DNA of 64,000 bases, from contig NZ_CP061170.1 in the NCBI RefSeq assembly GCF_011751745.2, positions 1,240,001 to 1,304,000 on the forward strand. Direction: 5' to 3'. The position numbers and the translations under genes are program-made. This DNA is from Paramicrobacterium fandaimingii (lineage in GTDB: Bacteria; Actinomycetota; Actinomycetes; Actinomycetales; Microbacteriaceae). The notes beneath the pieces were generated by a model. It was not told the DNA's origin, searched no databases, and was given only the letters and a program-made list of their open reading frames with translations. Shown piece by piece: positions 1 to 64,000 of this stretch; position 1 is the stretch's first letter; every line of letters starts with the position of its first letter.

Positions 1-396
1 AACAGCCGGCACCCGCGTGCGCTCGAGCCAGCGGTCGACAACGTCGATGTATTCGGCGTTTGCAAGCATGCCGATCTTCACGGCGTCAATGACCACATCG
101 TCGCTCACCGCGTCGAGCTGTTCGGCGAGAAAGTCGGCCGGGGGAGTGTGCACCGATCGCACCCCTCGAGTGTTCTGCGCGACGAGTGCGGTGACGACGG
201 CCATGCCGTATCCGCCGTTTGCTGCAATGGACTTCAGATCGGCCTGAATGCCCGCGCCGCCTGTCGGGTCAGTGCCCGCGATACTGAGTACCCGCGGAAT
301 CTGCGCTGCAAGCCCAGTGCCACCCGCGGAGGCGTGTGTGGCCGCTGCGCGCGGCGGAACGGACGTGGAGGCAGGTGTTTCTGGCGTACGCGTCAT
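1..396 (-). CDS. thiD: Hydroxymethylpyrimidine/phosphomethylpyrimidine kinase ThiD, N-terminal part (cut by window edge)
   Basis: ThiD phosphorylates HMP and HMP-phosphate to HMP-PP, the pyrimidine half of thiamine. On the minus strand, ATG at 396-394 opens a roughly 40-residue Ala/Thr/Pro-rich lead. It is followed by the family signature RVLSIAGTDPTGGAGIQAD, the substrate/ATP-fold start of the ribokinase superfamily, and then by a GYGMAVVTALVAQNTRGV stretch also typical of ThiD. The reading frame stays open to base 1, so the C-terminal half, including the anion-hole GTGC region, lies outside the window. Placement just behind a TPP riboswitch supports the call. The N-terminal lead could instead mean a slightly later start. 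A fused ThiD-ThiE or ThiD-TenA protein cannot be excluded because the 3' end is missing. Confidence 0.93.
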   Translation of the reverse strand, partial: MTRTPETPASTSVPPRAAATHASAGGTGLAAQIPRVLSIAGTDPTGGAGIQADLKSIAANGGYGMAVVTALVAQNTRGVRSVHTPPADFLAEQLDAVSDDVVIDAVKIGMLANAEYIDVVDRWLERTRVPAV

Positions 397-402
397 GCGC
401 GA

Positions 403-470
403 CATCCCTTCGCTAGTACGAGCTAGATCAGGTTCAACGGGTGTTCTCTCAGCCCTCGCGGGCACCCCGT
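403..470 (-). promoter_or_regulatory. TPP riboswitch (THI box) upstream of thiD
   Basis: Read on the minus strand, the segment carries the conserved THI-box parts in order: a GGGGTGCCC strand, GGCTGAGAG (bases 454-446), the pairing partner ACACCCGTTGAACCTGATC (about 444-426), and the tail TAGCGAAGGGA. The purine-rich GAAGGGA at the 3' end is also the likely thiD ribosome-binding site, about 9 bases before the ATG. This arrangement suggests translational control by sequestration of that site when TPP is bound; that mode is inferred. Confidence 0.93.
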
Positions 471-503
471 GTCACTTGTGACGGCCACTCTACCCGACGG
501 CGG

Positions 504-2162
504 TCATGCGTCGGCGTAGCAGCGAGCGATCGCCACATCGAGCGGAAAATCGATGGGAAAGTCCCCGAAGAGCCCGCGCCCTGCGGCATCCGCTGCCTCG
601 CGAACGGCGTCTGCGACGAGCTCTGCTGACTGTTCCGGTGCATGGATGACGAGTTCGTCGTGCAGAAAATAGACGATATGCGGATGCTGCTCGCCGCTGT
701 CGAGCGCGAAGAGGCGGTGCCGCAGCTCGGCCATCCAGCAGAGCGCCCATTCGGCGGCGGTCCCCTGGGCGACGAAGTTGCGCGTGAAGCGGCCCCAATC
801 TCGCGCTGCGCTGCGCCCCGCGCGCTCCTGGGCCGGCGTCGCGGTCACCTGGGCTCCCGCGCGTGTGACCGCCGCCCACGCATCTGAGGGCAACGGAGAG
901 CTTCGTCCGAGCCACGTCGTCACCTGGTCGCCTTTCTCACCCGACCGTGCCGCGTTCTCGACGAGACCGGTTGCTCGTGGATACGTGCGGAGCAGCTTGG
1001 GCATGAGACGTGCACTTTCGCCCGTCGTTGCTCCATAGAGCGCACCGAGCATTGCGAGCTTCGCGTGCGCGCGTGTGTCGACGGTGCCCGCGTCGACGAG
1101 GCCCTGGTAGAGATCTGTTCCGTGGCCGGCCGCCGCCATGGCGACGTCGCCCGCCATCGCCGCGACGATCCGTGGTTCAAGCTGAGCCGCATCGGCAACC
1201 ACAAACGTCCAGCCGTCATCGGCGACGACCGCTGGGCGCACCTGCGCGGGCAGCTGCAGTGCGCCGCCTCCATCTGTCGCCCACCTGCCGGTCACGACCC
1301 CGGCGACGACGTATTCGGGGCGAAAACGATCGCCATGCACCCACTCGTCGAGCCAGGCCCAGCCGTTCGCCGTCATCAGCCGAGAGAGCGACTTGTACTG
1401 CAGCAGCGGCTCGATCACGGCGTGTTCGTGTCGTTGCAGTTCCCACTTGCTCGTCGAATCCACGGTGACGCCTGCCAACCTCAAAGCTCGCAGCAACTCG
1501 ATGTGGGAGTCAGGATTGAGTGACGACGAGCCGAGCTCGGTGCGAATTTTGGCAGCAAGCTGCTCGAGAACGGCGGGTCTGCCGCCGAAGATCGGGCGGG
1601 GCCCGAGCGCGTCGGTGAGAATTCTCTCGTGAATATCTCGCCTCCAGGGCAGACCGTCGTGGCGAATCTCGCACGCGATCAGAGCGCCGCATGACTCCGC
1701 CGCCAACAGGCGCTTCAGCCCCCACGGAGCCGACGAACCGGTGACGGCCTCGCACTGACGCTGGAGTTCGGCAACGGCGTCAGGGCGTGCCTCAGCACCC
1801 GTGAGCTCCGCGAACCCGGCAAGCGAGCCTTCGTCGGCCGAGGGCGTCCACGGGGCATCCCACGAATCTTGTGGGCGTTGCGAGAGCCCGTCTGCGGCCG
1901 TTCTCGTTGACCGGCGAAGTATGGCGCGACACAACGCAAGATCGTGGCTTCGCCCGAGTCGGATGCCCCGCTCGACGAGCTGCGGGTACAGCTCGGCGGT
2001 GCGGGCGAACACCCACCGAACGCCCGCGAGATCACGTTGAGAGATGACCTCGGCGGCGTCGTCCCAGCTCACGACGGACTCACCTGTGGCGGCACCGTTC
2101 TCATCGGCGTCGATCAGCCGAAGACCTGGCGGGTGTGAGGAAGGTTCGATGACGACGTACAC
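504..2162 (-). CDS. PolA-like bifunctional 3'-5' exonuclease/DNA polymerase
   Basis: A family A DNA polymerase paralogue of about 552 residues, much shorter than Pol I because it has no 5'-nuclease domain. All three polymerase motifs are visible. Motif A is VVADAAQLEPRIVAAMAGD, equivalent to DYSQIELR with the metal-binding Asp kept. Motif B is the helix around RAHAKLAMLGALYG, with Lys and YG. Motif C is FLHDELVIHAP, with the HDE catalytic triplet. The N-terminal 180 or so residues would correspond to a degenerate DnaQ-like exonuclease region. The frame remains open to 2333, but I start at GTG 2162 because the rhodanese gene begins divergently at 2217. A GGAGG lies a rather long 17 bases upstream. 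Its role is inferred to be repair or damage-associated synthesis. Confidence 0.85.
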   Translation of the reverse strand: MYVVIEPSSHPPGLRLIDADENGAATGESVVSWDDAAEVISQRDLAGVRWVFARTAELYPQLVERGIRLGRSHDLALCRAILRRSTRTAADGLSQRPQDSWDAPWTPSADEGSLAGFAELTGAEARPDAVAELQRQCEAVTGSSAPWGLKRLLAAESCGALIACEIRHDGLPWRRDIHERILTDALGPRPIFGGRPAVLEQLAAKIRTELGSSSLNPDSHIELLRALRLAGVTVDSTSKWELQRHEHAVIEPLLQYKSLSRLMTANGWAWLDEWVHGDRFRPEYVVAGVVTGRWATDGGGALQLPAQVRPAVVADDGWTFVVADAAQLEPRIVAAMAGDVAMAAAGHGTDLYQGLVDAGTVDTRAHAKLAMLGALYGATTGESARLMPKLLRTYPRATGLVENAARSGEKGDQVTTWLGRSSPLPSDAWAAVTRAGAQVTATPAQERAGRSAARDWGRFTRNFVAQGTAAEWALCWMAELRHRLFALDSGEQHPHIVYFLHDELVIHAPEQSAELVADAVREAADAAGRGLFGDFPIDFPLDVAIARCYADA

Positions 2163-2216
2163 GACTCTATTCTCGCGGCTGCCTCCGACAACAGCGGAGC
2201 GTGTGAGGATGGAAAG

Positions 2217-2525
2217 ATGAAAGAGATCACCGTGACCGAGCTCGCCGCCCGCGAACAGCAGGGAACCGCCGCCATTGTCGACGTTCGTGAGCCAGACGAG
2301 TGGGCGAACGCTCACGTCGAGGGTGCCGTGCACATTCCTATGTCGCAGTTCATGGAACGCGAGGGTGAGCTTCCCGACTCAGACGAGCTGCACATCATGT
2401 GCCATTCGGGCGCCCGCAGCTCGCGCGTCGCGCAGTACCTTGAGCAGAAGGGCTTCAACGCCGCAAACGTCGACGGCGGCATCGTCGCATGGACAGGCGC
2501 GGGGCTCCCCGTCGTCAGCGGCTGA
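2217..2525 (+). CDS. Single-domain rhodanese (sulfurtransferase)
   Basis: A 102-residue stand-alone rhodanese domain of the GlpE/PspE size class, likely cytoplasmic because no signal peptide is seen. The N-terminal VDVREPDEWANAHVEGAVHIP block is typical. The active-site loop is CHSGARS, whose Cys would carry the persulfide and whose Arg residues bind substrate. The final VDGGIVAWTGAGLPV is the standard C-terminal motif. It ends two bases before the convergent stop of the Ig-like protein gene. The sulfur acceptor is unknown. Confidence 0.92.
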   Translation: MKEITVTELAAREQQGTAAIVDVREPDEWANAHVEGAVHIPMSQFMEREGELPDSDELHIMCHSGARSSRVAQYLEQKGFNAANVDGGIVAWTGAGLPVVSG

Positions 2526-2527
2526 GG

Positions 2528-4738
2528 CTACGAGCTCGCGAGCATCGGCTGAACGTAGCGCTTCCACAGCCACACCGAAATGCCGAGCGCTGCGAAGGCG
2601 AGCACGAGAGCGAGCGCCGCAAGCACATTTCCTGTCGCACGCCAGTTTTCGATGCTCGGCCCGAGCATCACAAACAGTGCCGTCAGAATCGCCAGCACGG
2701 CCGCAAGCCACAGCGGTCGCGACCAAGCGAAGATCGCTCGTCCGCTCAACCGGCCAAGCGGCACCATCATGATCGCCGCGGAGCCGATGCCGACGAGCGC
2801 TGTGATGTTCGCCGTCTCGATCACCAGCTGAGTGAAGAAGCCCCCGCCCTGCGGCACGAACGAGGCAAGCAGCCACGCAATCACGCCCACGACGAAGACG
2901 CCGCTGATGCGCGAGAGCGCCAGGCGTGCGAGCACAGCGCTATTCAACACAGTCGGCACGCGCACGGTCGTGACGAGTGCGAAGAGCAGCGCGGGGTGCA
3001 GATCGAAGACGCGTGACGCGAGCACCGCGGCCGCAACGACGAGCAGCCAACGCGGGTTGAACCGAACCTCGGTGAAACCGCATTGCCACACGTGCGAGAG
3101 GATGCGCGGCAGCCATGCCGCTGCCGCGTTGATGATGGCGGCAGCCACGATCGCGGCCAAGAGAAGCCTCAGGTACGCGGGCCTGCCATCGACCGGGTTC
3201 GCGAAGATCGTGAGGGCCCCGGTCGCGGCGATGCCGAGCACGATCATGGCTATGCGCCCCGGAACGGCAAGCATCGGCGCCCTCTCGAACTCCGACTCCG
3301 ATCGATTGCGCCCGGTGAAGACGACTCCGGATGCCGCGACCCGCCGCCGTGCGAGCGTACCGGCCAGCATCCTCGCGGGAATCAGAATGAGCGCGATCGT
3401 CAAGACAGCGAGCAGAAGCGCCCTTGCCCAGCCCGCGACCGCGTCGAGCCCGATTGCGGGCGGAAGCGACTCGGTAAACGGGGTTGCGTGGTTCCAGGGG
3501 CCCGGGCCGTTCGGCGGCGCGGCCGGGGGAGCGGCTTCGTTTCTCGAATCGTTGTCGTCGCTCTTCGAGGGCTCTGGCTCTTTTTCACCCGGAGTCTTGT
3601 CGCTGTCGCCCGGCGTCGTTTTCTCATCGGTCGGCTTGTCTGATGGCGAGGTCGCCGGAGGGTCCGACGGCGAAGACGAGCTTCCGAACAAGACCGTCAC
3701 GGCTGGGCCATCACCGCTGGAGTTGCCAGCCGTGTCGTCAGCTTTGGCGACGATCTTCTGTGCACCTGAAGTCGCGACCTCAGCTGCCGTGCACGACCAG
3801 GTTCCCGACGACGAAACGTCGACCTTGCAGACGGACTGCGCACCGACGAACACGGTCACCGTGGAGCCGGGTTCACCTGTTCCGGAGATCGTCGCGCCCG
3901 ATGTCGGAACCGTCGCGCCGGCTGCCGGCGCGGTGATCCTGGGCTTCGATGGCGCGCTCAGATCGACGGTGACGGGAACGGCGGCGCTCGGGTTTGACGC
4001 GCGTCCCGCCCCTTTCATTGTCTGCGTTGCCGTCGCCGAAGCCTTTGAGAACTCGTCGGTGATGGAGACTGCCCATCTGCCTTTGGCATCGGCGGAGGTT
4101 GTGTATCTATGTCCGTCGATCCTCACCGTCACTGTTGCGCCGTCTGCGGCGTTTCCGCCGCTGAGGGAGCCGTTCTTCCCGATCGGCTTCGAGGGGGCGT
4201 CTATCGACAGTGTGAAGAACACGTCTACTGTCGCTTCGGCGCTGACTTCGCCGCTTGAACCTGACCATGTCGCGGTTATTTCTTGGTCCGCGCCTTGGCC
4301 TACCGGAACTGACGTCGAGAACGAGCCGTCGGCACCTACCTTTGTGCTGGTGTCGCCTCGTGGCGACGTGATTTGGATTACCGAATTTTCCGGAATGTCG
4401 CTGACTGTTCCCGTAACCGGCATCTTCGGCGTGCCCCAGAAATCGCCCGGTTCGACGAGATCGATCTTTGGCTGTTCCGACGTGGGAGGCGGCGTCGTTG
4501 CGTTGTCGCCGGTGTTGGGCGGAGACGGTGTTTCCGTGCCATCATCGGTCTCTGTCGAGACCAGGGAGCCAGCGGAGGAGGCGGCTGCCGGGCTCACAAA
4601 CAGGAGCGGAAGCGACAGGGCGGCCGCGGCGACAACCGCGAGGGCGAAAAAGTGCCATCGGCCACGCGATCTCACCGGCACGTCCGGAGAGATTTGCTGT
4701 GCTGTGTCAGAGAAAGTCCGCCCCACTTCACCATCCAT
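2528..4738 (-). CDS. Large Ig-like-repeat surface protein with polytopic membrane C-terminus
   Basis: A 736-residue protein. Residues about 28-52 form a signal peptide or first transmembrane helix with an Ala-rich cleavage region. Residues about 95-350 hold roughly three bacterial Ig-like beta-sandwich repeats, with patterns such as GSTVTVFVGAQ followed by GTWSCTA. Next comes a Ser/Pro/Asp/Lys/Glu-rich linker of about 70 residues, then a C-terminal half with about eight hydrophobic helices. The architecture places an adhesive or ligand-binding stalk outside the cell and an integral domain in the membrane. Function is unknown. The multi-helix C-terminus does not match a transporter family I can name. 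ATG 4738 is chosen because it precedes the signal segment at normal distance. Confidence 0.75.
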   Translation of the reverse strand: MDGEVGRTFSDTAQQISPDVPVRSRGRWHFFALAVVAAAALSLPLLFVSPAAASSAGSLVSTETDDGTETPSPPNTGDNATTPPPTSEQPKIDLVEPGDFWGTPKMPVTGTVSDIPENSVIQITSPRGDTSTKVGADGSFSTSVPVGQGADQEITATWSGSSGEVSAEATVDVFFTLSIDAPSKPIGKNGSLSGGNAADGATVTVRIDGHRYTTSADAKGRWAVSITDEFSKASATATQTMKGAGRASNPSAAVPVTVDLSAPSKPRITAPAAGATVPTSGATISGTGEPGSTVTVFVGAQSVCKVDVSSSGTWSCTAAEVATSGAQKIVAKADDTAGNSSGDGPAVTVLFGSSSSPSDPPATSPSDKPTDEKTTPGDSDKTPGEKEPEPSKSDDNDSRNEAAPPAAPPNGPGPWNHATPFTESLPPAIGLDAVAGWARALLLAVLTIALILIPARMLAGTLARRRVAASGVVFTGRNRSESEFERAPMLAVPGRIAMIVLGIAATGALTIFANPVDGRPAYLRLLLAAIVAAAIINAAAAWLPRILSHVWQCGFTEVRFNPRWLLVVAAAVLASRVFDLHPALLFALVTTVRVPTVLNSAVLARLALSRISGVFVVGVIAWLLASFVPQGGGFFTQLVIETANITALVGIGSAAIMMVPLGRLSGRAIFAWSRPLWLAAVLAILTALFVMLGPSIENWRATGNVLAALALVLAFAALGISVWLWKRYVQPMLASS

Positions 4739-4892
4739 TCACGGCGATAACAGGCGTGAAGTCAAGGCGGCACGGCGCTTTAAGGCGCGCTTCTCAGCGC
4801 TACCCCAGGGTGGAGGACGAATAACGTGAGCATAGCTCTCTTTGTGCCCTCGTGGAAGGTCGTTATCGTGTCAGTAAGACGAAAGGAACTCA

Positions 4893-6143
4893 ATGGCGAT
4901 TTCCCTGACCGCGCACGAGCAGGCGAGTGCGCACCCCGCCCCCTGGCGCTCACCCGAGAGATACTGGCCGTCAATCGACAATGCGACGGCAGGTGAAGAT
5001 CCGCCGTTCGGAGTACTCCACCTTGACGCCTTGCGGTTCAACGCCCACGACATGATCCGACGGGCCGCGGGAACGCCCATTCGCATCGCGAGCAAGTCAG
5101 TTCGCGTCAGGTCGGTTCTGGATGCTGCGCTCGCGCTGCCCGGATTCGAGGGCGTTCTCGCCTACACCCTTCCCGAAGCACTGTGGCTCGCTGAGAGCAT
5201 CGACGACGTCGTTGTCGGCTACCCGACGGCAGATCGCGCAGCCATCGCCCAACTCGCAGCCTCAGAGACCCTCGCCTCGCGCGTGACCCTCATGGTCGAC
5301 AGCGCGGAGCATCTTGACGTGATCGATGCCGTCGTTCCCGCTCGCAAACGCGCGGTGATCCGCGTGTGCCTCGAACTCGACGCGTCGTGGAACGCGCCGC
5401 CGCCTCTCGGACGTCTCGGCACATGGCGGTCTCCGATTCACTCGCCACAGGCGGCGCGGTCGCTCGCGGAGTACATTGTCAGCCGCCCCGGCTTCGAGCT
5501 TGTCGGCATGATGGCGTACGAAGGGCAGATCGCTGGAGTGCCCGATCACGAGCCGCGCAAGGCCGCGATGAATGCCCTCGTCGGCTGGGTCAAGACTCAG
5601 TCGCGCGCCGAGCTTGCCGAGCGGAGAGGTGAAGCCGTCGCGCTTGTCAAAGACGTCGCTGATCTTCGTTTCGTGAACGGGGGAGGCACGGGCTCGCTTG
5701 AGAGCACATCGCAGGATGACTCCGTGACCGAGATCGCCGCGGGCAGCGGACTCTTCGCCGGGCATCTGTTCGACGGCTTCCGTGCGTTCAGCCCAGCCCC
5801 AGCGGCATCCTTCGCCCTATCTGTCGTGCGCAAGCCTCGCGGCGACATGGCCACAATTCTCGGCGGCGGCTGGATCGCATCGGGCCCACCCGGAATCGAG
5901 CGGCTGCCCAAACCGGTCTGGCCCGAGGGCCTACGCATGATGCCTCGCGAGATGGCCGGCGAAGTGCAGACTCCCGTGGAGGGTGCGTCGGCGGCTCGAC
6001 TGTCGATTGGTGACCGCGTGTGGCTGCGGCACAACAAGTCGGGCGAGCTGAGTGAGCGCCTCACCGAGTTTCTCGTTGTCGACGACGACAGCATCGTGGA
6101 CCGTGTGCCGACGTATCGCGGCGAAGGAAAGGCATTTCTGTGA
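4893..6143 (+). CDS. Amino acid deaminase/aldolase, D-threonine aldolase-like (alanine racemase N-terminal fold)
   Basis: A 416-residue PLP fold-type III enzyme. Family members cleave or deaminate D-hydroxy amino acids (D-threonine aldolase, D-serine dehydratase relatives). The N-terminal FGVLHLDALRFNAHDMIRRAAGTPIRIASKSVR segment contains the Lys expected to bind PLP in an IASKS context. The middle holds the barrel with FVNGGGTGSLEST. The C-terminal beta domain carries GDRVWLRHNKSGELSERL, with metal/substrate-type residues. ATG 4893 follows an AAAGGAA ribosome site. The gene overlaps the next one by four bases (GTGA), so the two are probably translated together. The exact substrate cannot be read from sequence. 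Confidence 0.85.
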   Translation: MAISLTAHEQASAHPAPWRSPERYWPSIDNATAGEDPPFGVLHLDALRFNAHDMIRRAAGTPIRIASKSVRVRSVLDAALALPGFEGVLAYTLPEALWLAESIDDVVVGYPTADRAAIAQLAASETLASRVTLMVDSAEHLDVIDAVVPARKRAVIRVCLELDASWNAPPPLGRLGTWRSPIHSPQAARSLAEYIVSRPGFELVGMMAYEGQIAGVPDHEPRKAAMNALVGWVKTQSRAELAERRGEAVALVKDVADLRFVNGGGTGSLESTSQDDSVTEIAAGSGLFAGHLFDGFRAFSPAPAASFALSVVRKPRGDMATILGGGWIASGPPGIERLPKPVWPEGLRMMPREMAGEVQTPVEGASAARLSIGDRVWLRHNKSGELSERLTEFLVVDDDSIVDRVPTYRGEGKAFL

Positions 6144-7453
6144 CAGCAACGGGCGGAGCCTGGCGAAATTGGGGCCGCACAGAGAAAGCAAAGCCCATCA
6201 GAGTGGAGCGTCCCCGAACGGCAAGCGCCGTTCAGCGGGCTGTCGTTGCTGCCGCGGGCAGCGGAATTCCGATCAAGGCAGTCGGAGCCAGCCACAGCTT
6301 CAGCGGCATTGCAGCCCCTGTCGGTGTGCTTCTCGAACTCGACGATCTGACGGGGCTCATCGACGTTGATGAGCGTCACGGGCTCGCCACGTTCTCTGCC
6401 GGAACACGGCTGCGTGACGTTCCGCGACTGCTTGCGCGTCACGGTTTGGCTATGGAGAATCTCGGAGACATCGACAGCCAGTCGCTTGCCGGAGCCATCT
6501 CGACGGGCACGCACGGGACGGGCGCATCGTTCCGCGGTCTTGCCGCGCAGGTCGCCGGAGTGACCCTGGTTACGGGGACGGGCGAGCTGCTGCACGTTGA
6601 CACCGACACCAACTCTGAGCTTCTTCCTGCCGTTGCGCTCGGGCTTGGTTCTCTCGGCATTCTCGTCGATGTCACGGTGCGCTGCGTGCCGGCATTCGAC
6701 CTCGCCGCGGTGGAGAAGCCGGAGCCGCTCGACGACGTGCTCGAGGCGCTGTCGCAGCGTGTGGCCGAGAGCGACCACTTCGAGTTCTACTGGTTTCCCC
6801 ACACCGAAACGGCCCTGACCAAGACAAATACGAGGATGCCCTCGGGCACCGCGCGGCGGCCGCTCTCGCCTGCGAGGCGCTGGCTCGACGACACCCTCGT
6901 CTCGAATGGCCTCTACGAGGTGACGTGCCGGCTTGGCTCTGCCGTTCCTGCGATCACGCCAACCGTGAACCGCCTCGCGGACAAGCTCACGGGCAACCGC
7001 GCGTTCACTGATGCCTCCCACCGTGTCTTCACGACGAAGCGCACGGTGCGCTTCGCCGAGATGGAGTACGCGCTTCCGGCAGAGAACGTTGCCGATGCGC
7101 TGCGCGAGGTGAAGAAGCTCATCGAAAGGTCGGGCTGGTCGATCTCCTTTCCCGTCGAAGTTCGCTTCGCGGCATCCGATGATCTGTGGCTGTCGACGGC
7201 GACCGGTCGCGAGACCGGATACATCGCTGTGCACCGCTATGCCCGCGAGAATCCGGTCGAGTACTTCCGTGCCGTCGAAGAGATCATGCGCGAGAGGGGC
7301 GGGCGTCCGCACTGGGGAAAGATGCACTGGCGTGACGCCTCGACCCTGCGCGACAGTTATGCGCGGTTCGATGATTTCGTCGCCGTGCGTGACCGCCTCG
7401 ACCCGTCACGGCTGTTTCGCAACCCGTACCTTGACCGCGTACTTGGACCCTGA
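6140..7453 (+). CDS. FAD-linked aldonolactone oxidase (D-arabinono-1,4-lactone/L-gulonolactone oxidase family)
   Basis: A 437-residue flavoenzyme of the VAO/PCMH family. The N-terminal FAD domain shows AVGASHSFSGIAAP, where the His in GxSHS is the usual covalent FAD site, and GAISTGTHGTGASFRGL binds FAD phosphates. The C-terminal ALO domain ends with RPHWGKMHW, the HWGK active-site signature, and a terminal FRNPYLDRVL close to the family C-terminus. It starts with GTG inside the stop of the aldolase-like gene, indicating an operon. The likely reaction is oxidation of a sugar lactone to an ascorbate-like product with reduction of O2; the physiological substrate is unknown. Confidence 0.9.
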   Translation: MTATGGAWRNWGRTEKAKPIRVERPRTASAVQRAVVAAAGSGIPIKAVGASHSFSGIAAPVGVLLELDDLTGLIDVDERHGLATFSAGTRLRDVPRLLARHGLAMENLGDIDSQSLAGAISTGTHGTGASFRGLAAQVAGVTLVTGTGELLHVDTDTNSELLPAVALGLGSLGILVDVTVRCVPAFDLAAVEKPEPLDDVLEALSQRVAESDHFEFYWFPHTETALTKTNTRMPSGTARRPLSPARRWLDDTLVSNGLYEVTCRLGSAVPAITPTVNRLADKLTGNRAFTDASHRVFTTKRTVRFAEMEYALPAENVADALREVKKLIERSGWSISFPVEVRFAASDDLWLSTATGRETGYIAVHRYARENPVEYFRAVEEIMRERGGRPHWGKMHWRDASTLRDSYARFDDFVAVRDRLDPSRLFRNPYLDRVLGP

Positions 7454-7566
7454 GAATGCCGCGTGCATCGCCCTGAGCACACTGAATTCGCCGGTGAAGC
7501 TCAGAAAGCTGCCCGTAGACTGAGGGAACGCGGCTTCGACCGGGTCGCACACAGCACAGAGGGAGT

Positions 7567-8142
7567 ATGCAAAGCATGGAATGGCTTATTCCAGTTCTCA
7601 TCGTTGTGGCGCTCGTCGTCATCATCGGCATTTACCTGTGGGTGACATACAACTCGCTCGTCACGCTCGGTGTTCGCGTTAACGAGGCATGGAGCGACAT
7701 CACGGTTCAGCTCAAACGCCGTGCTGACCTCATTCCGAACCTCATCGAGGCGGTCAAGGGCTACGCCGCACACGAGAAGTCCGTATTTGAGAACGTCACC
7801 GAAGCGCGCGCAGAAACCTTGAATGCGCAAGGCCCCGCCGACGCATCTACTGCAGAAAACCACATGCAGCAGGCGCTCAAGTCAATCTTCGCGGTAGCCG
7901 AGGCTTACCCGCAGCTTCAGGCGAGCAACAACTTCCTCCAGCTGCAGAGCGAGCTTGTTGACACGGAAGACAAGATTCAGGCATCACGTCGTTTCTACAA
8001 CGGTGGCGTGCGCGAGCTGAACACGAAGATCCGGGTGTTCCCGAACAACCTTTTCGCGAAGAAGCTCGGATTCGAGCTTCGTGAGTTCTTCGAAGTCACC
8101 GACAGCGCAGCGATTGCGGAGCCTCCTCGCATTCAGTTTTAA
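7567..8142 (+). CDS. lemA: LemA family membrane-anchored protein
   Basis: A 191-residue protein with one N-terminal transmembrane helix (residues about 5-25) followed by a long helical cytoplasmic or extracellular coiled bundle. Diagnostic LemA features are YNSLVTLGVRVNEAWSDI, the LKRRADLIPNLIEAVKGYA stretch and the terminal FEVTDSAAIAEPPRIQF. ATG 7567 has AGGGAG just upstream. It is followed 75 bases later by an HtpX-type protease gene. This LemA/HtpX pairing recurs in Actinobacteria and suggests membrane-protein quality control. The molecular function of LemA remains unclear. Confidence 0.93.
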   Translation: MQSMEWLIPVLIVVALVVIIGIYLWVTYNSLVTLGVRVNEAWSDITVQLKRRADLIPNLIEAVKGYAAHEKSVFENVTEARAETLNAQGPADASTAENHMQQALKSIFAVAEAYPQLQASNNFLQLQSELVDTEDKIQASRRFYNGGVRELNTKIRVFPNNLFAKKLGFELREFFEVTDSAAIAEPPRIQF

Positions 8143-8217
8143 TTCCCTGCCGGCAGCTTGTTTGCGCAGCTGTCGGCGGCTTCGCCTGCTGCACACGTCG
8201 CCTGTGAAGGGACACTG

Positions 8218-9108
8218 ATGTATCGCGCAATCCGCAAGAACAAGATCAACACCGTCGTGATCATCATCGGGTTTCTCCTGCTGATCGGTGCGCTCGGTGC
8301 CCTTGCCGGATACGCGTATAACAGCTGGACGATCACGATCGTCGTGCTCGCCGTTGCGATCGGCTACGCCCTTCTGCAGTACTTCATGGCGTCGTCGCAG
8401 GCGCTCGCGATCAGCGGTGGCAAGCAGATTCGCAAGGCAGACAACCCGCGTCTTTATCGGGTTGTCGAAAACCTGAGCATTGCAACGGGAACGCCGATGC
8501 CAAAGGTATACATCATCAACGACCCGGCCCCGAACGCTTTCGCGACAGGCAGGGATCCCGAGCACGCCTCTGTCGCCGCTACGACGGGGTTGCTCGACAT
8601 CATGACCGACTCCGAGCTTGAGGGCGTCATGGCACACGAGCTCGGCCACGTTCGCAACTATGACATTCGCGTATCGATGATCGTCTTCGGCCTTGTGGTT
8701 GCGATCGGGTTCATCGCCGATATCTTCCTTCGCATGATGTGGTTCGGCGGTGGGCGCGGCGGCAATCGTGGCGGTGGGGGAAACCCCATCATCATGATCT
8801 TCGGCATCGTGGCCATGCTGATCGCGCCCCTTGTCGCCATGCTTGTTCAGCTCGCCATCTCGCGGCAGCGCGAGTACCTCGCTGACGCAACCGGGGCACT
8901 CACGACACGGCATCCCGATGCACTCGCGAGTGCATTGCTCAAGCTTGACGAGCATGCCCGCCCCATGAAGCGGCAGAACACCTCGACGGCGCACCTGTGG
9001 ATCAATGATCCACAGAAGAAGCCCGGTGTTGCCAAGCGGCTCATGAGCTCGCACCCGCCCATTGCCGACCGCGTGCAGCGCCTGCGAGACATGGGGGGCA
9101 GCTTCTGA
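8218..9108 (+). CDS. htpX: Membrane zinc metalloprotease HtpX (M48 family)
   Basis: A 296-residue M48B membrane protease that degrades damaged membrane proteins. Two N-terminal helices (about 12-30 and 38-55) precede the catalytic motif HELGHVRNYD (HExxH, residues about 141-145). The third zinc ligand, a Glu, lies in SRQREYLADATGA. Two further helices flank a Gly/Arg/Asn-rich loop. The frame extends back to 8158, but ATG 8218 is preferred: it is preceded by GTGAAGGG and begins with the family-typical MYRAIRKNK. It forms a pair with lemA immediately upstream. Confidence 0.93.
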   Translation: MYRAIRKNKINTVVIIIGFLLLIGALGALAGYAYNSWTITIVVLAVAIGYALLQYFMASSQALAISGGKQIRKADNPRLYRVVENLSIATGTPMPKVYIINDPAPNAFATGRDPEHASVAATTGLLDIMTDSELEGVMAHELGHVRNYDIRVSMIVFGLVVAIGFIADIFLRMMWFGGGRGGNRGGGGNPIIMIFGIVAMLIAPLVAMLVQLAISRQREYLADATGALTTRHPDALASALLKLDEHARPMKRQNTSTAHLWINDPQKKPGVAKRLMSSHPPIADRVQRLRDMGGSF

Positions 9109-9336
9109 GCTCACCTGAGCTCACAGTACGTCCCGTGAGAAGCTGGGAAAGTGAGTATTTCGGGCTCTGAGTTTCTGCCTATTTGTGGCACGTTCTACCA
9201 TTGATCCGAAATTCCGAGAGGTCGCGATCGCGGGATCGACGTCGGCCGGGCGATACTCCAGGGCGGATGAACCAACGCTACGTCCGCGTTGCGGAACCTC
9301 GGGACGTCGCCACAGATGAGCCCAGACCTACGCATT

Positions 9337-9389
9337 ACACACGAAAGCGGGAGCCGATCCAGAGGATCGACTCCCGCTTTCGTGTGTGT
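9337..9389. terminator. Long bidirectional hairpin terminator between htpX and a convergent gene
   Basis: The arms 9337-9360 and 9364-9389 are complementary over about 24 positions with one mismatch, around a 3-base loop. The flanking bases are A-rich on the left and T-rich on the right. This suits termination of both the htpX transcript and the convergent minus-strand gene ending at 9406. The preceding stretch 9109-9336 holds no gene I can recognise. Confidence 0.85.
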
Positions 9390-9405
9390 TCAGACTGTTC
9401 TCGGT

Positions 9406-10788
9406 TTACCAGAACTCGAGGACGACCTTGTCGCCGTCGACGGTGATGTCACCGTAGAAGGTCCAGTACGAGCGAGCCTCGAGGTCGCCTGTCACTGACT
9501 TGCCTGAGTAGTCCTTACCGGTGACGGTGTACTTGATTTCGCCGCCCTCGGTCTCGAAGCTGCGGCCCGTGTCGTCGACGGTAACCGTCGGGTACTCAAC
9601 GACCTTGCGAACGACCTTCGACACTTCGGAGAGGCCCGACACGTAGTCGACGTCCATGTCGCAGTTCTCGTCGACCTCTTTCGAGGTCTCCTTTGCACAT
9701 TCGTCGATCATTCCATCGAGCTGGCTCTGCACCTCTTCGGTCAGGGCATCAGTCGGCTTCAGGTTCAACTCAACCGCGCTGTAGCTCGCCTTGGAGCCGG
9801 TTCCGGCGACGAACTGCTGGTCGTCAGCGGCGAACCACTTGCTGTCTGGGGCGCTGACCGTGTAGACGCCGGGGTATGCCTGAAGCACACCCTCTTCGCC
9901 GAAGTCGACGTTCACGCCGTTGACCGTAGCCTCGGTTCCCTGCGAGACGTAGACAGCAACGTCGACGAGCAGAGGCTTGTCGATCTTCCAGTCATCGAAG
10001 AAGACAGCCTGCTTGCCCTGGTTGCTGAGCGTGAGAGTGCCGTCGTACGTCGTTCCGTCGAGCTTGTAGCTGAAAGCGACCCGAGCGCTGTCGCCTTCCT
10101 TCTGCGTCTTTGAGACCTTCGTGTCTGAGATGCGCGTGTTCTTCTCTTTGAGCACCTTGTCGCTCAGCAGAACGGCCTGCTCTTTCTTGAGGCCCGGCTT
10201 GACGAGCTTGTTCGCCTCGCTTGCCTTGCCAGCCGAGATCGTCGTGAGGTACTTCTCGACGACAGCCTGGGGGCCGTACTGCGAGCCGTTGATCACGTTG
10301 ATCACGACTGTCGCGATGATCAGAATGACGACGACCGCTCCCGCGATCGACGAGAGAAGAATGATCTTCTTCTTCTTGTTCGGGTCCATCTTCGTGGGTG
10401 CAGGAGCCGCATAGCCGCCAGCGGGGTACGCGCCTTGCTGCGGGTACTGTCCCTGCGGCTGCTGCGCGTACTGACCCTGCGGGCCGTACTGGCCGCCCTG
10501 CGGCGTGTACTGACCCTGCGGTGTGTACTGGCCCTGCGGCTGCTGCGCGCCAGCTTCTGGCTGCCCTTGCGGTGAATACTGACCGCCCTGCGGTGAGTAC
10601 TGTCCCTGGGGCTGCTGCGCGTTTGCGTCGGGCTGTCCCTGAGGTGTGTACTGTCCACCCTGCGGCGAATACTGTCCACCCTGCGGCGCGTACGATGCAC
10701 CCTGGTCGCCCTGAGGCGGCTGGGCGCCCCCCGAGTTGTCTGCCGGGTTGCCCCCCTGAGCGCCCGGTGCGTTTTCGTCCGTAGCCAT
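9406..10788 (-). CDS. Single-pass membrane protein with Pro/Gln/Gly repeat N-terminus and extracellular domain
   Basis: A 460-residue protein in three parts. Residues about 15-130 are a cytoplasmic low-complexity tail built on PQGGQY/PQGQY units. Residues about 138-165 are a basic KKKK followed by one transmembrane helix. The remaining 290 or so residues are predicted outside. The start of the outer part (VVEKYLTTISAGKASEANKL) looks like a DUF4878/NTF2-like lumazine-type fold, and two Cys-containing segments follow. Such N-tails occur in actinobacterial envelope proteins and may mediate cytoplasmic clustering; this is inference. ATG 10788 has AAGGGGAAG upstream. No enzymatic motif is visible. 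Confidence 0.8.
   Translation of the reverse strand: MATDENAPGAQGGNPADNSGGAQPPQGDQGASYAPQGGQYSPQGGQYTPQGQPDANAQQPQGQYSPQGGQYSPQGQPEAGAQQPQGQYTPQGQYTPQGGQYGPQGQYAQQPQGQYPQQGAYPAGGYAAPAPTKMDPNKKKKIILLSSIAGAVVVILIIATVVINVINGSQYGPQAVVEKYLTTISAGKASEANKLVKPGLKKEQAVLLSDKVLKEKNTRISDTKVSKTQKEGDSARVAFSYKLDGTTYDGTLTLSNQGKQAVFFDDWKIDKPLLVDVAVYVSQGTEATVNGVNVDFGEEGVLQAYPGVYTVSAPDSKWFAADDQQFVAGTGSKASYSAVELNLKPTDALTEEVQSQLDGMIDECAKETSKEVDENCDMDVDYVSGLSEVSKVVRKVVEYPTVTVDDTGRSFETEGGEIKYTVTGKDYSGKSVTGDLEARSYWTFYGDITVDGDKVVLEFW
10430..10700. repeat. Imperfect coding repeats specifying PQGGQY/PQGQY units
   Basis: Within the minus-strand gene, a unit of about 18 to 24 bases encoding PQGGQY, SPQGGQY or PQGQY recurs about ten times, interrupted by QPDANAQQ- and QPEAGAQQ-type spacers. 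Two larger blocks (QYSPQGG...QP.A.AQQPQG) repeat almost exactly, suggesting recent duplication. Copy number probably varies between strains. Confidence 0.8.
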
Positions 10789-10890
10789 GATGTGTCACTT
10801 CCCCTTCAAAACGAATGTGATATCAGTAAAAGTTACCAGCGCAGGCAGCGCGCAGCACTGGGGAGAACTGCCCATAGCGCCGCGTCGCCG

Positions 10891-12120
10891 TCACGGCGTC
10901 TCGTGACGTGACGCTCCTAAGGTGTGCGCCACCGCATTCGACAGGTCTCCTCGTGAGCCGACACTGATCGAATCGTGTTCTTGCCACTGCGCCGCAGCGC
11001 GCACTACCTGTGAGAGTCGTTCAACCGTATCAGCAGGAGCGTGCGGCTCCGCCCACGCCGACTGCACTCGCAGCACGCCAGCCTTTCTATCGCTCTTCAA
11101 ATCGACACGGGCCGCAAGGCGGTCGCCGATCAGCACGGGCAGAACGTAGTACCCGTACACACGCTTGTGGCGCGGAGTGTAAATCTCGATTCTGTAGCGA
11201 AAATCGAAGAGACGCTCAGCGCGCGGCCGTGACCACACAACAGGATCGAACGGCGAAAGCAGAGCGTCGGCGCTGACGGCACGTGGCCGTACCTGGCCTG
11301 TCGGCATCCAGACGTCCAGCGCCCGAGATCCTCGCGTCCAGCCATCAACATGCACGTGGGTGAGTTCGCCTTCATCGTGCAGCTCCCTGATGGCCTGCGT
11401 CGTGAATTCAACGGGGAGACGATAGTAATCAGACAGATCGGATGCTGTCGCGATTCCCGTTGCACGCGCGGCACGTCGGACAAGCTCGCGAACGGCATCG
11501 TCACGACTGATCTCTGTCGCGCGAACGTGGTCGGGCAGCACCTGTTCGGCCAGCGCATAGCGCCGCTCAAACGTCGAGGTGCGCCCGGCGATCGCCACTT
11601 CACCCCACCGGAACAGCATTTCGAGCGCGTGCTTCACGGTAGACCAGTCCCACCACGAACCCCGCGCGCGGTCGACGTCTGTCTCGATCTCGCGTGCCAG
11701 CGACGGCCCGCGAGCGGCGAGCTCACGACGCACCCAGTCGAGCTCCGCCGCGTGCGCATTCGCCCACGACGAGTCATCTGCCAGGTCGCGCTCACGCAGC
11801 ATCCGCATCTTCCAGCCCCAGAGCGGCAGATCACCCGTGCGCAGAAACGTCGCTTCGTGTGCCCACCATTCGGTGACGCGAGCGGGGCTGCGATGCGTCA
11901 GAGCATCGAGTGCCGATTTGTCGTAGGCGCCGAGCCGAGCGAAAACGGGAAGGTAATGGCTGCGCTCGAAGACGTTAACCGAATCGATCTGGAGCGCTCC
12001 GAGGGAATCGATCACTGAGGCGAATTGGCGCGGCCCTGGCGTGGCAGTGCGTCGGCGAGCGAAACCGTGCGCGGAAAGCGCGATTCGTCGAGCAGCATCC
12101 GCCGTAATCTTCTGTGACAT
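10891..12120 (-). CDS. YcaQ/AlkX-type DNA glycosylase (winged helix family)
   Basis: A 409-residue member of the HTH_42 family, which includes E. coli YcaQ, an interstrand-crosslink DNA glycosylase, and Streptomyces AlkZ. Visible family blocks are LGALQIDSVNVFERSHYLP (with the Q-x-D catalytic-type motif), ARVTEWWAHEATFL and the C-terminal LLSPFDPVVWSRPRAERLFDF. A helical winged N-terminal region is followed by a beta-barrel C-terminus. The frame opens at 12159, but ATG 12120 gives the usual family N-terminus. No clear ribosome site is seen, so the start is uncertain. It may protect against alkylating or crosslinking damage. Confidence 0.88.
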   Translation of the reverse strand: MSQKITADAARRIALSAHGFARRRTATPGPRQFASVIDSLGALQIDSVNVFERSHYLPVFARLGAYDKSALDALTHRSPARVTEWWAHEATFLRTGDLPLWGWKMRMLRERDLADDSSWANAHAAELDWVRRELAARGPSLAREIETDVDRARGSWWDWSTVKHALEMLFRWGEVAIAGRTSTFERRYALAEQVLPDHVRATEISRDDAVRELVRRAARATGIATASDLSDYYRLPVEFTTQAIRELHDEGELTHVHVDGWTRGSRALDVWMPTGQVRPRAVSADALLSPFDPVVWSRPRAERLFDFRYRIEIYTPRHKRVYGYYVLPVLIGDRLAARVDLKSDRKAGVLRVQSAWAEPHAPADTVERLSQVVRAAAQWQEHDSISVGSRGDLSNAVAHTLGASRHETP

Positions 12121-12206
12121 GAGGTCACGGTACCAACGGGCACCGACGGTGCCAGACACCGCTCATATTCCGTGTCGCCGAACCGCGGCATCGTAGACTG
12201 TGACGC

Positions 12207-13454
12207 GTGTCGGAATCACGCAGTCCCCGGTGGTGGAAACGCCTTTTCGCCCGCCCCGCGCCCCAACGCGTTCCCTCACAGCCCGAGCCGGAACGACACG
12301 TGCCGTCTGAAGAGATCGTCGACACCGTTCCGCCCGGAATTCGCATCGCCGCTGCCTGGAGCTGGCGTCTGATCGTCATTGCCATTGCGACTGCCGTTCT
12401 CGTCTTCATCATCGTTCAGTTGCGGCTGATCGTCATTCCGGTGCTCGTTGCCGTGCTGCTCTCGGCACTTGTGCTTCCGCTCGTGACCTTTCTTGTCTCA
12501 CACCGGTGGAACCGGGGGCTCGCCGTCGCGGTCGCAATGATCACAGCGATCGGCGCTGTGGGTGCCCTCGTGTGGCTCGTTGTGTGGCAGATCGGGTCGC
12601 AGGCCAGCGAAGTGCGCACGCGAACCATGGAGTCCGTCGAGGCTTTCAGAGACTTTCTGCTGCACTCGCCGCTTCACCTGACAGACAACAAGCTCAGCGT
12701 GATCTTCGACGACGTCTGGGCAAGCATCCAAGAAGACACGAGTGCGATCCTCTCGGGCGCGCTCTCGATCGGAACCACGTTCGGCCATCTTGCCGCCGGC
12801 ATTCTTCTCGCACTGTTCTCACTTTTGTTCATTCTGATTGACGGCAAGAACATCTGGAAATGGCTGATTCTGTTTGTGCCGAGGCGGGCACGCGCGGCCG
12901 TCGACGGTGCCGGGCAAGCCGGCTGGACGACTTTGGAGAACTACACGCGCACGCAGATTCTCGTCGCCTCGATCGATGCGGTCGGCATCGGGGTTGGCGC
13001 GTTCATTCTCGGTCTGCCGCTCGCCATCCCCATCGGTGTGCTCGTATTTCTCGGTGCCTTCGTGCCGATCGTGGGAGCTATTCTGACCGGTGCCGTCGCC
13101 GTGTTGATCGCGCTTGTGTACAACGGGCCGATCATCGCGCTCATCATGCTCGGCGTCGTGCTTCTCGTGCAGCAGGTCGAGGGGCATGTTCTGCAGCCCC
13201 TGCTCATGGGCACTGCTGTGAAGGTGCATCCCCTCGGCGTCGTGCTTGTCGTCACGGGCGGAACGCTCGTCGCAGGCATCCCCGGCGCGCTCTTTGCCGT
13301 GCCCGTCGCCGCTGTCGTCAACGTCGTCATCGGCTACGTCACCTCCGGCGCGTGGAAAGACCCAGCCGCCACGTACAAAGCCGATCTCATCTGGCGCACG
13401 GTCCCCGCCGAGGGCCGACTGCGCCGTGAAACCCCGTCCACAGACAAGGATTAG
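12207..13454 (+). CDS. AI-2E family transporter (PerM/YdiK-like)
   Basis: A 415-residue polytopic membrane protein with about eight helices. The first pair spans residues about 52-95 and includes LIVIPVLVAVLLSALVLP. A soluble helical loop (about 130-190) and the family's signature C-terminal block GLPLAIPIGVLVFLGAFVPIVG follow, then VQQVEGHVLQPLLMG. Family members export AI-2-like or related small molecules, or act in Na+/H+ exchange; the substrate here is unknown. It starts at GTG 12207 and ends only three bases before ilvA, so the two may share a transcript. Confidence 0.9.
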   Translation: MSESRSPRWWKRLFARPAPQRVPSQPEPERHVPSEEIVDTVPPGIRIAAAWSWRLIVIAIATAVLVFIIVQLRLIVIPVLVAVLLSALVLPLVTFLVSHRWNRGLAVAVAMITAIGAVGALVWLVVWQIGSQASEVRTRTMESVEAFRDFLLHSPLHLTDNKLSVIFDDVWASIQEDTSAILSGALSIGTTFGHLAAGILLALFSLLFILIDGKNIWKWLILFVPRRARAAVDGAGQAGWTTLENYTRTQILVASIDAVGIGVGAFILGLPLAIPIGVLVFLGAFVPIVGAILTGAVAVLIALVYNGPIIALIMLGVVLLVQQVEGHVLQPLLMGTAVKVHPLGVVLVVTGGTLVAGIPGALFAVPVAAVVNVVIGYVTSGAWKDPAATYKADLIWRTVPAEGRLRRETPSTDKD

Positions 13455-13457
13455 CGA

Positions 13458-14690
13458 ATGCCGCACACCATTCCCTCGCTTGAATCGATCGAGCACGCTC
13501 AGCAGGTGGTTGCGCGTGTCTCGCAGCACACGCCCATGGAGAGTTCGCGCTACCTCACGGAAGTGCTGGGGCAGTCGGTGTACCTCAAATGCGAGAACCT
13601 GCAGCGCACGGGATCGTACAAGATCAGAGGCGCATTCAACCGTCTCGCACAGCTGACCGATGAAGAGAAGGCAAAGGGTGTCGTTGCCGCGTCAGCGGGA
13701 AACCACGCTCAGGGGGTTGCATTCGCCGCGCGTGAGCTCGGGATCGCCGCGACGATCTTCATGCCCGTCGGCGTTCCGCTGCCGAAGCTGCAGGCGACGC
13801 GTCGCTACGGCGCTGACGTGGTTCTGCGGGGGCACACGGTGACCGAACCGCTCAAGGCCGCTGCGGAGTACGCGGAGAAGACGGGTGCCGTGCTCATTCC
13901 GCCGTTCGACCATGTCGACGTCGTGACAGGCCAGGGAACCCTCGGTCTCGAGATTCTCGATGACGTTCCCGATGCGACGACAATCGTCGTTCCCATTGGA
14001 GGCGGAGGGCTGATTGCCGGAGTGGCCGCTGCGGCAAAGCAGCGCGCAGCGCGCGAGGGACGAGAGATGCGCATCATCGGTGTGCAGTCCCAGAACGCGG
14101 CGGCGTACCCGCCGTCCCTCGCCGAGGGGCATCCGGTCGACGTCGAGATTCAGCCGACGATCGCCGACGGCATCGCCGTCAGCCGGCCGGGATCGCTCAA
14201 CTTCGATCTCATTCAGCAGCTTGTCGACGAGGTCGTCACCGTCACCGAAGACGAGATTGCCAAGGCACTGCTGCTGCTGCTCGAGCGCGCGAAGCTCGTT
14301 GTTGAGCCGGCGGGAGCTGTGAGTGTTGCCGCCATCATCGAGGGCAAGGTCACGGCAACGGGTCCCACGGTTGCGATTCTCTCTGGCGGCAACATCGACC
14401 CGCTGCTGATGCAGCGCGTTGTCTCACACGGCCTCTCAGCGGCCGGGCGCTACATGACCCTTCGCATTCCGCTGCCCGATCGACCGGGGCAGCTTGCGCG
14501 CATCGCCGAAATTCTCGCCCAGGCGAACGCGAACGTCGTCGAGGTTCTGCATACCAGGCATGGCCAGGGAATGCAGATCAGCGAAGTCATGATCGACCTG
14601 AGCGTCGAAACGCGTGGAGACGACCACAAGGCGAGCGTCGTCGAGACGCTGCGCTCGGCAGGCTACGACCCCGCGATCGTGCAGGGCTGA
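13458..14690 (+). CDS. ilvA: Threonine ammonia-lyase (threonine deaminase)
   Basis: A 410-residue PLP enzyme converting L-threonine to 2-oxobutanoate and ammonia. The PLP Lys lies in GSYKIRGAFNR (about residue 57). The phosphate-binding loop is GGGGLIAG, and SAGNHAQGVAFAA is the substrate loop. The last 75 or so residues form a single ACT domain (PDRPGQLARIAEILAQANANV), as in the catabolic/short IlvA type. The type with two ACT-like domains is about 500 residues. It is three bases downstream of the AI-2E transporter gene. Whether it feeds isoleucine synthesis or threonine breakdown cannot be told from sequence. Confidence 0.95.
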   Translation: MPHTIPSLESIEHAQQVVARVSQHTPMESSRYLTEVLGQSVYLKCENLQRTGSYKIRGAFNRLAQLTDEEKAKGVVAASAGNHAQGVAFAARELGIAATIFMPVGVPLPKLQATRRYGADVVLRGHTVTEPLKAAAEYAEKTGAVLIPPFDHVDVVTGQGTLGLEILDDVPDATTIVVPIGGGGLIAGVAAAAKQRAAREGREMRIIGVQSQNAAAYPPSLAEGHPVDVEIQPTIADGIAVSRPGSLNFDLIQQLVDEVVTVTEDEIAKALLLLLERAKLVVEPAGAVSVAAIIEGKVTATGPTVAILSGGNIDPLLMQRVVSHGLSAAGRYMTLRIPLPDRPGQLARIAEILAQANANVVEVLHTRHGQGMQISEVMIDLSVETRGDDHKASVVETLRSAGYDPAIVQG

Positions 14691-14710
14691 CCCTCAGCAA
14701 GTGCTGACCC

Positions 14711-15199
14711 TCAGCCGGTGTAGGCCTCGACGCCCGTGATCTTCACCGAGATCGACTTGCCGTTCGGCGCCTCGTAGCTCGTCGAATCGCCGACCTTCAG
14801 GCCAATGATGGACTCGCCGAGAGGGCTCTGCTCGCTGTACACGTCGAGGTCGGAATCTCCGGCGATCTCGCGGCTGCCGAGAAGAAACTTCTCGTCGCCG
14901 CCGGCCACGACGGCGCTGACCACGGTGCCGGACTGCACGGTGCCGTCGACCTCGGGAGCCGCACTCACCGTCGCCGTGCGCAGCAGCTCCGTCAACGTGC
15001 GGATGCGCGCCTCTTGCTTGCCCTGCTCATCTTTCGCGGCATGATAGCCGCCGTTCTCTTTGAGATCGCCCTCTTCGCGTGCAGCCTCGATGCGCTTGGC
15101 AATCTCGTCTCGCCCGACTGTTGACAGGTGCTCAAGCTCGGCCTGAAGGCGGTCGTATGCCTCCTGCGTGAGGAAAGTGACCTGCGAAGCGTCAGTCAT
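14711..15199 (-). CDS. greA: Transcription elongation factor GreA
   Basis: A 162-residue transcript-cleavage factor that enters the RNA polymerase secondary channel and rescues backtracked complexes. The N-terminal coiled coil (residues about 10-80) includes FLTQEAYDRLQAELEHL and EAREEGDLKENGGYHAAKDEQ, with the acidic tip DLKEN that coordinates the catalytic metal. The C-terminal FKBP-like domain ends SYEAPNGKSISVKITGVE. The frame is open to 15256, but ATG 15199 matches family length and follows AGGGAG. It faces ilvA convergently. Confidence 0.95.
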   Translation of the reverse strand: MTDASQVTFLTQEAYDRLQAELEHLSTVGRDEIAKRIEAAREEGDLKENGGYHAAKDEQGKQEARIRTLTELLRTATVSAAPEVDGTVQSGTVVSAVVAGGDEKFLLGSREIAGDSDLDVYSEQSPLGESIIGLKVGDSTSYEAPNGKSISVKITGVEAYTG

Positions 15200-15223
15200 T
15201 GAGAACTCCCTAACATGAACAGA

Positions 15224-15245
15224 CGCCCTGACGTCCGTCAGGGCG
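15224..15245. terminator. GC hairpin between the DUF4307 gene and greA
   Basis: Perfect 10-base arms CGCCCTGACG / CGTCAGGGCG around a 2-base loop. It sits between the stop of the upstream minus-strand gene and greA, about 25 bases before the greA ATG. It could be a terminator or part of the greA leader; no U-run is visible on the minus strand. Confidence 0.5.
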
Positions 15246-15281
15246 CGATGATCCAACCCACCACGTGGGTATCAGAAGATC

Positions 15282-15740
15282 TTAAGGCAGCCAGCAGCGG
15301 TAAATCAAACCGGTGACGGCCGTGTCGACAGTTCTGACGCTCTCGGTGAGTTCACGTGTTCGCGTATCGGATGCCGGGATCTCGACGATCTTCCACCCGA
15401 CGATCGAATGCTGATCGTCTTGCGCCTGAAGTGCGCACATCGCAGCGGTACCCGGATCGACGGTGAGCTGATACGTCACATCGACAGTGTGCTCGTCGAC
15501 GACCGTGTGCGCAACGTCGACGGCATTCACATTTGCGGCCGGCGCGAGAAGCCCCGCCCACAGCACCCACGCGCCGAAGACCACGACGATGAATGCTCCG
15601 AGCGACCACATCAGAGCTCTCAGGCGAATGCGCGAAGCCCGGCTGTTGCCGTAACGTTCGTCGAGACGTTGCGAGGCGGCAGCCGTGCCGTCTGCTCGCG
15701 TGCTGGCGGCAGCATCCGATGAAGCCCGCCGATCAGTCAT
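15282..15740 (-). CDS. DUF4307 single-pass membrane protein
   Basis: A 152-residue protein with a charged N-tail containing LDERYG, the family hallmark. One transmembrane helix spans about residues 46-68, and an outer beta-rich domain of about 80 residues follows. Two Cys (MCALQAQ and YRCWLP) could form a disulfide bond outside the membrane. The gene neighbours mca and greA in many Actinobacteria. Function is unknown. Confidence 0.85.
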   Translation of the reverse strand: MTDRRASSDAAASTRADGTAAASQRLDERYGNSRASRIRLRALMWSLGAFIVVVFGAWVLWAGLLAPAANVNAVDVAHTVVDEHTVDVTYQLTVDPGTAAMCALQAQDDQHSIVGWKIVEIPASDTRTRELTESVRTVDTAVTGLIYRCWLP

Positions 15741-15811
15741 TCAGCCCACCCACACGTCTCGCATGATTATTCTTGTACTAGGTTATTCGCTCCCACCTGA
15801 AAGCAGGCCAC

Positions 15812-16687
15812 GTGACCCATCGTCTCCTCACCGTTCACGCGCACCCGGATGACGAGTCGTCGAAAGGGTCGGCCACCCTTGCCTACTACCGGGCGCAGGG
15901 GGCCGAGACGATGGTCGTCAGCTGCACAGGGGGAGAGGGCGGCGACCTTCTCAACCCGGCACTGGCCGATGTCGCGATGATCGAGCGCGACATGGCCGGC
16001 TACCGGCGCCGCGAGATGGCGGCGGCGCGCGAGGTTCTCGACACCGAGCATCGGTGGCTCGGCTATCACGACTCGGGAATGGCAAACGATGACGGAACGC
16101 ACCCCGCACGCTCTTTTGCGTCGATACCGCTGCAGATCTCCGCTGGCGTTCTCGTGCGCGTGATTCGAGAGTTTCGGCCACACGTGATGATCACGTATGA
16201 CGAGAACGGCGGGTACCCGCATCCTGATCACATTCGCTGCCACCAGGTTTCGGTCGAGGCGTTCGAGGCTGCGGCAGACCCGGCGCGGTACGCGGATGCC
16301 GGTGAGCCATGGTCGGTGTCGAAGCTGTACTACGACCACATCTTCAATTTCGCGCGCGTCAAAGCGAATTACGACATGCTGGTGAAGACGGCTCCGGACG
16401 ATCCGCTCGCCGAACGGCTCGGCGAGATGCTGAGCTGGCGCGAAGAGCGCAACGGAACGGATGACCGCACGACAACGCACATTCCCTGCGGCGACTTCTT
16501 TGAGAAGCGGGATGCTGCGCTGAAGGCACATGCCTCACAGGTTCCCGCAGACAGCCCGTTCTTCTTCTGGTCGAACGACCTGCAGCGACAGGCCTGGCCG
16601 TATGAAGACTTCGAGCTTGCGCAGACGCGACTGAGCACACCCGAAGACGAAAACGACTTCTTCGCGGGAATCGAGGACGACCGGTGA
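15812..16687 (+). CDS. mca: Mycothiol S-conjugate amidase
   Basis: A 291-residue zinc amidase that hydrolyses mycothiol S-conjugates to release mercapturic acids, a detoxification step specific to Actinobacteria. The LmbE-type zinc site is visible as HAHPDDESSKG near the N-terminus and YPHPDHIRCHQVS in the middle, giving the His/Asp/His ligands. GGEGGDLLNP is a substrate-loop motif typical of Mca/MshB. The length and the KLYYDHIFNFARV segment favour Mca over MshB. It starts at GTG 15812; a small membrane-protein gene overlaps its stop. Confidence 0.93.
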   Translation: MTHRLLTVHAHPDDESSKGSATLAYYRAQGAETMVVSCTGGEGGDLLNPALADVAMIERDMAGYRRREMAAAREVLDTEHRWLGYHDSGMANDDGTHPARSFASIPLQISAGVLVRVIREFRPHVMITYDENGGYPHPDHIRCHQVSVEAFEAAADPARYADAGEPWSVSKLYYDHIFNFARVKANYDMLVKTAPDDPLAERLGEMLSWREERNGTDDRTTTHIPCGDFFEKRDAALKAHASQVPADSPFFFWSNDLQRQAWPYEDFELAQTRLSTPEDENDFFAGIEDDR

Positions 16688-16956
16688 TCGCAGAGCTTCT
16701 GCTGAGGGCGGCGACGCCGTCCCCGACGCCGACGCCCGGCTTCGATCCGAACGCCGTGACGCCGGGAGTGATCGGCTTCATTGCCATCTTCGTCGTCGCC
16801 CTGCTCGTCGTGCTGCTGATACTCGACATGGTGCGTCGAGTGAGGCGCGTGAACTATCGTGCGCAGGTGAACGAGCAGCTCGACGCCGAAGAGCGTGAAC
16901 GCGGCGACCGCGACGGCGGCGACGACACGGAGCGACCCGACAACCCTCAGACGTAG
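16684..16956 (+). CDS. Small single-pass membrane protein downstream of mca
   Basis: A 90-residue protein beginning with GTG inside the mca stop (GTGA overlap), which indicates translational coupling. A short Pro/Thr-rich outer segment precedes one helix (residues about 30-52, VIGFIAIFVVALLVVLLIL). The tail is basic, then strongly acidic, ending in Arg/Asp/Gly-rich sequence. No family name is recognised. It ends 10 bases inside the convergent hemolysin-III gene. Confidence 0.75.
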   Translation: MIAELLLRAATPSPTPTPGFDPNAVTPGVIGFIAIFVVALLVVLLILDMVRRVRRVNYRAQVNEQLDAEERERGDRDGGDDTERPDNPQT

Positions 16957-17678
16957 AGCGGATCGAGGGCGATCAGCAGAATCGCGCTCCAGTGGCACAG
17001 AAACGCGAGCACTGTGCACACGTGGAAGATCTCGTGAAAGCCGAAGATTCCCGGCCACGGGTTGGGGCGTTTGATGCCATATACGACGGCTCCCGCCGAA
17101 TAGAGCAGCCCGCCGGTGATCACGAGAATCATCGTGGCGAGGTTGGCGTGCGCGATGTCGGCGAGGTAGGCGACGGCGCCCCACCCGAGCGCGAGGTACA
17201 GCGGCACGTAGAGCCACCGTGGGGCGCTCGTCCAGAACACGCGGAACCCGATGCCCAGAAGAGCTCCGGCCCAGACGATCACCAGCAGCAGCATGCCTTT
17301 CGACGGTGGGAGGGCGATCACGGCGAGGGGCGTGTACGTTCCGGCGATCAGCAGAAAGATGTTCGCGTGGTCGAGGCGACGAAAGACGAGGAGCGTCTTC
17401 GGTTTCCACGGGATGCGGTGGTACAGCGCTGAGATTCCGAAGAGCAGAAGAGACGTCGTCATGAATACGGCGCTCGCCCATTTCGCGGGCGCGCCGTCAG
17501 CCAGCACGACGAGCACGATTCCTGCAGCCAGCGCGACGGGGAACGTGCCCGCGTGAATCCATCCCCGCCACCGCGGTTTCGCGTCGAGCGGGTGCTCCGC
17601 GGCATCCTCGATAATCGGAACGCTCGGCAGTTCGGGTGTGCTCGTGTCAGAGGGCTGTGAGGGGTCACGACGCGGCAT
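16947..17678 (-). CDS. trhA: Hemolysin III family (TrhA/PAQR-like) membrane protein
   Basis: A 243-residue seven-helix membrane protein of the PAQR/hemolysin-III superfamily. The conserved metal-site motifs are present: SALYHRIPW in helix 2, RLDHANIFLLIAGTYTPL, and FGFHEIFHVCTVLAF near the end, supplying Ser, Asp and His residues. A 50-residue cytoplasmic lead is rich in Ser/Pro/Asp. The reading frame continues backward across the convergent isoprenyl transferase, but ATG 17678 is the sensible start. Despite the name, family members have roles in membrane homeostasis rather than proven hemolysis. Confidence 0.9.
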   Translation of the reverse strand: MPRRDPSQPSDTSTPELPSVPIIEDAAEHPLDAKPRWRGWIHAGTFPVALAAGIVLVVLADGAPAKWASAVFMTTSLLLFGISALYHRIPWKPKTLLVFRRLDHANIFLLIAGTYTPLAVIALPPSKGMLLLVIVWAGALLGIGFRVFWTSAPRWLYVPLYLALGWGAVAYLADIAHANLATMILVITGGLLYSAGAVVYGIKRPNPWPGIFGFHEIFHVCTVLAFLCHWSAILLIALDPLYV

Positions 17679-17738
17679 GAAGCAATAGTACGGCAGACGG
17701 CTGTGAAGCCAGCGGCATCCGTGCACTAACGTAATTGT

Positions 17739-18524
17739 GTGAATACCAGAACGGAACCGATCGGGCGCGGGCTGCTGTACAACCTGTACCAGAAGCGCCT
17801 CCGTCGAGCCCTGACGCCGCAAATGATGCCCCACCACGTGGGCATGATCATCGACGGAAATCGGCGTTGGGCAAAGCAGCTGGGGTACCAGACGGCGGCT
17901 CACGGGCACCGGGCGGGCGCCGCGAAGATGCGGGAGTTTCTCACCTGGTGCGACGACCTGGGCATTGACGTTGTGACGTTGTACCTTCTGTCGGCCGACA
18001 ACCTCGCCCACCGCGCGAGTGACGAGATCAAAGACTTGCTCGAGATCATTGCCGACCTCGCCGACGATGTGTCGCGCTTTCGCGACTGGCGGGTCAAGCA
18101 CGTGGGAAATTCGAACTGCCTTCCGGAGCAGCTGATCCAGTCGCTCGAGGCGGCCGAGCACCGCACCGAGGGCAAGAAGGGCCTCCACATCAATCTCGCC
18201 GTCGGCTACGGTGGCCGCACCGAGATCGTCGATGCGATGCGCAAGATTGTTCGCGAACACGAGATTGAGGGCCGCAGCCTCGAGGAGCTCGCAGACATGC
18301 TCACGCCCGACATGATCGGCGAGCATCTGTACACAGGGGGCCAGCCCGACCCCGACCTCGTCATCCGCACGTCAGGCGAGCAGCGTCTTTCGGATTTCAT
18401 GCTCTGGCAGAGCGCGCACAGCGAGTTCTACTTCGTTGAGGCGCTCGGCCCCGATCTGCGCGAGGTGGACTTTCTGCGCGCGCTTCGCGACTACGTTGGC
18501 AGATCGCGCCGGTTTGGGGGCTGA
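17739..18524 (+). CDS. uppS: Z-isoprenyl diphosphate synthase (undecaprenyl/decaprenyl or short-chain type)
   Basis: A 261-residue cis-prenyltransferase building polyprenyl diphosphate for cell-wall lipid carriers. Conserved region I is MIIDGNRRWAKQLGYQTAAHGHRAG, with the catalytic Asp and the DGNxRWA loop. The C-terminal block PDPDLVIRTSGEQRLSDFMLWQSAHSEFYF carries the RxSGExRLSxF(L/M) signature and the acidic metal site. Region III reads LYLLSADNLAHR, where STEN is usual. That substitution resembles actinobacterial short-chain (Z-FPP) enzymes, so chain length is uncertain. The start is GTG 17739; an aminotransferase gene follows after one base. Confidence 0.92.
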   Translation: MNTRTEPIGRGLLYNLYQKRLRRALTPQMMPHHVGMIIDGNRRWAKQLGYQTAAHGHRAGAAKMREFLTWCDDLGIDVVTLYLLSADNLAHRASDEIKDLLEIIADLADDVSRFRDWRVKHVGNSNCLPEQLIQSLEAAEHRTEGKKGLHINLAVGYGGRTEIVDAMRKIVREHEIEGRSLEELADMLTPDMIGEHLYTGGQPDPDLVIRTSGEQRLSDFMLWQSAHSEFYFVEALGPDLREVDFLRALRDYVGRSRRFGG

Positions 18525-18525
18525 C

Positions 18526-19650
18526 ATGACGACGCTCGAGCAGTTTCGCGACACATTCCTCGAAGAGCCGGGGTACCTCAACTACGCCTCGATCGGCCCG
18601 GTCTCGGCAACCGTTCGCGACGAACTTCGTGCCGAATACGACTCCCTGACGCGCATGCGCTTTGGTGCGGGGGACCGCACGCGAACGCACGATGACCGAT
18701 TGGCGGATGCTGTCAGCGCGATGACCGGTCACAGCGGTGCGGACATCATTGCGCAGCCCAACACGAGCACAGGCCTGCTGCGCGTGCTGTTCGGCCTGTC
18801 CGGTCACATCCTGATGTCACGCGACGAGTTTCCGAGCCTTCCGGTGGCCGCCGTGCGCGCACAGGGCGCACTCGACCGGCTGTCGATCACCTGGATCGAC
18901 GGCGCCGACGGTCGCGTCAGCCCTGACGTGCTCACTCAGGCGCTCAACGACGACATCACAGCGGTCGCCGTCACCCTCGTCGATGCGCGCACAGGGTACC
19001 GGGCTGACCTCTCTGCGATTCGCGATGTGATCGGGGATCGTCTGCTGATCGTCGACGCGATTCAGGGCGCTGGCGTGATCGATGCAGACTACGCCGCCGC
19101 CGATGTCGTCGCCACGGGCGGCCAGAAATGGCTGCGGGCCGGATGGGGAACCGGGTTTCTCTCGTTCAGCGACCATGCACTCGAACGTCTCGATCCCGTG
19201 ATCTCCGGCTATACCGGCACCGCCGAATACGAGCCGTGGGGCACCGTCCCCGACGCAGCGCGAGGCAGCGCCTCGGCCTTCACCGTCGCCGGGCCGGACT
19301 ATGTTGCCGAAGCACGGCTCTCCGCCGCGATCGAAGAGATCACCGCGCTCGGCATCCCCCAGGTCGAGGCAGCAGTTCTCGATCGGGCAGACGAGGTGAT
19401 CGCGATGCTCGACGCCGCTGAGCTTCCCCTCGTTTCGCCGCGCAAGCGCGACGAGCAGTCGGGCATCGTCGTCGTGCGGCCGGCCGAAGGGCGCCTCGGT
19501 GCGCTGGGCGCCGCCATGCACAACACCGGTCTGACGACGACAGCCCGACAGGGGACCGTGCGATTCAGCGTGCATGCGGGAACGATCGATTCGACATTTC
19601 GGATGCTGAAGCAGGCACTGCTCGTCTATCGGTCATCGACAGATACGTAA
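18526..19650 (+). CDS. Aminotransferase class V-fold PLP enzyme
   Basis: A 374-residue class V (NifS/isopenicillin epimerase-like) PLP protein. PLP-binding elements are IIAQPNTSTGLLRVLFGL, IVDAIQGAGVID (Asp and Gln stacking on the cofactor) and GGQKWLRAGWGTGF, whose Lys forms the aldimine. It lacks an obvious desulfurase Cys loop. ATG 18526 follows the uppS stop by one base (TGACATG), giving an operon. The frame extends back to 18436 inside uppS, which is ignored. The substrate cannot be predicted. Confidence 0.87.
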   Translation: MTTLEQFRDTFLEEPGYLNYASIGPVSATVRDELRAEYDSLTRMRFGAGDRTRTHDDRLADAVSAMTGHSGADIIAQPNTSTGLLRVLFGLSGHILMSRDEFPSLPVAAVRAQGALDRLSITWIDGADGRVSPDVLTQALNDDITAVAVTLVDARTGYRADLSAIRDVIGDRLLIVDAIQGAGVIDADYAAADVVATGGQKWLRAGWGTGFLSFSDHALERLDPVISGYTGTAEYEPWGTVPDAARGSASAFTVAGPDYVAEARLSAAIEEITALGIPQVEAAVLDRADEVIAMLDAAELPLVSPRKRDEQSGIVVVRPAEGRLGALGAAMHNTGLTTTARQGTVRFSVHAGTIDSTFRMLKQALLVYRSSTDT

Positions 19651-19831
19651 CGTTCACCGCGCCGACCACACCTGTTTCGGCGTGGCGTGAGCGGATCGGC
19701 TGCAGTGCGTCGTAGCGTCAGGCGTATCAGGTGAATTGCCTGATCGAGCCGGCCGGGAGCGCGACTCGAACCACCAACCCGGGCGACTCGCCAAGAGAGC
19801 CGAGCGCGTTCGCTCGGGGTTGGAGCCTGAC

Positions 19832-21208
19832 GTGACTGCCAGCGAAACCACGCAGATGACACCGTCGACAGAAGGGCAATCAGACACCCGCACAGACCAC
19901 GGATCTCCCTCGATTCAGGCGCTGCGCACATACGTGCTCGATACAAGCGTTCTGCTGTCTGATCCGCGGGCGATGTTCCGCTTCGCGGAGCATTCGGTCG
20001 TGATTCCCGTCGTCGTTGTCGGCGAGCTTGAGAAAAAGCGGCACGATCCCGAGATCGGCTATTTCGCCAGGCAGGCGCTGCGACTTCTCGATGATCTCCG
20101 GGTGAAGAATGGCCGCCTCGATTTCGCGGTGCCCGTCGGAGACGGCGGCAGCCTTCGTGTGGAGCTCAACCACAGTGCAATCAACGTTCTGCCCAGCGGA
20201 TTGCAGCTGGGAGACAACGACTCGAGAATTCTCGCCGTCGCTCAGAACCTGGCGAACGACGGCCTCGACGTCACCGTCGTCTCGAAAGACCTGCCGATGC
20301 GCGTGAAGGCGTCATCGATCGGACTCGCGGCAGAGGAATACCGAGCCGAGCTCGCCGTCGATGAAAGCTGGACGGGACTTGCGCAGGTGCACGTGGGTGC
20401 CGACGACATGGCGACGCTCTATGACACCGACGTGCTGCCGGGGACGCACACAGATGATCTGCCTGTGAACACCGGGCTCGTCATACACTCCGAACGTGGG
20501 TCAGCACTCGGCCGCATCTCCTCTGACGGCACGGCGCGGCTCATCAACGGTGATCGCGAGGTGTTCGGACTCCGCGGTCGCTCGGCCGAGCAACGCATCG
20601 CCATCGACCTGCTCCTCGACCCAAACGTGGGGATCGTGTCGATGGGTGGGCGAGCCGGGACGGGGAAGTCTGCTCTCGCCCTCTGCGCGGGACTCGAGGC
20701 GGTGCTCGAACGCCAGATGCACCGCAAGATCATGGTCTTCCGGCCGCTGTACGCCGTGGGAGGGCAAGAACTCGGGTACCTGCCCGGGGACCAGGGTGAC
20801 AAGATGAACCCCTGGGGACAGGCGGTCTATGACACGCTCGGTTCCGTTGTCTCTCAGAACGTCGTCGACGAGGTACTCGAGCGAGGACTCATCGAGGTGC
20901 TTCCGCTCACGCACATTCGCGGCCGCTCACTCCACGATGCGTTCGTGATCGTCGATGAGGCGCAGTCGCTTGAACGTAACGTGCTGCTCACCGTGCTCTC
21001 GCGCATCGGGCAGAACTCACGGGTGGTGCTCACCCACGACGTCGCTCAGCGCGATAATCTGCGCGTCGGTCGTCATGACGGTGTCGCCTCGGTGATCGAG
21101 ACGCTTAAGGGGCAGGCGCTCTTTGGCCATGTCACGCTCACCCGGTCAGAGCGCAGTGCCATCGCCGCACTCGTCACCGAGCTGCTTGAGGGTACCGACA
21201 TCGCCTAA
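19832..21208 (+). CDS. PhoH2-type protein: PIN ribonuclease plus PhoH ATPase
   Basis: A 458-residue fusion. The N-terminal PIN domain (residues about 20-150) has the acidic nuclease residues in [23 protein letters not shown] and [10 protein letters not shown]. The C-terminal PhoH P-loop domain has [13 protein letters not shown] (Walker A) and [13 protein letters not shown] (Walker B). The mycobacterial PhoH2 relative is a sequence-specific RNA helicase/RNase. The frame is open from 19736, but GTG 19832 has GGAG about eight bases upstream and starts at a normal distance from the PIN domain. The upstream 19651-19831 segment has only a small CAGG/CCTG hairpin. Confidence 0.93.
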
Positions 21209-21292
21209 CCTCCGCGGGCCGGGCGTCGATGTGACGTCCCGGCCTGTGGATAACTCGCTCGCCCGACTCGCCTGGACGTTAGAGTCCTCGTC

Positions 21293-21859
21293 ATGGTTGA
21301 GGTTCGCGCAGGGGAGATTTCGCGCCCGCGCGTGCAGTGGATGCTGCGGGCGGCCACCCTTCTCGTCACGGCGATCGTGCTTGCGCTGTCTGTCGGCTGG
21401 AGCTGGCTGCTTGTTGGCTTCGTCGCTGTCGCCGTCGCGACCTGGCCGCTCGTTGGCACCGATATCTCGGAACACCGGCTGCCGAACAAGATCGTGCTGC
21501 CCTGTTACCCGGCGGCCGTTGTCGGCCTTGCGCTCCACAGCATCACCACGGGCGCCTCTCCCGTTCTCGCGATCGTGTCGAGTCTCGGCTGCATCGTGGT
21601 TTTTACCCTCATGCACGTTCTGGGAGGCATGGGAATGGGCGACGTCAAACTCGTCGGAGTGCTGGGACTCCTGTTGGGCTCACTCGGCCTCACGGCCCTC
21701 ACGGTCGGGCTCGCCTCGGCGTTTCTGCTCGGCGCTGTCGCGGGAGCCTGGGCGATGGCGACGCAGCGCAGGGGGGCGACTCACCGCATCCCGTTCGGGC
21801 CCTTTCTGCTCGTCGGCTTCTGGCTCGGCGTGCTCGCACCGGTGCTTCGACACGGATGA
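21293..21859 (+). CDS. Prepilin peptidase-like A24 aspartic protease
   Basis: A 188-residue polytopic membrane protein with about six helices. The two catalytic aspartates of the A24 family are present: TDISEHRLPN (first Asp) and GGMGMGDVKL (the GxGD motif). The N-terminal methyltransferase domain of classical PilD is absent, as in TadV/CpaA-type enzymes. No pilin or Tad genes lie in the window, so its substrate is elsewhere. ATG 21293 is used. Confidence 0.88.
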   Translation: MVEVRAGEISRPRVQWMLRAATLLVTAIVLALSVGWSWLLVGFVAVAVATWPLVGTDISEHRLPNKIVLPCYPAAVVGLALHSITTGASPVLAIVSSLGCIVVFTLMHVLGGMGMGDVKLVGVLGLLLGSLGLTALTVGLASAFLLGAVAGAWAMATQRRGATHRIPFGPFLLVGFWLGVLAPVLRHG

Positions 21860-21876
21860 CGCCATAGGATCGTTGC

Positions 21877-22860
21877 ATGGAACAACGAATCTTGGGACGC
21901 ACGGGACGCACTGTATCGACAGTCGGCCTCGGCACATGGCAGCTGGGCGCCGACTGGGGCGCGGTATCAGAAGATGAGGCGCTCGCAGTGCTCGACGCCT
22001 CGGCCGAAGCTGGGGTGACGTTCTTCGACACCGCCGATGTGTACGGCGACGGGCGAAGCGAGGCGATCATCGGGCGATTTCGTGCCGCAAACCCCGATCT
22101 GCCACTGACCGTTGCCACGAAGATGGGGCGCAGGGCCGAGCAGCTCCCTGAGAACTACGTTCTGCAGAACTTCCGCGATTGGACGGACAGGTCACGCCGC
22201 AACCTCGGTGTGGACCGGCTCGACCTCGTGCAGCTTCACTGCCCGCCGACGCCGGTTTTTCACAGTGACGAAGTCTTCGATGCACTCGATACGCTCGTCG
22301 ATGACGGGGCGATCGCGAATTACGGAGTGAGCGTCGAGGAGGCAGACCAGGCGCTCGCCGCGATTGCGCGACCACGAACGGCGACGGTTCAGATCATTCT
22401 CAACGCGTTCAGGCTCAAGCCGCTTGACCGCGTTCTTCCGGCGGCAATTGAGGCCGGAGTCGGGATCATCGCTCGTGTGCCGCTCGCCTCGGGTCTGCTC
22501 ACGGCGCGGTACAGCGCCGACACCGAGTTCGCGGCAGACGACCACCGCACCTTCAACCGTCACGGCGAGGCCTTCGATGTGGGAGAGACGTTCGCTGGCG
22601 TGGACTACGCCGATGGTGTGCGTGCAGCCAGGGAGCTTGCAGCGTTGGCTCCTGACGCAGCCACACCGGCTCAAGCAGCGATCGCCTGGGTGGCGCAGCA
22701 GTCCGGAGTCAGCTCAGTGATTCCCGGCGCGCGCTCCGTCGCTCAAGCGCAGGCGAACGCGGCCGCTGGGAGTCTCGGGCCGCTGCCCGAGGCATACCTA
22801 CAGCGCGTGGCTGAACTCTACGACGTGAACTTCAGGGCAACAGTGCACGACCGCTGGTGA
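21877..22860 (+). CDS. Aldo/keto reductase
   Basis: A 327-residue NADPH-dependent (beta/alpha)8-barrel oxidoreductase. The Asp-Tyr-Lys-His active-site set can be traced: FFDTADVYGDG (Asp, Tyr), VATKMGRR (Lys) and DLVQLHCPP (His). The C-terminal VSSVIPGARSVAQAQANAAAG is the cofactor-binding block. ATG 21877 starts at a normal distance. It is closed by a strong hairpin and faces fumC. The substrate is unknown. Confidence 0.9.
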   Translation: MEQRILGRTGRTVSTVGLGTWQLGADWGAVSEDEALAVLDASAEAGVTFFDTADVYGDGRSEAIIGRFRAANPDLPLTVATKMGRRAEQLPENYVLQNFRDWTDRSRRNLGVDRLDLVQLHCPPTPVFHSDEVFDALDTLVDDGAIANYGVSVEEADQALAAIARPRTATVQIILNAFRLKPLDRVLPAAIEAGVGIIARVPLASGLLTARYSADTEFAADDHRTFNRHGEAFDVGETFAGVDYADGVRAARELAALAPDAATPAQAAIAWVAQQSGVSSVIPGARSVAQAQANAAAGSLGPLPEAYLQRVAELYDVNFRATVHDRW

Positions 22861-22878
22861 GACGGAGGCTATACGCGA

Positions 22879-22918
22879 CAACGAGGGCGGAAGAGCATCG
22901 GCTCCTCCGCCCTCGTTG
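22879..22918. terminator. Bidirectional terminator between aldo/keto reductase gene and fumC
   Basis: 13-base perfect arms (22879-22891 and 22906-22918, CAACGAGGGCGGA and its complement) enclose a 14-base loop containing a small GAGC/GCTC step. Both convergent genes end within 20 bases on each side. Confidence 0.88.
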
Positions 22919-22928
22919 ACGCTGAATG

Positions 22929-24323
22929 CTAGTTCGGGTGCGTCATCGACAGAAGATCGAGGGCGGAATCAAGCTGCTCCTCGGTGATCTCCCCGCGCTC
23001 GACGTAGCCCAACTCGATGACGGCCTCGCGCACCGTGATGCTCTTGGCGACCGAGTGCTTCGCAATCTTCGATCCGGCCTCGTAGCCGATGATCTTGTTG
23101 AGCGGCGTCACCGTCGACGGCGACATTCCCGCCAGCTCAGCAGCCCGCTCGGTGTTCGCCTCGAGACCGTCGACCGTCTTGTCTGCGAGAACACGCGACG
23201 CGTTCGACAGCAGGCGAATCGACTCGAGGAGCGCTGTTCCCATGACCGGGATCTGCACGTTGAGCTCGAAGGCCCCTGAGGCACCGCCCCACGCGATCGT
23301 CGCGTCGTTTCCGACAACACGTGCCGCGACCATGAGGACAGCCTCGGGGATGACGGGGTTGACCTTGCCCGGCATGATCGATGACCCGGGCTGCAGGTCG
23401 GGAATGTGAAGCTCGCCGAGTCCCGTGTTAGGGCCCGAGCCCATCCACCGCAGATCGTTGCAGATCTTTGTCAGGCTCACAGCGATCGAGCGAAGCGCCC
23501 CGGACGTTTCGACGAGTCCGTCGCGGTTTGCCTGCGCTTCAAAGTGGTCTTCTGCCTCGGTGATCGGCAGCTCTGTCTCGTCTTGCAGCAGTGAGATGAC
23601 GAGCTGAGGAAACCCCTTCGGCGTGTTGATTCCCGTGCCGGTAGCAGTGCCGCCCAGTGGAACCTCGGCAACGCGGGTCAGCGACGCGCGAACGCGCTCG
23701 ATTCCCAGCCGAATCTGACGTGCGTACCCGCCGAACTCCTGCCCCAGCGTCACGGGAGTGGCATCCATGAGGTGGGTTCGCCCCGACTTCACCGCATCTT
23801 TCCACAGCTCGGCCTTCGCCTCGAGGGCGACGGCGAGGTGATCGAGGGCGGGAACGAGCTCATCGATGAGGGCACCCGTCACCGCGATGTGCACAGACGT
23901 CGGGAAGACATCGTTCGACGATTGCGAGCAGTTGACGTGGTCATTCGGATGAACTGTGCTGCCGTGCCGCTGCGTAGCAAGTGTCGCGAGCACCTCGTTC
24001 ATGTTCATGTTCGATGACGTGCCCGAGCCGGTCTGATACGTGTCAACGGGGAACTGATCGTCGTGGGCACCTGAGATGACTTCGTCTGCGGCCGAGGCGA
24101 TGGCATCGGCGATGGCGCCGTCAAGCACGCCGAGCTGCTTGTTCGCAAGCGCGGCTGACTTCTTGATGCGCGCAAGCGCCGAAATCTGCGCAGATTCAAG
24201 CCCCGAGCCAGAGATCGGGAAGTTCTGCACGGCACGCTGCGTCTGTGCGCCGTAGAGCGCGGTGATAGGTACGCGAACTTCGCCCATCGTGTCGTGTTCG
24301 ATGCGGTACTCGGTGTCGGCCAC
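22929..24323 (-). CDS. fumC: Fumarate hydratase class II
   Basis: A 464-residue tetrameric, iron-free fumarase interconverting fumarate and L-malate in the TCA cycle. The superfamily signature [15 protein letters not shown] is present in the C-terminal third. The substrate loop [18 protein letters not shown] and the catalytic [18 protein letters not shown]is also match. GTG 24323 is the start. It lies last in a minus-strand run with xseA, xseB, a DUF4245 gene and carbonic anhydrase. Confidence 0.97.
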
Positions 24324-24415
24324 GGGTTCCTCCTCTATGGTCTGCGCATCCCTGCGCGGTTGATGTGTGTGGGGCGTTTCGCTCTGCCGTCGTGTTGACT
24401 CAGGTGCCTGGGCAC

Positions 24416-25060
24416 TCAGTCTTCGGGCAGCTCGGAGATTCCCACCATCGCATCAGCGACGACGCGACCCTCCGCAAGTTTGTAATTGGCGCCGACGATG
24501 CCCAGCGTGTTGTTCGCCACGCCTGCGCTGATCATCTCTGAGCGTTCAAGTAGCTCCGTGATGGTGCGGCGAATATGCAGGCGTCCCGCTTCGAATGGGT
24601 CGGCTTCGCCTGGCTTGACGGATGCCGCAGCAGCAGCCTCGCGCACCGAGGGAACGATCTGCTGCACAAGGCTGTCAATGGCGGGCGGCAGCGGAGCGGC
24701 ATCCGGTTTCTGTGAGTCAATCGCCGCGGCGACGGCCCCACAGCTGTCGTGACCGAGCACAACGACAAGGGGGACATTCAGAATGCCGACGGCGTACTCG
24801 AGCGAGCCGATCGCCGATTCAGAGACGACCTGTCCGGCATTGCGCACAACGAAGAGGTCACCAAGCCCCTTGTCGAAGATGATCTCAGCTGCGAGTCGCG
24901 AGTCCGAGCAGCCGAACAGCACGACGTCAGGGTGCTGCACATGAGCGAGCGACTCCCGCCGGCCAATGTCCTGGCGGGGGTGACGAGGCTCTCCAGCAAC
25001 AAACCGTGCGTTGCCACGCATCATCTCTGCCCATGCTTTTCCCGGACGCTTCTGTGGCAT
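24416..25060 (-). CDS. Beta-carbonic anhydrase
   Basis: A 214-residue beta-class enzyme hydrating CO2 to bicarbonate. Zinc ligands are visible as the Cys in FGCSDSR and the His/Cys pair in LGHDSCGAV, with the Asp-Arg dyad in CSDSR. The frame runs back into the upstream gene, but ATG 25060 follows GAGAGGAAC and gives the family N-terminus. It lies 13 bases after the DUF4245 gene, so they are probably cotranscribed. Bicarbonate supply to carboxylases is the likely role. Confidence 0.94.
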
Positions 25061-25073
25061 TAGCTGGTTCCTC

Positions 25074-25733
25074 TCACTTTTGTGCGTTGGCCTTGACCTG
25101 CTCGGCAATGGCCTCCGCAACAGTGCGGATGTCGTCTGTCGTTGCAGTTCCGTAGATGAGGATTGTGCTGGAGCCGGACTCGGTGGCGAGGGCGTACTCG
25201 ATGTTGCCCGGGTCGCTTGGGCCGGAGCCGTCACGGTTGTCGTACACGGTCCACGTGATGCCCTCGATCGTCACTGTGGTGTCGGCACGTGCCCCTTCGA
25301 GCTGCTGCGCCTGCCACGTGGCATTGGCGTCGAACCCCTGCTTGATGCCGATGAACTGCTCGTTTGGGGTGAGAAGGCCGATGTACCAGTACGAGATCTG
25401 CGGGTCGCGCACCGCGCTCAGCTTCGCCTTGTTGCTTGTCCAGCCGCCGGGGAGCTGCGGGTCGATGATCACGTCGTCGCGGGAAGCCTGAGCGTCTGCC
25501 GCCGCCGAATGAAAATCGACGTCTTTCAACAGGGAGGTGTTTGTGCGGGGCACGATCAGAATGATGATGAGAACGATCGCGAGGGTCGCGAGCAGCGCAT
25601 AGACGAGGTTGCTCACGGTTTTGCGCGCGCGGTAGTTGTGCGAATCTACCGCTTTGCGAGCCGCCGTCTCTTCCGGCGTCTCGGGGCGGCCCAGCTCCGC
25701 GACGACGCGCGGCGGCTTCTGCTGACGGCTCAT
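25074..25733 (-). CDS. DUF4245 single-pass membrane protein
   Basis: A 219-residue protein with a charged cytoplasmic lead, one transmembrane helix (about residues 42-64) and an outer domain ending in an [23 protein letters not shown] segment. This matches the actinobacterial DUF4245 family, found regularly beside xseA/xseB and glpX. ATG 25733 overlaps the xseB stop (ATGA), implying coupled translation. Function is unknown; envelope location is inferred. Confidence 0.85.
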
Positions 25734-25957
25734 TCGTCGTCTGCGGCGTCGTTCTGGGCGACACGCGCGGCTTCGAGGCGCTTCTTCGCCCCGAGCAGCC
25801 ACTCCTCGCAGCGCGCGGCAAGAGCCTCACCGCGCTCCCACAGCGCGAGCGACTGCTCGAGCGTCGACGCTCCCTGCTCCAGCTCCGTGACAACGCGAAC
25901 CAGTTCGTCGCGGGCTTCCTCGTAGCTCAGGGCTGATACGTCGGGGGAAGAAGGCAT
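25730..25957 (-). CDS. xseB: Exodeoxyribonuclease VII small subunit
   Basis: A 75-residue helical protein with the XseB pattern [20 protein letters not shown] followed by [23 protein letters not shown], which forms the coiled pair that docks on XseA. It overlaps the DUF4245 start by four bases and follows xseA by 31 bases. Together with XseA it degrades single-stranded DNA to oligonucleotides during repair. Confidence 0.95.
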
Positions 25958-25988
25958 GGGTCCATCCTAACGGCGGTTTGTGGGGTGG

Positions 25989-27206
25989 TCAGCGCTCCGT
26001 GGCACCGCGGGAGACGGCGGCAATCGCGCCGTCAGCGAGGGTGAGGGAGAGCGGCGTGCCCTCGGGAGCATCCTGTGTCGTGCGCACAACCTGCCCGTCG
26101 GCTGTCTGCGCGATCGCATACCCGCGATCGAGCGTGCGCTGCGGCGACAGCGCCCGCACCGAGGCGGCAAGCTCACGTGTGCGCGTCTGCTCGCGCTCCA
26201 ACCGGCGGTCAATCAGCTCGGCGCCGCGCGCAACGTAGCGCGTGAGCTCGTCGGCGCGCTGATCGACGATCCAGGTGTGCGTGGCGAATGCCGGGCGCGA
26301 GCGAAGCTGCTCTAGCGCTCCAATTTCGTGTGTGATGAGCGTTGTCATGCGGCCCGCGATGCGCGCTCGTGCCTGCTGAACGATGAGCTGCTGCTCGGCG
26401 ACGTCGGGGACGACGCGCTTCGCGGCATCTGTCGGAGTGGATGCTCGAAGGTCGGCTACCTCGTCGAGAAGCGGGCGATCTGCTTCGTGACCGATGGCGC
26501 TGACGAGGGGAGTGCTGCACGCCGCTGCGGCCCGCACCACCGCTTCGTCTGAGAACCCGAGGAGATTCTGAAAGTCCCCGCCGCCTCGCGCCACGATGAT
26601 GACATCGACAGCCGGGTCGGCGTCGAGCTCGGCGATCGCCGCGATCACGTCTGCGACGATGCGCTCGCCCTGAACGGCGGCGTGGCGCACGCGAAACTCG
26701 ACGGCAGGCCAGCGCAGCTGGGCATTGCGCAGCACGTCTTTCTCAGCATCCGAGCCCTTCCCCGTGATCAGGCCAACGCAGTCAGGCAGAAACGGCAGCC
26801 GCTTCTTGCGCGCCACGTCGAAAAGCCCCTCGGAGGCGAGTTGTGCGCGCAGCCGCTCGAGGCGCTCGAGCAGGTCGCCGAGCCCGACGTGCTTCATCTG
26901 CAGAACCTGCACGGTGAGCGTTCCGCCCCTGACCCAGAAATTTACCTTGACCAGGGCGACGACACGGTCTCCCTGCTTCAGATCGGCCGGAATCTTCTGT
27001 TTTACCGACTGCCAGATGGTGAAACTCACCGTTGCATCGGCGGCGACGTCTTTGAGCTTGCCGTACACGTTGCGGCCCGAAACGCCCCACTGTGTGATCT
27101 CGCCCTCGACCCACACGGTGCCGAGCCGTTCGATGTACTCGTGAAGACTGTGCCCGAGCTGCGCGACGGGCCACGGGTTCTCCATTGTCGCCGGAGCGTT
27201 TGCCAT
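25989..27206 (-). CDS. xseA: Exodeoxyribonuclease VII large subunit
   Basis: A 405-residue catalytic subunit. The N-terminal OB fold (WVEGEITQW, residues about 30-110) precedes the nuclease domain with [15 protein letters not shown] and [26 protein letters not shown], the conserved GG(G/S) core. [29 protein letters not shown] follows. A long coiled region then leads to the C-terminal LDRGYAI motif. ATG 27206 starts the minus-strand operon, back to back with ispH. Confidence 0.96.
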
Positions 27207-27249
27207 GTTCTGGGGCCTTCCTCAGTCAGTCGCACCTAGAATTGGAGTC

Positions 27250-28284
27250 GTGAGCGACGTGACAATCAACCTACCGATGCCGAGAATTCCCGGTGCTTCG
27301 TCGAAGCTCAAGGATATCGCGGTAGACGGCAGCAAGCGCGTGCTCCTCGCCGCACCGCGAGGGTACTGCGCCGGAGTCGATCGCGCCGTGATCGCCGTTG
27401 AGAAGGCGTTGGAAAAGTATGGTTCGCCCGTCTACGTTCGCAAACAGATCGTGCACAACATTCACGTTGTGACCGAGCTCGAGGCGAAGGGAGCGGTCTT
27501 CGTCGACGAGGTGGACGAGGTACCCGAGGGCGAGCATATCGTCTTCAGCGCGCACGGGGTATCGCCTGCCGTCGTCAATGCGGCATCCGATCGTGGTTTG
27601 CGCGCCATCGACGCGACCTGCCCACTTGTGACAAAGGTGCACAAAGAGGCGGTGCGCTTCGCGAAGAACGACTATGAGATTCTGCTGATCGGCCACGACG
27701 GCCACGAGGAAGTCGAAGGAACGGCGGGCGAGGCTCCGGAGCACGTCACGCTCGTCGGCAGCCCAGACGAAGCAGACACCGTCGAGGTTCGAGACCCAGA
27801 CAAGGTGGTGTGGCTGTCGCAGACCACATTGTCTGTCGACGAGACGATGCAGACTGTTGATCGGCTGCGCGCGCGCTTTCCGAACCTCGAAGACCCCCCG
27901 AGCGACGACATCTGCTACGCAACGCAGAACCGCCAGGTGGCAATTAAGAAAGTGGCATCGGATGCTGAGCTGGTCATCGTCGTCGGATCGGCGAACTCGT
28001 CAAACTCCGTGCGGCTCGTCGAAGTAGCGCTCGAGCACGGCGCCCGAGCGGCACACCGCATCGACTACGCGTATGAGCTCAAGCAGGAGTGGCTCGACGG
28101 CGTGCGCACGGTCGGCGTAACAAGCGGGGCATCCGTTCCCGAGGTGCTTGTGCAGGAGGTGCTCGAGGCTCTCGCCGAGGCGGGCTACGGCGACGTCGAG
28201 CAGATGACAACGGCCGAGGAAGACCTCATCTTCTCGCTGCCGAAGGAGCTGCGCAGCGATCTCAAAGGGCGCGGAGCACGATGA
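27250..28284 (+). CDS. ispH: 4-hydroxy-3-methylbut-2-enyl diphosphate reductase (IspH/LytB)
   Basis: A 344-residue 4Fe-4S enzyme, the last step of the MEP pathway, making IPP and DMAPP. The three cluster cysteines are in [22 protein letters not shown] and [11 protein letters not shown]. The catalytic Glu and His occur in SAHGVSP and [11 protein letters not shown] contexts. GTG 27250 is chosen, but GGAG is only two bases away, so GTG 27259 is an equally plausible start. It overlaps the following DUF6264 gene by four bases. Confidence 0.96.
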
Positions 28285-28940
28285 GCGACAGCGAACCATC
28301 TGATTCCACCCGGCCAGCTCGGCCGAGGTTTGGCGAGTACGCGAACGAGAAGAAGCCCGCTCGTCCGCAGTTCGGTGAGTATGCCTCACCGGAAGAGCAG
28401 CGTGCGGCAATTCGCGTGCCGGCCACCGAAGACAACGAGTCGGTGCCGATCGAGAGTCACGGCGACGAGAAGAAGTCGTCAGAAGACACTGCCCGTCATC
28501 ACGTGCACATGCCGACGAACCGGCAGCCCAAGAAACCCTCGGCGGCAAACAACGCCCCGATCGTCGAGGCCCGAAGGCGCACCGACCGCTTTTCGACATT
28601 TCTGCTGCTCGGAGTCGGCCTGTTCAGCGTGATCTCGACGGCGCCGTCGCTGCTTCAGCTTCCGCAGATGCTCACGCAGGCGTACGCGCAGTTCGGCATG
28701 GGCGAGTACACGAATACGTCGTTTGGCACCACGATCGGGTGGACAATTCTCATTGTGTACGCGGGCCTCTGGGTCGCTGCGCTGCTGCTGTCGCTGCGCC
28801 GCCTCGCCGCGCGCAAGAGAACGTGGTGGGTTCCGTTCGTCGTCGGCGTCGTTGCGAACGTCATCTACCTGATTCTGCTGACGGTTGCGATGGTGAATGA
28901 CCCCGCGTTCATGCAGTACGTCAACGGAATGAACGGCTGA
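28281..28940 (+). CDS. DUF6264 membrane protein
   Basis: A 219-residue protein. Its N-terminal half is hydrophilic and carries two FGEY-containing repeats (RPRFGEYAN and RPQFGEYAS), typical of Microbacteriaceae DUF6264 proteins. Three to four transmembrane helices follow (about 115-135, 155-175 and 185-207). ATG 28281 overlaps the ispH stop. Function is unknown, and coupling to ispH may only reflect operon packing. Confidence 0.8.
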
Positions 28941-28979
28941 CATTCGCTGCTCCGGTGTTGCCGTGATCGCGCCTGAAGG

Positions 28980-29038
28980 TGAGATGCCAGAAAACGTCGC
29001 TCAGTGGTCGCCAGGTGGCGACAGTTTTCGACATCTCA
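28980..29038. repeat. Imperfect inverted repeat downstream of the DUF6264 gene
   Basis: The left arm begins TGAGATGCCAGAAAAC and the right arm, read on the other strand, begins TGAGATGTCGAAAACTGTC. About 20 bases match per arm with two small bulges, around a 16-base centre containing GTCGCCAGGTGGC. It is distinct from the terminator just downstream. It may be a miniature mobile-element remnant or a protein-binding site. Confidence 0.5.
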
Positions 29039-29051
29039 CTTTTACAGACGG

Positions 29052-29094
29052 AACGGCGGATGCTGTCGAACCATGTCCGACAGCATCCGCCGTT
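29052..29094. terminator. Bidirectional terminator between the DUF6264 gene and fbaA
   Basis: Perfect 17-base arms (29052-29068 and 29078-29094, AACGGCGGATGCTGTCG and complement) with a 9-base loop separate the convergent genes ending at 28940 and 29112. Confidence 0.88.
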
Positions 29095-29111
29095 GTGCGT
29101 TTCTGGCGACC

Positions 29112-30143
<1,032 letters not shown>

Positions 30144-30242
30144 GACTTCTCCTAGCGGGGCGTGACTTTGCTTGCCCCCACAGCTTACTGACCCGGATGC
30201 CGCCCGCGCACACATGCTCGTCAGGTGCGAGATCATGGGCCT

Positions 30243-31187
30243 ATGACTTTTGTGCCGAGCGACCGCGCGCTGCAAGATCACCTTGTGCGCATTACAGAGC
30301 GTGCCGCTGTGGCTGCTCGTGATCTTGTGGGATCGGGAGACAAGCTGGCGGTAGACGGCGCCGCGGTGCGTGCGATGCGACAAGCATTCGCGTCAGCACC
30401 GGTTGCCGCGCGCATCGTCGTGGGGGAGGGCGAGAAAGACGAAGCGCCAATGCTCTACGGGGGAGAGATGCTGGGCACGGGCGGCCCCGAGATCGACGTT
30501 GCCGTCGATCCGGTAGACGGCACGCGGCTTGCCGCCGAGGCGCTGCCCGGCTCCGTCGCGGTGATGGCTGTGGCACCGCGAGGAGCTCTCTTCGACCCGG
30601 CAAACGTGTTCTATATGGAGAAGCTCATTTCGCTGGCAGCAGGTGCGACGCTCTCTCTCGAGCGGTCGCTCACAGAGAATCTGTCGATTCTCGCCTCAGA
30701 CCTCGGTCGGCCGGTGAGCCAGCTTCGCGTTGCCGTGCAGACGCGGCAACGCAATCAGCGGTACATCGACGAGGTGCGCGCTGCCGGAGCGATCGTCGTG
30801 CCGTTTGCCGACGGCGATGTCGTCGAGTCGCTTCGGGCGGCTCGCGGCGAGGGCGTCGATCTGCTCATCGGAATCGGCGGGGCGCCCGAGGGCGTGCTGA
30901 CGGCCGTTGCCGTCGCGGCATCCGGTGGGCATATGCAGGCGCGGCTCAGCCCGCAGACGGCGGGGGAGCGCGACCGCGCGGATGCTGCTGGGCAGCCGTA
31001 CGGAGCGATTCTTCGACTCGATGACCTCGTCGCGTCACCGGGTGTCTTCGTGCTCACGGCAGTGACGGATGCCGCTGGCCTCGCAGCCCCGCACGTTGTC
31101 GACGGTGCTGTCGTGACCGAGAGCATCGTCATCGACGGCGTCGCGGAACCGCGCACCGTCGTGCGCCGGCATCCGATGGTGCCGTGA
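30243..31187 (+). CDS. glpX: Class II fructose-1,6-bisphosphatase, first copy (GlpX family)
   Basis: A 314-residue GlpX-type phosphatase. Metal/active-site motifs are VVGEGEKDEAPMLY, VAVDPVDGTRLAAEA and FYMEKLI. GIGGAPEGVLTAVAV is the substrate loop. ATG 30243 is used; no strong ribosome site is seen. It shares the overall fold and motifs with the next gene but diverges clearly (for example GGPEIDVAV against GSGPHCDMAV), so it is an old paralogue rather than a recent copy. Which copy is the gluconeogenic enzyme is not certain. The second has the canonical features, while this one may act on sedoheptulose bisphosphate or another sugar. Confidence 0.9.
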   Translation: MTFVPSDRALQDHLVRITERAAVAARDLVGSGDKLAVDGAAVRAMRQAFASAPVAARIVVGEGEKDEAPMLYGGEMLGTGGPEIDVAVDPVDGTRLAAEALPGSVAVMAVAPRGALFDPANVFYMEKLISLAAGATLSLERSLTENLSILASDLGRPVSQLRVAVQTRQRNQRYIDEVRAAGAIVVPFADGDVVESLRAARGEGVDLLIGIGGAPEGVLTAVAVAASGGHMQARLSPQTAGERDRADAAGQPYGAILRLDDLVASPGVFVLTAVTDAAGLAAPHVVDGAVVTESIVIDGVAEPRTVVRRHPMVP

Positions 31188-31307
31188 TGGCGTGCACACT
31201 CGTGCAGAGTGCTTGGTAGAACTGTGCGGGAGGGTGGCCTGGGGCTAGGCTGATGACGGCGCGAACGTCCGGCCACTTCGTTCCATCGCCGATCTGACAA
31301 GGAAACC

Positions 31308-32303
31308 GTGAGCACCACTGACTCCGCATCCCACTACCGTCACCCCGACCGCAACCTCGCACTTGAACTCGTGCGCGCCACAGAGGCTGCGGCGATTCGC
31401 GCCGTTCCGTTCATCGGGCGCGGCGACAAGAACGCCGCGGACAAGGCAGCCGTCGACGCCATGCGCGCCTTTCTCGGCACCGTCAACTTCGACGGCCGCG
31501 TCGTGATCGGCGAGGGGGAAAAAGACGAAGCCCCCATGCTGTTCAACGGCGAGATTGTTGGCAACGGCTCTGGGCCGCACTGCGACATGGCCGTTGACCC
31601 CATCGACGGCACGAGCCTCACGGCGGCCGGGCGTCAGAACGCCGTGTCGGTGATCGCCGTGTCAGACCGCGGCACCATGCTCGACGCGTCAAGCGTGTTC
31701 TACATGGACAAGCTCGTCACCGGCGCCGAGGGGCGCGGCGTCGTCGACATTCGCAAGCCGATCGGCGAGAACCTGCGCGCCCTCGCGAAGGCGAAGGGCA
31801 AGAGCATCGAAGACCTCACCGTCGCCGTGCTCGACCGTCCGCGTCACGAACAGCTGATCGACGACATTCGTGCGGCGGGAGCCGGCACACGCCTCATGCT
31901 CGACGGAGACGTCGCGGGTGGAATCAACGCGGCGCGCTACGGAACGCGCATCGACATGTGCGTCGGCGTCGGGGGCAGCCCCGAGGGCATCGTTACGGCG
32001 TGCGCGCTGAAGGGACTCGACGGCTTCATTCAAGGGCGGATGGCTCCAAAAGACGACGACGAGCGTCAGCACGGCATCGACGCGGGTCTCAAGATGGACT
32101 ACGTGTACGAGGCAGACGAACTCGTGAACAGCGACAACACGTTCTTCGTGGCAACCGGCGTGACAGACGGTGGTCTTGTCGAGGGCGTCCGTCGCCTCGG
32201 CCCCATCATTCGCACATCGAGTGTCGTGCTTCGGTCGAAGTCGGGAACGATTCGTCGCATCACAGCCGATCACCTGGCCAAGAAGTGGCTCGACAACGAG
32301 TAA
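31308..32303 (+). CDS. glpX: Class II fructose-1,6-bisphosphatase, second copy (canonical GlpX)
   Basis: A 331-residue enzyme dephosphorylating fructose 1,6-bisphosphate in gluconeogenesis. Motifs are VIGEGEKDEAPMLFNGE (metal site), MAVDPIDGTSLTAAGRQNA, FYMDKLV and GVGGSPEGIVTACALK. GTG 31308 follows AAGGAAA. It stands 120 bases behind the first glpX copy, with no terminator seen between them, so joint transcription is possible. A strong hairpin follows it. Confidence 0.95.
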   Translation: MSTTDSASHYRHPDRNLALELVRATEAAAIRAVPFIGRGDKNAADKAAVDAMRAFLGTVNFDGRVVIGEGEKDEAPMLFNGEIVGNGSGPHCDMAVDPIDGTSLTAAGRQNAVSVIAVSDRGTMLDASSVFYMDKLVTGAEGRGVVDIRKPIGENLRALAKAKGKSIEDLTVAVLDRPRHEQLIDDIRAAGAGTRLMLDGDVAGGINAARYGTRIDMCVGVGGSPEGIVTACALKGLDGFIQGRMAPKDDDERQHGIDAGLKMDYVYEADELVNSDNTFFVATGVTDGGLVEGVRRLGPIIRTSSVVLRSKSGTIRRITADHLAKKWLDNE

Positions 32304-32319
32304 CGCGTTCGAATTTCTG

Positions 32320-32353
32320 TCGGGGCCGCGATCCTTCTGGATTGCGGCCCCGA
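32320..32353. terminator. Terminator after second glpX, shared with rmuC
   Basis: 15-base arms (32320-32334 and 32339-32353, TCGGGGCCGCGATCC against GGATTGCGGCCCCGA) with one G-T pair and a 4-base TTCT loop. It separates the convergent glpX and rmuC. Confidence 0.88.
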
Positions 32354-32375
32354 TCAGTTAATCGGATGCTGCCGG

Positions 32376-33677
32376 TTAGTCGGATGCTGTGCGGGCACGT
32401 TCGTCTGGTGCCGCGGCGTCGAGCTCTGCGACGAGCTCGTCGGCGACCAATTCACGTGGCGCCTCTTCGACTTCGCCTAGGGCAGGAATGATCTTCGACT
32501 CGTCTACCTTGTTGAGTTTGCGGGCCGACGGAAGCACGGTGCGCTCAAGCGATCCGACGAACCGGTTGTAATCGGTGACGGTTGCCCGCACAGAGCGACC
32601 GAGCTTGTCGATGTGCCCGGCCATGGTGCTGAGTCGGGAGTACAGTTCGCGGCTGAGATCGAACAGATCTTTCGCCTCAGCGGTGACGAGTTCTTGCTGC
32701 CAGCTGAACGCCACGGTCTTCAGCACAGACCAGAGTGTGACGGGGGAAGCGAGGGCAACGCGCTTGCCAAACGCATACTCCATGATCGTGGGGTCGGCCT
32801 CAAGTGCGCTCGACACGAGCGACTCGCTCGGAATGAACGCAATGACAAGCTCCGGGCTCGCCTCGAGCCCGTCCCAGTAGGCCTTGCCGCCGAGGGCGGA
32901 AATGTGGTCACGAACCGCTTTGACGTGCGCGGCGAGCAAGGCCGTACGCCGAGCACCCTCTTCGCCGGTCGCGGTCACCGGAATTGCGCTGGCCTCGAGG
33001 TACGAGCCCATCGGCACTTTCGCGTCGACAGCGATGCTCTTGCCTCCCGGCAGATGGATGACCATGTCGGGCCGCCCTGCCCCAGCATCCGACGAGATAG
33101 AGGTCTGCACGTCAAAATCGACGCGCTCAATGAGACCTGCCGCCTCGACGACGCTGCGCAGCTGCGTCTCGCCCCACACACCGCGCACGGAATTGTTGCT
33201 GAGCGCCGCGGCGAGGCTATCGGCTGTCTTGCGCAGATGCTCCTCGGACTGCGCTGCCGTGCGCAACTGCTGAGAGAGCTCGCCGTGCTGCTTCTGCCGC
33301 TGTTCTTCGAGCGTCGCAACAGTCTGCTGCATGTCGTGCAGGCTCTGCCGCACGGGAGCAATCGCCTGCAGCAGGGAGTTCTCTGCTTTGTCTCGCTCGG
33401 CCCGCTGTTCACGTTCGCGGGTGAGCTGCGTCACCTGCGCGTTCAATTGCTCGGCCGTCGCCTCCATGCGCGCGAGATCGGCGTGGAGCTCTGCCCGAGC
33501 AGACGACTCTTCAGCACGCACAGCCTGCAGCTGCTGCTGGTGGCGCGCGTCGAGGAGCGCAGGCGACGCGGCATCCGCCCCATTTTTCGACCGGATGAGA
33601 AACACGGCCCACGCAAGCATGGCGCCGACAACCGCGCCGATGATCAAGCCGATGATGAGGGGGAGAGCTGCGTCCAT
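32376..33677 (-). CDS. rmuC: RmuC family DNA recombination protein
   Basis: A 433-residue protein. An N-terminal membrane helix (residues about 5-27) is followed by a coiled coil (about 40-150, rich in Gln/Glu/Arg) and the RmuC nuclease-like domain. The domain markers are SVRGVWGETQLRSVVEAAGL, DMVIHLPGGKSIAVDAKVPM (with the Asp-x-Lys of the restriction-endonuclease fold) and ASPVTLWSVLKTVAFSW. RmuC limits inversions and rearrangements in E. coli. The frame opens at 33740; ATG 33677 places the helix at the N-terminus. Confidence 0.93.
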   Translation of the reverse strand: MDAALPLIIGLIIGAVVGAMLAWAVFLIRSKNGADAASPALLDARHQQQLQAVRAEESSARAELHADLARMEATAEQLNAQVTQLTREREQRAERDKAENSLLQAIAPVRQSLHDMQQTVATLEEQRQKQHGELSQQLRTAAQSEEHLRKTADSLAAALSNNSVRGVWGETQLRSVVEAAGLIERVDFDVQTSISSDAGAGRPDMVIHLPGGKSIAVDAKVPMGSYLEASAIPVTATGEEGARRTALLAAHVKAVRDHISALGGKAYWDGLEASPELVIAFIPSESLVSSALEADPTIMEYAFGKRVALASPVTLWSVLKTVAFSWQQELVTAEAKDLFDLSRELYSRLSTMAGHIDKLGRSVRATVTDYNRFVGSLERTVLPSARKLNKVDESKIIPALGEVEEAPRELVADELVAELDAAAPDERARTASD

Positions 33678-33766
33678 GCTGTCAGTGTCGCAGGCGCCGC
33701 CGACATTCTGGCAGAGCACGCCGGATGCCGGTGTGCGCAATCTCGCGGACTGGCGAGACGTGGCGA

Positions 33767-34387
33767 TCAGAGTAGATCAAGCAGTTCGTCGAGGGTGTCA
33801 ATGCGCTGCGCCGACGCCGTGAGCTCTTGGTGGCCGCCGGCGTAGTGCACGAATCGAGTGCCAAGGCTCGCCGCGATCTCGTGGTCGTGGTTTGTGTCGC
33901 CGACCATCACGACGCTCTGGGGCGCCGCCCCTGTGCGGTGAATCCAGTTTGCGATGACCTCGTGCTTCGATGCGTTCAGTGCGTCATCGATGCTGAGAAT
34001 CTCATCGAAGCTTTCGCCAAGCGCGTGCGGTGCCATCTGGCGGTTCAACGGATCGGCGAGCGTGGCGGATGCCAGCACCTGATGCATTCCGCGTTCGTGA
34101 ATGTGCGCGATCGTTGCGCGAGCTTCGCTCCGCAGTGGTGCGTTCGATACCGCGGGAGCAAGCAGCTCAAGGTAGCGATGCGCCGCCGGAGCGAACTCAT
34201 GGTCGGCGATACCGACTGCGGCGTAGAACGAGCGAATGGGAAAGGTGAAGCGGCGCCGGTAGGCGTCACGGTCGGTAAGTTCGTCGAGGCCCCATTCGCG
34301 GAGCACCTGGTTCATGGTCACGCGGCAGATCTCGACGTCGTCAAGCAGCGTTCCGTTCCAGTCCCAGCACACGGTTTTGATCTGCAC
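33767..34387 (-). CDS. HAD-superfamily hydrolase
   Basis: A 206-residue HAD phosphatase. Motif I is CWDWNGTLLDD, where the canonical DxD is WDWNGT, with Asp nucleophile and Asn at the second Asp position. Motif II is VLASATLA, the motif III Lys is in NASKHEVI, and motif IV is VVMVGDTNHDHEIA. The helical cap lies between motifs I and II. GTG 34387 has a strong GAGGAGGAA seven bases upstream, which decides this start over the longer frame. The Asn in DxN resembles phosphoglycolate-type relatives annotated in actinobacteria; the substrate is unknown. Confidence 0.88.
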   Translation of the reverse strand: MQIKTVCWDWNGTLLDDVEICRVTMNQVLREWGLDELTDRDAYRRRFTFPIRSFYAAVGIADHEFAPAAHRYLELLAPAVSNAPLRSEARATIAHIHERGMHQVLASATLADPLNRQMAPHALGESFDEILSIDDALNASKHEVIANWIHRTGAAPQSVVMVGDTNHDHEIAASLGTRFVHYAGGHQELTASAQRIDTLDELLDLL

Positions 34388-34493
34388 GTGCGTTCCTCCT
34401 CGTGAGCGTAGGCGGGCATCGCCGCCCACCGCACAAACCTACACACCTGACCGTGAAAGCACGCGCGGCTTCGCACCGGTACGATAGAGCCTC

Positions 34494-35567
34494 GTGGCTC
34501 TCACTATCGGAATCGTCGGACTCCCCAATGTCGGCAAATCAACCCTGTTCAACGCGCTCACCAAAAACGATGTTCTCGCGGCGAACTATCCGTTCGCAAC
34601 GATCGAACCGAACGTGGGCGTCGTCAGCCTTCCCGACTCACGGCTTGACGTTCTCGCAAAGCTCTTCAGCAGCGAGCGCATTCTGCCGGCGACGGTGTCG
34701 TTCGTCGACATCGCCGGAATCGTGCGCGGCGCGAGTGAAGGGGAGGGGCTCGGCAACAAGTTCCTCGCCAACATTCGCGAGGCTGACGCGATCGCCGAGG
34801 TGGTTCGTGGGTTCCACGACGGTGATGTCGTGCATGTCGATGGGAAGATCGACCCGAAGTCCGACATGGAGACCATCAACACCGAGCTGATCCTCGCCGA
34901 TCTCGAGACGCTCGAGCGTGCCATCACGCGTTATGAGAAAGAGGCGCGCGGCAAGAAGATCGGCCCCGAAGTACTCGCTGCGGCAAAGGAAGCGCTCGAG
35001 GTTCTGCAGGCAGGAACGCCGCTGTCAGCGGCATCCGTCGATCTCGACCCCATCAGAGAACTCGGCCTGCTGACATCGAAGCCGTTCATCTACGTCTTCA
35101 ACGTTGACGAAGAGATTTTGACGGATGCTGCCAAGAAGCAGGAGCTCGCCGCACTCGTCGCCCCGGCCGAGGCTGTGTTCCTCGACGCGAAGATCGAGTC
35201 GGAGCTGATTGATTTGGATCCTGAGGATGCCGCGGAGCTGCTGGCCTCCACAGGGCAAGACGAATCGGGGCTCGACCAGCTCGCGCGCGTGGGCTTCGAC
35301 ACGCTCGGGCTGCAGACCTACCTCACGGCGGGGCCGAAAGAGGCCCGCGCATGGACGATCGGCAAGGGCTGGAAGGCGCCGCAGGCCGCGGGCGTCATTC
35401 ACACTGACTTCGAGAAGGGCTTCATCAAGGCCGAGGTGATTTCATTCGAGGACCTTGTCGAGACTGGCTCCGTGCAGGAAGCGCGCTCGCATGGGAAGGC
35501 CCGCATGGAGGGCAAAGACTACGCGATGCAGGACGGCGACGTGGTGGAGTTCCGCTTTAACGTCTAG
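34494..35567 (+). CDS. ychF: YchF, universally conserved Obg-family ATPase
   Basis: A 357-residue P-loop NTPase that binds ATP in preference to GTP and interacts with ribosomes. G1 is GLPNVGKSTLFNAL and the G3 region is DIAGIVRGASEGEGLGNKFL. The G4 position is FNVDEE, the altered base-recognition motif that gives ATP specificity. A helical insert is followed by the C-terminal TGS domain ending GDVVEFRFNV. GTG 34494 is the start. The gene is complete, but its last 30 bases are the first of a series of near-copies found over the next 9 kb. Confidence 0.97.
   Translation: MALTIGIVGLPNVGKSTLFNALTKNDVLAANYPFATIEPNVGVVSLPDSRLDVLAKLFSSERILPATVSFVDIAGIVRGASEGEGLGNKFLANIREADAIAEVVRGFHDGDVVHVDGKIDPKSDMETINTELILADLETLERAITRYEKEARGKKIGPEVLAAAKEALEVLQAGTPLSAASVDLDPIRELGLLTSKPFIYVFNVDEEILTDAAKKQELAALVAPAEAVFLDAKIESELIDLDPEDAAELLASTGQDESGLDQLARVGFDTLGLQTYLTAGPKEARAWTIGKGWKAPQAAGVIHTDFEKGFIKAEVISFEDLVETGSVQEARSHGKARMEGKDYAMQDGDVVEFRFNV
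35538..35567. repeat. ychF 3'-end repeat R1 (native gene end)
   Basis: The ychF terminus encodes GDVVEFRFNV-stop. The following 33 bases (GCGTTA, then a second GCGTTA 16 bases on) form the promoter region of higB. This R1-plus-promoter sequence is repeated at R7. R1 is taken as the attachment side nearest the intact gene. Confidence 0.85.
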
Positions 35568-35600
35568 CGTTAATGACGCAGTGCGTTATATGTTGGTGTC

Positions 35601-35882
35601 GTGATCAGATCGTTCGGGAGTAAGGACACCGAACGACTGTGGCGTCGCGAGCGGGTGCCGTCGATCGATCCTCGGATTCATTCGGTGGCGCTGCGCAAGC
35701 TTCGTCAGGTGGGGTCCGCGGAGTCGCTCGATGATCTCCGTGTCCCACCGGGGAACCGACTTGAAGCGCTGAAAGGCAATCGGGCCGGTCAGTACAGCAT
35801 CAGGATCAATGACCAGTGGCGGATCTGCTTTGTGTGGACAGTCGCTGGGCCAGAGGAGGTGGAGATCGTTGACTATCACTGA
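35601..35882 (+). CDS. higB: HigB/RelE-type toxin of a type II toxin-antitoxin module
   Basis: A 93-residue RelE-superfamily ribosome-dependent mRNA interferase of the HigB host-inhibition group. Family marks are RKLRQVGSAESLDDLRVPPGNRLEALKG and the C-terminal GQYSIRINDQWRICFVW, with YSIRINDQWRI containing the catalytic Arg/Asp-type residues. GTG 35601 starts 33 bases after the ychF stop. It overlaps the antitoxin gene by 14 bases, the usual higBA toxin-first order. It is the first gene of the repeat-bounded array. Confidence 0.93.
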   Translation: MIRSFGSKDTERLWRRERVPSIDPRIHSVALRKLRQVGSAESLDDLRVPPGNRLEALKGNRAGQYSIRINDQWRICFVWTVAGPEEVEIVDYH

Positions 35883-36171
35883 CAAGATCGAGCCGATCCA
35901 TCCTGGCGAAGTTCTCATGGAGGACTTCATCGAGGGCTTCGGCATTACTCAGAACAAATTGGCGGTCTCGATTGGGGTGCCCCCGCGCAGGATTAACGAG
36001 ATCGTGCATGGCAAGCGCGCGATCACGGCTGACACCGCGTTGCGGCTTGGCAAATATTTCGGCACGTCAGCGCAGTTCTGGATCAATCTGCAGGCGCATT
36101 ACGACCTAGACCGTGCTGAGGATCGCGTGGCGGATCAGATTGCCGCGATTACACCGTTGACGGTCGCGTAA
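35869..36171 (+). CDS. higA: HigA antitoxin (XRE-type HTH)
   Basis: A 100-residue antitoxin and autorepressor. IEPIHPGEVLMEDFIEGFGITQNKLAVSIGVPPRRINEIVHGKRAIT is the XRE helix-turn-helix of the HigA/VapI group, and FGTSAQFWINLQ is the conserved tail. The start is TTG 35869 with GGAGGTGGAG just upstream inside higB. The longer upstream frame has no family match. It probably binds palindromic sequence near 35556-35573 (TTAACG/CGTTAA), which overlaps the ychF stop. Confidence 0.9.
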   Translation: MTITDKIEPIHPGEVLMEDFIEGFGITQNKLAVSIGVPPRRINEIVHGKRAITADTALRLGKYFGTSAQFWINLQAHYDLDRAEDRVADQIAAITPLTVA

Positions 36172-36176
36172 GTGCG

Positions 36177-37007
36177 ATGACCGCCGAAGGACAGCACCTG
36201 CTTACTTTGCGGGGATGGGACAGCGCTGGGCTCAGCGCCTTCTTTGAGCTCGTGGATCGGTACGAAGCTGGTTCTGGGCCGAGCTTCGACAGCGCAGTCG
36301 CTATGTTTTTTCCGCCATCGAGCCTGCGCACTCGTTTCTCGTTCGAGCGGGGTGCTGCCGAGATCGGACTCCAGTCGATTACCTTGCCGCCGGAGACGCT
36401 AGACAAAGATGAAGATCTGGCTGACGTTGCCGGATATCTTGCGCAGTGGGCCGATCTCGTCGTTGTTCGGCACCCGGAAATGGACGTGCTGGAGCAGCTG
36501 GCTGCACCAGGTTTTTTGCCCGTTGTCAACGCAATGACCAGCGTGAATCATCCGTGCGAGGTACTGTCTGATCTTTACGCACTTTCGCGCGATGCCGACA
36601 TTACGCAGCTGCGTTACGTGTTCGTCGGCGCGGATGGGAACATCGCGCGGGCATGGTGGGAAGCGGCTCAGGCGTTTGGTCTAGATGTTCGCCAGAGCTG
36701 TCCGTCTGAGTTGCGCGTCGTTGGGATGCCGTGGGAGGAAGATTTGCGCCACGTAATCCCGACCGCTGACGTTGTTCTCACCGATGGTCCAGGGCGTCAT
36801 GCCGAACTCCTCGGCACGTATCAGATAACGGGCGAACTGCTGAATCTTGCACCGCATGGTGTTCGGTTTGCCCCGTGCCCGCCATTTGTGCGGGGGCGTG
36901 AGATCAGCGCGGATGCGATTACACATCGCTCCTTCGTTGGATACGAGTTCAAGCGATCATTGAAGTCCGTGCAACAAGCGGTGATGGCGCGGTCGCTCTT
37001 GTCTTAA
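36177..37007 (+). CDS. Aspartate/ornithine carbamoyltransferase family protein (divergent)
   Basis: A 276-residue protein, shorter than true ATCase or OTCase (305-340). The carbamoyl-phosphate site PPSSLRTRFSFERGAAEIG keeps the S-x-R-T-R core. The second site reads NHPCEVLSDLYAL, where Glu replaces the usual Gln of HPxQ. The C-terminal MHCLP motif is changed to FAPCPPFVRG. The gene begins six bases after higA and ends abutting the next ychF-end repeat. It could be a true transcarbamoylase with a different acceptor or a non-catalytic homologue. Its lower-GC codon use (many TTT, GTT, AAC) differs from neighbours and suggests transfer. Confidence 0.75.
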   Translation: MTAEGQHLLTLRGWDSAGLSAFFELVDRYEAGSGPSFDSAVAMFFPPSSLRTRFSFERGAAEIGLQSITLPPETLDKDEDLADVAGYLAQWADLVVVRHPEMDVLEQLAAPGFLPVVNAMTSVNHPCEVLSDLYALSRDADITQLRYVFVGADGNIARAWWEAAQAFGLDVRQSCPSELRVVGMPWEEDLRHVIPTADVVLTDGPGRHAELLGTYQITGELLNLAPHGVRFAPCPPFVRGREISADAITHRSFVGYEFKRSLKSVQQAVMARSLLS

Positions 37008-37076
37008 GAGGTTGGTATCTGCGGCGGCGTGGTGGAGTTTAGGTTTAACGTCTAGTCGCATTGCGGTTCAACCTCT
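37007..37076. repeat. ychF 3'-end repeat R2
   Basis: Outer 8-base inverted ends AGAGGTTG (37007-37014) and CAACCTCT (37069-37076) enclose a segment whose frame 37026-37055 encodes GVVEFRFNV-stop. Codons differ from native ychF mostly at synonymous positions (TTT AGG TTT for TTC CGC TTT). The 21 bases after the stop match R5 at 19 of 21 positions. Confidence 0.8.
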
Positions 37077-37144
37077 CAGGTGGATCGCGTCGACCTCTCG
37101 CCGGTGGACGCGGGCGGTACACCAACGGCTGAGAGAATGTCCGG

Positions 37145-37582
37145 ATGGCCCGTACTGACTGCGAACCCGATCTCGTTCCTGAACTTCTCGTCAACGACGT
37201 GGCGAGGAGTATCGACTTCTGGTGCAACGTCTGTGGTTTCGAGGTCTCATACGATCGTCCTGACGAGGGCTTCGCGTACGTCACCCGCGGACGCGCACAC
37301 GTCATGCTCGAGCAACGTGGAGCCGGTCGGAACTGGCTGACCCAGGAGCTTGATCCACCATTCGGGCGAGGAATCAACTTCCAGATCGGCGTACCTGACC
37401 TCGAGCCGATCCTCGCCGCACTTGCGAACGCGAAGTGGTCGCTGTTCATGCAGCCAGAGACGAAGTGGTACCGCGTGAGCGACAGCGAGGAAGCAGGGGT
37501 AAGGCAGTTCCTCGTGACCGATCCCGACGGGTACTTGATTCGATTCCAGAGCTCGATCGGTCGTCGGTCCGTCGCTCGCTAG
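37145..37582 (+). CDS. VOC-family (glyoxalase/bleomycin-resistance-like) protein
   Basis: A 145-residue single-subunit vicinal-oxygen-chelate protein with the paired beta-alpha-beta-beta-beta modules. The markers are VPELLVNDVARSIDFWCNVCGFEV, ARVMLEQ-type sheet strands, and the C-terminal VRQFLVTDPDGYLIRFQSSIG, with DPDGYLIRF the hallmark. Relatives bind bleomycin or act as small dioxygenases or lyases; the specific role is unknown. It is the sole gene between repeats R2 and R3, so it looks like a single-gene insertion module. Confidence 0.9.
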   Translation: MARTDCEPDLVPELLVNDVARSIDFWCNVCGFEVSYDRPDEGFAYVTRGRAHVMLEQRGAGRNWLTQELDPPFGRGINFQIGVPDLEPILAALANAKWSLFMQPETKWYRVSDSEEAGVRQFLVTDPDGYLIRFQSSIGRRSVAR

Positions 37583-37635
37583 GGAAACCAGCACAAGCTC
37601 CGTGGCGAAGGAGCAGGTGCGCGCCCGGACAGATT

Positions 37636-37684
37636 AGAGGTTGGCCCGTGTGGGGATGTCGTCGAGTTCCGCTTCAACGTTTAG
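37636..37684. repeat. ychF 3'-end repeat R3
   Basis: It begins AGAGGTTGG like R2 and encodes EVG-x-CGDVVEFRFNV-stop in frame 37637-37684. R2 reads EVG-x-CGGVVEFRFNV. Nearly all nucleotide differences between the two are in third codon positions. The right-hand CAACCTCT of R2 is missing here. Confidence 0.8.
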
Positions 37685-38189
37685 CCGGATCGTCTGAAGT
37701 CGCCGACTCAGTGAGCGCGGCGGCGTAGTTGCGCATCGAGCGCTGGTATTGGGGCAACGTTCCTATCTGCGCTTCGATGGCGACCCGCAGTGCTTCATCC
37801 TTGCGTCCGGCGCTATGGAGTGCCAGAGCCAAGACGACGCGGGGTGCGGAGCCCGTCGATTCATGCGTCGGCGCAGCTTGAAGGACGGCGATTGCCTCGT
37901 CGAGGCGGCCGAGATTGCGAAGGGTCGATCCGTACTGGACTGCGAGCTGCGCATGTCTGGCTGCGTCGAGGCCGAGTTCGAGAGCGCGCTCGTACTCGGC
38001 ACCGGCCTCAGCCTCGAATCCCACGGAGTCGTACATGCCTGCGAGTTCGAATGCGGCCCTGCCATCGGTGGCAGGGCATGCCGCGGCCACGTCGCGCATA
38101 GCAGCCACGCCGTCATCGCAATCCAACGAGGCGAAGCGCTCCCAGAGATCAGCGACGGAGGCTTCCCACTGTTCAACTGCTGGTGTCAT
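37674..38189 (-). CDS. Tetratricopeptide-repeat protein
   Basis: A 171-residue helical protein. TPR-like motifs are AAFELAGMYDSVGFEAEAGAEYERALELGLDAARHAQ and LGRLDEAIAVLQAAP, followed by the ALALHSAGRKDEALRVAIEAQIGTLPQYQRSMRNYAAAL tail seen in TPR proteins annotated in Actinobacteria. ATG 38189 is chosen by homology to the usual MTPAVEQWEASVADLWERF start. The last residues and the stop lie inside repeat R3, so the C-terminus is set by the junction. It is alone between R3 and R4, in opposite orientation to ychF. Confidence 0.8.
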   Translation of the reverse strand: MTPAVEQWEASVADLWERFASLDCDDGVAAMRDVAAACPATDGRAAFELAGMYDSVGFEAEAGAEYERALELGLDAARHAQLAVQYGSTLRNLGRLDEAIAVLQAAPTHESTGSAPRVVLALALHSAGRKDEALRVAIEAQIGTLPQYQRSMRNYAAALTESATSDDPAKR

Positions 38190-38284
38190 AGCGCCAACTC
38201 TGCCACGACGCGAAGCTCGTGGGCATCGTGATCGGACGGGCGACACCAGCGACAGACGGCCCAAAGGTTGGTCTGTGCCGGAAC

Positions 38285-38316
38285 GCGGTGGAATAGAGGT
38301 TTGTGCTTTAACCTCT
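38285..38316. repeat. ychF 3'-end repeat R4, degenerate
   Basis: GTGGAATAGAGGTTTGTGC followed by TTTAACCTCT aligns with the repeat ends (AGAGGTT and AACCTCT) with most of the centre deleted. In the ychF frame it reads VE-stop-RFVL-stop. This is the weakest copy, and chance similarity is possible. Confidence 0.45.
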
Positions 38317-38409
38317 CCACAGAACTTATTGGGCCGCACCAAGTGTTTTGATCCCGATACTGGGGCGGATCTCCACGTCTTGCCCGATGTCCATCTCTGG
38401 CTGACTGAT

Positions 38410-39354
38410 TCAGACTTCCTGACCGAGCGGGAGCTCGCTCGAACGCGACGGTTCAACGGCACGCGCCTGTGTCGCAGGTGCGAGCGAGAGAACCAGGAGC
38501 GAGGCGCAGATGCCCGCGAGCCCAGCCCATCCGATGGCGGGGAGGCGCTCTCCGACGATGGCCACGGCCAGAATGGCGGCGATCGCGGGTTCAGTGAGGG
38601 TGAGCGTAGTCGCGGCGCTTGGATTGACGCGTGTGAGGCCGTACCCGAAGAGCAGATAGCCCAGGAACATCGGGATCAGTGCCATGTAGAGCCCGACCAT
38701 CATGGGCTGGGCCGAAGCGATGAGCGGTGCGCCGGTGATCAGAAGTACGGGCATCAGGGCAATGCCGCCCAGGCCGAAGACAGCGCCCATCGCTGCCGCG
38801 CGCCCGACGCCGCGGTTCATGAGGCGGTGAGCGCTCCACGAATACATGGCGTAGGTCGCGCCAGCAACCAGACCGAGAATGACGCCGGCGACCGTGGGGA
38901 GCGTCTCGCTCGGCGCGTCGTGCATCTTCGCAACGCACAGCACTGTGCTCCCCGCGATGCCGAGAACCGATGCGAGCATCCACCAGCCGCTGAGCCTGCG
39001 TCGCTCGATCACCCGTTCCAGAAGGCCAGAGGCGATCGGGGCAGAGCCGAGGGACACGACAGTGCCGACCGCGACGCCAGCCAGATGCATCGAGCTGTAG
39101 AAGGCCAGCGGGTAGATCAACACGGCTGCGCCTCCGGCGATCACTGTCCCACGTTGCGAAGACAGTGCGTGACGTTCCCGGCGGAGCGCGGGGGCAGCGA
39201 TGGCTGCCTGCAGGATGCCGCCAATGCCGAGCGCGGCCGCGCCCATGGCCAGCGGCCCGACTGACGGTGCGAACGTCGCCGCAGTCCCCGTGGTGCCCCA
39301 CAGGAAGGCGGCGGCGAGCACCGCGAAGATGCCGGTGGGGGAGCCTCGCTTCAC
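38410..39354 (-). CDS. EamA/DMT-family exporter
   Basis: A 314-residue drug/metabolite transporter with ten predicted helices in two EamA repeats. The first begins GIFAVLAAAFLWGTTGTAATF. The second begins LGLVAGATYAMYSWSAHRLM and ends EPAIAAILAVAIVGERLPAIGWAG, the typical EamA end motif. GTG 39354 overlaps the tetR stop (GTGA), so the exporter is translationally coupled to its presumed regulator. The substrate is unknown; amino acid or toxic metabolite export is usual. Confidence 0.9.
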   Translation of the reverse strand: MKRGSPTGIFAVLAAAFLWGTTGTAATFAPSVGPLAMGAAALGIGGILQAAIAAPALRRERHALSSQRGTVIAGGAAVLIYPLAFYSSMHLAGVAVGTVVSLGSAPIASGLLERVIERRRLSGWWMLASVLGIAGSTVLCVAKMHDAPSETLPTVAGVILGLVAGATYAMYSWSAHRLMNRGVGRAAAMGAVFGLGGIALMPVLLITGAPLIASAQPMMVGLYMALIPMFLGYLLFGYGLTRVNPSAATTLTLTEPAIAAILAVAIVGERLPAIGWAGLAGICASLLVLSLAPATQARAVEPSRSSELPLGQEV

Positions 39355-39917
39355 AGTGCCGCCAGCATCCGCGATGCGATGGCCCGGGCGTGCTCCAGGC
39401 GCTCCGGGGTGCCCTCGAGGCCTGCCCGCGCGACGGCTCCTTCGAGGAGGAAGCTGAAGTGCTCGGCCAGCTCCAGCGCCTCGGCTTCGGTGGCCACGGA
39501 TTCCAGGTTCTCGGCGAGAATCTTCTCCACCTGCTCCTTGTGTGCGCGCACGGACGAGCGGGCGGGGTGTCCGGCCGGAAACTCGGCGGCAGCATTGAGC
39601 AGCCCGCAGCCCCGGAAGCCCTTGCCGTAGGCGTCGTTCGCGTGGTCGATGTAGGCGTCGAAGACTGCCACGACCCGGTCCGTGACTGTCGAAGCTTTCG
39701 CAGAGCGCTCCCGATACAGGTCGAGCCACTCTTCGTGGCGGGCGTCGATGTAGGCGCTGACGAGCGCTGCCTTCGATGAGAAGTTGTTGTAGAGACTCTT
39801 CTTCGCGACCATGGCCTCGGAAGTGATCGTGTCAATCCCTGTCGCGTGCACGCCGTCCTCGTAGAAGCGTCTCGCCGCAGCATCGAGCAACCGCTCTCGC
39901 GCTGATCCTTGATTCAT
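39351..39917 (-). CDS. TetR-family regulator of the adjacent exporter
   Basis: A 188-residue repressor. The N-terminal HTH reads RERLLDAAARRFYEDGVHATGIDTITSEAMVAKKSLYNNFSSKAALV, the TetR_N pattern with the YNNFxSKxxL recognition-helix end. The ligand domain carries GFRGCGLLNAAAEFP, typical of the YcdC/QacR-like C-terminal family. A perfect palindrome lies 14 bases upstream of the ATG. It is probably autoregulatory and controls the EamA gene it overlaps. Confidence 0.92.
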   Translation of the reverse strand: MNQGSARERLLDAAARRFYEDGVHATGIDTITSEAMVAKKSLYNNFSSKAALVSAYIDARHEEWLDLYRERSAKASTVTDRVVAVFDAYIDHANDAYGKGFRGCGLLNAAAEFPAGHPARSSVRAHKEQVEKILAENLESVATEAEALELAEHFSFLLEGAVARAGLEGTPERLEHARAIASRMLAAL

Positions 39918-39930
39918 GTCACCCTCCCGT

Positions 39931-39956
39931 CGGTAGGTAGGTCAGTCTACCTACCG
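39931..39956. promoter_or_regulatory. Palindromic operator for the TetR-family regulator
   Basis: CGGTAGGTAG and CTACCTACCG form perfect 10-base arms around GTCAGT, immediately upstream of the tetR start. The size and position fit a TetR dimer operator overlapping the tetR-eamA promoter. A further half-site-like GACCGACC follows at 39960. Confidence 0.85.
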
Positions 39957-40136
39957 ACTGACCGACCTGGAGGTGCTTCAGTCTCTGCACGCTTGGATGC
40001 TTCCGAGCACGGGTGCGAGGTCTTAACGGCCTGCGCGAGCCCGAGATGAGGATCGTTCTCCTCGAGCGGGCTGCGGCGAGACGGCATGACGAGGTCTGGG
40101 AAGCTGAGCACGCGCAGTGGTTGCTCCGTGCCGGAG

Positions 40137-40187
40137 TGCGGCGGAGTTCCGCTTCAATGTGTAGTCGCGTTCCGGTTCAACCTCTTC
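40137..40187. repeat. ychF 3'-end repeat R5
   Basis: Frame 40137-40166 encodes SAAEFRFNV-stop (GAG TTC CGC TTC AAT GTG TAG). The 21 bases after the stop match those of R2 and end with CAACCTCT. The surrounding 39957-40204 contains no recognised gene. Confidence 0.75.
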
Positions 40188-40204
40188 ATGCTCGAAGTTG
40201 AACT

Positions 40205-40238
40205 GTCACAATAATACCGTTTTTGGTATAGTTGTGAC
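40205..40238. promoter_or_regulatory. AbiE promoter/operator palindrome directly before the abiEi start
   Basis: GTCACAATAATACC and GGTATAGTTGTGAC are near-perfect inverted repeats around a T-rich centre. The right arm contains a TATAGT-like -10 element. The ATG of abiEi follows at once (40239), implying a leaderless or nearly leaderless mRNA. Known AbiEi antitoxins bind inverted repeats in their own promoter, which fits. Confidence 0.8.
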
Positions 40239-40781
40239 ATGGCTGGCGAGACGAAGTACCGGGACATTGTGCGCGAGATCGCACTGGATCAGTACGGGTA
40301 TGTCACGACGCGAGACGCGACCGAGGCCGGTGTCCCCGCTGTAGAGCTGCCCAAGCTGGCGGCGCGAGGCGGGCTCGAGAATGTCGCATACGGGTTGTAC
40401 CGTGTGCCCGATGCTCTTCCTACGCCGTATGACCAGTTCGCCGAAGCGCTGCTTCGTGTAGGCGAGGGTGCCTATCTTCACGGCGAGTCTGTGCTCGCAT
40501 TGCTCGGACTCGGTGACGTCAACCCCCGGCGGATCAAAGTCGCGACGAGGAGGCGAGCCCGCCCTCGACTTCCTGCATTTGTGGAGCTGACAAAGGTGCG
40601 GGTTGGAGCTTCCGCTAGGTTCTACGAGGGGCTTGCGTCGCAATCTGTCGCGGATGCTCTCCTCGAATGCCGTGGGCGCATCGAGACGCAGGAACTCCTC
40701 AACGCTGCTGAGCAGGCTCGGGGCGAGGGGCTGTTGACCACTGCCGAGTGGCAGCGGGTGCGCAAGGAGATCGCGTCATGA
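40239..40781 (+). CDS. abiEi: AbiEi-family antitoxin (type IV toxin-antitoxin)
   Basis: A 180-residue antitoxin/repressor. The N-terminal winged-helix region QYGYVTTRDATEAGVPAVELPKLAARGGLENVAYGLYRV is the AbiEi_4-type DNA-binding domain. The remainder (GEGAYLHGESVLALLGLGDVNP, then RIETQELLNAAEQA) is the toxin-antagonising part. It overlaps the AbiEii gene by four bases (ATGA). AbiE systems can abort phage infection. Operator and coupled translation are as expected for autoregulation, but its toxin partner here is interrupted. Confidence 0.9.
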   Translation: MAGETKYRDIVREIALDQYGYVTTRDATEAGVPAVELPKLAARGGLENVAYGLYRVPDALPTPYDQFAEALLRVGEGAYLHGESVLALLGLGDVNPRRIKVATRRRARPRLPAFVELTKVRVGASARFYEGLASQSVADALLECRGRIETQELLNAAEQARGEGLLTTAEWQRVRKEIAS

Positions 40782-41635
40782 GTTACGCGGGTGCGCCGAC
40801 CAGCGTGCGTTCTTTGGAACAGCGCATCCGGAATCTCGAAGGAGACGACGCGTTGGCGCAAAGGCGCAGAATCAGCATGGCTCTGGTTGTCGTCGGCCAG
40901 ATGCTCCCCGCCGGGGCTATCAAAGGCGGCAGCGCGATGGCGCTCCGATTCGGACGGAGCACGCGATTCACCCGTGATCTCGATGCCGCGAGGACCGGCT
41001 CGCTCGCAGCGTTCCGTGCTGAGTTCGAGGAGGCATTGGCGCGTGGTTGGGGCGGCTTCACCGGCAGGCTCGTGCACAAAGCGGCGCCGAGCCCGGCAGC
41101 GGTGCCCACGGCGTATGTCATGCAGCCTTTCGAAGTGAAGCTCGACTACCGGGGCCGGGCGTGGTGCACGGTGAAGTTCGAGCTTGGCCATAACGAGATC
41201 GGCGACGCTGAAGAGCCCGAGCTGCACCTCGCGGACGATCTCGCAATCATGTTCACGGAGGTCGGCCTCGAAGCACCGACACCTGTTCGTGTCATGCGCG
41301 CAGACCATTAGATTGCACAGAAGCTGCACGCACTATCCGCCGAGGGCAGTGAGCGCGCACGCGATCTCGTAGATCTCCAGCTGCTCGAAAGTCGTGAGAA
41401 TCTGAACCTCGGACAGGTCGGGGAGACATGCGTACGGCTTTTCGAGTACCGGCGGCAACAGCAGTGGCCGCCGGTCATTACAGCAGTGGAGCAATGGCAT
41501 CCGCTGTATGCCGAGGCTGCTGACGGCGTGGATGCACTGCATTCCGTCGACGAAGCCGTCATATGGGTGAATGACTTCATTCGGCGAATCGCCTCGGCCG
41601 GGTCTGCGACCACCGCTGAGCATAATCGCCGATGA
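40778..41635 (+). pseudogene. abiEii: AbiEii/AbiGii nucleotidyltransferase toxin gene with an in-frame amber stop
   Basis: The full frame is 285 codons. It shows the nucleotidyltransferase start GAIKGGSAMALRFGRSTRFTRDLDAA, where GGSAM and TRDLD are the DUF1814/AbiEii hallmarks. The later VKFELGHNE segment leads to a TAG at 41309-41311, exactly where the family has a QIxxxKLHA motif. Beyond the TAG the same frame continues IAQKLHALSAEGSERARDLVDL (the KLHA..RxKDLxDL signature) to a natural TGA at 41633-41635. A single CAG-to-TAG change explains the break. The product is thus split into 177 residues plus an untranslated tail, unless the stop is read through. Confidence 0.85.
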
Positions 41636-42036
41636 CCATCGCGACGACACGAATGCTCGAACACCGCGGGGCGACGATCTCGGTCACAGCCCTCGGTAGT
41701 GACGGACCGACGGTGGTTCTGCTCCACGGCTTGGCAGGAAGCTCCCGGGGAGCTATTGCCGACCATCTGTCGTGTGCCGCATTCGTGGGTGGTGTCGTGG
41801 CGGTCATGGATGCCTTCGCGCCGGGGGAGAGGTGTCTTCTCGTCGGTCAGTCGATGGGTGCGCACACCTACCAGCGCATTGCTCAGGACGCCACCTCCGA
41901 CGAGGACCGCCCGCCGCAATCGCCCAGTCGTGAAGCGGACATCTTCTCGGACAGGCCCATTGCCATGCTGGCCCCAAGGCCTACATCTGATCCAGGATCA
42001 CCGACGAGACCGTCGAACGACTCGCCGGATATCTGA
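41632..42036 (+). pseudogene. Alpha/beta-hydrolase remnant downstream of AbiEii
   Basis: The frame begins ATG inside the AbiEii stop. It shows the oxyanion segment PTVVLLHGLAGSSRG and the nucleophile elbow LLVGQSMGAHT (GxSxG). Only about 55 residues lie between them, and no Asp/His end is present. After the elbow the sequence degenerates to a Ser/Pro/Arg-rich tail of no family resemblance. An internal deletion and loss of the C-terminal half make a working enzyme unlikely. Confidence 0.65.
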
Positions 42037-42069
42037 ACAGACTTCCTGACTCAGGACGTTAGGCCTTGT

Positions 42070-42909
42070 TTAAGAAGCGGGTGGCTCGTGGGCGGCGAGT
42101 TCTTGGGTCAATTCCATGCAACGCAGGCGGGCCGGGGAGTAGTCGTAGGGCATCTTTCCCATGGCTTCGACGACGCTCATGGACTCTTGCCCCATGCCAG
42201 GGTCTTGGTGGGCCTCGTCCTCGCCTTCATCAGCGGGAGCGGGGTGCAGAGCATCCCAGGAGTCGAAAATCGCATCATCGGCTTCCGCCAGGCCGGAATC
42301 CTCGATGACGGCATTCAATGCCTGTTCGAAGGCGTGCCGCTCGGCAGCCACCTGTGCCACACGGGGGTCGTCGACAGCAATCGTGTCGTCGAGTGCCTCC
42401 TCGGCGGCCTCAACGCGGTCGGATTCCTCCCGCAGACCCGGGCGGGTGGCCAAGGCGATGTATCGGGAGGCGTTGACGGCCGCACTGAGCGGGCTGAAGA
42501 TCCGCTCGATGACCAGGAGGTTGTCCAGGTCCGCCTGGCGCAGGGAGCCCTCTGGCAGGCCCTCGAGGCGGCTGGCGACGAAGTCGGAGAGCAGATCCAT
42601 CTTGCCGTCTGGGGTGCGCATGCGCGGCACGACAGCGACGTCGTGGTCGCTGACGGCACCAGCAGGAGCCGTGTCAGCACAGGCGTCACGGATGTCGTCC
42701 AAGGCGATCCCGGCGTCGGCCATCTTGTGGATCCACAACAGCCGGATCATGTCTTCGTAACCGTATAGGCGGCGGTCGTCACTGCCCCGTTCAGGCTCGG
42801 GGAGCAGGCCAGTCTCGTGGTAGTGACGGATCGTCCGCGGTGTCGTGCCGACGAACGATGCCGCGTCACCGATCGTGACCTGACGCGGCGGAATAAGGGA
42901 CGAATGCAT
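42070..42909 (-). CDS. MerR-family transcriptional regulator
   Basis: A 279-residue regulator. The MerR winged helix is VTIGDAASFVGTTPRTIRHYHETGLLPEPERGSDDRRLYGYEDMIRLLWIHKMADAGIALDDIRD (residues about 10-75). A long acidic helical C-terminus of unknown ligand follows. The frame opens at 42948; ATG 42909 puts the HTH at the usual distance. It is the last gene before repeat R6 and points away from it. The target is unknown; the adjoining genes are remnants, so it may have arrived with them. Confidence 0.87.
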   Translation of the reverse strand: MHSSLIPPRQVTIGDAASFVGTTPRTIRHYHETGLLPEPERGSDDRRLYGYEDMIRLLWIHKMADAGIALDDIRDACADTAPAGAVSDHDVAVVPRMRTPDGKMDLLSDFVASRLEGLPEGSLRQADLDNLLVIERIFSPLSAAVNASRYIALATRPGLREESDRVEAAEEALDDTIAVDDPRVAQVAAERHAFEQALNAVIEDSGLAEADDAIFDSWDALHPAPADEGEDEAHQDPGMGQESMSVVEAMGKMPYDYSPARLRCMELTQELAAHEPPAS

Positions 42910-42948
42910 GAGCGAGGCCTTCCTGAGCAGAGCGTGACGTGAGTCCAT

Positions 42949-43267
42949 CGGACCACAGAATGCTACGGAAGGTGCAACTCCAAATCCCTCATCGCCGGAC
43001 GCTCAACCGCCTGCGCGGTAGGGCGTGCAAGTGCAGGAGATCGTCGGTTGGACCGCCTCGGTGGGCAGCATACCGTTCGCTACCAAATTCTCCAGCGCCT
43101 GCGCATCCAGGACGTGGCTGGGGACGAAAACAGTCTCGCCGTGGTCGAGTTCCGCTTCTCGAACTGAACCTCTGATGCGCTTTGCTCGACACGGCTGCAG
43201 AGCGAGATTTCTCGTTGCTGCAACTCTCAGAGGGCTGGGCGTGGGTGCAGCGTGTGAAGGGCCTTGG
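42949..43267. other. Gene-free stretch around repeat R6, possible coding debris
   Basis: No complete gene is seen. A short frame at about 43182-43300 (LDTAAERDFSLLQLSEGWAWVQRVKG) has coding-like composition but no start region or end. It may be a remnant of a deleted module. The frame leading into R6 (HTVRYQILQRLRIQDVAGDENS) also looks protein-like and is not part of YchF. Confidence 0.4.
43138..43173. repeat. ychF 3'-end-like repeat R6, weak
   Basis: The frame encodes AVVEFRFSN-stop (GTG GTC GAG TTC CGC TTC). AACCTCT follows four bases after the shared core, like the right end of R2 and R5. Because the codons upstream look like another protein, chance similarity is more possible here than for R2, R3, R5 or R7. 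Confidence 0.55.
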
Positions 43268-43975
43268 TCAGAACTTGCGAGCTGCGACGTCCGGTCGGTG
43301 TGAAGCTGCCAGCAGCCTCTCGAGCTCGCCGGCGATCAAGGGGCGACCACGGTCTGCCAGGTAGTCATCGCCGAACCCGTCTGGACCTTCTGCGTAGATC
43401 GCGGTGTATGCGCCGGATTCGGGCTCGGCTCGCCAGGACTCTTTGAGCGGTCCCGCGTCGATCGGATCGAAGCCGAGCGTTCGCACCAGTTCGCTGACTT
43501 CATCGTTGGCCTGGGCATCGTTTCCGAACACGGGCAGTGCCGTCCGCGGCTCTGAGTTCGCGAGCAGGGGGATGTGGTGAGCCACGATATTGTTGAATGC
43601 CTTGACCAGTCGCGTGTCGGGCAGCAGCGCCTGCTCAAGCTCGGCAGTGGTCGTCTCTCGTGTGTCGAGGGTCGGAATGCGCCCGTCGCGATGGGGATAG
43701 TAGTTGCCCGTGGACAGGATCATCTTGCCGTGCAGAACGGCATGCGGGAGCCGCTCGTACGCGGCGAGCGGAATGGCGAGGACGACGAGGTCGCTGAACG
43801 CGGCGGCCTCTTGCGTTGTGCCGGCTTGAGCGTTCGCGCCCAAGCCCGCCACGAGATCGGTGAGGGTCTCGGGGCCGCGGGAGTTGGCGATCGTCACCTG
43901 GATGCCTGCATCGACCGCGAGACGCGCGATGGCTTCGCCGATGGCTCCGCTGCCGATGATTCCGATCTGGTTCAT
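43268..43975 (-). CDS. NADPH-dependent F420 reductase-like NAD(P)-binding protein
   Basis: A 235-residue Rossmann protein of the Fno/NADPH-dependent F420 oxidoreductase family. NQIGIIGSGAIGEAIARLAVDAG is the dinucleotide-binding loop, IANSRGPETL follows, and DLVVLAIPLAAYERLP and VKAFNNIVAHHI are conserved. The family also includes redox enzymes that do not use F420. ATG 43975 overlaps the ArsR-type gene (ATGA), giving a two-gene operon between R6 and R7. Confidence 0.87.
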   Translation of the reverse strand: MNQIGIIGSGAIGEAIARLAVDAGIQVTIANSRGPETLTDLVAGLGANAQAGTTQEAAAFSDLVVLAIPLAAYERLPHAVLHGKMILSTGNYYPHRDGRIPTLDTRETTTAELEQALLPDTRLVKAFNNIVAHHIPLLANSEPRTALPVFGNDAQANDEVSELVRTLGFDPIDAGPLKESWRAEPESGAYTAIYAEGPDGFGDDYLADRGRPLIAGELERLLAASHRPDVAARKF

Positions 43976-44349
43976 TGCATGTCCTTGCTACCGCCATGCG
44001 GCGGATTTTCTCGTTCTTGTGGGGTGGTTTCGGCGTCGATGGCATCGAGTACTAGGGGGAGCAGGCCTGGGAAGCGACGAGCGAGTGCGTCTGTGCGGAG
44101 CCAGTTGCGGTGACGCGTCCCGTCGACCTCCTGACTGATGAGTCCGGACTCGCGCAGGATCCTCCAATGCCGCGTGAGCGCAGACTTCGACACACCGAAG
44201 TCGGAGCTGCTGCATGCGCCACCCGGATGGGACGCGATGTGGGAGACGATTGCCCGTCTCACGGGGTCTGACAGCGCGGAAATCACGGCGAACAGATCGA
44301 TCTCGTCCTCCGTTGGGGCCAACAGGGGGCGAGCGAGTCGGCTTGCCAT
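43972..44349 (-). CDS. ArsR-type winged-helix regulator
   Basis: A 125-residue repressor. The HTH is LFAVISALSDPVRRAIVSHIASHPGGACSSSDFGVSKSALTRHWRILRESGLISQEVDGTRH, the standard ArsR order of ISALSDPxRR, a recognition helix SKSALTRHWRIL and a wing. ATG 44349 is chosen from the longer frame because the HTH then starts near residue 20. A near-palindrome lies 24 bases upstream. It is translationally coupled to the F420-reductase-like gene, which it presumably controls. Confidence 0.9.
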   Translation of the reverse strand: MASRLARPLLAPTEDEIDLFAVISALSDPVRRAIVSHIASHPGGACSSSDFGVSKSALTRHWRILRESGLISQEVDGTRHRNWLRTDALARRFPGLLPLVLDAIDAETTPQERENPPHGGSKDMQ

Positions 44350-44372
44350 TAATGGCTCCTCGAGTTCTCGTG

Positions 44373-44396
44373 CATGTATGCGTACAGACGTACATG
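44373..44396. promoter_or_regulatory. Near-palindromic operator upstream of the ArsR-type gene
   Basis: CATGTATGCGT and ACGTACATG form an imperfect inverted repeat around ACAG in the leader of the regulator gene, a suitable place for autorepression. The rest of 44397-44547 shows no gene. Confidence 0.6.
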
Positions 44397-44547
44397 TTAG
44401 CCCATGTTCGCTCTCCTGTGTACATAAGGCGTGGTCCTCATGCGACGCAGAAGTGGTTCTGGGCCTGAGCTCGTTCGAGCATGACGGCACAACTCGGCCT
44501 CGTCAGGTCGGATCGGCCTGGAGCGCCACACGTTCGGTAACCGTGGC

Positions 44548-44606
44548 GACATAGTGGAGTTTCGGTTTAACGTCGAGCGTTAATGACGGTCTGCGTTAGA
44601 TGCTGG
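44548..44606. repeat. ychF 3'-end repeat R7 plus higB-promoter copy
   Basis: Frame 44548-44583 encodes DIVEFRFNVER-stop, with codons ATA GTG GAG TTT CGG TTT AAC GTC. The next stretch (GCGTTAATGACGGTCTGCGTTAGATG) parallels the 33 bases between ychF and higB closely, including both GCGTTA elements. R7 is thus a copy of the ychF-higBA junction rather than of the gene end alone. Bases 44607-44692 hold nothing recognised. Confidence 0.78.
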
Positions 44607-44692
44607 GCTGGACCAAAAGGTTTCGATCGTCACCACTTACGGGTGAATGCAGCTGCCACCGCGTCCGTCGGGCACAATACTGAGATTCAGGT

Positions 44693-45274
44693 TCAGGAGG
44701 GTTCGATCGTGCGGCGCATGACGGTGTTCTTCAGCCCCTTAGAGCGGACGAACTCGAAGCCGGCATCCTCGTACATCGTGCGTGTCCCGTTGTAGACGAA
44801 CGAGTTGTTCATCCTCTTCTCACCGATCTCGTGCGGATATCCCTCGACGACACCGCCACCCCTGGCGGCGATCTGTTCGAGCGCACCGGCCAGAGCAGAC
44901 TTGGCGTACCCCTGTTTGCGATACCGCTTATCGACGAAGATGCAGGTGACGCGATAGTCGGGTGTGACGTCGGCCTCGGCGAGGTACTGCTTTCTGTGAT
45001 GGATGCTCGGCAACTCCTCTGGAGTGCCGTACTCCGCCCACGCGATCGCCTCATCGCCAATCATCACCATCGCCGCGTGAGCCTGTCCGGCCTCGACCAG
45101 CCGTTTCTTGAGAGCGCGATTACCCTCGTGACCCTGCCCTCGCTCGGCGCAGTCGGGGTGGAAGTTGATGCACCAGCACCCACCGAAGATCCCGTTGTGC
45201 CGCTCCACCAGTGCGGAGAACGCGTCCCAAGTGTGCGCGGTCAATGGCTGAATCGAGTATCCGTTTGTCGCCAT
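44693..45274 (-). CDS. GNAT-family N-acetyltransferase
   Basis: A 193-residue acetyl-CoA-dependent acyltransferase. The acetyl-CoA loop is FVDKRYRKQGYAKSALAGALEQIA (the R/QxxGxG/A-type motif A). The N-terminal FGGCWCINFHPDC and the MIGDEAIAWAEYG strands fit the subgroup that acetylates small molecules. ATG 45274 is used. It sits just beyond repeat R7, reading towards it. The substrate is unknown. Confidence 0.88.
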   Translation of the reverse strand: MATNGYSIQPLTAHTWDAFSALVERHNGIFGGCWCINFHPDCAERGQGHEGNRALKKRLVEAGQAHAAMVMIGDEAIAWAEYGTPEELPSIHHRKQYLAEADVTPDYRVTCIFVDKRYRKQGYAKSALAGALEQIAARGGGVVEGYPHEIGEKRMNNSFVYNGTRTMYEDAGFEFVRSKGLKNTVMRRTIEPS

Positions 45275-45474
45275 GCCGCCAATTTAAACACCTCATACGG
45301 ACATCCGCACCTGGTTCGGAGTATTCTGCACGGTCCATTGCCAATACGTGGCGGCTGGAGCAGATCCTCGATAGTCTCCCGTCCATGGATATGTTGGGTG
45401 GGGAACACATCGCGGAGGCCCAGTTGGCCGTCTGGCGCAAGCTGGCCCAGGGGATGCATGCTCGCTACTTGGTC

Positions 45475-45594
45475 AATGACTTCGGCTCATCCGAGGAATT
45501 CTGGATGAACCTGCAGTCCAATTTCGAGCTGAGGCTGGAGCGTCGCATGCTGCGGAACAATGTCGCCGCGATCTCGCCGCTGGAGGTTGCGTGA
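45475..45594 (+). pseudogene. HigA antitoxin C-terminal fragment
   Basis: About 40 codons match the C-terminus of HigA (DFGSSEEFWMNLQSNFELR, ending VAAISPLEVA, against FGTSAQFWINLQ and IAAITPLTVA in the complete gene). The HTH and the toxin are gone. The preceding codons (45385-45474) do not resemble HigA. Its position after the R7 copy of the ychF-higBA junction suggests a deleted second module. Confidence 0.7.
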
Positions 45595-45923
45595 GCTGCG
45601 TCGAGCTCCGCGGACGCCTCGTCTGCGCGAACCGAGCGGAGGCGGCCACAATTGAACGTCACCTGACCCGACACATCGAGCTTACGCGAGAGGAGCCTGG
45701 CTGCCTTTTGTTCGAAGTGCGCCCGACCGGGGACCCGCTCGTGTGGTCTGTCGCGGAGAAGTTTGCGGGACAGGAGTCCTTCGCTGCGCATCAAACGAGG
45801 CTCGCGGATAGTGAGTGGGGTCGAGCTACTGCTGGCATCAAACGGGAATACACGGTGTCGTCTGGCGGCAGAAAACCTGCTGCCGTCATTACGGACGAAC
45901 TGGATATGGGGCCACAGACCTGA
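45591..45923 (+). CDS. Antibiotic biosynthesis monooxygenase (ABM)-domain protein
   Basis: A 110-residue dimeric alpha/beta-barrel ABM protein of the YgiN/putative quinol monooxygenase type. The main motif is LVCANRAEAATIERHLTRHIELTREEPGCLLFEVRPTG, followed by VAEKFAGQESFAAHQTRLADSEW. GTG 45591 overlaps the HigA-fragment stop, mirroring how the carbamoyltransferase-like gene follows complete higA. Quinone handling is likely but not shown. Confidence 0.85.
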   Translation: MSCVELRGRLVCANRAEAATIERHLTRHIELTREEPGCLLFEVRPTGDPLVWSVAEKFAGQESFAAHQTRLADSEWGRATAGIKREYTVSSGGRKPAAVITDELDMGPQT

Positions 45924-45941
45924 TTCACACCTCATAGATGT

Positions 45942-45968
45942 CTTGGGCCGCGCAGAACGCGGCCCAAG
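45942..45968. terminator. Terminator after the ABM gene
   Basis: CTTGGGCCGCG and CGCGGCCCAAG form perfect 11-base arms with a 5-base CAGAA loop, followed by CTTTC. It ends the array-associated transcripts. The segment 45969-46208 contains no gene I can support. Confidence 0.85.
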
Positions 45969-46208
45969 CTTTCGGCCAGCGCGCGTAGGGCGCCACGTTC
46001 CATCCCACGAGGTGTCGTGCACGCCGCTGGCCATGAGCGCCGTACTAATCGCCGTGGATGCGGGGGAGTGCGTGGTATTTCGTACCTCCGGCCCGCATCC
46101 AATGGCCCTGCAAGATGCATATGCGGCATCCGCGTCAGAGTGGTTCCCCTCCAACCCGTGGGGGCGTATTCTCTTTATCGAGGCGACCAAATTGAGGGAG
46201 GCATCGAC

Positions 46209-46379
46209 ATGTCTGTCCCAGACGAAGTTTCATCAGATGAGCAGGTTCCAGCTCCAGGTGAGCGATTGGTCCCCGAACTCGAGGCAGATGAGACGGTCGC
46301 ACCGCGGCCGGAGGAAGAAATCGCCGACGAGCTTCGGGCGGAACCGGACGTCGAAGACCATAGTCGGGGTCACGACTGA
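46209..46379 (+). CDS. Small acidic protein of unknown function
   Basis: A 56-residue frame starting at ATG 46209 behind a very good ribosome site (TTGAGGGAGG, 7 bases away). The product (MSVPDEVSSDEQVPAPGERL...) is rich in Glu, Asp and Pro, has no hydrophobic segment, and ends EDHSRGHD. The strong ribosome site is the main support. No family is recognised. The flanks 45969-46208 and 46380-46610 appear empty. Confidence 0.6.
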   Translation: MSVPDEVSSDEQVPAPGERLVPELEADETVAPRPEEEIADELRAEPDVEDHSRGHD

Positions 46380-46610
46380 TTTCGGGTACACAGGCCGCGA
46401 TTATGAACGTCGCGATCGTCCGTTACGGCTCTCACCATCATGAAGGTGGTGCTGATCACGAGGTCTGCCGATTTCAGATCGCGTTGTACGCGCAATAGCT
46501 CCCTGATGGGTCTTCGCACGTCACATTAACCGGAAGCGACTACCACGTAACTACGATGAGCGGTAGGCGACGCCGTCCCGGCGTCAGCCGCCAGACTGAA
46601 GGAGATTGGG

Positions 46611-47384
46611 ATGCCGAACGTCAGCGAACGCGCACACACATTGGCTTCAGCGCACGAGTCCGGTCGTGTCGTCGTGCTTCCCACGGTGTGGGACGTCTGG
46701 AGCGCTCGCTTAGCGGTGGATGCCGGTTTCGAGGGGATCACAATCGGAAGCCACCCTGTGGCCGACGCGATCGGGAGCGCTGATGGCGAGAACATGGACT
46801 TCACCGAATACCTCGCCGTCGTCAAACGCATCGTCGACGCGGTCGAGGTTCCCGTGAGTGCCGATGTCGAGTCTGGTTATGGGTTGGTGCCTGACGAGCT
46901 GATTGGGCGGCTTCTCGAGGTCGGCGCGGTCGGGGCGAACATCGAGGACGTCGTTCATTCTGAAGGCAAACGCGTGCGCGATCGCGCTGAGCATGCAGAT
47001 TACATTGCCGCTGCGCGCCGCGCTTCCGACGAAGCAGACATCCCCTTCGTGATCAATGGGCGAACGGATGCTGTCAAGCTCGGCACTGATGTTTTCTCTG
47101 ACCCTCTCTCGGAAGCCGCCGAGCGCCTGAGGCTGATGGAGCAGGCAGGCGCCCGCTCCGTCTACCCGGTAGGGCTGACGACCGCCGACGAGGTGACGCG
47201 TCTCGTCGAGGCCGTCTCAGTCCCGGTCAATGTCACGGCGCATCCCGTCGACGTTCACGGCGCCGGGGACCTGGCGGCACTCACCGCGTTGGGCGTGCGC
47301 CGCGTTTCGTTTGGCCCGTTGTGGCAGAAGTGGCTTGCCGCCCTGTCGTCGGCTCAGCTGGCCTCATGGTCATCGAACGGTTGA
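46611..47384 (+). CDS. Isocitrate lyase/phosphoenolpyruvate mutase superfamily protein
   Basis: A 257-residue TIM-barrel of the ICL/PEPM superfamily (2-methylisocitrate lyase and oxaloacetate decarboxylase relatives). Markers are LPTVWDVWSARLAVDAGFEGITIGSHPVAD, the metal/substrate site PVSADVESGYG, the VGANIEDVVHSEGKRV loop and INGRTDAV. ATG 46611 follows GAAGGAGA. The catalytic loop lacks the KKCGH of true isocitrate lyase, so it is probably a lyase or decarboxylase of an unknown substrate. Confidence 0.9.
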   Translation: MPNVSERAHTLASAHESGRVVVLPTVWDVWSARLAVDAGFEGITIGSHPVADAIGSADGENMDFTEYLAVVKRIVDAVEVPVSADVESGYGLVPDELIGRLLEVGAVGANIEDVVHSEGKRVRDRAEHADYIAAARRASDEADIPFVINGRTDAVKLGTDVFSDPLSEAAERLRLMEQAGARSVYPVGLTTADEVTRLVEAVSVPVNVTAHPVDVHGAGDLAALTALGVRRVSFGPLWQKWLAALSSAQLASWSSNG

Positions 47385-47432
47385 ATGACAATTTGGCCGC
47401 CCAATCCTGGTGTTTCGATCAGGTCGTCTCCG

Positions 47433-47906
47433 TCAGAGGGGGAAGATTTCTCCAGAAAAGGGGGAGAAGTCGACCCACGAGTACCGAAATCTACGACTCG
47501 TGAACACCCAGCCATTACCCGAGCGTCGTAGGCGATCGGTCCACACGCCGGTGTTCTGATAGTAGCTCTCTCCAGGACCGCGCGCGGCCTCGTGGCACAT
47601 ACTGCGGGCGGTGGCCTCATCGCCGTTGATCTCGATGGAGCCTTGTACCGTGAATTGAATGAAGTAGTCTCTCTCATCCCGAAGCGCGCGCAGCATCGAC
47701 ACGATGTTGTCTACCCCCTTTGCGCGACTCTCGAAGGGCTGATTTTCGGTGCCTCCGAGTACCCACTCGGAATCGTTGGCCCACAACGCGCGAAAACCGT
47801 CGTAGTCGGCGTGAGTCGAGGCATCGGCGAAGCGGGCGGTTGCATCGCGGATAGCCGCTTCGTCCAGCAGGCGAGTAAGTGCAGCTGCATTTTCTGTGTT
47901 GTTCAT
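47433..47906 (-). CDS. SnoaL-like (NTF2-fold) protein
   Basis: A 157-residue NTF2-fold protein. The EAAIRDATARFADASTHADYDGFRALWANDSEWVLGG segment and the C-terminal GNGWVFTSRRFRYSW strand match the SnoaL_4 group, where Asp and Arg in the cone can act in catalysis. ATG 47906 is the first with family alignment; the frame continues upstream to 48002. It lies convergent with the PEP mutase-like gene. Function is unknown. Confidence 0.85.
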   Translation of the reverse strand: MNNTENAAALTRLLDEAAIRDATARFADASTHADYDGFRALWANDSEWVLGGTENQPFESRAKGVDNIVSMLRALRDERDYFIQFTVQGSIEINGDEATARSMCHEAARGPGESYYQNTGVWTDRLRRSGNGWVFTSRRFRYSWVDFSPFSGEIFPL

Positions 47907-48061
47907 GGGGCAATCATGCGCCCACTCCGGAGAACGCGCCAGGGAGGGCCCGACGGTAGGAATAGCGGTGCCACTCAGTTGGGGTTCCGGTTTTATTGTC
48001 ACATCGCGGTGCCTGCTGGTGGCGTGAACAGGTCGTTCATGGCACGCGACGAATCACTCAT

Positions 48062-49258
48062 CTAAGTAGTCCGGGCATGGGGATAGCCCGGTTCGCGGCC
48101 CTGGAAACTGAGGATGCTCGGGTTATTGATGACGCCGTCGCGGATCTCGATCGCGCGAGAGATCGTGAGGTCCTCTGCCCACGCGGCCGGACCTTCCATG
48201 ACCGTGCGCAGGAACGGCAGGAGCGCCTCACTGATCTCCCACGTGGCCGAATTCCACAGGTATGACGGGCTGTGATCGACGGCGTAATAGTTCACCCCGT
48301 TGCCAACCGTGAACATCGGGTTGTCAAACCCTGTGGGTCTGGCCCACTCGAACCCCATTGATTCGTCACACGAGACGTCGATGATCAGACTTCCCGAGGC
48401 GAACTCGCCGAGGTCCTCGGTTCGTAGATAGGTCAACGGTGCGGCGACGTCCTGGAGCGTGCAATTGACGACGATGTCGTGCGATGCCAGGAATGCGGGG
48501 AGCAGGACGTCACCGTCTTTCGTGCTGACTTTGCTGAGGTGGGGCGCACCTCCGTCAGTATTGAGCTGAGTGATGTGAGCACTGTGGATCGGCGAGCCGA
48601 CGGCGGCGACACCGCGTTGCGTGAGCACTTGGATGTCGTGGATGCCCTGGGCTTTGAGCGCGGTCACGGCACCTCGCGCCGTCGCGCCGAAGCCAATGAC
48701 GACGGCGCTGAGCCGCGGCCCATAATCACCATTCGACCCGATGAGACTGAGCGCGTGCAACACCGAGCAATAGCCGGCCAGCTCGTTGTTCTGATGGAAA
48801 ACGTGCAGGTTGAAATCGCCTCGCCCGGTCCAATGGTTCATCGCCTCGAAGGCAATCAGCGTGAGGTGACGATCGATCGCTGTCTGCGTCATCGCGGTAT
48901 CCTGCACACAGTGCGGCCACCCCCAGAGAACGCGGCCTTCGGGAAGCGATGCCACGTCTGCTGCTTGCGGTTTCGGCAGCAGCAGCACATCAGCGGACTC
49001 AATCACCTCGGCGCGTTCCGCAACCTTGCCCACGCGAGATTCGATGTAACCGGGGTCCAATTGGAAGTCGGCTCCGTAGCCACGCTCGACAGTCATCCGT
49101 GCGCGAAGGGCCGGATCGATTCTGTCCAAGTGACGCGGGTGAATCGGCAGCCGTCGCTCGTTCTCCATCGAGGAATTCGCAAGCAATCCGAGGGTAAGCA
49201 AATTGTTTTCCGACCGTCTGTCAGAGGCAGAGGGGGAAGATTGAGCGGTGCCGGTCAT
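48062..49258 (-). CDS. N5-(carboxyethyl)ornithine synthase-like enzyme
   Basis: A 398-residue NADPH-dependent reductive condensation enzyme of the alanine dehydrogenase/PNT family. Relatives join pyruvate with the side-chain amine of ornithine or lysine. Family markers are NERRLPIHPRHLDRI, ERGYGADF, VLWGWPHCVQDTAMTQ, FNLHVFHQNNELAGYCSVLHAL and the Rossmann segment AVVIGFGATARGAV. The frame is open to 49390, where its ATG overlaps the arfB stop. I take ATG 49258, preceded by GGGAG at a 5-base spacing. A translationally coupled long form would have 44 extra residues. Confidence 0.85.
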   Translation of the reverse strand: MTGTAQSSPSASDRRSENNLLTLGLLANSSMENERRLPIHPRHLDRIDPALRARMTVERGYGADFQLDPGYIESRVGKVAERAEVIESADVLLLPKPQAADVASLPEGRVLWGWPHCVQDTAMTQTAIDRHLTLIAFEAMNHWTGRGDFNLHVFHQNNELAGYCSVLHALSLIGSNGDYGPRLSAVVIGFGATARGAVTALKAQGIHDIQVLTQRGVAAVGSPIHSAHITQLNTDGGAPHLSKVSTKDGDVLLPAFLASHDIVVNCTLQDVAAPLTYLRTEDLGEFASGSLIIDVSCDESMGFEWARPTGFDNPMFTVGNGVNYYAVDHSPSYLWNSATWEISEALLPFLRTVMEGPAAWAEDLTISRAIEIRDGVINNPSILSFQGREPGYPHARTT

Positions 49259-49386
49259 CCGGACTCCCATCATCGGGGAACCGAAGTTAGCTCCTGGTTC
49301 GAGTGTACGTCGAGTGCTCACGGGCAGGCTGAGTGGGTCGCCTTCGTCGACGAGAGGGCCCAAGACTTCTATCGTGCCCGTGGGCG

Positions 49387-49827
49387 TCATTCGGAGTGTG
49401 GTGGTCTTCTATTGCGCTTGGTTTCGGAGCGCTGATGTTTTGCTTCCAGACGCCGCACGCGTGATCCTCTGCTGGGCCGAGTCGCGCGACGCGCGATTTC
49501 GGGAGCCACGGCATCGCGGAGCAGGGTCGCGAGGCGTTCCCGTGCCGCTGTGCGGTTTCGTCGTTGGGATCGATGCTCGGCAGCACTGATCGTCAGCACC
49601 GTGCCCGAGAGTCGTCCGGCGAGCCGGTCAAGGATACGTGCGCGTTGCACATCGTTCAGCGCGGTCGTCGAGCCGAGATCCAGGCTCAGCTGTACGCGCG
49701 AGTCTGCTGTGTTGACACCCTGTCCACCGGGACCTGACGCGTGCGAAAATTGTTCGGCCAGCTCACCTGCAGGAATTCTGAGCCCGAGGGGCGCACCGGG
49801 GCCAGCGGGCACGTGCAGATCGTCCAT
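49387..49827 (-). CDS. arfB: ArfB-type alternative ribosome-rescue peptidyl-tRNA hydrolase
   Basis: A 146-residue release-factor homologue. FSHASGPGGQGVNTADSRV contains the GGQ catalytic motif. The C-terminal basic tail (ARRATRPSRGSRVRRLEAKHQRSETKRNRR) is the unstructured anchor that enters the empty mRNA channel of stalled ribosomes. ATG 49827 is used; the frame continues upstream to 49926. It is followed by, and possibly coupled to, the carboxyethylornithine synthase gene. Confidence 0.93.
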   Translation of the reverse strand: MDDLHVPAGPGAPLGLRIPAGELAEQFSHASGPGGQGVNTADSRVQLSLDLGSTTALNDVQRARILDRLAGRLSGTVLTISAAEHRSQRRNRTAARERLATLLRDAVAPEIARRATRPSRGSRVRRLEAKHQRSETKRNRRPPHSE

Positions 49828-49956
49828 GCACCGAGTCTCCCGCATATTCGCCTTCGCCGCGTGAGGTGGAGTGTGCGACCTTCGACCAGCGATAGGCTCG
49901 GGATCACGCAGTGTATGCAGAGTCACATGTGGCAGCTCCCGATGCAGGAGGCGTCA

Positions 49957-50607
49957 ATGGCACGACGACAGTGTTTCTCTCAGCTGACGCGTGCGCTTCT
50001 CACAGCCGGTGGCATCTGCTCTTTGATCCTCGGCTCGGCTGAAACGGTCAATCGCGTTCTGGCATCGAGAGTGCTGGGTCATGATCGCGGGGGCCGCACC
50101 GTCGTCATCGTTCTCGGGTTCGCGAACCGGAGTGAAGCGATTAATCCTGTCAACCGTTGGCGGGTCAGGTCGGGGATTGCGACGGCTGAGCATTATCGAG
50201 CAGATGTGATCGTGTTCTCGGGTGGTGATCCGGCCGGATTCTGCGAGTCCGAGATGATGGCGGCATACGCTCAGAAGCTCGGTTATCGTGGCGACGTTGA
50301 GATCGAAGGTGAATCGCGCACGACCGAAGAGAATCTTCGCAACTCAATGCCGTTTCTCGATGCGGCGGACAGAATCGCCATCGTCTCCAATCCGTTCCAC
50401 GCGTATCGGGCGCGAAAGATGCTCAGGACGCTCCGGCCAGACCGAGCTTCGCATCTCGTCAGAACGATCGATGTTCGGTCGGGTCGCTGGAGCATCCTGA
50501 TTCCACTGGGCACCGTCGTCGAGGCCGCTGTGCTTCTGGAGAAGAAAATCGCCAGACGCCATGTAGGTTGTAGGCCACGATCATGCAGAGCTGGAGGTTC
50601 CTGGTGA
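49957..50607 (+). CDS. YdcF/SanA-like DUF218 protein
   Basis: A 216-residue envelope protein with an N-terminal signal anchor (about residues 8-30, ALLTAGGICSLILGSAE). The DUF218 core follows: TVVIVLGFANRS, IVFSGGDPAGFCESEMMAAYAQKLG and IEGESRTTEENLRNSMPFL, then VSNPFHAYRARKML. Relatives bind nucleotides or S-adenosylmethionine or affect cell-wall synthesis. ATG 49957 follows CAGGAGG at a normal spacing. The downstream gene overlaps its end. Confidence 0.87.
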   Translation: MARRQCFSQLTRALLTAGGICSLILGSAETVNRVLASRVLGHDRGGRTVVIVLGFANRSEAINPVNRWRVRSGIATAEHYRADVIVFSGGDPAGFCESEMMAAYAQKLGYRGDVEIEGESRTTEENLRNSMPFLDAADRIAIVSNPFHAYRARKMLRTLRPDRASHLVRTIDVRSGRWSILIPLGTVVEAAVLLEKKIARRHVGCRPRSCRAGGSW

Positions 50608-50990
50608 AAATGAACGGTGCGGACATCGTGTTCCCGACCGATTGCGGCAACTCGCCGCGACTGATCATCGTCAGCGAGTTTTCGGCAGCATGGGCCATGA
50701 CAGACGCGGATGCTGTCGTGGAGCGCCTGGCCCAGGGAAGCCGCTGGGTGGTGGTCGGCGACGAAAACGAGGGCGGCCGGCAGGAATCGACGATTCCCTG
50801 GCCAACAATCGATCCCGAACTCGTCGAGATTCTCTCTACCGTGACTCACGGAAAGCTCGCTGCGTGCGAGGGATACATCACTAGCGGTGAATCTCGCGTC
50901 GATTTCTGCCACATGATCCGATTCACCGGGGCCGCGAAAACCGCCAGAATCTCCGAGATTCGCACGTTCCTGGTCGAATCGAAGCGTTAA
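50604..50990 (+). CDS. Unrecognised protein overlapping the DUF218 gene
   Basis: A 128-residue protein starting at GTG 50604, chosen because GGAGG at 50593-50597 is six bases away. ATG 50583 and ATG 50610 are alternatives. It begins VKMNGADIVFPTDCGNSPRLIIVSEFSAAW and ends ISEIRTFLVESKR. No signal, helix or catalytic motif is apparent. Overlap with the DUF218 gene suggests cotranscription, but no role can be assigned. Confidence 0.7.
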   Translation: MKMNGADIVFPTDCGNSPRLIIVSEFSAAWAMTDADAVVERLAQGSRWVVVGDENEGGRQESTIPWPTIDPELVEILSTVTHGKLAACEGYITSGESRVDFCHMIRFTGAAKTARISEIRTFLVESKR

Positions 50991-51006
50991 TCATCGCGTG
51001 AGCCTG

Positions 51007-51582
51007 TCACGTACGAGATTCTTCCTCCCGGAGTCGCGGTTCGACCCTGCGTGCAGGCCGGAGGCCAGACTTATCGGCGTAGAAGGCGCGTATGCGATCC
51101 ATGTCGTGCTTCACGTCGCCCGTCAGCTCGAAAGTGGGTCCGAGGCCCGTCGTCATTGTCGTTCGGTCGACGAAGCCGAGTGTCACTGACATTCCTGTCT
51201 CACGAGCAATGCGGTAGAAGCCGGACTTCCAATGCGTATGGGCGCCTCGAGTGCCATCCGGAGTGACGACGAGACCGAAGACGGCGCCCGAATGCACCTG
51301 GTGAACAACGTCGGAGACGACGCGACCGGGTTCATTGCGGTCGACAGGAATGCCGCCGAGTCGTCGCATGATCGGATCACGCCAGCCGTCGAAGAGACTC
51401 TTCTTGCCGAGCCAGCGCACATCGATTCCGAGGCGCCATGCAATCGCGAGCATCAGAACGAAGTCCCAGTTCGATGTGTGCGGAGCGCCAACCAGAATAG
51501 TGGGCCGATCAGGGGCAGGCTCGCCGGTCAGCTTCCATCGACTCAACCCCCAGAAGGCGCGCGAGAAGAGACGTCGGAGCAT
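51007..51582 (-). CDS. 1-acyl-sn-glycerol-3-phosphate acyltransferase-like protein
   Basis: A 191-residue PlsC-superfamily acyltransferase. The catalytic HxxxxD is VGAPHTSNWDFVLML (residues about 35-40). The phosphate-binding region is PDGTRGAHTHWKSGFYRIA, and GGIPVDRNEPG is the substrate loop. This short subgroup with HTSNWD is common in Actinobacteria and Bacteroidetes, and its acceptor is often not glycerol phosphate. ATG 51582 starts near the end of a gene-free 80-base gap. The call is firm to family level only. Confidence 0.88.
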   Translation of the reverse strand: MLRRLFSRAFWGLSRWKLTGEPAPDRPTILVGAPHTSNWDFVLMLAIAWRLGIDVRWLGKKSLFDGWRDPIMRRLGGIPVDRNEPGRVVSDVVHQVHSGAVFGLVVTPDGTRGAHTHWKSGFYRIARETGMSVTLGFVDRTTMTTGLGPTFELTGDVKHDMDRIRAFYADKSGLRPARRVEPRLREEESRT

Positions 51583-51666
51583 GGCTCAACGCTAAGTGAG
51601 CTCATATGCGCGTGGGCGTATGTCTCAGCGCTGTCGCGTCTCTCTTGAGCACAGCCACGTGATTAA

Positions 51667-51885
51667 CTACCGTTGATTGCGCGGATGCTTCTTGGCGACG
51701 CGTTCATTGCCGCGTTTGTAATTTCCCGTCCACCGCGCCATCGATCCCTGAGGGTCAGACGCGACCTCCTCGAGGAACTCCTCTGCCCGAGCATCGCGCA
51801 GAATCGCGGCTTTTCGTCCAAAGTGGGTGACCTTTACGCTGCCGTCGGAGCGAACCTCATATTCGAATCCGCTTGCGTGACCCAT
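51667..51885 (-). CDS. Small conserved hypothetical protein
   Basis: A 72-residue basic protein beginning MGHASGFEYEVRSDGSVKVTHFGRKAAIL and ending in a Lys/Arg-rich tail (NERVAKKHPRNQR). The VRSDGSVKVTHFGRKAA and EFLEEV segments resemble small actinobacterial proteins of unknown function. No motif suggests an activity. Confidence 0.75.
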   Translation of the reverse strand: MGHASGFEYEVRSDGSVKVTHFGRKAAILRDARAEEFLEEVASDPQGSMARWTGNYKRGNERVAKKHPRNQR

Positions 51886-51968
51886 ATTTCAAGAGTGCCC
51901 GACGTGAGCGGGTCGCGCAATGCCGACTCGTGCGAGTCCAAAGAGTCTCGCGGAGCCAGGCGCTACCT

Positions 51969-52625
51969 TCAGACCTGTCGAGTTCCCTCGAACATCCAAT
52001 GTGCCCTGTTGATCAGTTGCATGACCTCGGACTGCGACAGGCCCTCCACCCCAGGCACGTAGATGTAACGATGCACGTGATTCCAGATCGGTCCGGTTGC
52101 CGGGCACACTCGACCGCGCAGATTCGGGGGCAGACCCTGATTCACGGTGGCGAATCCAGACTGCGACAGTGGCATGACGGCTCGTGAAACGTATCCATTA
52201 CTGCGCTCAGCGGGAACCAACATGCGCTGAGCGGGAGCGAAATCGATCCAGGGAATCGGACCGACGCCGCGCAGAGTCAGCCCCTGCGGGCTCAGCCGTA
52301 CCTCGCTGAGCTCAATCTGCTTGTACGCGCCTTGTCGCCGGTAACCGAAGACAAGCAGTGCCATCACGCCGGCCAGCATCGCGTATACGACAACGACGCC
52401 GATAACCGTGCCGGCCGTGACGTCGACGCCGGAGACCAGAGCGGCGATGATGCCGATCGGGCCGACGACGACGACGAGGAGCAGCACCAAAATGATGAGC
52501 ACAAGAAACAGCCATCGAAGCGCGCCGGACCAGAGTGCGGGCTTTCCGGTCATCGTGACGCTGCCGGTGGATTGCAAGGTAGCTGTGGCCTGGGCATATG
52601 TCAGTACGGGTTCCATCACCGTCAC
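51969..52625 (-). CDS. Two-helix membrane protein of unknown function
   Basis: A 218-residue protein. A soluble lead of about 32 residues is followed by two helices (about 38-65 and 73-95) and then a beta-rich C-terminal domain of about 110 residues with TLRGVGPIPWIDF, resembling PH-domain-like membrane proteins. ATG 52625 is used; M3 or M4 is also possible. No enzymatic residues are visible and no family name is certain. Confidence 0.7.
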   Translation of the reverse strand: MTVMEPVLTYAQATATLQSTGSVTMTGKPALWSGALRWLFLVLIILVLLLVVVVGPIGIIAALVSGVDVTAGTVIGVVVVYAMLAGVMALLVFGYRRQGAYKQIELSEVRLSPQGLTLRGVGPIPWIDFAPAQRMLVPAERSNGYVSRAVMPLSQSGFATVNQGLPPNLRGRVCPATGPIWNHVHRYIYVPGVEGLSQSEVMQLINRAHWMFEGTRQV

Positions 52626-52730
52626 ACTACGTCAGGGGATGTTGGGCGGCGATGGGGAGCGGGCCCCACCCGAAGATCTGGTTTCGGATGGAGCCGCGCG
52701 CTGTTCGGCCGAGCCGCTCGTCGTGACGAC

Positions 52731-54659
52731 TTAGCGGTCTGCGCCCTTTGGGGTGCTCGGCGCGGTCGATTCAAGCGAGCGGATCAAGGAAGCCGCGTCG
52801 AACGGGCCCACATGGCGCACGCCGTTGACGAAGAATGTCGGAACCGCTGAGATCTCCATGGATTCCGCATCGAGAGCGTCATCTCGAACCCGGGCCGCCA
52901 CCTCGGCTGAACTCAGATCCGATTCGAATTGACCGACGTCCAAGCCGAGCTCGTCTGCGCGCCGCAGCATGTCTGCGGGTTGCTGGTTTGCCTGATCCGC
53001 GAAGAGGCTGCGCATGAACTCGCCGAATTTTCCCTGCCGGTGGGCTGCCTCAGCCGCCTCGGCTGCGGCGATGGCATTGGGGTGATAGCTTGCCAGCGGT
53101 GCATGACGCCAGACATAGCGCACGTCGTTGCCGAGCCGTTTCTGAACCTCGCCGACCGCGCCCGTCGCCTTCAAGCAGAATTCACACTGAAAATCGCCGT
53201 ACTCGACAAGCGTGTAGCGGGCGTTCTCTGGCCCATAGACGTGGTCGCGGGTCGGATCGACGGGGCGGACGAGGCGGTGGCCAGCCTCGGACGTCGGCGA
53301 CGTGCGCTCGGAGATTCGGAAGAAGAGCGCAGACAGTGCGAAGGCGATAATGGATGCTGTCAGCACGCCGACGCGCGCGATGTTCTGCAGCTCCGGGTCG
53401 GCGATCGCCAAGTCGACGATGAAGAGGGAGATCGTGAATCCGATTCCCGAGAGCAGGCTTCCTCCTGCGATGCGTCGCAGTGTCAGACCCGGTCCGAGAC
53501 TGCCAACCCTGAATACCTTCATGGTCCAAATCGACCCGAAGATGCCGATGAACTTTCCGGCAACCAGCCCGGCGACGATGGCCCACATGATCGGTGACCG
53601 TACAGCGTCGGAGAGGATCTCCCCGTTGATCCTCACTCCCGCATTCGCGAGGGCGAAAAGTGGAACGATCGCGTACGCCACGATCGGCGCATACGCCGAC
53701 TGAAGACGCTCATTGATCGAGATGGATTCACGCAGGCTATTTGCTGCCGCACGCGCGTACCGGGAGTTCGGCGACTGCCGAAATGTCTGCGTGAGACTGA
53801 GGGCGTGCTCGACATCTCTGCGGCTCGGCCGATAAACAGGGACGAGCAGTGCGATGGCGACTCCGGCAAGGGTGGGGTGCACACCAGATGCCAAGAACGC
53901 GAGCCACACAATGATGGAAAGAATTGCGTATGTGGGGCCTCGTCCGGAACTCAGATAGCGCGTAAAGAAGATCGCCGTGAGCCCGAGGGCGGCAAGTGCA
54001 AGTGGCAGAACCTGCAGCGAATCGGTGTAGACGAGCGCGATGATCGCGAGTGCGCCGATGTCATCGACGATGGCCATCGTGAGCAGGAACACGCGAAGTC
54101 GTCCTGGAGCGCGCGGCCCGACAAGTGCGAGGGCGCCAACGAGGAAGGCAGTGTCTGTCGAGATGACCACGCCCCAGGCATCCTCAGCTCCTGTGCCGAC
54201 TGCGATCGCGACGAACAGCAGGGCGGGAACCGCGAGGCCGGCAAGTGCGGCCAGCACGGGAACCATCGCTCGAGACCACGTCGTCAGCTCACCGATTGCG
54301 AATTCTCGACGCACTTCGAGGCCGACGGTGAAGAAGAAGACCGCCATGATCGCGTCATTGACGAACGCGTGCAAGGTGAAGCTCAGCTGCAGGTCTTCGA
54401 CGCCAATGACGAGGTGTGTTCCCCACACCTGCTCATACGATGCGTACGAGATATTCGCCCAAATGATCGCGATTGCCGTCGCAATGAGCAAGAGCAGTGC
54501 GCCGAGGCGGCTTTGACCCATAGCCTGGATGCGTTCTGACAGCGGCGCACGTCTGGGCGGCTCATTGTCGATCCTCGTGGGATTGGGCGACCGGGTGATG
54601 ACGGTCAAACCGAAGTCAGGATGCTGGGTGGTCGGCGAGGGCGGCGGGGGAGCATTCAT
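52731..54659 (-). CDS. nhaA: NhaA Na+/H+ antiporter fused to a DsbA-like thioredoxin domain
   Basis: A 642-residue fusion. Residues about 50-430 are NhaA, with twelve helices including ALALVGPRAPGRLRVFLLTMAIVDDIGALAIIAL, the DD motif essential for cation binding. The C-terminal 200 residues are a DsbA/thioredoxin-fold domain with the redox motif CEFCLKATG and a cis-Pro region (EISAVPTFFVNG). The domain would lie outside the membrane. ATG 54659 is preferred to 54743 because GGAAGG lies nine bases upstream and the N-lead is normal. Its function in sodium or pH stress coupled to thiol chemistry is inferred. Confidence 0.92.
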   Translation of the reverse strand: MNAPPPPSPTTQHPDFGLTVITRSPNPTRIDNEPPRRAPLSERIQAMGQSRLGALLLLIATAIAIIWANISYASYEQVWGTHLVIGVEDLQLSFTLHAFVNDAIMAVFFFTVGLEVRREFAIGELTTWSRAMVPVLAALAGLAVPALLFVAIAVGTGAEDAWGVVISTDTAFLVGALALVGPRAPGRLRVFLLTMAIVDDIGALAIIALVYTDSLQVLPLALAALGLTAIFFTRYLSSGRGPTYAILSIIVWLAFLASGVHPTLAGVAIALLVPVYRPSRRDVEHALSLTQTFRQSPNSRYARAAANSLRESISINERLQSAYAPIVAYAIVPLFALANAGVRINGEILSDAVRSPIMWAIVAGLVAGKFIGIFGSIWTMKVFRVGSLGPGLTLRRIAGGSLLSGIGFTISLFIVDLAIADPELQNIARVGVLTASIIAFALSALFFRISERTSPTSEAGHRLVRPVDPTRDHVYGPENARYTLVEYGDFQCEFCLKATGAVGEVQKRLGNDVRYVWRHAPLASYHPNAIAAAEAAEAAHRQGKFGEFMRSLFADQANQQPADMLRRADELGLDVGQFESDLSSAEVAARVRDDALDAESMEISAVPTFFVNGVRHVGPFDAASLIRSLESTAPSTPKGADR

Positions 54660-54843
54660 CGGCAGGAGCCTTCCGCTCGTTCGATTAGCGCGTGGTGTCG
54701 GGTCAGTGAGTGACGCAGCAGACGTCAACGGCGCGGCCGACATCCGCGTTACACAGAAGTGTTCACAGTAAGCGCTCGCCGCGGACAGGTTATTCCCGAT
54801 TCGTCGCGAAAAGTTAGAGATCGTCGTCGGATAGAGTCGACAA

Positions 54844-55419
54844 ATGGGTGCGGAAGATTGGCTGAGGGCCTCGCCACAGGAGCGAGCAGAGGCAGCGAGA
54901 GCCGAGATCGGAGGGGATCTGCTCGCGCACTGGTGCGGCGATGTCCTGGCCGGGCGCGTTCACATCGATTCGTCGTCGGCCGACGACGTTCCCGATCCAC
55001 GGTGGCTCGCCGGCAGGCAGTGGGAGCGCTGGGGGCCCGCTCGAACCTGGCCGGAGCGCAACCTCGACTACTGGCCTCGAGTCTGGGCGGCGCGCACCCT
55101 ACTTCACATCGGCGACGATGGTGCGCGCGGGGAGATCATTGGCGGTCTGTCCGACCAGAGTTGGCGAGTACGGGAAATGTGCGCCAAGGTTGTGGCCAGT
55201 CACGAGATCGGAGAGGCGGGAGACGCCTGCGCGCGCATCGTCAGGACAGATGCCAACTCCCGTGTACGAATCGCGGCATTGCGCGCGCTTGCCGTTATCG
55301 GTGAGTCAGAGCATGCCGGAGCAGTGCTCGATTCCCTCGACGATGATGAAATTGGTGCCGACGCGAGCACCACCCTGCGGGCGATGGAGGAGCGGCTCGA
55401 CCGCCCGCTTCGCCCCTGA
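54844..55419 (+). CDS. HEAT-repeat domain protein
   Basis: A 191-residue alpha-helical protein. The later half contains repeated HEAT-like units: LHIGDDGARGEIIGGLSDQSWRVREMCAKVVASHEI, then ARIVRTDANSRVRIAALRALAVIGESEHAGAVLDSLDD. It is probably a protein-binding scaffold. ATG 54844 starts immediately. It converges on the phosphotransferase gene with an 8-base gap. No specific partner is suggested. Confidence 0.8.
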   Translation: MGAEDWLRASPQERAEAARAEIGGDLLAHWCGDVLAGRVHIDSSSADDVPDPRWLAGRQWERWGPARTWPERNLDYWPRVWAARTLLHIGDDGARGEIIGGLSDQSWRVREMCAKVVASHEIGEAGDACARIVRTDANSRVRIAALRALAVIGESEHAGAVLDSLDDDEIGADASTTLRAMEERLDRPLRP

Positions 55420-55427
55420 CTGGATAC

Positions 55428-56333
55428 CTAATCGGTCGCCGGATTGAGCAGTGCCGCCGCTGTGCTCCGGTGCTCTTGTTCGCCGCTCATCAGTGCGAAG
55501 AGCCCGTAGCCGAGGGGACTGGTTGCAAACATCTCGGCGCAATGGTCTGAGAGGCGTGGCCAGACGCGACCGCCGAGTTCGACATAGCGGCGAACGGTCA
55601 GATCAAATGTTTCCTGTGGCGCAAACGCCTGATGAAACATGAAGTCTCTCGCCGGGTCGCCGACCTCCGCCGTGGTCCAGTCGAGCACTGCTGTGATGCG
55701 TTCGCCCTCGAGCAGCGTATGAGCGGGATAGATCTCACCGTGGGTGAGCACCGACCAGTCCGGCCAATATGTGTCGTCGGCGAGCCAGGCATGCCACCGT
55801 GAGTTCAGATGGTGCGCAATCTCGAACTCGGCACTCACTGTGTCGATATCTGCGCGCCACTTCTCCCGCACATCGGATGGGGTGCGCACCTCAATGCCGG
55901 TTCCACGGACCTCAGAAGCGTCGATGGCGTGCAGTTCTGAGAGCAGGTCTCCGAGAGACGTGGCGTAGGTGCTGGATGCGATGTCGTAGGCCCAGACGGG
56001 CGATCCCGAATCGTCAAGCGTCAGCCCGGGTATCCCTGGAAGTAGAGGGTAGGCGATGAGCCGCTCCGAGACGATTCGCCAGTCCGGTACGTGCGCGGAG
56101 AGGCGGGGTGCAACAGCACGAAGCAGGCGTTCCTCGACAGCGGCGCGTTCGAGCACGTCGTGTCGACGTGGCATACGGACAACCCAAGTCTCGCCGTTGG
56201 TCGCCTGAGCAATCGCCACTCGAAAGTCCAGTCCGGCATCGTTGACGATGATCGATGATTCATCGACATTAAGGCCGTGCTCGGCGGCAAGATCTCGGAT
56301 GCTGGAGGCATCTGCGGGCGGAGTGTCAACCAT
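55428..56333 (-). CDS. Macrolide 2'-phosphotransferase-like kinase (Mph/APH family)
   Basis: A 301-residue aminoglycoside-phosphotransferase-fold kinase. Mph-type features are GLDFRVAIAQATNGETWVVRMPRR (nucleotide-binding strand with Lys replaced by Arg), the catalytic loop VLTHGEIYPAHTLL (HGD in most; here HGE), and AVLDWTTAEVGDPARDF, containing the metal-binding DW and GDP motifs. The HGE variant resembles chromosomal Mph relatives. Whether it modifies macrolides or a natural alcohol substrate cannot be told. ATG 56333 faces a divergent flavoprotein gene. Confidence 0.85.
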   Translation of the reverse strand: MVDTPPADASSIRDLAAEHGLNVDESSIIVNDAGLDFRVAIAQATNGETWVVRMPRRHDVLERAAVEERLLRAVAPRLSAHVPDWRIVSERLIAYPLLPGIPGLTLDDSGSPVWAYDIASSTYATSLGDLLSELHAIDASEVRGTGIEVRTPSDVREKWRADIDTVSAEFEIAHHLNSRWHAWLADDTYWPDWSVLTHGEIYPAHTLLEGERITAVLDWTTAEVGDPARDFMFHQAFAPQETFDLTVRRYVELGGRVWPRLSDHCAEMFATSPLGYGLFALMSGEQEHRSTAAALLNPATD

Positions 56334-56415
56334 CGTCCTAGAGTCTCACAGGAGACGTATACATGCGTGTAGCTGTCCGGCGTACGCTGTGGGGACAGAC
56401 GAAGAGGCGGGTGCT

Positions 56416-57813
56416 ATGTCAGATAATCACGGTGAGACCGAACACACTGAGCACGTCGACATTCTGGTCATCGGGTGGGGAAAAGGCGGCAAGACTCTAG
56501 CTGGGACGGCCGCCCGACAGGGGCAGCGCGTCGCGCTCGTCGAGCAGTCGGATGATCGCGTTGGCGGCACCTGCATCAACGTCGCGTGCGTGCCCACCAA
56601 AATTCTCGTTCACGATGCCGAGAAGCGGCGCAGCTCCGATGACGTCGACGATTACTTCGCTTCGGCGGTGACGAGGCGCGATACGCTCACGAGCGCCATG
56701 CGCGCAATGAACTTTTCGATGCTCGATCAGCTCGACTCCGTTCTGCTTGTCAGCGGTCGAGCCACTTTCACGACGGAGCGCGAGGTGCGGGTGACGGGCG
56801 GAAGCGAGACGTTGACGCTGACCGCAGACACCGTTCTTGTGAATACCGGAACCTCGCCAGCCGTCCCGCCGATCGACGGTGCCGTCGTCGGCGGCCGCAT
56901 CCATAATTCCGAGACCCTGCAGCATGTGTCTCCCATGCCGAGATCCCTTGTCGTCGTGGGCGGCGGCTACGTCGGGCTGGAGTTCGCATCGATGTTCGCC
57001 CACTTCGGTTCGCGGGTCACGGTGCTTGATCGCGGAGAGCGGCCGCTCAAAAACGAAGATGGTGATGTGGCAGAGACAGCCGCCGAGATTCTTCGCGACG
57101 ATGGAATCGCGATCGTCTCACGAGCATCCGTTGTCTCTGTCTCTGACAGCGAGGATGCCGCGCACGTGACCTACGACATAGCGGGGGAGCTGACGACAGT
57201 GGATGCTGATGCTGTGCTGCTCGCGCTCGGGCGTACCCCCGAAACGGCAGAGCTCGGTCTCGACCGCGCCGGAGTGCGCAGCGACGACAATGGCTTCATC
57301 GTCGTTGATGAGCACCTGCGCACGAGCGCTGACGGGGTTTTCGCACTTGGTGACGTCAACGGCGGCCCGCAGTTCACCTACATTTCGCTTGATGACAACA
57401 GAATCGTCTCCGATCAGCTCTTTGGTGAGGGGACACGCTCAACGGCGGATCGGAATGCCGTTCCGTACACCATGTTTCTCACGCCGCCCCTCGCGCGGGT
57501 CGGCCTGACCGAAGCGCAGGCCAGGGAGCGCGGCTATGACGTGCTGGTGGGGGCGAAGCAGATGGCCGATATCGCCGCGGCGCCCCGGGCGAAGATCGAG
57601 GGCGACCCAAGAGGTATCGTCAAAGTCGTCGTCGATCGCGAAACCGACCTCGTGCTCGGTGCAGCGCTCATGCACGTGCATTCGCAAGAGGTGATCAACC
57701 TCGTGTCACTCGCGATGCGACATGGCATCAGCGCGAGCGCGCTGCGTGACTCGATCTACACGCACCCGTCAGCGACCGAGGCTCTCAACGAGGTGCTCGG
57801 AGTGCTTCGGTGA
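56416..57813 (+). CDS. Flavin disulfide oxidoreductase (mercuric-reductase/RclA-like)
   Basis: A 465-residue pyridine nucleotide-disulfide oxidoreductase. The FAD loop is VIGWGKGGKTLAGTAARQG, and the redox disulfide is GGTCINVACVPTK (CxxxxC). The NAD(P) loop is VVGGGYVGLEFASMFAHFG, and the C-terminal dimerisation domain ends with the THPSATEALNEVLG motif, where the His is the base. It lacks an N-terminal heavy-metal domain and the C-terminal Cys pair needed for mercuric reductase. RclA-like hypochlorite or quinone reduction is therefore more likely. ATG 56416 is near GAAGAGGCGGG. Confidence 0.92.
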   Translation: MSDNHGETEHTEHVDILVIGWGKGGKTLAGTAARQGQRVALVEQSDDRVGGTCINVACVPTKILVHDAEKRRSSDDVDDYFASAVTRRDTLTSAMRAMNFSMLDQLDSVLLVSGRATFTTEREVRVTGGSETLTLTADTVLVNTGTSPAVPPIDGAVVGGRIHNSETLQHVSPMPRSLVVVGGGYVGLEFASMFAHFGSRVTVLDRGERPLKNEDGDVAETAAEILRDDGIAIVSRASVVSVSDSEDAAHVTYDIAGELTTVDADAVLLALGRTPETAELGLDRAGVRSDDNGFIVVDEHLRTSADGVFALGDVNGGPQFTYISLDDNRIVSDQLFGEGTRSTADRNAVPYTMFLTPPLARVGLTEAQARERGYDVLVGAKQMADIAAAPRAKIEGDPRGIVKVVVDRETDLVLGAALMHVHSQEVINLVSLAMRHGISASALRDSIYTHPSATEALNEVLGVLR

Positions 57814-57953
57814 GCGAGTTGCATTGCTCACGTGCCATGCTCGGTGGAATATCGTCGACTCACACCGGTTGACAGTGGAGACGGATGCTGCCGCGGCAAT
57901 GCGCATGCGGACAGCGACGACCGGCGTCGGAGACGGCGCAGAAGGAGGTTCAT

Positions 57954-58637
57954 ATGACGGACAAACGAGTGGTCATCGTCGGAGGACACGGCAAGATCGC
58001 CCTGCTCGCCGCCCCGAAGCTTGTCGCCGCGGGTTATCGCGTTGAGTCGCTGATTCGCAACGCCGACCAGTCGGAGGAGATCAGAGCCGCTGGAGCCGAA
58101 CCGGTGGTTCTTGATATCGAGACGGCCGACGTCGGTGCGCTCTCGGGCGCATTCGCCGGAGCAGAAGCGATCGTCTTCTCTGCCGGAGCTGGCGGCGGCA
58201 ATCCGGATCGCACGCGCGCCGTCGACTTTGAAGCGGCAGTGCGCACCATAACCGCGGCTGAGGGCGTCGGTGTTTCTCGCTACGTCATGGTGTCGTATGC
58301 GCGAGCGAGCGTCGACATCGAGAACATCGACCCGGAGAGCTCCTTCTACACCTACGCGAAGGCCAAGCACGACGCCGATGTCGCCGTGCGAGAGTCGAGC
58401 CTCGACTACACGATCCTCGGGCCTGGGCGGCTGACGCTCGAACCGGCAACGGGGAGCATCACCCTTGCGGACGAGTCAGGCAATGTCGTCGAGGGCGGGC
58501 GCTCTGACGACGACAAGGTGACGTCTCGCGAGAACGTCGCCGAGGCAATCGTTCACGTTCTGGCGACGAAGGCCGCGGTGAAGAAGACAGTGAACTTCTA
58601 CGATGGAGACACAGCAATCGCCGACGCAATAGTCTGA
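57954..58637 (+). CDS. NAD(P)H-binding atypical SDR-like protein
   Basis: A 227-residue NAD(P)-binding protein. The Rossmann loop is RVVIVGGHGKIALLAAPKLVAAGY (GGxGxIA, the atypical SDR5 pattern). SAGAGGGNPDRTRAVDFEAAV and SFYTYAKAKHDADVAVRESSLDYTILGPGRL follow. ATG 57954 has a perfect AGAAGGAGG site six bases away. Members act as flavin reductases or epimerase-like enzymes; the reaction here is unknown. Confidence 0.9.
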   Translation: MTDKRVVIVGGHGKIALLAAPKLVAAGYRVESLIRNADQSEEIRAAGAEPVVLDIETADVGALSGAFAGAEAIVFSAGAGGGNPDRTRAVDFEAAVRTITAAEGVGVSRYVMVSYARASVDIENIDPESSFYTYAKAKHDADVAVRESSLDYTILGPGRLTLEPATGSITLADESGNVVEGGRSDDDKVTSRENVAEAIVHVLATKAAVKKTVNFYDGDTAIADAIV

Positions 58638-58647
58638 CTCGCGATGT

Positions 58648-58683
58648 GTGCCCCGGGGCGTCCTCACCCGCGTGGCGGGGCAC
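58648..58683. terminator. GC-rich hairpin after the SDR-like gene
   Basis: GTGCCCC (58648-58654) and GGGGCAC (58677-58683) pair, with the inner segment offering a further step. It lies 10 bases after the stop of the upstream gene and before the exporter gene. There is no clear U-run, so it may be only a weak terminator. Confidence 0.55.
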
Positions 58684-58739
58684 GCCGGAATAAATAGCCG
58701 CACGATGCGTTGGTCTGTTGTGGACACACACGGAGGACT

Positions 58740-60224
58740 ATGTCGGCGAGAAGCACATTCGAATCGGGCGGGGATGCCGTGCAGGAGCCACCGGATCCGA
58801 ATCGCTGGCGCATTCTGGCTGTGCTGCTCGTTGCGATCTTCATGTCGCTCATCAGCGTCAGCATCGTCAACGTTGCCCTTCCATCGATCCAGAGCGGCCT
58901 CGACGCGTCTCAATCTGACATTCAGTGGGTGCTCTCCGGGTACGCGCTGACGTTCGGCATCGTGCTTGTCGCCGCTGGTCGTGCCGGCGACGTCCTGGGG
59001 CGCGGGGGCATCTTCATCGTCGGAGTCGTCGTCTTCACCGCATCCTCGATCGTCGCTGGCCTCGCACCGAATGCCGAGTGGCTCAACGTCACCCGTTTCG
59101 TGCAAGGCGTGGGCTCAGGACTTCTGAACCCTCAGGGCCTCGGTATGATTCAGCACTACTTTCGCGGCGCGGAGCGCGGCAAGGCGTTCGGGTACTTCGG
59201 CAGCGTCGTCGGCGTCTCCGTTGCGATCGGCCCGGTGCTCGGCGGCCTGCTGATCAATCTCGGCGGAGCAGAGCTCGGGTGGCGACTGACCTTCCTCGTC
59301 AATGTGCCCGTCGGCATTGTGGCCATTGTTCTCGCGCTCCTCTGGTTTCCGCGTCCGCTCATCAGCTGGGGAGCGAAAGCGCCCGTCGACTCACAGCAAC
59401 CGGCGAAGCGCAGTCGCTCGATGGACCTCGTCGGCGCTCTTCTTCTCGGCTTCGCCGTGCTCTCTCTGCTCTTCCCGTTTGTCGAGAGCGGTGTTTCCGC
59501 CTTCGTCTGGCTTCTGCTGCCCGTCGGCATTCTGCTCGTCGCCGCCTGGGTGCTGTGGGAGCGTCGGTATGCACGGCTCGGGCACAGTCCGATGGTTGAT
59601 CTCAAGATCTTCGCGACCCGCAGCTTTGCAAACGGAACGACGATCGTGACGCTGTACTTTCTCGGGATGACGAGCGTGTGGGTGCTCATCGCCCTCTACA
59701 TGCAAGACGGCCTGGGGCACTCGGCTTTCGAAGCAGGCCTCGTCGGCATACCCTCGGCCATCCTCTCGGCGTTCTCTGCGCACTGGGCGGGCAGCAGAGT
59801 CGCGGTGTATGGGCGCAAGATCGTCGTGGCTGGGCTTCTGATCGCGCTCTTTGGGCTGGCATCGACAGTTGCTGTCGTGCTCCTCAATCAGGTTGGGCTC
59901 GCCAACGAGTGGTGGCTGCTGCTGTCGCTTGCGTTCATCGGCATCGCTCAGGGCGTCGTCATCAGCCCCAACCAGACGCTCACGCTCGCAGATGTTCCGC
60001 TGAGCTACGCGGGCAGCTCCGGTGCCATCATGCAGACCGGCCAGAGAATCGGCACGTCCGTCGGCATCGCCGTTGTCACCGCTGCCGTCTTCGCCTCTCT
60101 CGCGTTCACAGAATGGCCCGTCGCGATGGCGATCGGTTTCACGTTGATTGCCGTTGTCGTTGTCGCCGCCCTCATCGTCGCCATTGTCGATCTGCGGTAT
60201 CGGGCGCGAATCGGCACTCGCTAG
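58740..60224 (+). CDS. DHA2-family MFS multidrug exporter
   Basis: A 494-residue transporter with 14 predicted helices, the DHA2 (EmrB/QacA) topology. The motif A-like region is GRAGDVLGRGGIFIVG after helix 2. Helix 1 ILAVLLVAIFMSLISVSIVNVALPSIQ and the helix 5 block RGKAFGYFGSVVGVSVAIGPVLGGLL (motif C) are clear. ATG 58740 has CGGAGG just upstream. It probably exports a drug or quaternary ammonium compound. It overlaps the convergent Clp_N gene by four bases. Confidence 0.93.
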   Translation: MSARSTFESGGDAVQEPPDPNRWRILAVLLVAIFMSLISVSIVNVALPSIQSGLDASQSDIQWVLSGYALTFGIVLVAAGRAGDVLGRGGIFIVGVVVFTASSIVAGLAPNAEWLNVTRFVQGVGSGLLNPQGLGMIQHYFRGAERGKAFGYFGSVVGVSVAIGPVLGGLLINLGGAELGWRLTFLVNVPVGIVAIVLALLWFPRPLISWGAKAPVDSQQPAKRSRSMDLVGALLLGFAVLSLLFPFVESGVSAFVWLLLPVGILLVAAWVLWERRYARLGHSPMVDLKIFATRSFANGTTIVTLYFLGMTSVWVLIALYMQDGLGHSAFEAGLVGIPSAILSAFSAHWAGSRVAVYGRKIVVAGLLIALFGLASTVAVVLLNQVGLANEWWLLLSLAFIGIAQGVVISPNQTLTLADVPLSYAGSSGAIMQTGQRIGTSVGIAVVTAAVFASLAFTEWPVAMAIGFTLIAVVVVAALIVAIVDLRYRARIGTR

Positions 60225-60745
60225 GCCGCGGCAAGGCCGTCGAGCGACGCACGAAGCGCCCCGACGTCGACGCCTTCGGCGACGAGTGCGTCATATGCTG
60301 TGCCACGCGCCCGCAGAATCCCGAGAAGGATGTGCCGGGCACCGATCGACTTCTCGTTCAGGCGGATCGCTTCGCGAAGGGCCAGCTCGAGCACCTTCTT
60401 CGCCTCGTTGCGGAACGGAATGTGGCGTTTTGTCGTTCCCGCGTTCTGCAGCGCCCCCTCGCCGAAAACATCGTCGGCGCGGGCGGTGACGCCGCTGATG
60501 TCAATGCCGATGGAGGCGAGTGCCTCAGCGTCGAGTCCGGAGGGTGCGTTGGCGTGTCGAATGCGGTTGAGCGCGGCGGCGGCATCCGGAATCGCATCGA
60601 TGATCGTCGACGCGGTTTCTCCACCAGCATCCAGGACTCCCAGAAGCAGATGCCGCGAATCGATCTGCGATGCTCGCTCAGCGCGTGCCGTGCTCTGCGC
60701 CCCAACAACGATCTCGCGGGCGCTGGTTGTGAACTTCTCAAACAT
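60221..60745 (-). CDS. Clp N-terminal (R-domain) protein without ATPase
   Basis: A 174-residue protein consisting of two ClpA/ClpC-type N-domain repeats: FEKFTTSAREIVVGAQSTARAERASQIDSRHLLLGVLDAG and, further on, FRNEAKKVLELALREAIRLNEKSIGARHILLGILRARG. There is no AAA+ module, so it resembles ClpS-adaptor-like or stress-linked Clp_N proteins of Actinobacteria. It follows the HTH gene by two bases, whose end contains its AGGAG ribosome site. It probably shares a stress regulon with the HTH protein. Confidence 0.88.
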   Translation of the reverse strand: MFEKFTTSAREIVVGAQSTARAERASQIDSRHLLLGVLDAGGETASTIIDAIPDAAAALNRIRHANAPSGLDAEALASIGIDISGVTARADDVFGEGALQNAGTTKRHIPFRNEAKKVLELALREAIRLNEKSIGARHILLGILRARGTAYDALVAEGVDVGALRASLDGLAAA

Positions 60746-60747
60746 CT

Positions 60748-60951
60748 CTATCTCCTGCCATGTTTTTTGTGTACGGCCTGGCGCGAAACCCCGAGGGCAT
60801 CGGCGATTTCCTGCCACGACATGTCGAGTGTTCGGGCCCGGTTCACGTGAAGCGACTCGAGCCTGTCGGCAAGCTCGCGCAGGGAGCGCACGGCGCGCAG
60901 TCCGATGCGAGGGTCGCTGCTTGTCGCGGCATCCATTGGATTCTCGATCAT
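60748..60951 (-). CDS. Small helix-turn-helix regulator paired with the Clp_N protein
   Basis: A 67-residue protein. The helix-turn-helix WQEIADALGVSRQAVHKKH is a sigma-70-region-4/XRE-like motif close to the C-terminus. The preceding helix (IGLRAVRSLRELADRLESLHVNRARTLDM) may support dimerisation. ATG 60951 is used, but ATG 60936 (MDAATSSD) is equally possible. Two TGTCAA-type palindromes lie immediately upstream. It probably regulates itself and the downstream Clp_N gene. Confidence 0.8.
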   Translation of the reverse strand: MIENPMDAATSSDPRIGLRAVRSLRELADRLESLHVNRARTLDMSWQEIADALGVSRQAVHKKHGRR

Positions 60952-60954
60952 GCT

Positions 60955-61000
60955 GTCAACAATAGTTGACGTTCCTGGAATGTGTCAACCAAAATTGACA
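60955..61000 (-). promoter_or_regulatory. Twin TGTCAA/TTGACA palindromes and promoter of the HTH/Clp_N pair
   Basis: Two palindromes lie 13 bases apart: GTCAAC-AATA-GTTGAC (60955-60970) and TGTCAA-CCAAAA-TTGACA (60983-61000). On the minus strand one TTGACA is followed after 18 bases by TATTGT, a plausible -35/-10 pair. The nearer palindrome then overlaps the -10 and start region, a good place for repression. Confidence 0.75.
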
Positions 61001-61246
61001 GGAGACCACTCTGTTGAGGCTCTCAACGGACTCAAGAACATCACGATCGTCTCGGCCGTGCCGTTTGTCATCGTCATGCTTCTGCTGTGCGTTGCGCTGT
61101 GGAAAGATCGAAAGCGACGGAAGCGGAAGCTCCCGAACATGCTCGGAGGTAAGACCAGGAATGAGGGTTGCGACAAAAATGACAGCATCCGTTGTGGCTG
61201 TGAGCAGAAGCGATACTCATTCCTTCAGCAAGCCGACTGTCGATGA
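60980..61246 (+). CDS. Possible small membrane protein
   Basis: An 88-codon frame with a well-formed transmembrane helix (ITIVSAVPFVIVMLLLCVALW) followed by a strongly basic segment (KDRKRRKRKLPNML). It lacks a good ribosome site and its ATG lies in the operator region of the divergent HTH gene. A start nearer the helix is possible, and it overlaps the MOSC gene. Real expression is uncertain. Confidence 0.35.
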   Translation: MCQPKLTGDHSVEALNGLKNITIVSAVPFVIVMLLLCVALWKDRKRRKRKLPNMLGGKTRNEGCDKNDSIRCGCEQKRYSFLQQADCR

Positions 61247-61718
61247 GATCACGCTTGTCGAGGGAATCGGTGTCGCTGGCGACGCTCATTCCGGCACAAC
61301 GGTGAAGCACCGTTCGCGTGTGAAGAAGAACCCGTCGACGCCGAACGTGCGCCAGGTGCATCTGATTCACCGGGAGCTCTTCGACCAGGTGGCGGATGCG
61401 GGGTACACGGTGAAGCCGGGGGAGATGGGTGAGAACATCACGACGAGCGGCATCGACCTGCTCGGGCTTCCCGTCGGAACCCGTTTGGCGATCGGGGACG
61501 TCGTGATCACGATCACCGGATTGCGCAACCCCTGTTCGCAGATCAACGACTATCAGCCCGGTCTGATGAAGCAGATGGTGTTCGCAGACGGCGACGGCCA
61601 CACCGTGCGGCTGGCGGGAGTGATGGGCATCGTGTCTCGCGGGGGAACCGTGCGGGCCGGCGACGTCGTTGCGGTGACTCTGCCGACCGGGCCGCACCAT
61701 GCGCTCACAACTGTTTAG
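61161..61718 (+). CDS. MOSC-domain protein (YiiM-like)
   Basis: A 185-residue MOSC protein. The N-part TVDEITLVEGIGVAGDAHSGTTVKHRSR (conserved GDAH) and RQVHLIHRELFDQ lead to the core GEMGENITTSGIDLLGLPVGTRL and GLRNPCSQINDYQPGLM. The Cys in NPC is the invariant MOSC Cys thought to carry sulfur or bind Mo. GGAGG 11 bases before ATG 61161 favours this start, though MTASVVAVSRSDTH at 61179 matches family N-termini. Related proteins detoxify N-hydroxylated bases. Confidence 0.9.
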   Translation: MRVATKMTASVVAVSRSDTHSFSKPTVDEITLVEGIGVAGDAHSGTTVKHRSRVKKNPSTPNVRQVHLIHRELFDQVADAGYTVKPGEMGENITTSGIDLLGLPVGTRLAIGDVVITITGLRNPCSQINDYQPGLMKQMVFADGDGHTVRLAGVMGIVSRGGTVRAGDVVAVTLPTGPHHALTTV

Positions 61719-61745
61719 CCACAGCTCTCGAAGGGAACCACACGA

Positions 61746-62678
61746 ATGAAGACTCTCCCACTGCCCGGAACAGACATCACCGCACCAAACGTCGTGCTCG
61801 GCGCCATGCGAATCGCCGACAAGACAGATGCCGAGGTGCGCGAGCTGGTGGCGACGGCGCGCGAGGCGGGAATTGGCTTCATCGATCACGCGGACGTCTA
61901 CGGGCCGACACCGCACGCGTGCGAGCGGCGGTTCGCCGAGGCGATGGCGCTCACGCCATCGCAGCGCGACGCCCTGACGCTGCAGACGAAATGCGGCATC
62001 GTGCCCGATGGCCCGTATTTCGACTTCTCGTATGAGCACATCGTCGACTCCGTGAACGGCTCACTCGCCGCCCTGCAGACCGACTACATCGATATTCTGC
62101 TGCTGCATCGCCCCGATGCTCTGGTCGAGCCAGACGAGGTCGCACGGGCATTCGATGAGCTGCAGAGCGCGGGAAAAGTGCGCGCCTTCGGAGTGTCAAA
62201 CCACACGCCGATGCAGATCGAGCTGCTCAAACGGTCTGTGACGCAGCCGATCGTCGCAAATCAGCTGCAGCTGTCGATGACGCACGCGCCGCTGATCGCA
62301 CAGGGCCTCGCCGCGAACATGGCGGGGGAGCAGCAGTCGGTGATGCTCGATGGCGGCGTGCTCGACTACTGTCGCCTCCACGACATCACGGTGCAGGCCT
62401 GGTCGCCGTTTCAAGCCGGATTTTTCACAGGCGTGTTTCTCGGCTCATCGGAGTACCCCGAGCTGAACGCCGTGATCGACAGGCTCGCTGCGGCCTATGG
62501 CGTCACGCCGATCGCGATCGCGACAGCGTGGATCACGCGGCATCCGGCTCGCATGCAGGTCGTGCTGGGAACGACGACGCCGCAGCGGGTCTCGGATGCT
62601 GCGGCCGGCTCAGACATTCCCCTGACACATTCGGAGTGGTACGAGCTGGCCAGGGCAGCGGGACACCGCGTTCCCTGA
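61746..62678 (+). CDS. Aldo/keto reductase (YdhF-like)
   Basis: A 310-residue NADPH aldo/keto reductase. FIDHADVYGPTPHACERRFAEAM carries the Asp/Tyr catalytic residues, LQTKCGI the Lys and DYIDILLLHRPDALVEPDEVARAF the His. VRAFGVSNHTPMQIELLK and the C-terminal QVVLGTTTPQRVSDAAAG bind cofactor. The His-Ala-Asp-Val-Tyr form and length are typical of the YdhF subgroup. ATG 61746 lies 27 bases after the MOSC stop. The substrate is unknown. Confidence 0.92.
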   Translation: MKTLPLPGTDITAPNVVLGAMRIADKTDAEVRELVATAREAGIGFIDHADVYGPTPHACERRFAEAMALTPSQRDALTLQTKCGIVPDGPYFDFSYEHIVDSVNGSLAALQTDYIDILLLHRPDALVEPDEVARAFDELQSAGKVRAFGVSNHTPMQIELLKRSVTQPIVANQLQLSMTHAPLIAQGLAANMAGEQQSVMLDGGVLDYCRLHDITVQAWSPFQAGFFTGVFLGSSEYPELNAVIDRLAAAYGVTPIAIATAWITRHPARMQVVLGTTTPQRVSDAAAGSDIPLTHSEWYELARAAGHRVP

Positions 62679-62696
62679 CCGTCTCGCGTCGGGCGG

Positions 62697-63380
62697 TCAG
62701 GCGAGCCGGTCGCGCAACGCTCGTGCCGCTCGGCCGACGTTGTCTGCATCGGTGACAGCGCGCACGACGACGATGCGTGACGCGCCCGCGCCGACGACGC
62801 GGTCGAGCCGCATTCCGCCGGTGATGCCCCCGATGGCAAACCATGGCTTGCTCGCGATCTCGACGGCCCGCCGTACCGGGTCGAGTCCGACGGCATCCCG
62901 ACCGGGCTTCGTCGGGGTCTCCCACACCGGACCGACGCAGAAGTAGTCGATGTCGGCGTCGTCGTTTGCCGCTTCAGCCTGGCCGATGGAGTGCGTTGAG
63001 CGGCCGAGGATCACGTCGGGACCGAGAATCGCTCGAGCGTGCTCACTCGGCAGATCGCCCTGGCCGACATGGAAGACGTCGGCGCCCACCAGCGCTGCGA
63101 CATCGGCGCGATCATTCACGGCGAACAGCTTGCCGTGCCGCTTTGCCGCGGCCGCGAGCACCTCGAGGGCCTCAATCTCGTCGCGCGCCTCGAGCGACTT
63201 GTCGCGAAGCTGAATGATGTCGACGCCGTTGGCATAGGCCGAGTCGAGAAACCGCGCAAAATCGCCGCGATCCCGGCGCGCGTCCGTACAGACATACAGC
63301 CGCGCGCTCTCGAGTGCCGCCTGACGCACGGCACGGACGGAATCGTCAGCGGAGATCACGGGTCGCAGATGTGAGGGCAT
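62697..63380 (-). CDS. thiE: Thiamine-phosphate synthase
   Basis: A 227-residue TIM-barrel enzyme joining HMP-PP and the thiazole phosphate to thiamine phosphate. Diagnostic segments are [20 protein letters not shown] (pyrimidine site), [63 protein letters not shown] and AIGGI. The ATG at 63380 starts a 12-residue lead. It is divergent from the thiO unit, and its own short leader carries no riboswitch on the minus strand that I can see. Confidence 0.95.
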
Positions 63381-63401
63381 GTGCCTAGAGTAGAGGAAGT
63401 T

Positions 63402-63477
63402 CGCGGGAGCCTCCTGGAGGCTGAGAGGGCCATGTGCCGACCGCTATACCTGATGCGGATCATGCCGCCGGAGGGAG
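63402..63477 (+). promoter_or_regulatory. TPP riboswitch upstream of thiO
   Basis: The plus strand carries GGGAGCCTCC and GGAGGCTGAGAGGGC (bases about 63415-63429). These are followed by GACCGCTATACCTGATGCGG and the tail CATGCCGCCGGAGGGA, the complete THI-box set. GGAGGGA is also the thiO ribosome site, 9 bases before its GTG, so translational control is likely. It fills the space between divergent thiE and thiO. Confidence 0.93.
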
Positions 63478-63485
63478 AAACGCAC

Positions 63486-64000
63486 GTGCACGCTGTCGTT
63501 ATCGGGGCCGGAATCATCGGGCTCGCCACGGCCTGGCGGCTGAAGAAAGACGGCTGGTCGGTGACGATCGTCGATCCGACACCCGGAAATGGCGCGAGTT
63601 ACGCCGCGGCGGGAATGCTGGCGCCGGCGTCGGAGGTCGTCTGGGGCCAGTCGCCCCTGTACTCGCTGATGATCGCGGCAGCGCAGCTCTACCCGACGTT
63701 CGCGGAGGAGCTCGCGACAGCATCCGGCCATCACCTCGGCTACGCGCAGACCGAGACGCTTGTCTGCGCCAGCGATGCCGCAGACCGACAGAGCCTGCGC
63801 GAGCTCTGCGCACTGCAGACATCGCTCGGCCTGAGCCTCGAGCTCATCGCCGGAACACAGGCGCGCGCTCTCGAACCGGCTCTCGGCCCCGGCGTCACCG
63901 CGGCCGTGAGGATCGAGGGAGACCACTCAATCGACCCGCGGCGGATGACTGACGCGCTGCAGGCACTGCTCACCGAGAGCATCGTGCGACGCCGAGTCGC
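63486..64000 (+). CDS. thiO: Glycine oxidase ThiO, N-terminal part (cut by window edge)
   Basis: ThiO oxidises glycine to dehydroglycine (iminoglyoxylate), a precursor of the thiazole ring, in aerobic thiamine synthesis. The open frame from GTG 63486 shows the FAD-binding loop AVVIGAGIIGLATAWRLKKDG (GxGxxG). SYAAAGMLAPASEVVWG is the GlxO/DAO family block, and later HSIDPRRMTDALQALL follows. It has no stop before the window end, so the C-terminal half is missing. ThiS/ThiG would be expected downstream. Confidence 0.93.
   Translation, partial: MHAVVIGAGIIGLATAWRLKKDGWSVTIVDPTPGNGASYAAAGMLAPASEVVWGQSPLYSLMIAAAQLYPTFAEELATASGHHLGYAQTETLVCASDAADRQSLRELCALQTSLGLSLELIAGTQARALEPALGPGVTAAVRIEGDHSIDPRRMTDALQALLTESIVRRRV

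Follow-up and report, generated by a model that had tools for sequence, protein, structure and literature searches.

The 3′ end of the ychF gene probably (with a probability of roughly three in four) serves as attB for a clade of large serine integrases (LSIs), and the region behind it in the window (the whole 64-kb stretch of DNA that was analysed) would then be an accretion array of six integrase-free cassettes. Judging from sequence comparisons, the users of this attB would be LSIs of Micrococcales and their kin. The parts of this reading that are directly supported are the geometry of the sites, the mobility of modules as units with the sites as their borders, and the presence of LSI genes at such sites or near ychF elsewhere, with none found here.

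Six cassettes follow ychF, and a copy of the ychF tail closes each of them (Table 1). All the tail copies listed by the first-pass annotation were found in the window, on the + strand: the end of ychF itself is at 35541-35567, the cores of the displaced copies start at 37029, 37658, 40138, 43141 (coding VVEFRFSN*) and 44551, and there is a degenerate copy at 38285. The pattern GTNGTNGARTTYMGNTTYAAYGT, with up to three mismatches, has six matches in the 64-kb window against 0.02 expected, a number reached in 0 of 100 dinucleotide-preserving shuffles; ychF accounts for one of these, displaced copies for four, and a second partial core at 40161 for the last; the copies at 38285 and 43141 are not matched by the pattern. 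When the whole genome was searched with a 68-base repeat query, six matches (E 1.5e-24 to 0.21) all lay at the ychF locus, and the three matches elsewhere each had E >1. The ychF-tail repeats are real, and they match ychF ends.

The cassette genes lie on both strands, and the Pfam content of the array comprises HigB, an HTH antitoxin, aspartate/ornithine carbamoyltransferase-like, glyoxalase/VOC, TPR_5, EamA, TetR, AbiEi, AbiEii (short), MerR, F420 oxidoreductase, and ArsR-type HTH. For the supposed hydrolase remnant (ORF 41632-42036), Pfam gave no match. The ORF listed for cassette 3 (37674-38462) extends beyond site 3; since its TPR_5 match covers residues 135-250, the start of the TPR gene probably lies within the cassette.

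Table 1. Cassettes, sites and flanks at the ychF locus (positions in the window; P, attP-type left half; B and B′, left and right halves at the ychF end)
Feature	Position	Strand	Content
ychF	34494..35567	+	357 aa; gene end is the attB-type site
ychF-end site	35525..35564	+	B half 35525-35544; centre GT 35544/35545; B′ half 35545-35564
Cassette 1	35545..37032	+	HigB 35601-35882; HigA in ORF 35809-36171; carbamoyltransferase-like gene 36177-37007
Site 1	37008..37052	+	P half 37008-37032 joined to B′ half 37033-37052
Cassette 2	37033..37661	+	glyoxalase/VOC gene 37145-37582
Site 2	37637..37681	+	P half joined to B′ half
Cassette 3	37662..38288	-	TPR gene
Site 3	38264..38315	+	degenerate; left half retained, right half not coding the ychF tail
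Cassette 4	38289..40141	-	EamA transporter ORF 38410-39729; TetR regulator 39351-39917; ORFs overlap as listed
Site 4	40117..40161	+	P half joined to B′ half; second partial core from 40161
Cassette 5	40142..43144	.	AbiEi 40239-40781 (+); short AbiEii 40748-41311 (+); ORF 41632-42036 (+); MerR 42070-42948 (-)
Site 5	43120..43164	+	right half codes ...VVEFRFSN*; weakly conserved left half
Cassette 6	43145..44554	-	F420-oxidoreductase-like 43268-43975; ArsR-type HTH 43972-44490
Site 6	44545..44606	+	site, then start sequence of a HigBA-type cassette without its genes; 84% to 35535-35596
Chromosomal flank	44688..55787	.	78-94% match to G003 (same genus); first 684 bp inverted in G003

The left half of the repeat has the geometry of an attP (25 bp), and the right half (the ychF tail) has that of an attB (20 bp), with the outer motif displaced by 5 bp between the two. 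LSI sites are described as having a 25-bp attP half and a 5-bp shift of the motif between attP and attB (PMC3783163, available sections), and the repeats fit LSI attachment sites as far as sequence can tell. In 166 copies, picked without using the left arm, conservation runs on the left from -26 and on the right up to the stop codon, the left arm being conserved despite having no coding role. A left GTT occurs at attP spacing in 85 of these 166 copies, at attB spacing in 1, and at neither tested position in 80, and of 227 copies, 156 have a right AAC at attB spacing, none has it at attP spacing, and 71 are without the motif. At the LSI-type loci, by comparison, AAC of the ychF end is at attP′ spacing in 7/10 and at attB′ spacing in 0/10. 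The central dinucleotide, taken as GT on grounds of symmetry, is conserved: among 226 copies, the fraction with G at -1 is 0.95 and that with T at +1 is 0.93.

Such sites recur behind ychF in further genomes of the genus, the family and the order, and they are present in many actinobacteria. After removal of six duplicate loci, 151 loci were left (19 of them without a site), in which 173 modules were delimited with a median of 1.3 kb, a set which favours short modules because the loci spanned only 3-20 kb. One module of 2,760 bp is 97% identical between different genera and another of 2,410 bp is 99.5% identical between different genera, the DNA beyond the sites being unrelated in both cases. 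Similarity of the flanks outside the sites drops to chance level (null mean 0.53, maximum 0.58, n=39). For a 17-member cluster this comparison covered 12 pairs; some matches were partial, and L135 and L217 have a neighbour in common. In the genome of the same genus mentioned in Table 1 (G003), the array is absent; its place is taken by 1.76 kb of different DNA, and an inversion is present at the locus. These comparisons show the modules to be mobile units bounded by the sites. HigBA units recur with varying cargo (150 of 359 ORFs, drawn at random, were taken for the cargo census). The fixed gene order in relatives that would have spoken against a repeatedly used attachment site was not seen: gene order downstream of ychF varies, and the varying modules are bounded by the repeats. 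The earlier proposal of repeated use is supported by the spread of the sites, the near-identical modules in different genera, the relative without the block, and the LSI genes found elsewhere.

In other genomes, these LSI genes lie either beside the sites or near altered ychF ends. The start of an LSI gene adjoins the left arm in seven loci (L293, L294, L295, L219, L092, L335 and L339). For all 11 members of one LSI clade (support 100/98), there is either a ychF-type site alongside or an altered ychF end no more than 11 kb away; the LSI of L092 adjoins a site but falls outside that clade. On the LSI tree the label "ychF site" requires 3 changes, with labels that predate the placing of at least five further rows at ychF. 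In L339 two more copies come after the site that adjoins the LSI, so that modules without a recombinase lie beside a recombinase-bearing one; the same was seen in L219, though not in the window. The ychF tail left by LSI-bearing elements differs from that left by cassettes. A recombinase of the large serine class, not a tyrosine integrase, is supported by these sequences.

In the window itself, profiles for tyrosine and serine recombinases found no recombinase, as the first-pass annotation had stated for the array. Proteins with PF07508 were found neither in the genome to which the window belongs nor in Kocuria marina (G679), and LSI homology, remnants included, was found in 0 of the 173 modules, among which long ones are under-sampled. 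From these two results, the modules are integrase-free cassettes that are probably mobilised in trans. Two left-arm patterns had 0 matches on viral contigs when attP was sought there, and a right-half pattern had 4; coverage of 80% of a 49-base consensus was not reached anywhere in plasmid and phage collections. MT836021 (L248), which carries ychF and a HigBA cassette, looks like host DNA, and the search expression was unmatched in L249 and L250.

The proposed mechanism is as follows. At the end of each cassette, an attP-type left half (P) meets a right half made of the ychF tail (B′), at which point the next cassette starts. As a cassette would bring a native ychF tail with it, its insertion would restore the B-B′ site at ychF, and so insertion could be repeated. 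An LSI from another element, acting in trans, would integrate and excise such P-B′ cassettes; the array would grow at the ychF side, and that in the window would be idle at present. Known LSIs do not recombine hybrid sites of the attL/attR type without a directionality factor (PMC3783163, available sections), and counting against the mechanism are the hybrid P-B′ sites of the cassettes and the altered ychF tail of LSI-bearing elements, together with the absence of PF07508, the position of L092 outside the clade, the copies without the motif, and an age gradient within arrays (newest module beside ychF, as had been suggested) that was not significant, 521 of 5000 shuffles within arrays being as high. 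Possibly, with a probability somewhat below even, the system is a serine-integrase analogue of the integron: entry would always be at the ychF end, every P-B′ cassette would have a single attP-type site, and a ychF-clade LSI that comes in could insert, excise and shuffle cassettes of other origin. No directionality factor would be needed, because insertion would restore B-B′ at ychF and P-B′ at the cassette end. A common type of cassette is the HigBA unit with interchangeable cargo, which may stabilise the array.

An explanation that needs no mobilisation in trans is that the modules are decayed LSI elements, whose own integrase lay beside the left arm and was lost later. In L189 and L147, 59-aa remnants of an LSI N-terminus do lie 38 bp away from the site, exactly the spacing of the intact gene in L219, and cis-mobilizable elements of such origin are described in Dehalococcoides (PMC3146451, in part). 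However, the 173 modules, among which short ones prevail, lack even remnants of LSI homology, LSI-free modules of 2.4 and 2.8 kb are near-identical across genera, and the tails left by the two kinds of element differ; decay is the less likely explanation. Very improbable is a hotspot of homologous recombination between short repeats or between flanks, with no site-specific enzyme involved: the repeats could provide a short stretch of homology, and modules A and B perhaps travelled together, but homology at the edges extends for only ~30-50 bp with chance level outside, and the non-coding left arm is conserved and accompanied by LSI genes. Remnants of tyrosine-integrase prophages using the ychF end are disfavoured because of the left-arm geometry and are likewise very improbable as the source of the array. 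Relatives of the L245 tyrosine integrase do lie directly behind an intact ychF end in 5 of 21 places, but the far ends of two of these share only GTTCCGCTTCAACGT, without the left arm of the array; no PF00589 protein was found within 20 kb of ychF in 10 genomes, and with a tyrosine-recombinase profile, which picks up all 20 of its seeds, a remnant in L198 was the sole match at E <1e-3 among 9,962 ORFs of 141 loci. L245 itself, first read as a phage attP, would rather mark where an LSI element meets a tyrosine-integrase prophage at a single ychF-type site. Finally, chance likeness of unrelated YchF-like peptide ends, conceivable for so short an encoded tail, is refuted by the match count and the conservation of the left arm.

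If ychF ends are indeed an LSI attB, many actinobacteria have a gene-exchange locus for which a single short motif suffices as a search key and whose cassettes can be read one after another. For one LSI clade, it would supply many natural sites of the attP, attB and hybrid types. This natural variation could serve to test the 5-bp rule and the barrier to hybrid-site recombination. If movement in trans is true, small accessory genes (toxin-antitoxin, acetyltransferase, aminoglycoside-adenylyltransferase-like) would have a cassette route between genera other than integrons.

Integrons keep an array of small cassettes behind a fixed entry site, with toxin-antitoxin and resistance-like cargo, and the ychF arrays resemble them in all these respects; they differ in that no integron-type tyrosine integrase was found, the sites are double-strand sites of the LSI type, and genes are in both orientations. 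A reading of the repeats as attC sites was rejected, the boxes being in reverse order by eye. Streptococcal ICE/CIME accretion involves conjugative and much larger units with mostly other integrases; the likeness is in elements without an integrase that are flanked by attL- and attR-type sites and have related mobile elements as neighbours. What marks accretion is found here: modules follow one another in tandem, set apart by copies of the 3′ end of the target gene, they vary among relatives, and one relative (G003) is without the array. SCC of staphylococci, at rlmH, uses a Ccr pair of large serine recombinases and has tandem elements and recombinase-less forms. The ychF arrays share with SCC the 3′ end of a housekeeping gene, large serine recombinases, tandem elements and forms without a recombinase; unlike SCC proper, the target is ychF and no LSI is in the window. 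The Dehalococcoides ssrA islands, as described in the accessible part of PMC3146451, are likewise tandem units bounded by 3′-end repeats of one essential gene with a conserved motif at only one side of the repeat, and have a CcrB-like serine recombinase (DsiB), 15 of 31 islands being without the integration module. Those islands are larger, target tmRNA, occur in one genus and carry reductive dehalogenases, whereas the ychF arrays are found in many genera, have modules with a median of 1.3 kb, and involve another LSI group. Pneumococcal prophages also insert near ychF, at an intergenic attB upstream of the gene, with neither tail duplication nor array according to the available parts of PMC10383233 and PMC8637289. 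Among the literature matches listed for YchF with "serine recombinase" there was only PMC8637289, whose available part concerns another site; "ychF" has a count of 0 in the main text of PMC10083194 and does not occur in the accessible portion of PMC10654092. The closest precedents are the Dehalococcoides ssrA islands and SCC at rlmH, and what is new here is the target gene, the host range, the cassette size, and a recurring HigBA unit with varied cargo.

The end of ychF is an attB-type site, and the cassettes behind it end in P-B' sites, i.e., a P half joined to the B' half of a ychF tail. In the window (1,240,001-1,304,000 of a 3.62-Mb genome in a single contig), six displaced copies of the ychF end lie behind ychF, of which one is degenerate; the repeats that the first-pass annotation had reported downstream of ychF were all recovered where it had placed them. 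The core pattern matches the window six times, against 0.02 expected: at ychF, at four copies and at one secondary core. A search of the whole genome returned six places, all at the ychF locus, and three others only at E > 1. A second partial core of the TAGTCGCGTTCCGGTTCAACCTCT type is found 23 bp behind the first, twice in the window and in loci L047, L113, L152, L176 and L180. The AbiEii gene of the array is short, its Pfam match spanning profile positions 17-122 of 238.

Features of the ychF array and of the loci compared with it
Locus	Position	Feature
Window	37052	second partial core
Window	40161	second partial core
Window	40748-41311	AbiEii gene
Window	44688-55787	flank matched in G003
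Window	44688-45371	acetyltransferase-gene segment
L033 (G003)	2975-3658	same segment, inverted
L245	1386-4007	tyrosine integrase and LSI flanking one site
Window		carbamoyltransferase-like gene after HigBA
L117		alpha/beta hydrolase after HigBA
L100, L115, L172, L209, L219		acetyltransferases after HigBA
L181		aminoglycoside-2''-adenylyltransferase family after HigBA

The left arm, measured on 166 copies picked by the ychF core alone, is conserved from -26 (GAGGTT or GACGTT, nine bases, CGGAAC, GTGG); to the left of true ychF ends there is coding sequence. In copies behind ychF, conservation of the right half covers the ychF tail (TGGA-GTTCCG-N4-AACGT) and extends to the stop. The spacing of the outer motif differs between the two halves: of 166 copies, 85 have the left GTT at the long spacing and one at the short, and for AAC on the right the counts are 156 short and none long among 227 copies. 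According to PMC3783163, an attP half-site is 25 bp long and the outer motif of attB is moved 5 bp centreward. By this rule, the spacings identify the displaced copies as P-B' hybrids and the ychF end as B-B'. The tail is altered (e.g. RHGGTSGTGKK-stop) in 10 ychF ends of the type associated with large serine integrases (LSIs), where AAC has the attP' spacing in seven and the attB' spacing in none, a pattern that a symmetrical 50-bp attP on full LSI elements would produce. Among relatives, the last residues of YchF also differ (RFNV, RFNN, RFSN, RFAV, RFST, RH...; loci L034, L050, L100, L118, L134 and L220), apparently through replacement of the gene end by mobile elements.

Of 59 genomes, 56 have a strong match to ychF (E ≤ 1e-110); the other three, all incomplete, have weak matches only, presumably to paralogues. 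Displaced copies occur in eight of the 20 relatives whose DNA downstream of ychF was examined (G001, G004, G006, G009, G011, G017, G024 and G031). A strict copy-type pattern, with ≤3 mismatches allowed, was found in 84 of 299 family genomes, often at ychF itself; sorting the list by inspection left copy-type matches in at least 32 of the 299, a lower bound, since the pattern misses degenerate copies, for example in G001. One exact copy-type 18-mer is present in 94 genome-contig stretches; Arthrobacter, Kocuria, Brevibacterium, Brachybacterium, Nesterenkonia and Demequina contribute many of these, and others, for instance from Flavobacterium, Balneola and Rhizobium, are unrelated coding DNA. 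Of 151 non-duplicate loci, 132 have the site and 111 a displaced copy, with a maximum of seven copies per locus. A Nocardia farcinica record labelled plasmid 2 (L251, NZ_LN868939.1) carries sites resembling those of arrays, along with a cassette start that L134 from Nesterenkonia has in identical form, by transfer or mixed assembly.

The 173 modules between two visible sites have a median length of 1.3 kb (5th-95th percentile, 0.42-4.7 kb). HigB or HigA homologues occur in 27, with the HigB start at offset 61 in 19, and the gene that follows HigBA varies. In a cargo census that covered 150 of 359 ORFs, 136 Pfam families were counted, each in at most six ORFs. None of the 173 modules has LSI homology (tblastn with six LSIs), which holds for short modules, as loci cut at 3-20 kb favour these. 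The tblastn matches in 54 incomplete first segments comprised two LSIs that are intact, two N-terminal remnants, each of 59 residues and at 38 bp from the site, and two fragments at distances above 6 kb.

Cassettes are mobile as units. Genome G277 and a Nesterenkonia MAG have module A (2,760 bp) in common at 97% identity, and similarity of the flanks (0.53) is no higher than chance. Between G277 and Kocuria marina, block A-B (5,204 bp) has 96.3% identity (B part, 99.5%). Both copies of the block end at a site; the Kocuria copy begins at ychF, that of G277 behind other DNA. The Nesterenkonia MAG has a HigBA cassette, not B, after module A. Two further pairs have flanks at chance: G006/Paeniglutamicibacter (763-764 bp, 81%) and G031/G202 (745-766 bp, 85%). 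The pair L135/L217, both Kocuria, has its left neighbour in common and is therefore non-independent, and in several module clusters similarity covers part of the length only, as little as 0.38. The array block is absent from same-genus G003, where ychF is followed by 1.76 kb of other DNA and then by DNA matching the window's flank at 78-94%; the first 684 bp of this flank, an acetyltransferase-gene segment at the array's outer edge, is inverted there. In the relative G001, the HigBA part of cassette 1 reappears at the second site.

In other genomes, LSIs are associated with ychF-type sites. The first lead was a viral contig (L245) in which a tyrosine integrase and an LSI flank one such site, probably as two tandem elements. 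Among 396 genomes of the order, 20 have a relative of this LSI, and the site lies at the LSI start in three of 21 loci (L293, L294, L295), L297 being left out of the count as its site is on the opposite side. An LSI adjoins an array-type site in Brevibacterium casei (L219) and Frigoribacterium (L092), and begins directly behind ychF in L298, L301 and L306. In L335 (~11.8 kb), L336 (~8.3 kb) and L338 to L092 (~24 kb), the element extends from ychF to a P-B' site. The L219-type LSI is present in eight of the 396 genomes, in seven of them within 15 kb of an altered-tail ychF end; in the eighth (G353) it is on an 11.5-kb contig without ychF. Eleven LSIs form one clade (support 100/98), outside which the L092 LSI falls; with several searches combined, each of the eleven adjoins a ychF-type site or has an altered ychF end no more than 11 kb away. 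No LSI was found in the window, and no PF07508 protein in its genome.

Ten genomes had no PF00589 protein at 20 kb or less from ychF, and a tyrosine-recombinase profile search of 9,962 ORFs gave one remnant only. In five of 21 places (L256, L261, L262, L264, L272), an intact ychF end is followed directly by a tyrosine integrase related to that of L245; thus, this gene end also serves prophages of a different kind. Only GTTCCGCTTCAACGT is common to two probable far ends of these prophages.

An LSI delivered by another element probably acts on the cassettes in trans. Insertion of a cassette would restore the native ychF tail and leave ychF a B-B' site, which would account for repeated insertion. 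Directionality is the weak point of this model: known LSIs recombine hybrid sites only with a directionality factor, although A118 integrase and CcrA/CcrB are reported to recombine attP with attP (PMC3783163). A route from P-P' elements to P-B' cassettes is also missing from the model. The predicted age gradient along arrays was not significant.

A literature search, with subscription papers, preprints and supplements outside its scope, returned no description of the ychF array. Accretion of SCC and CIME elements has the architecture of the ychF array. So do the ssrA islands of Dehalococcoides, described in PMC3146451. Its enzyme sets the ychF array apart from integrons. The ychF array is a new variant among serine-recombinase accretion loci, and what is new is ychF as the target, the wide host range, the cassette-sized modules and the recurring HigBA unit.
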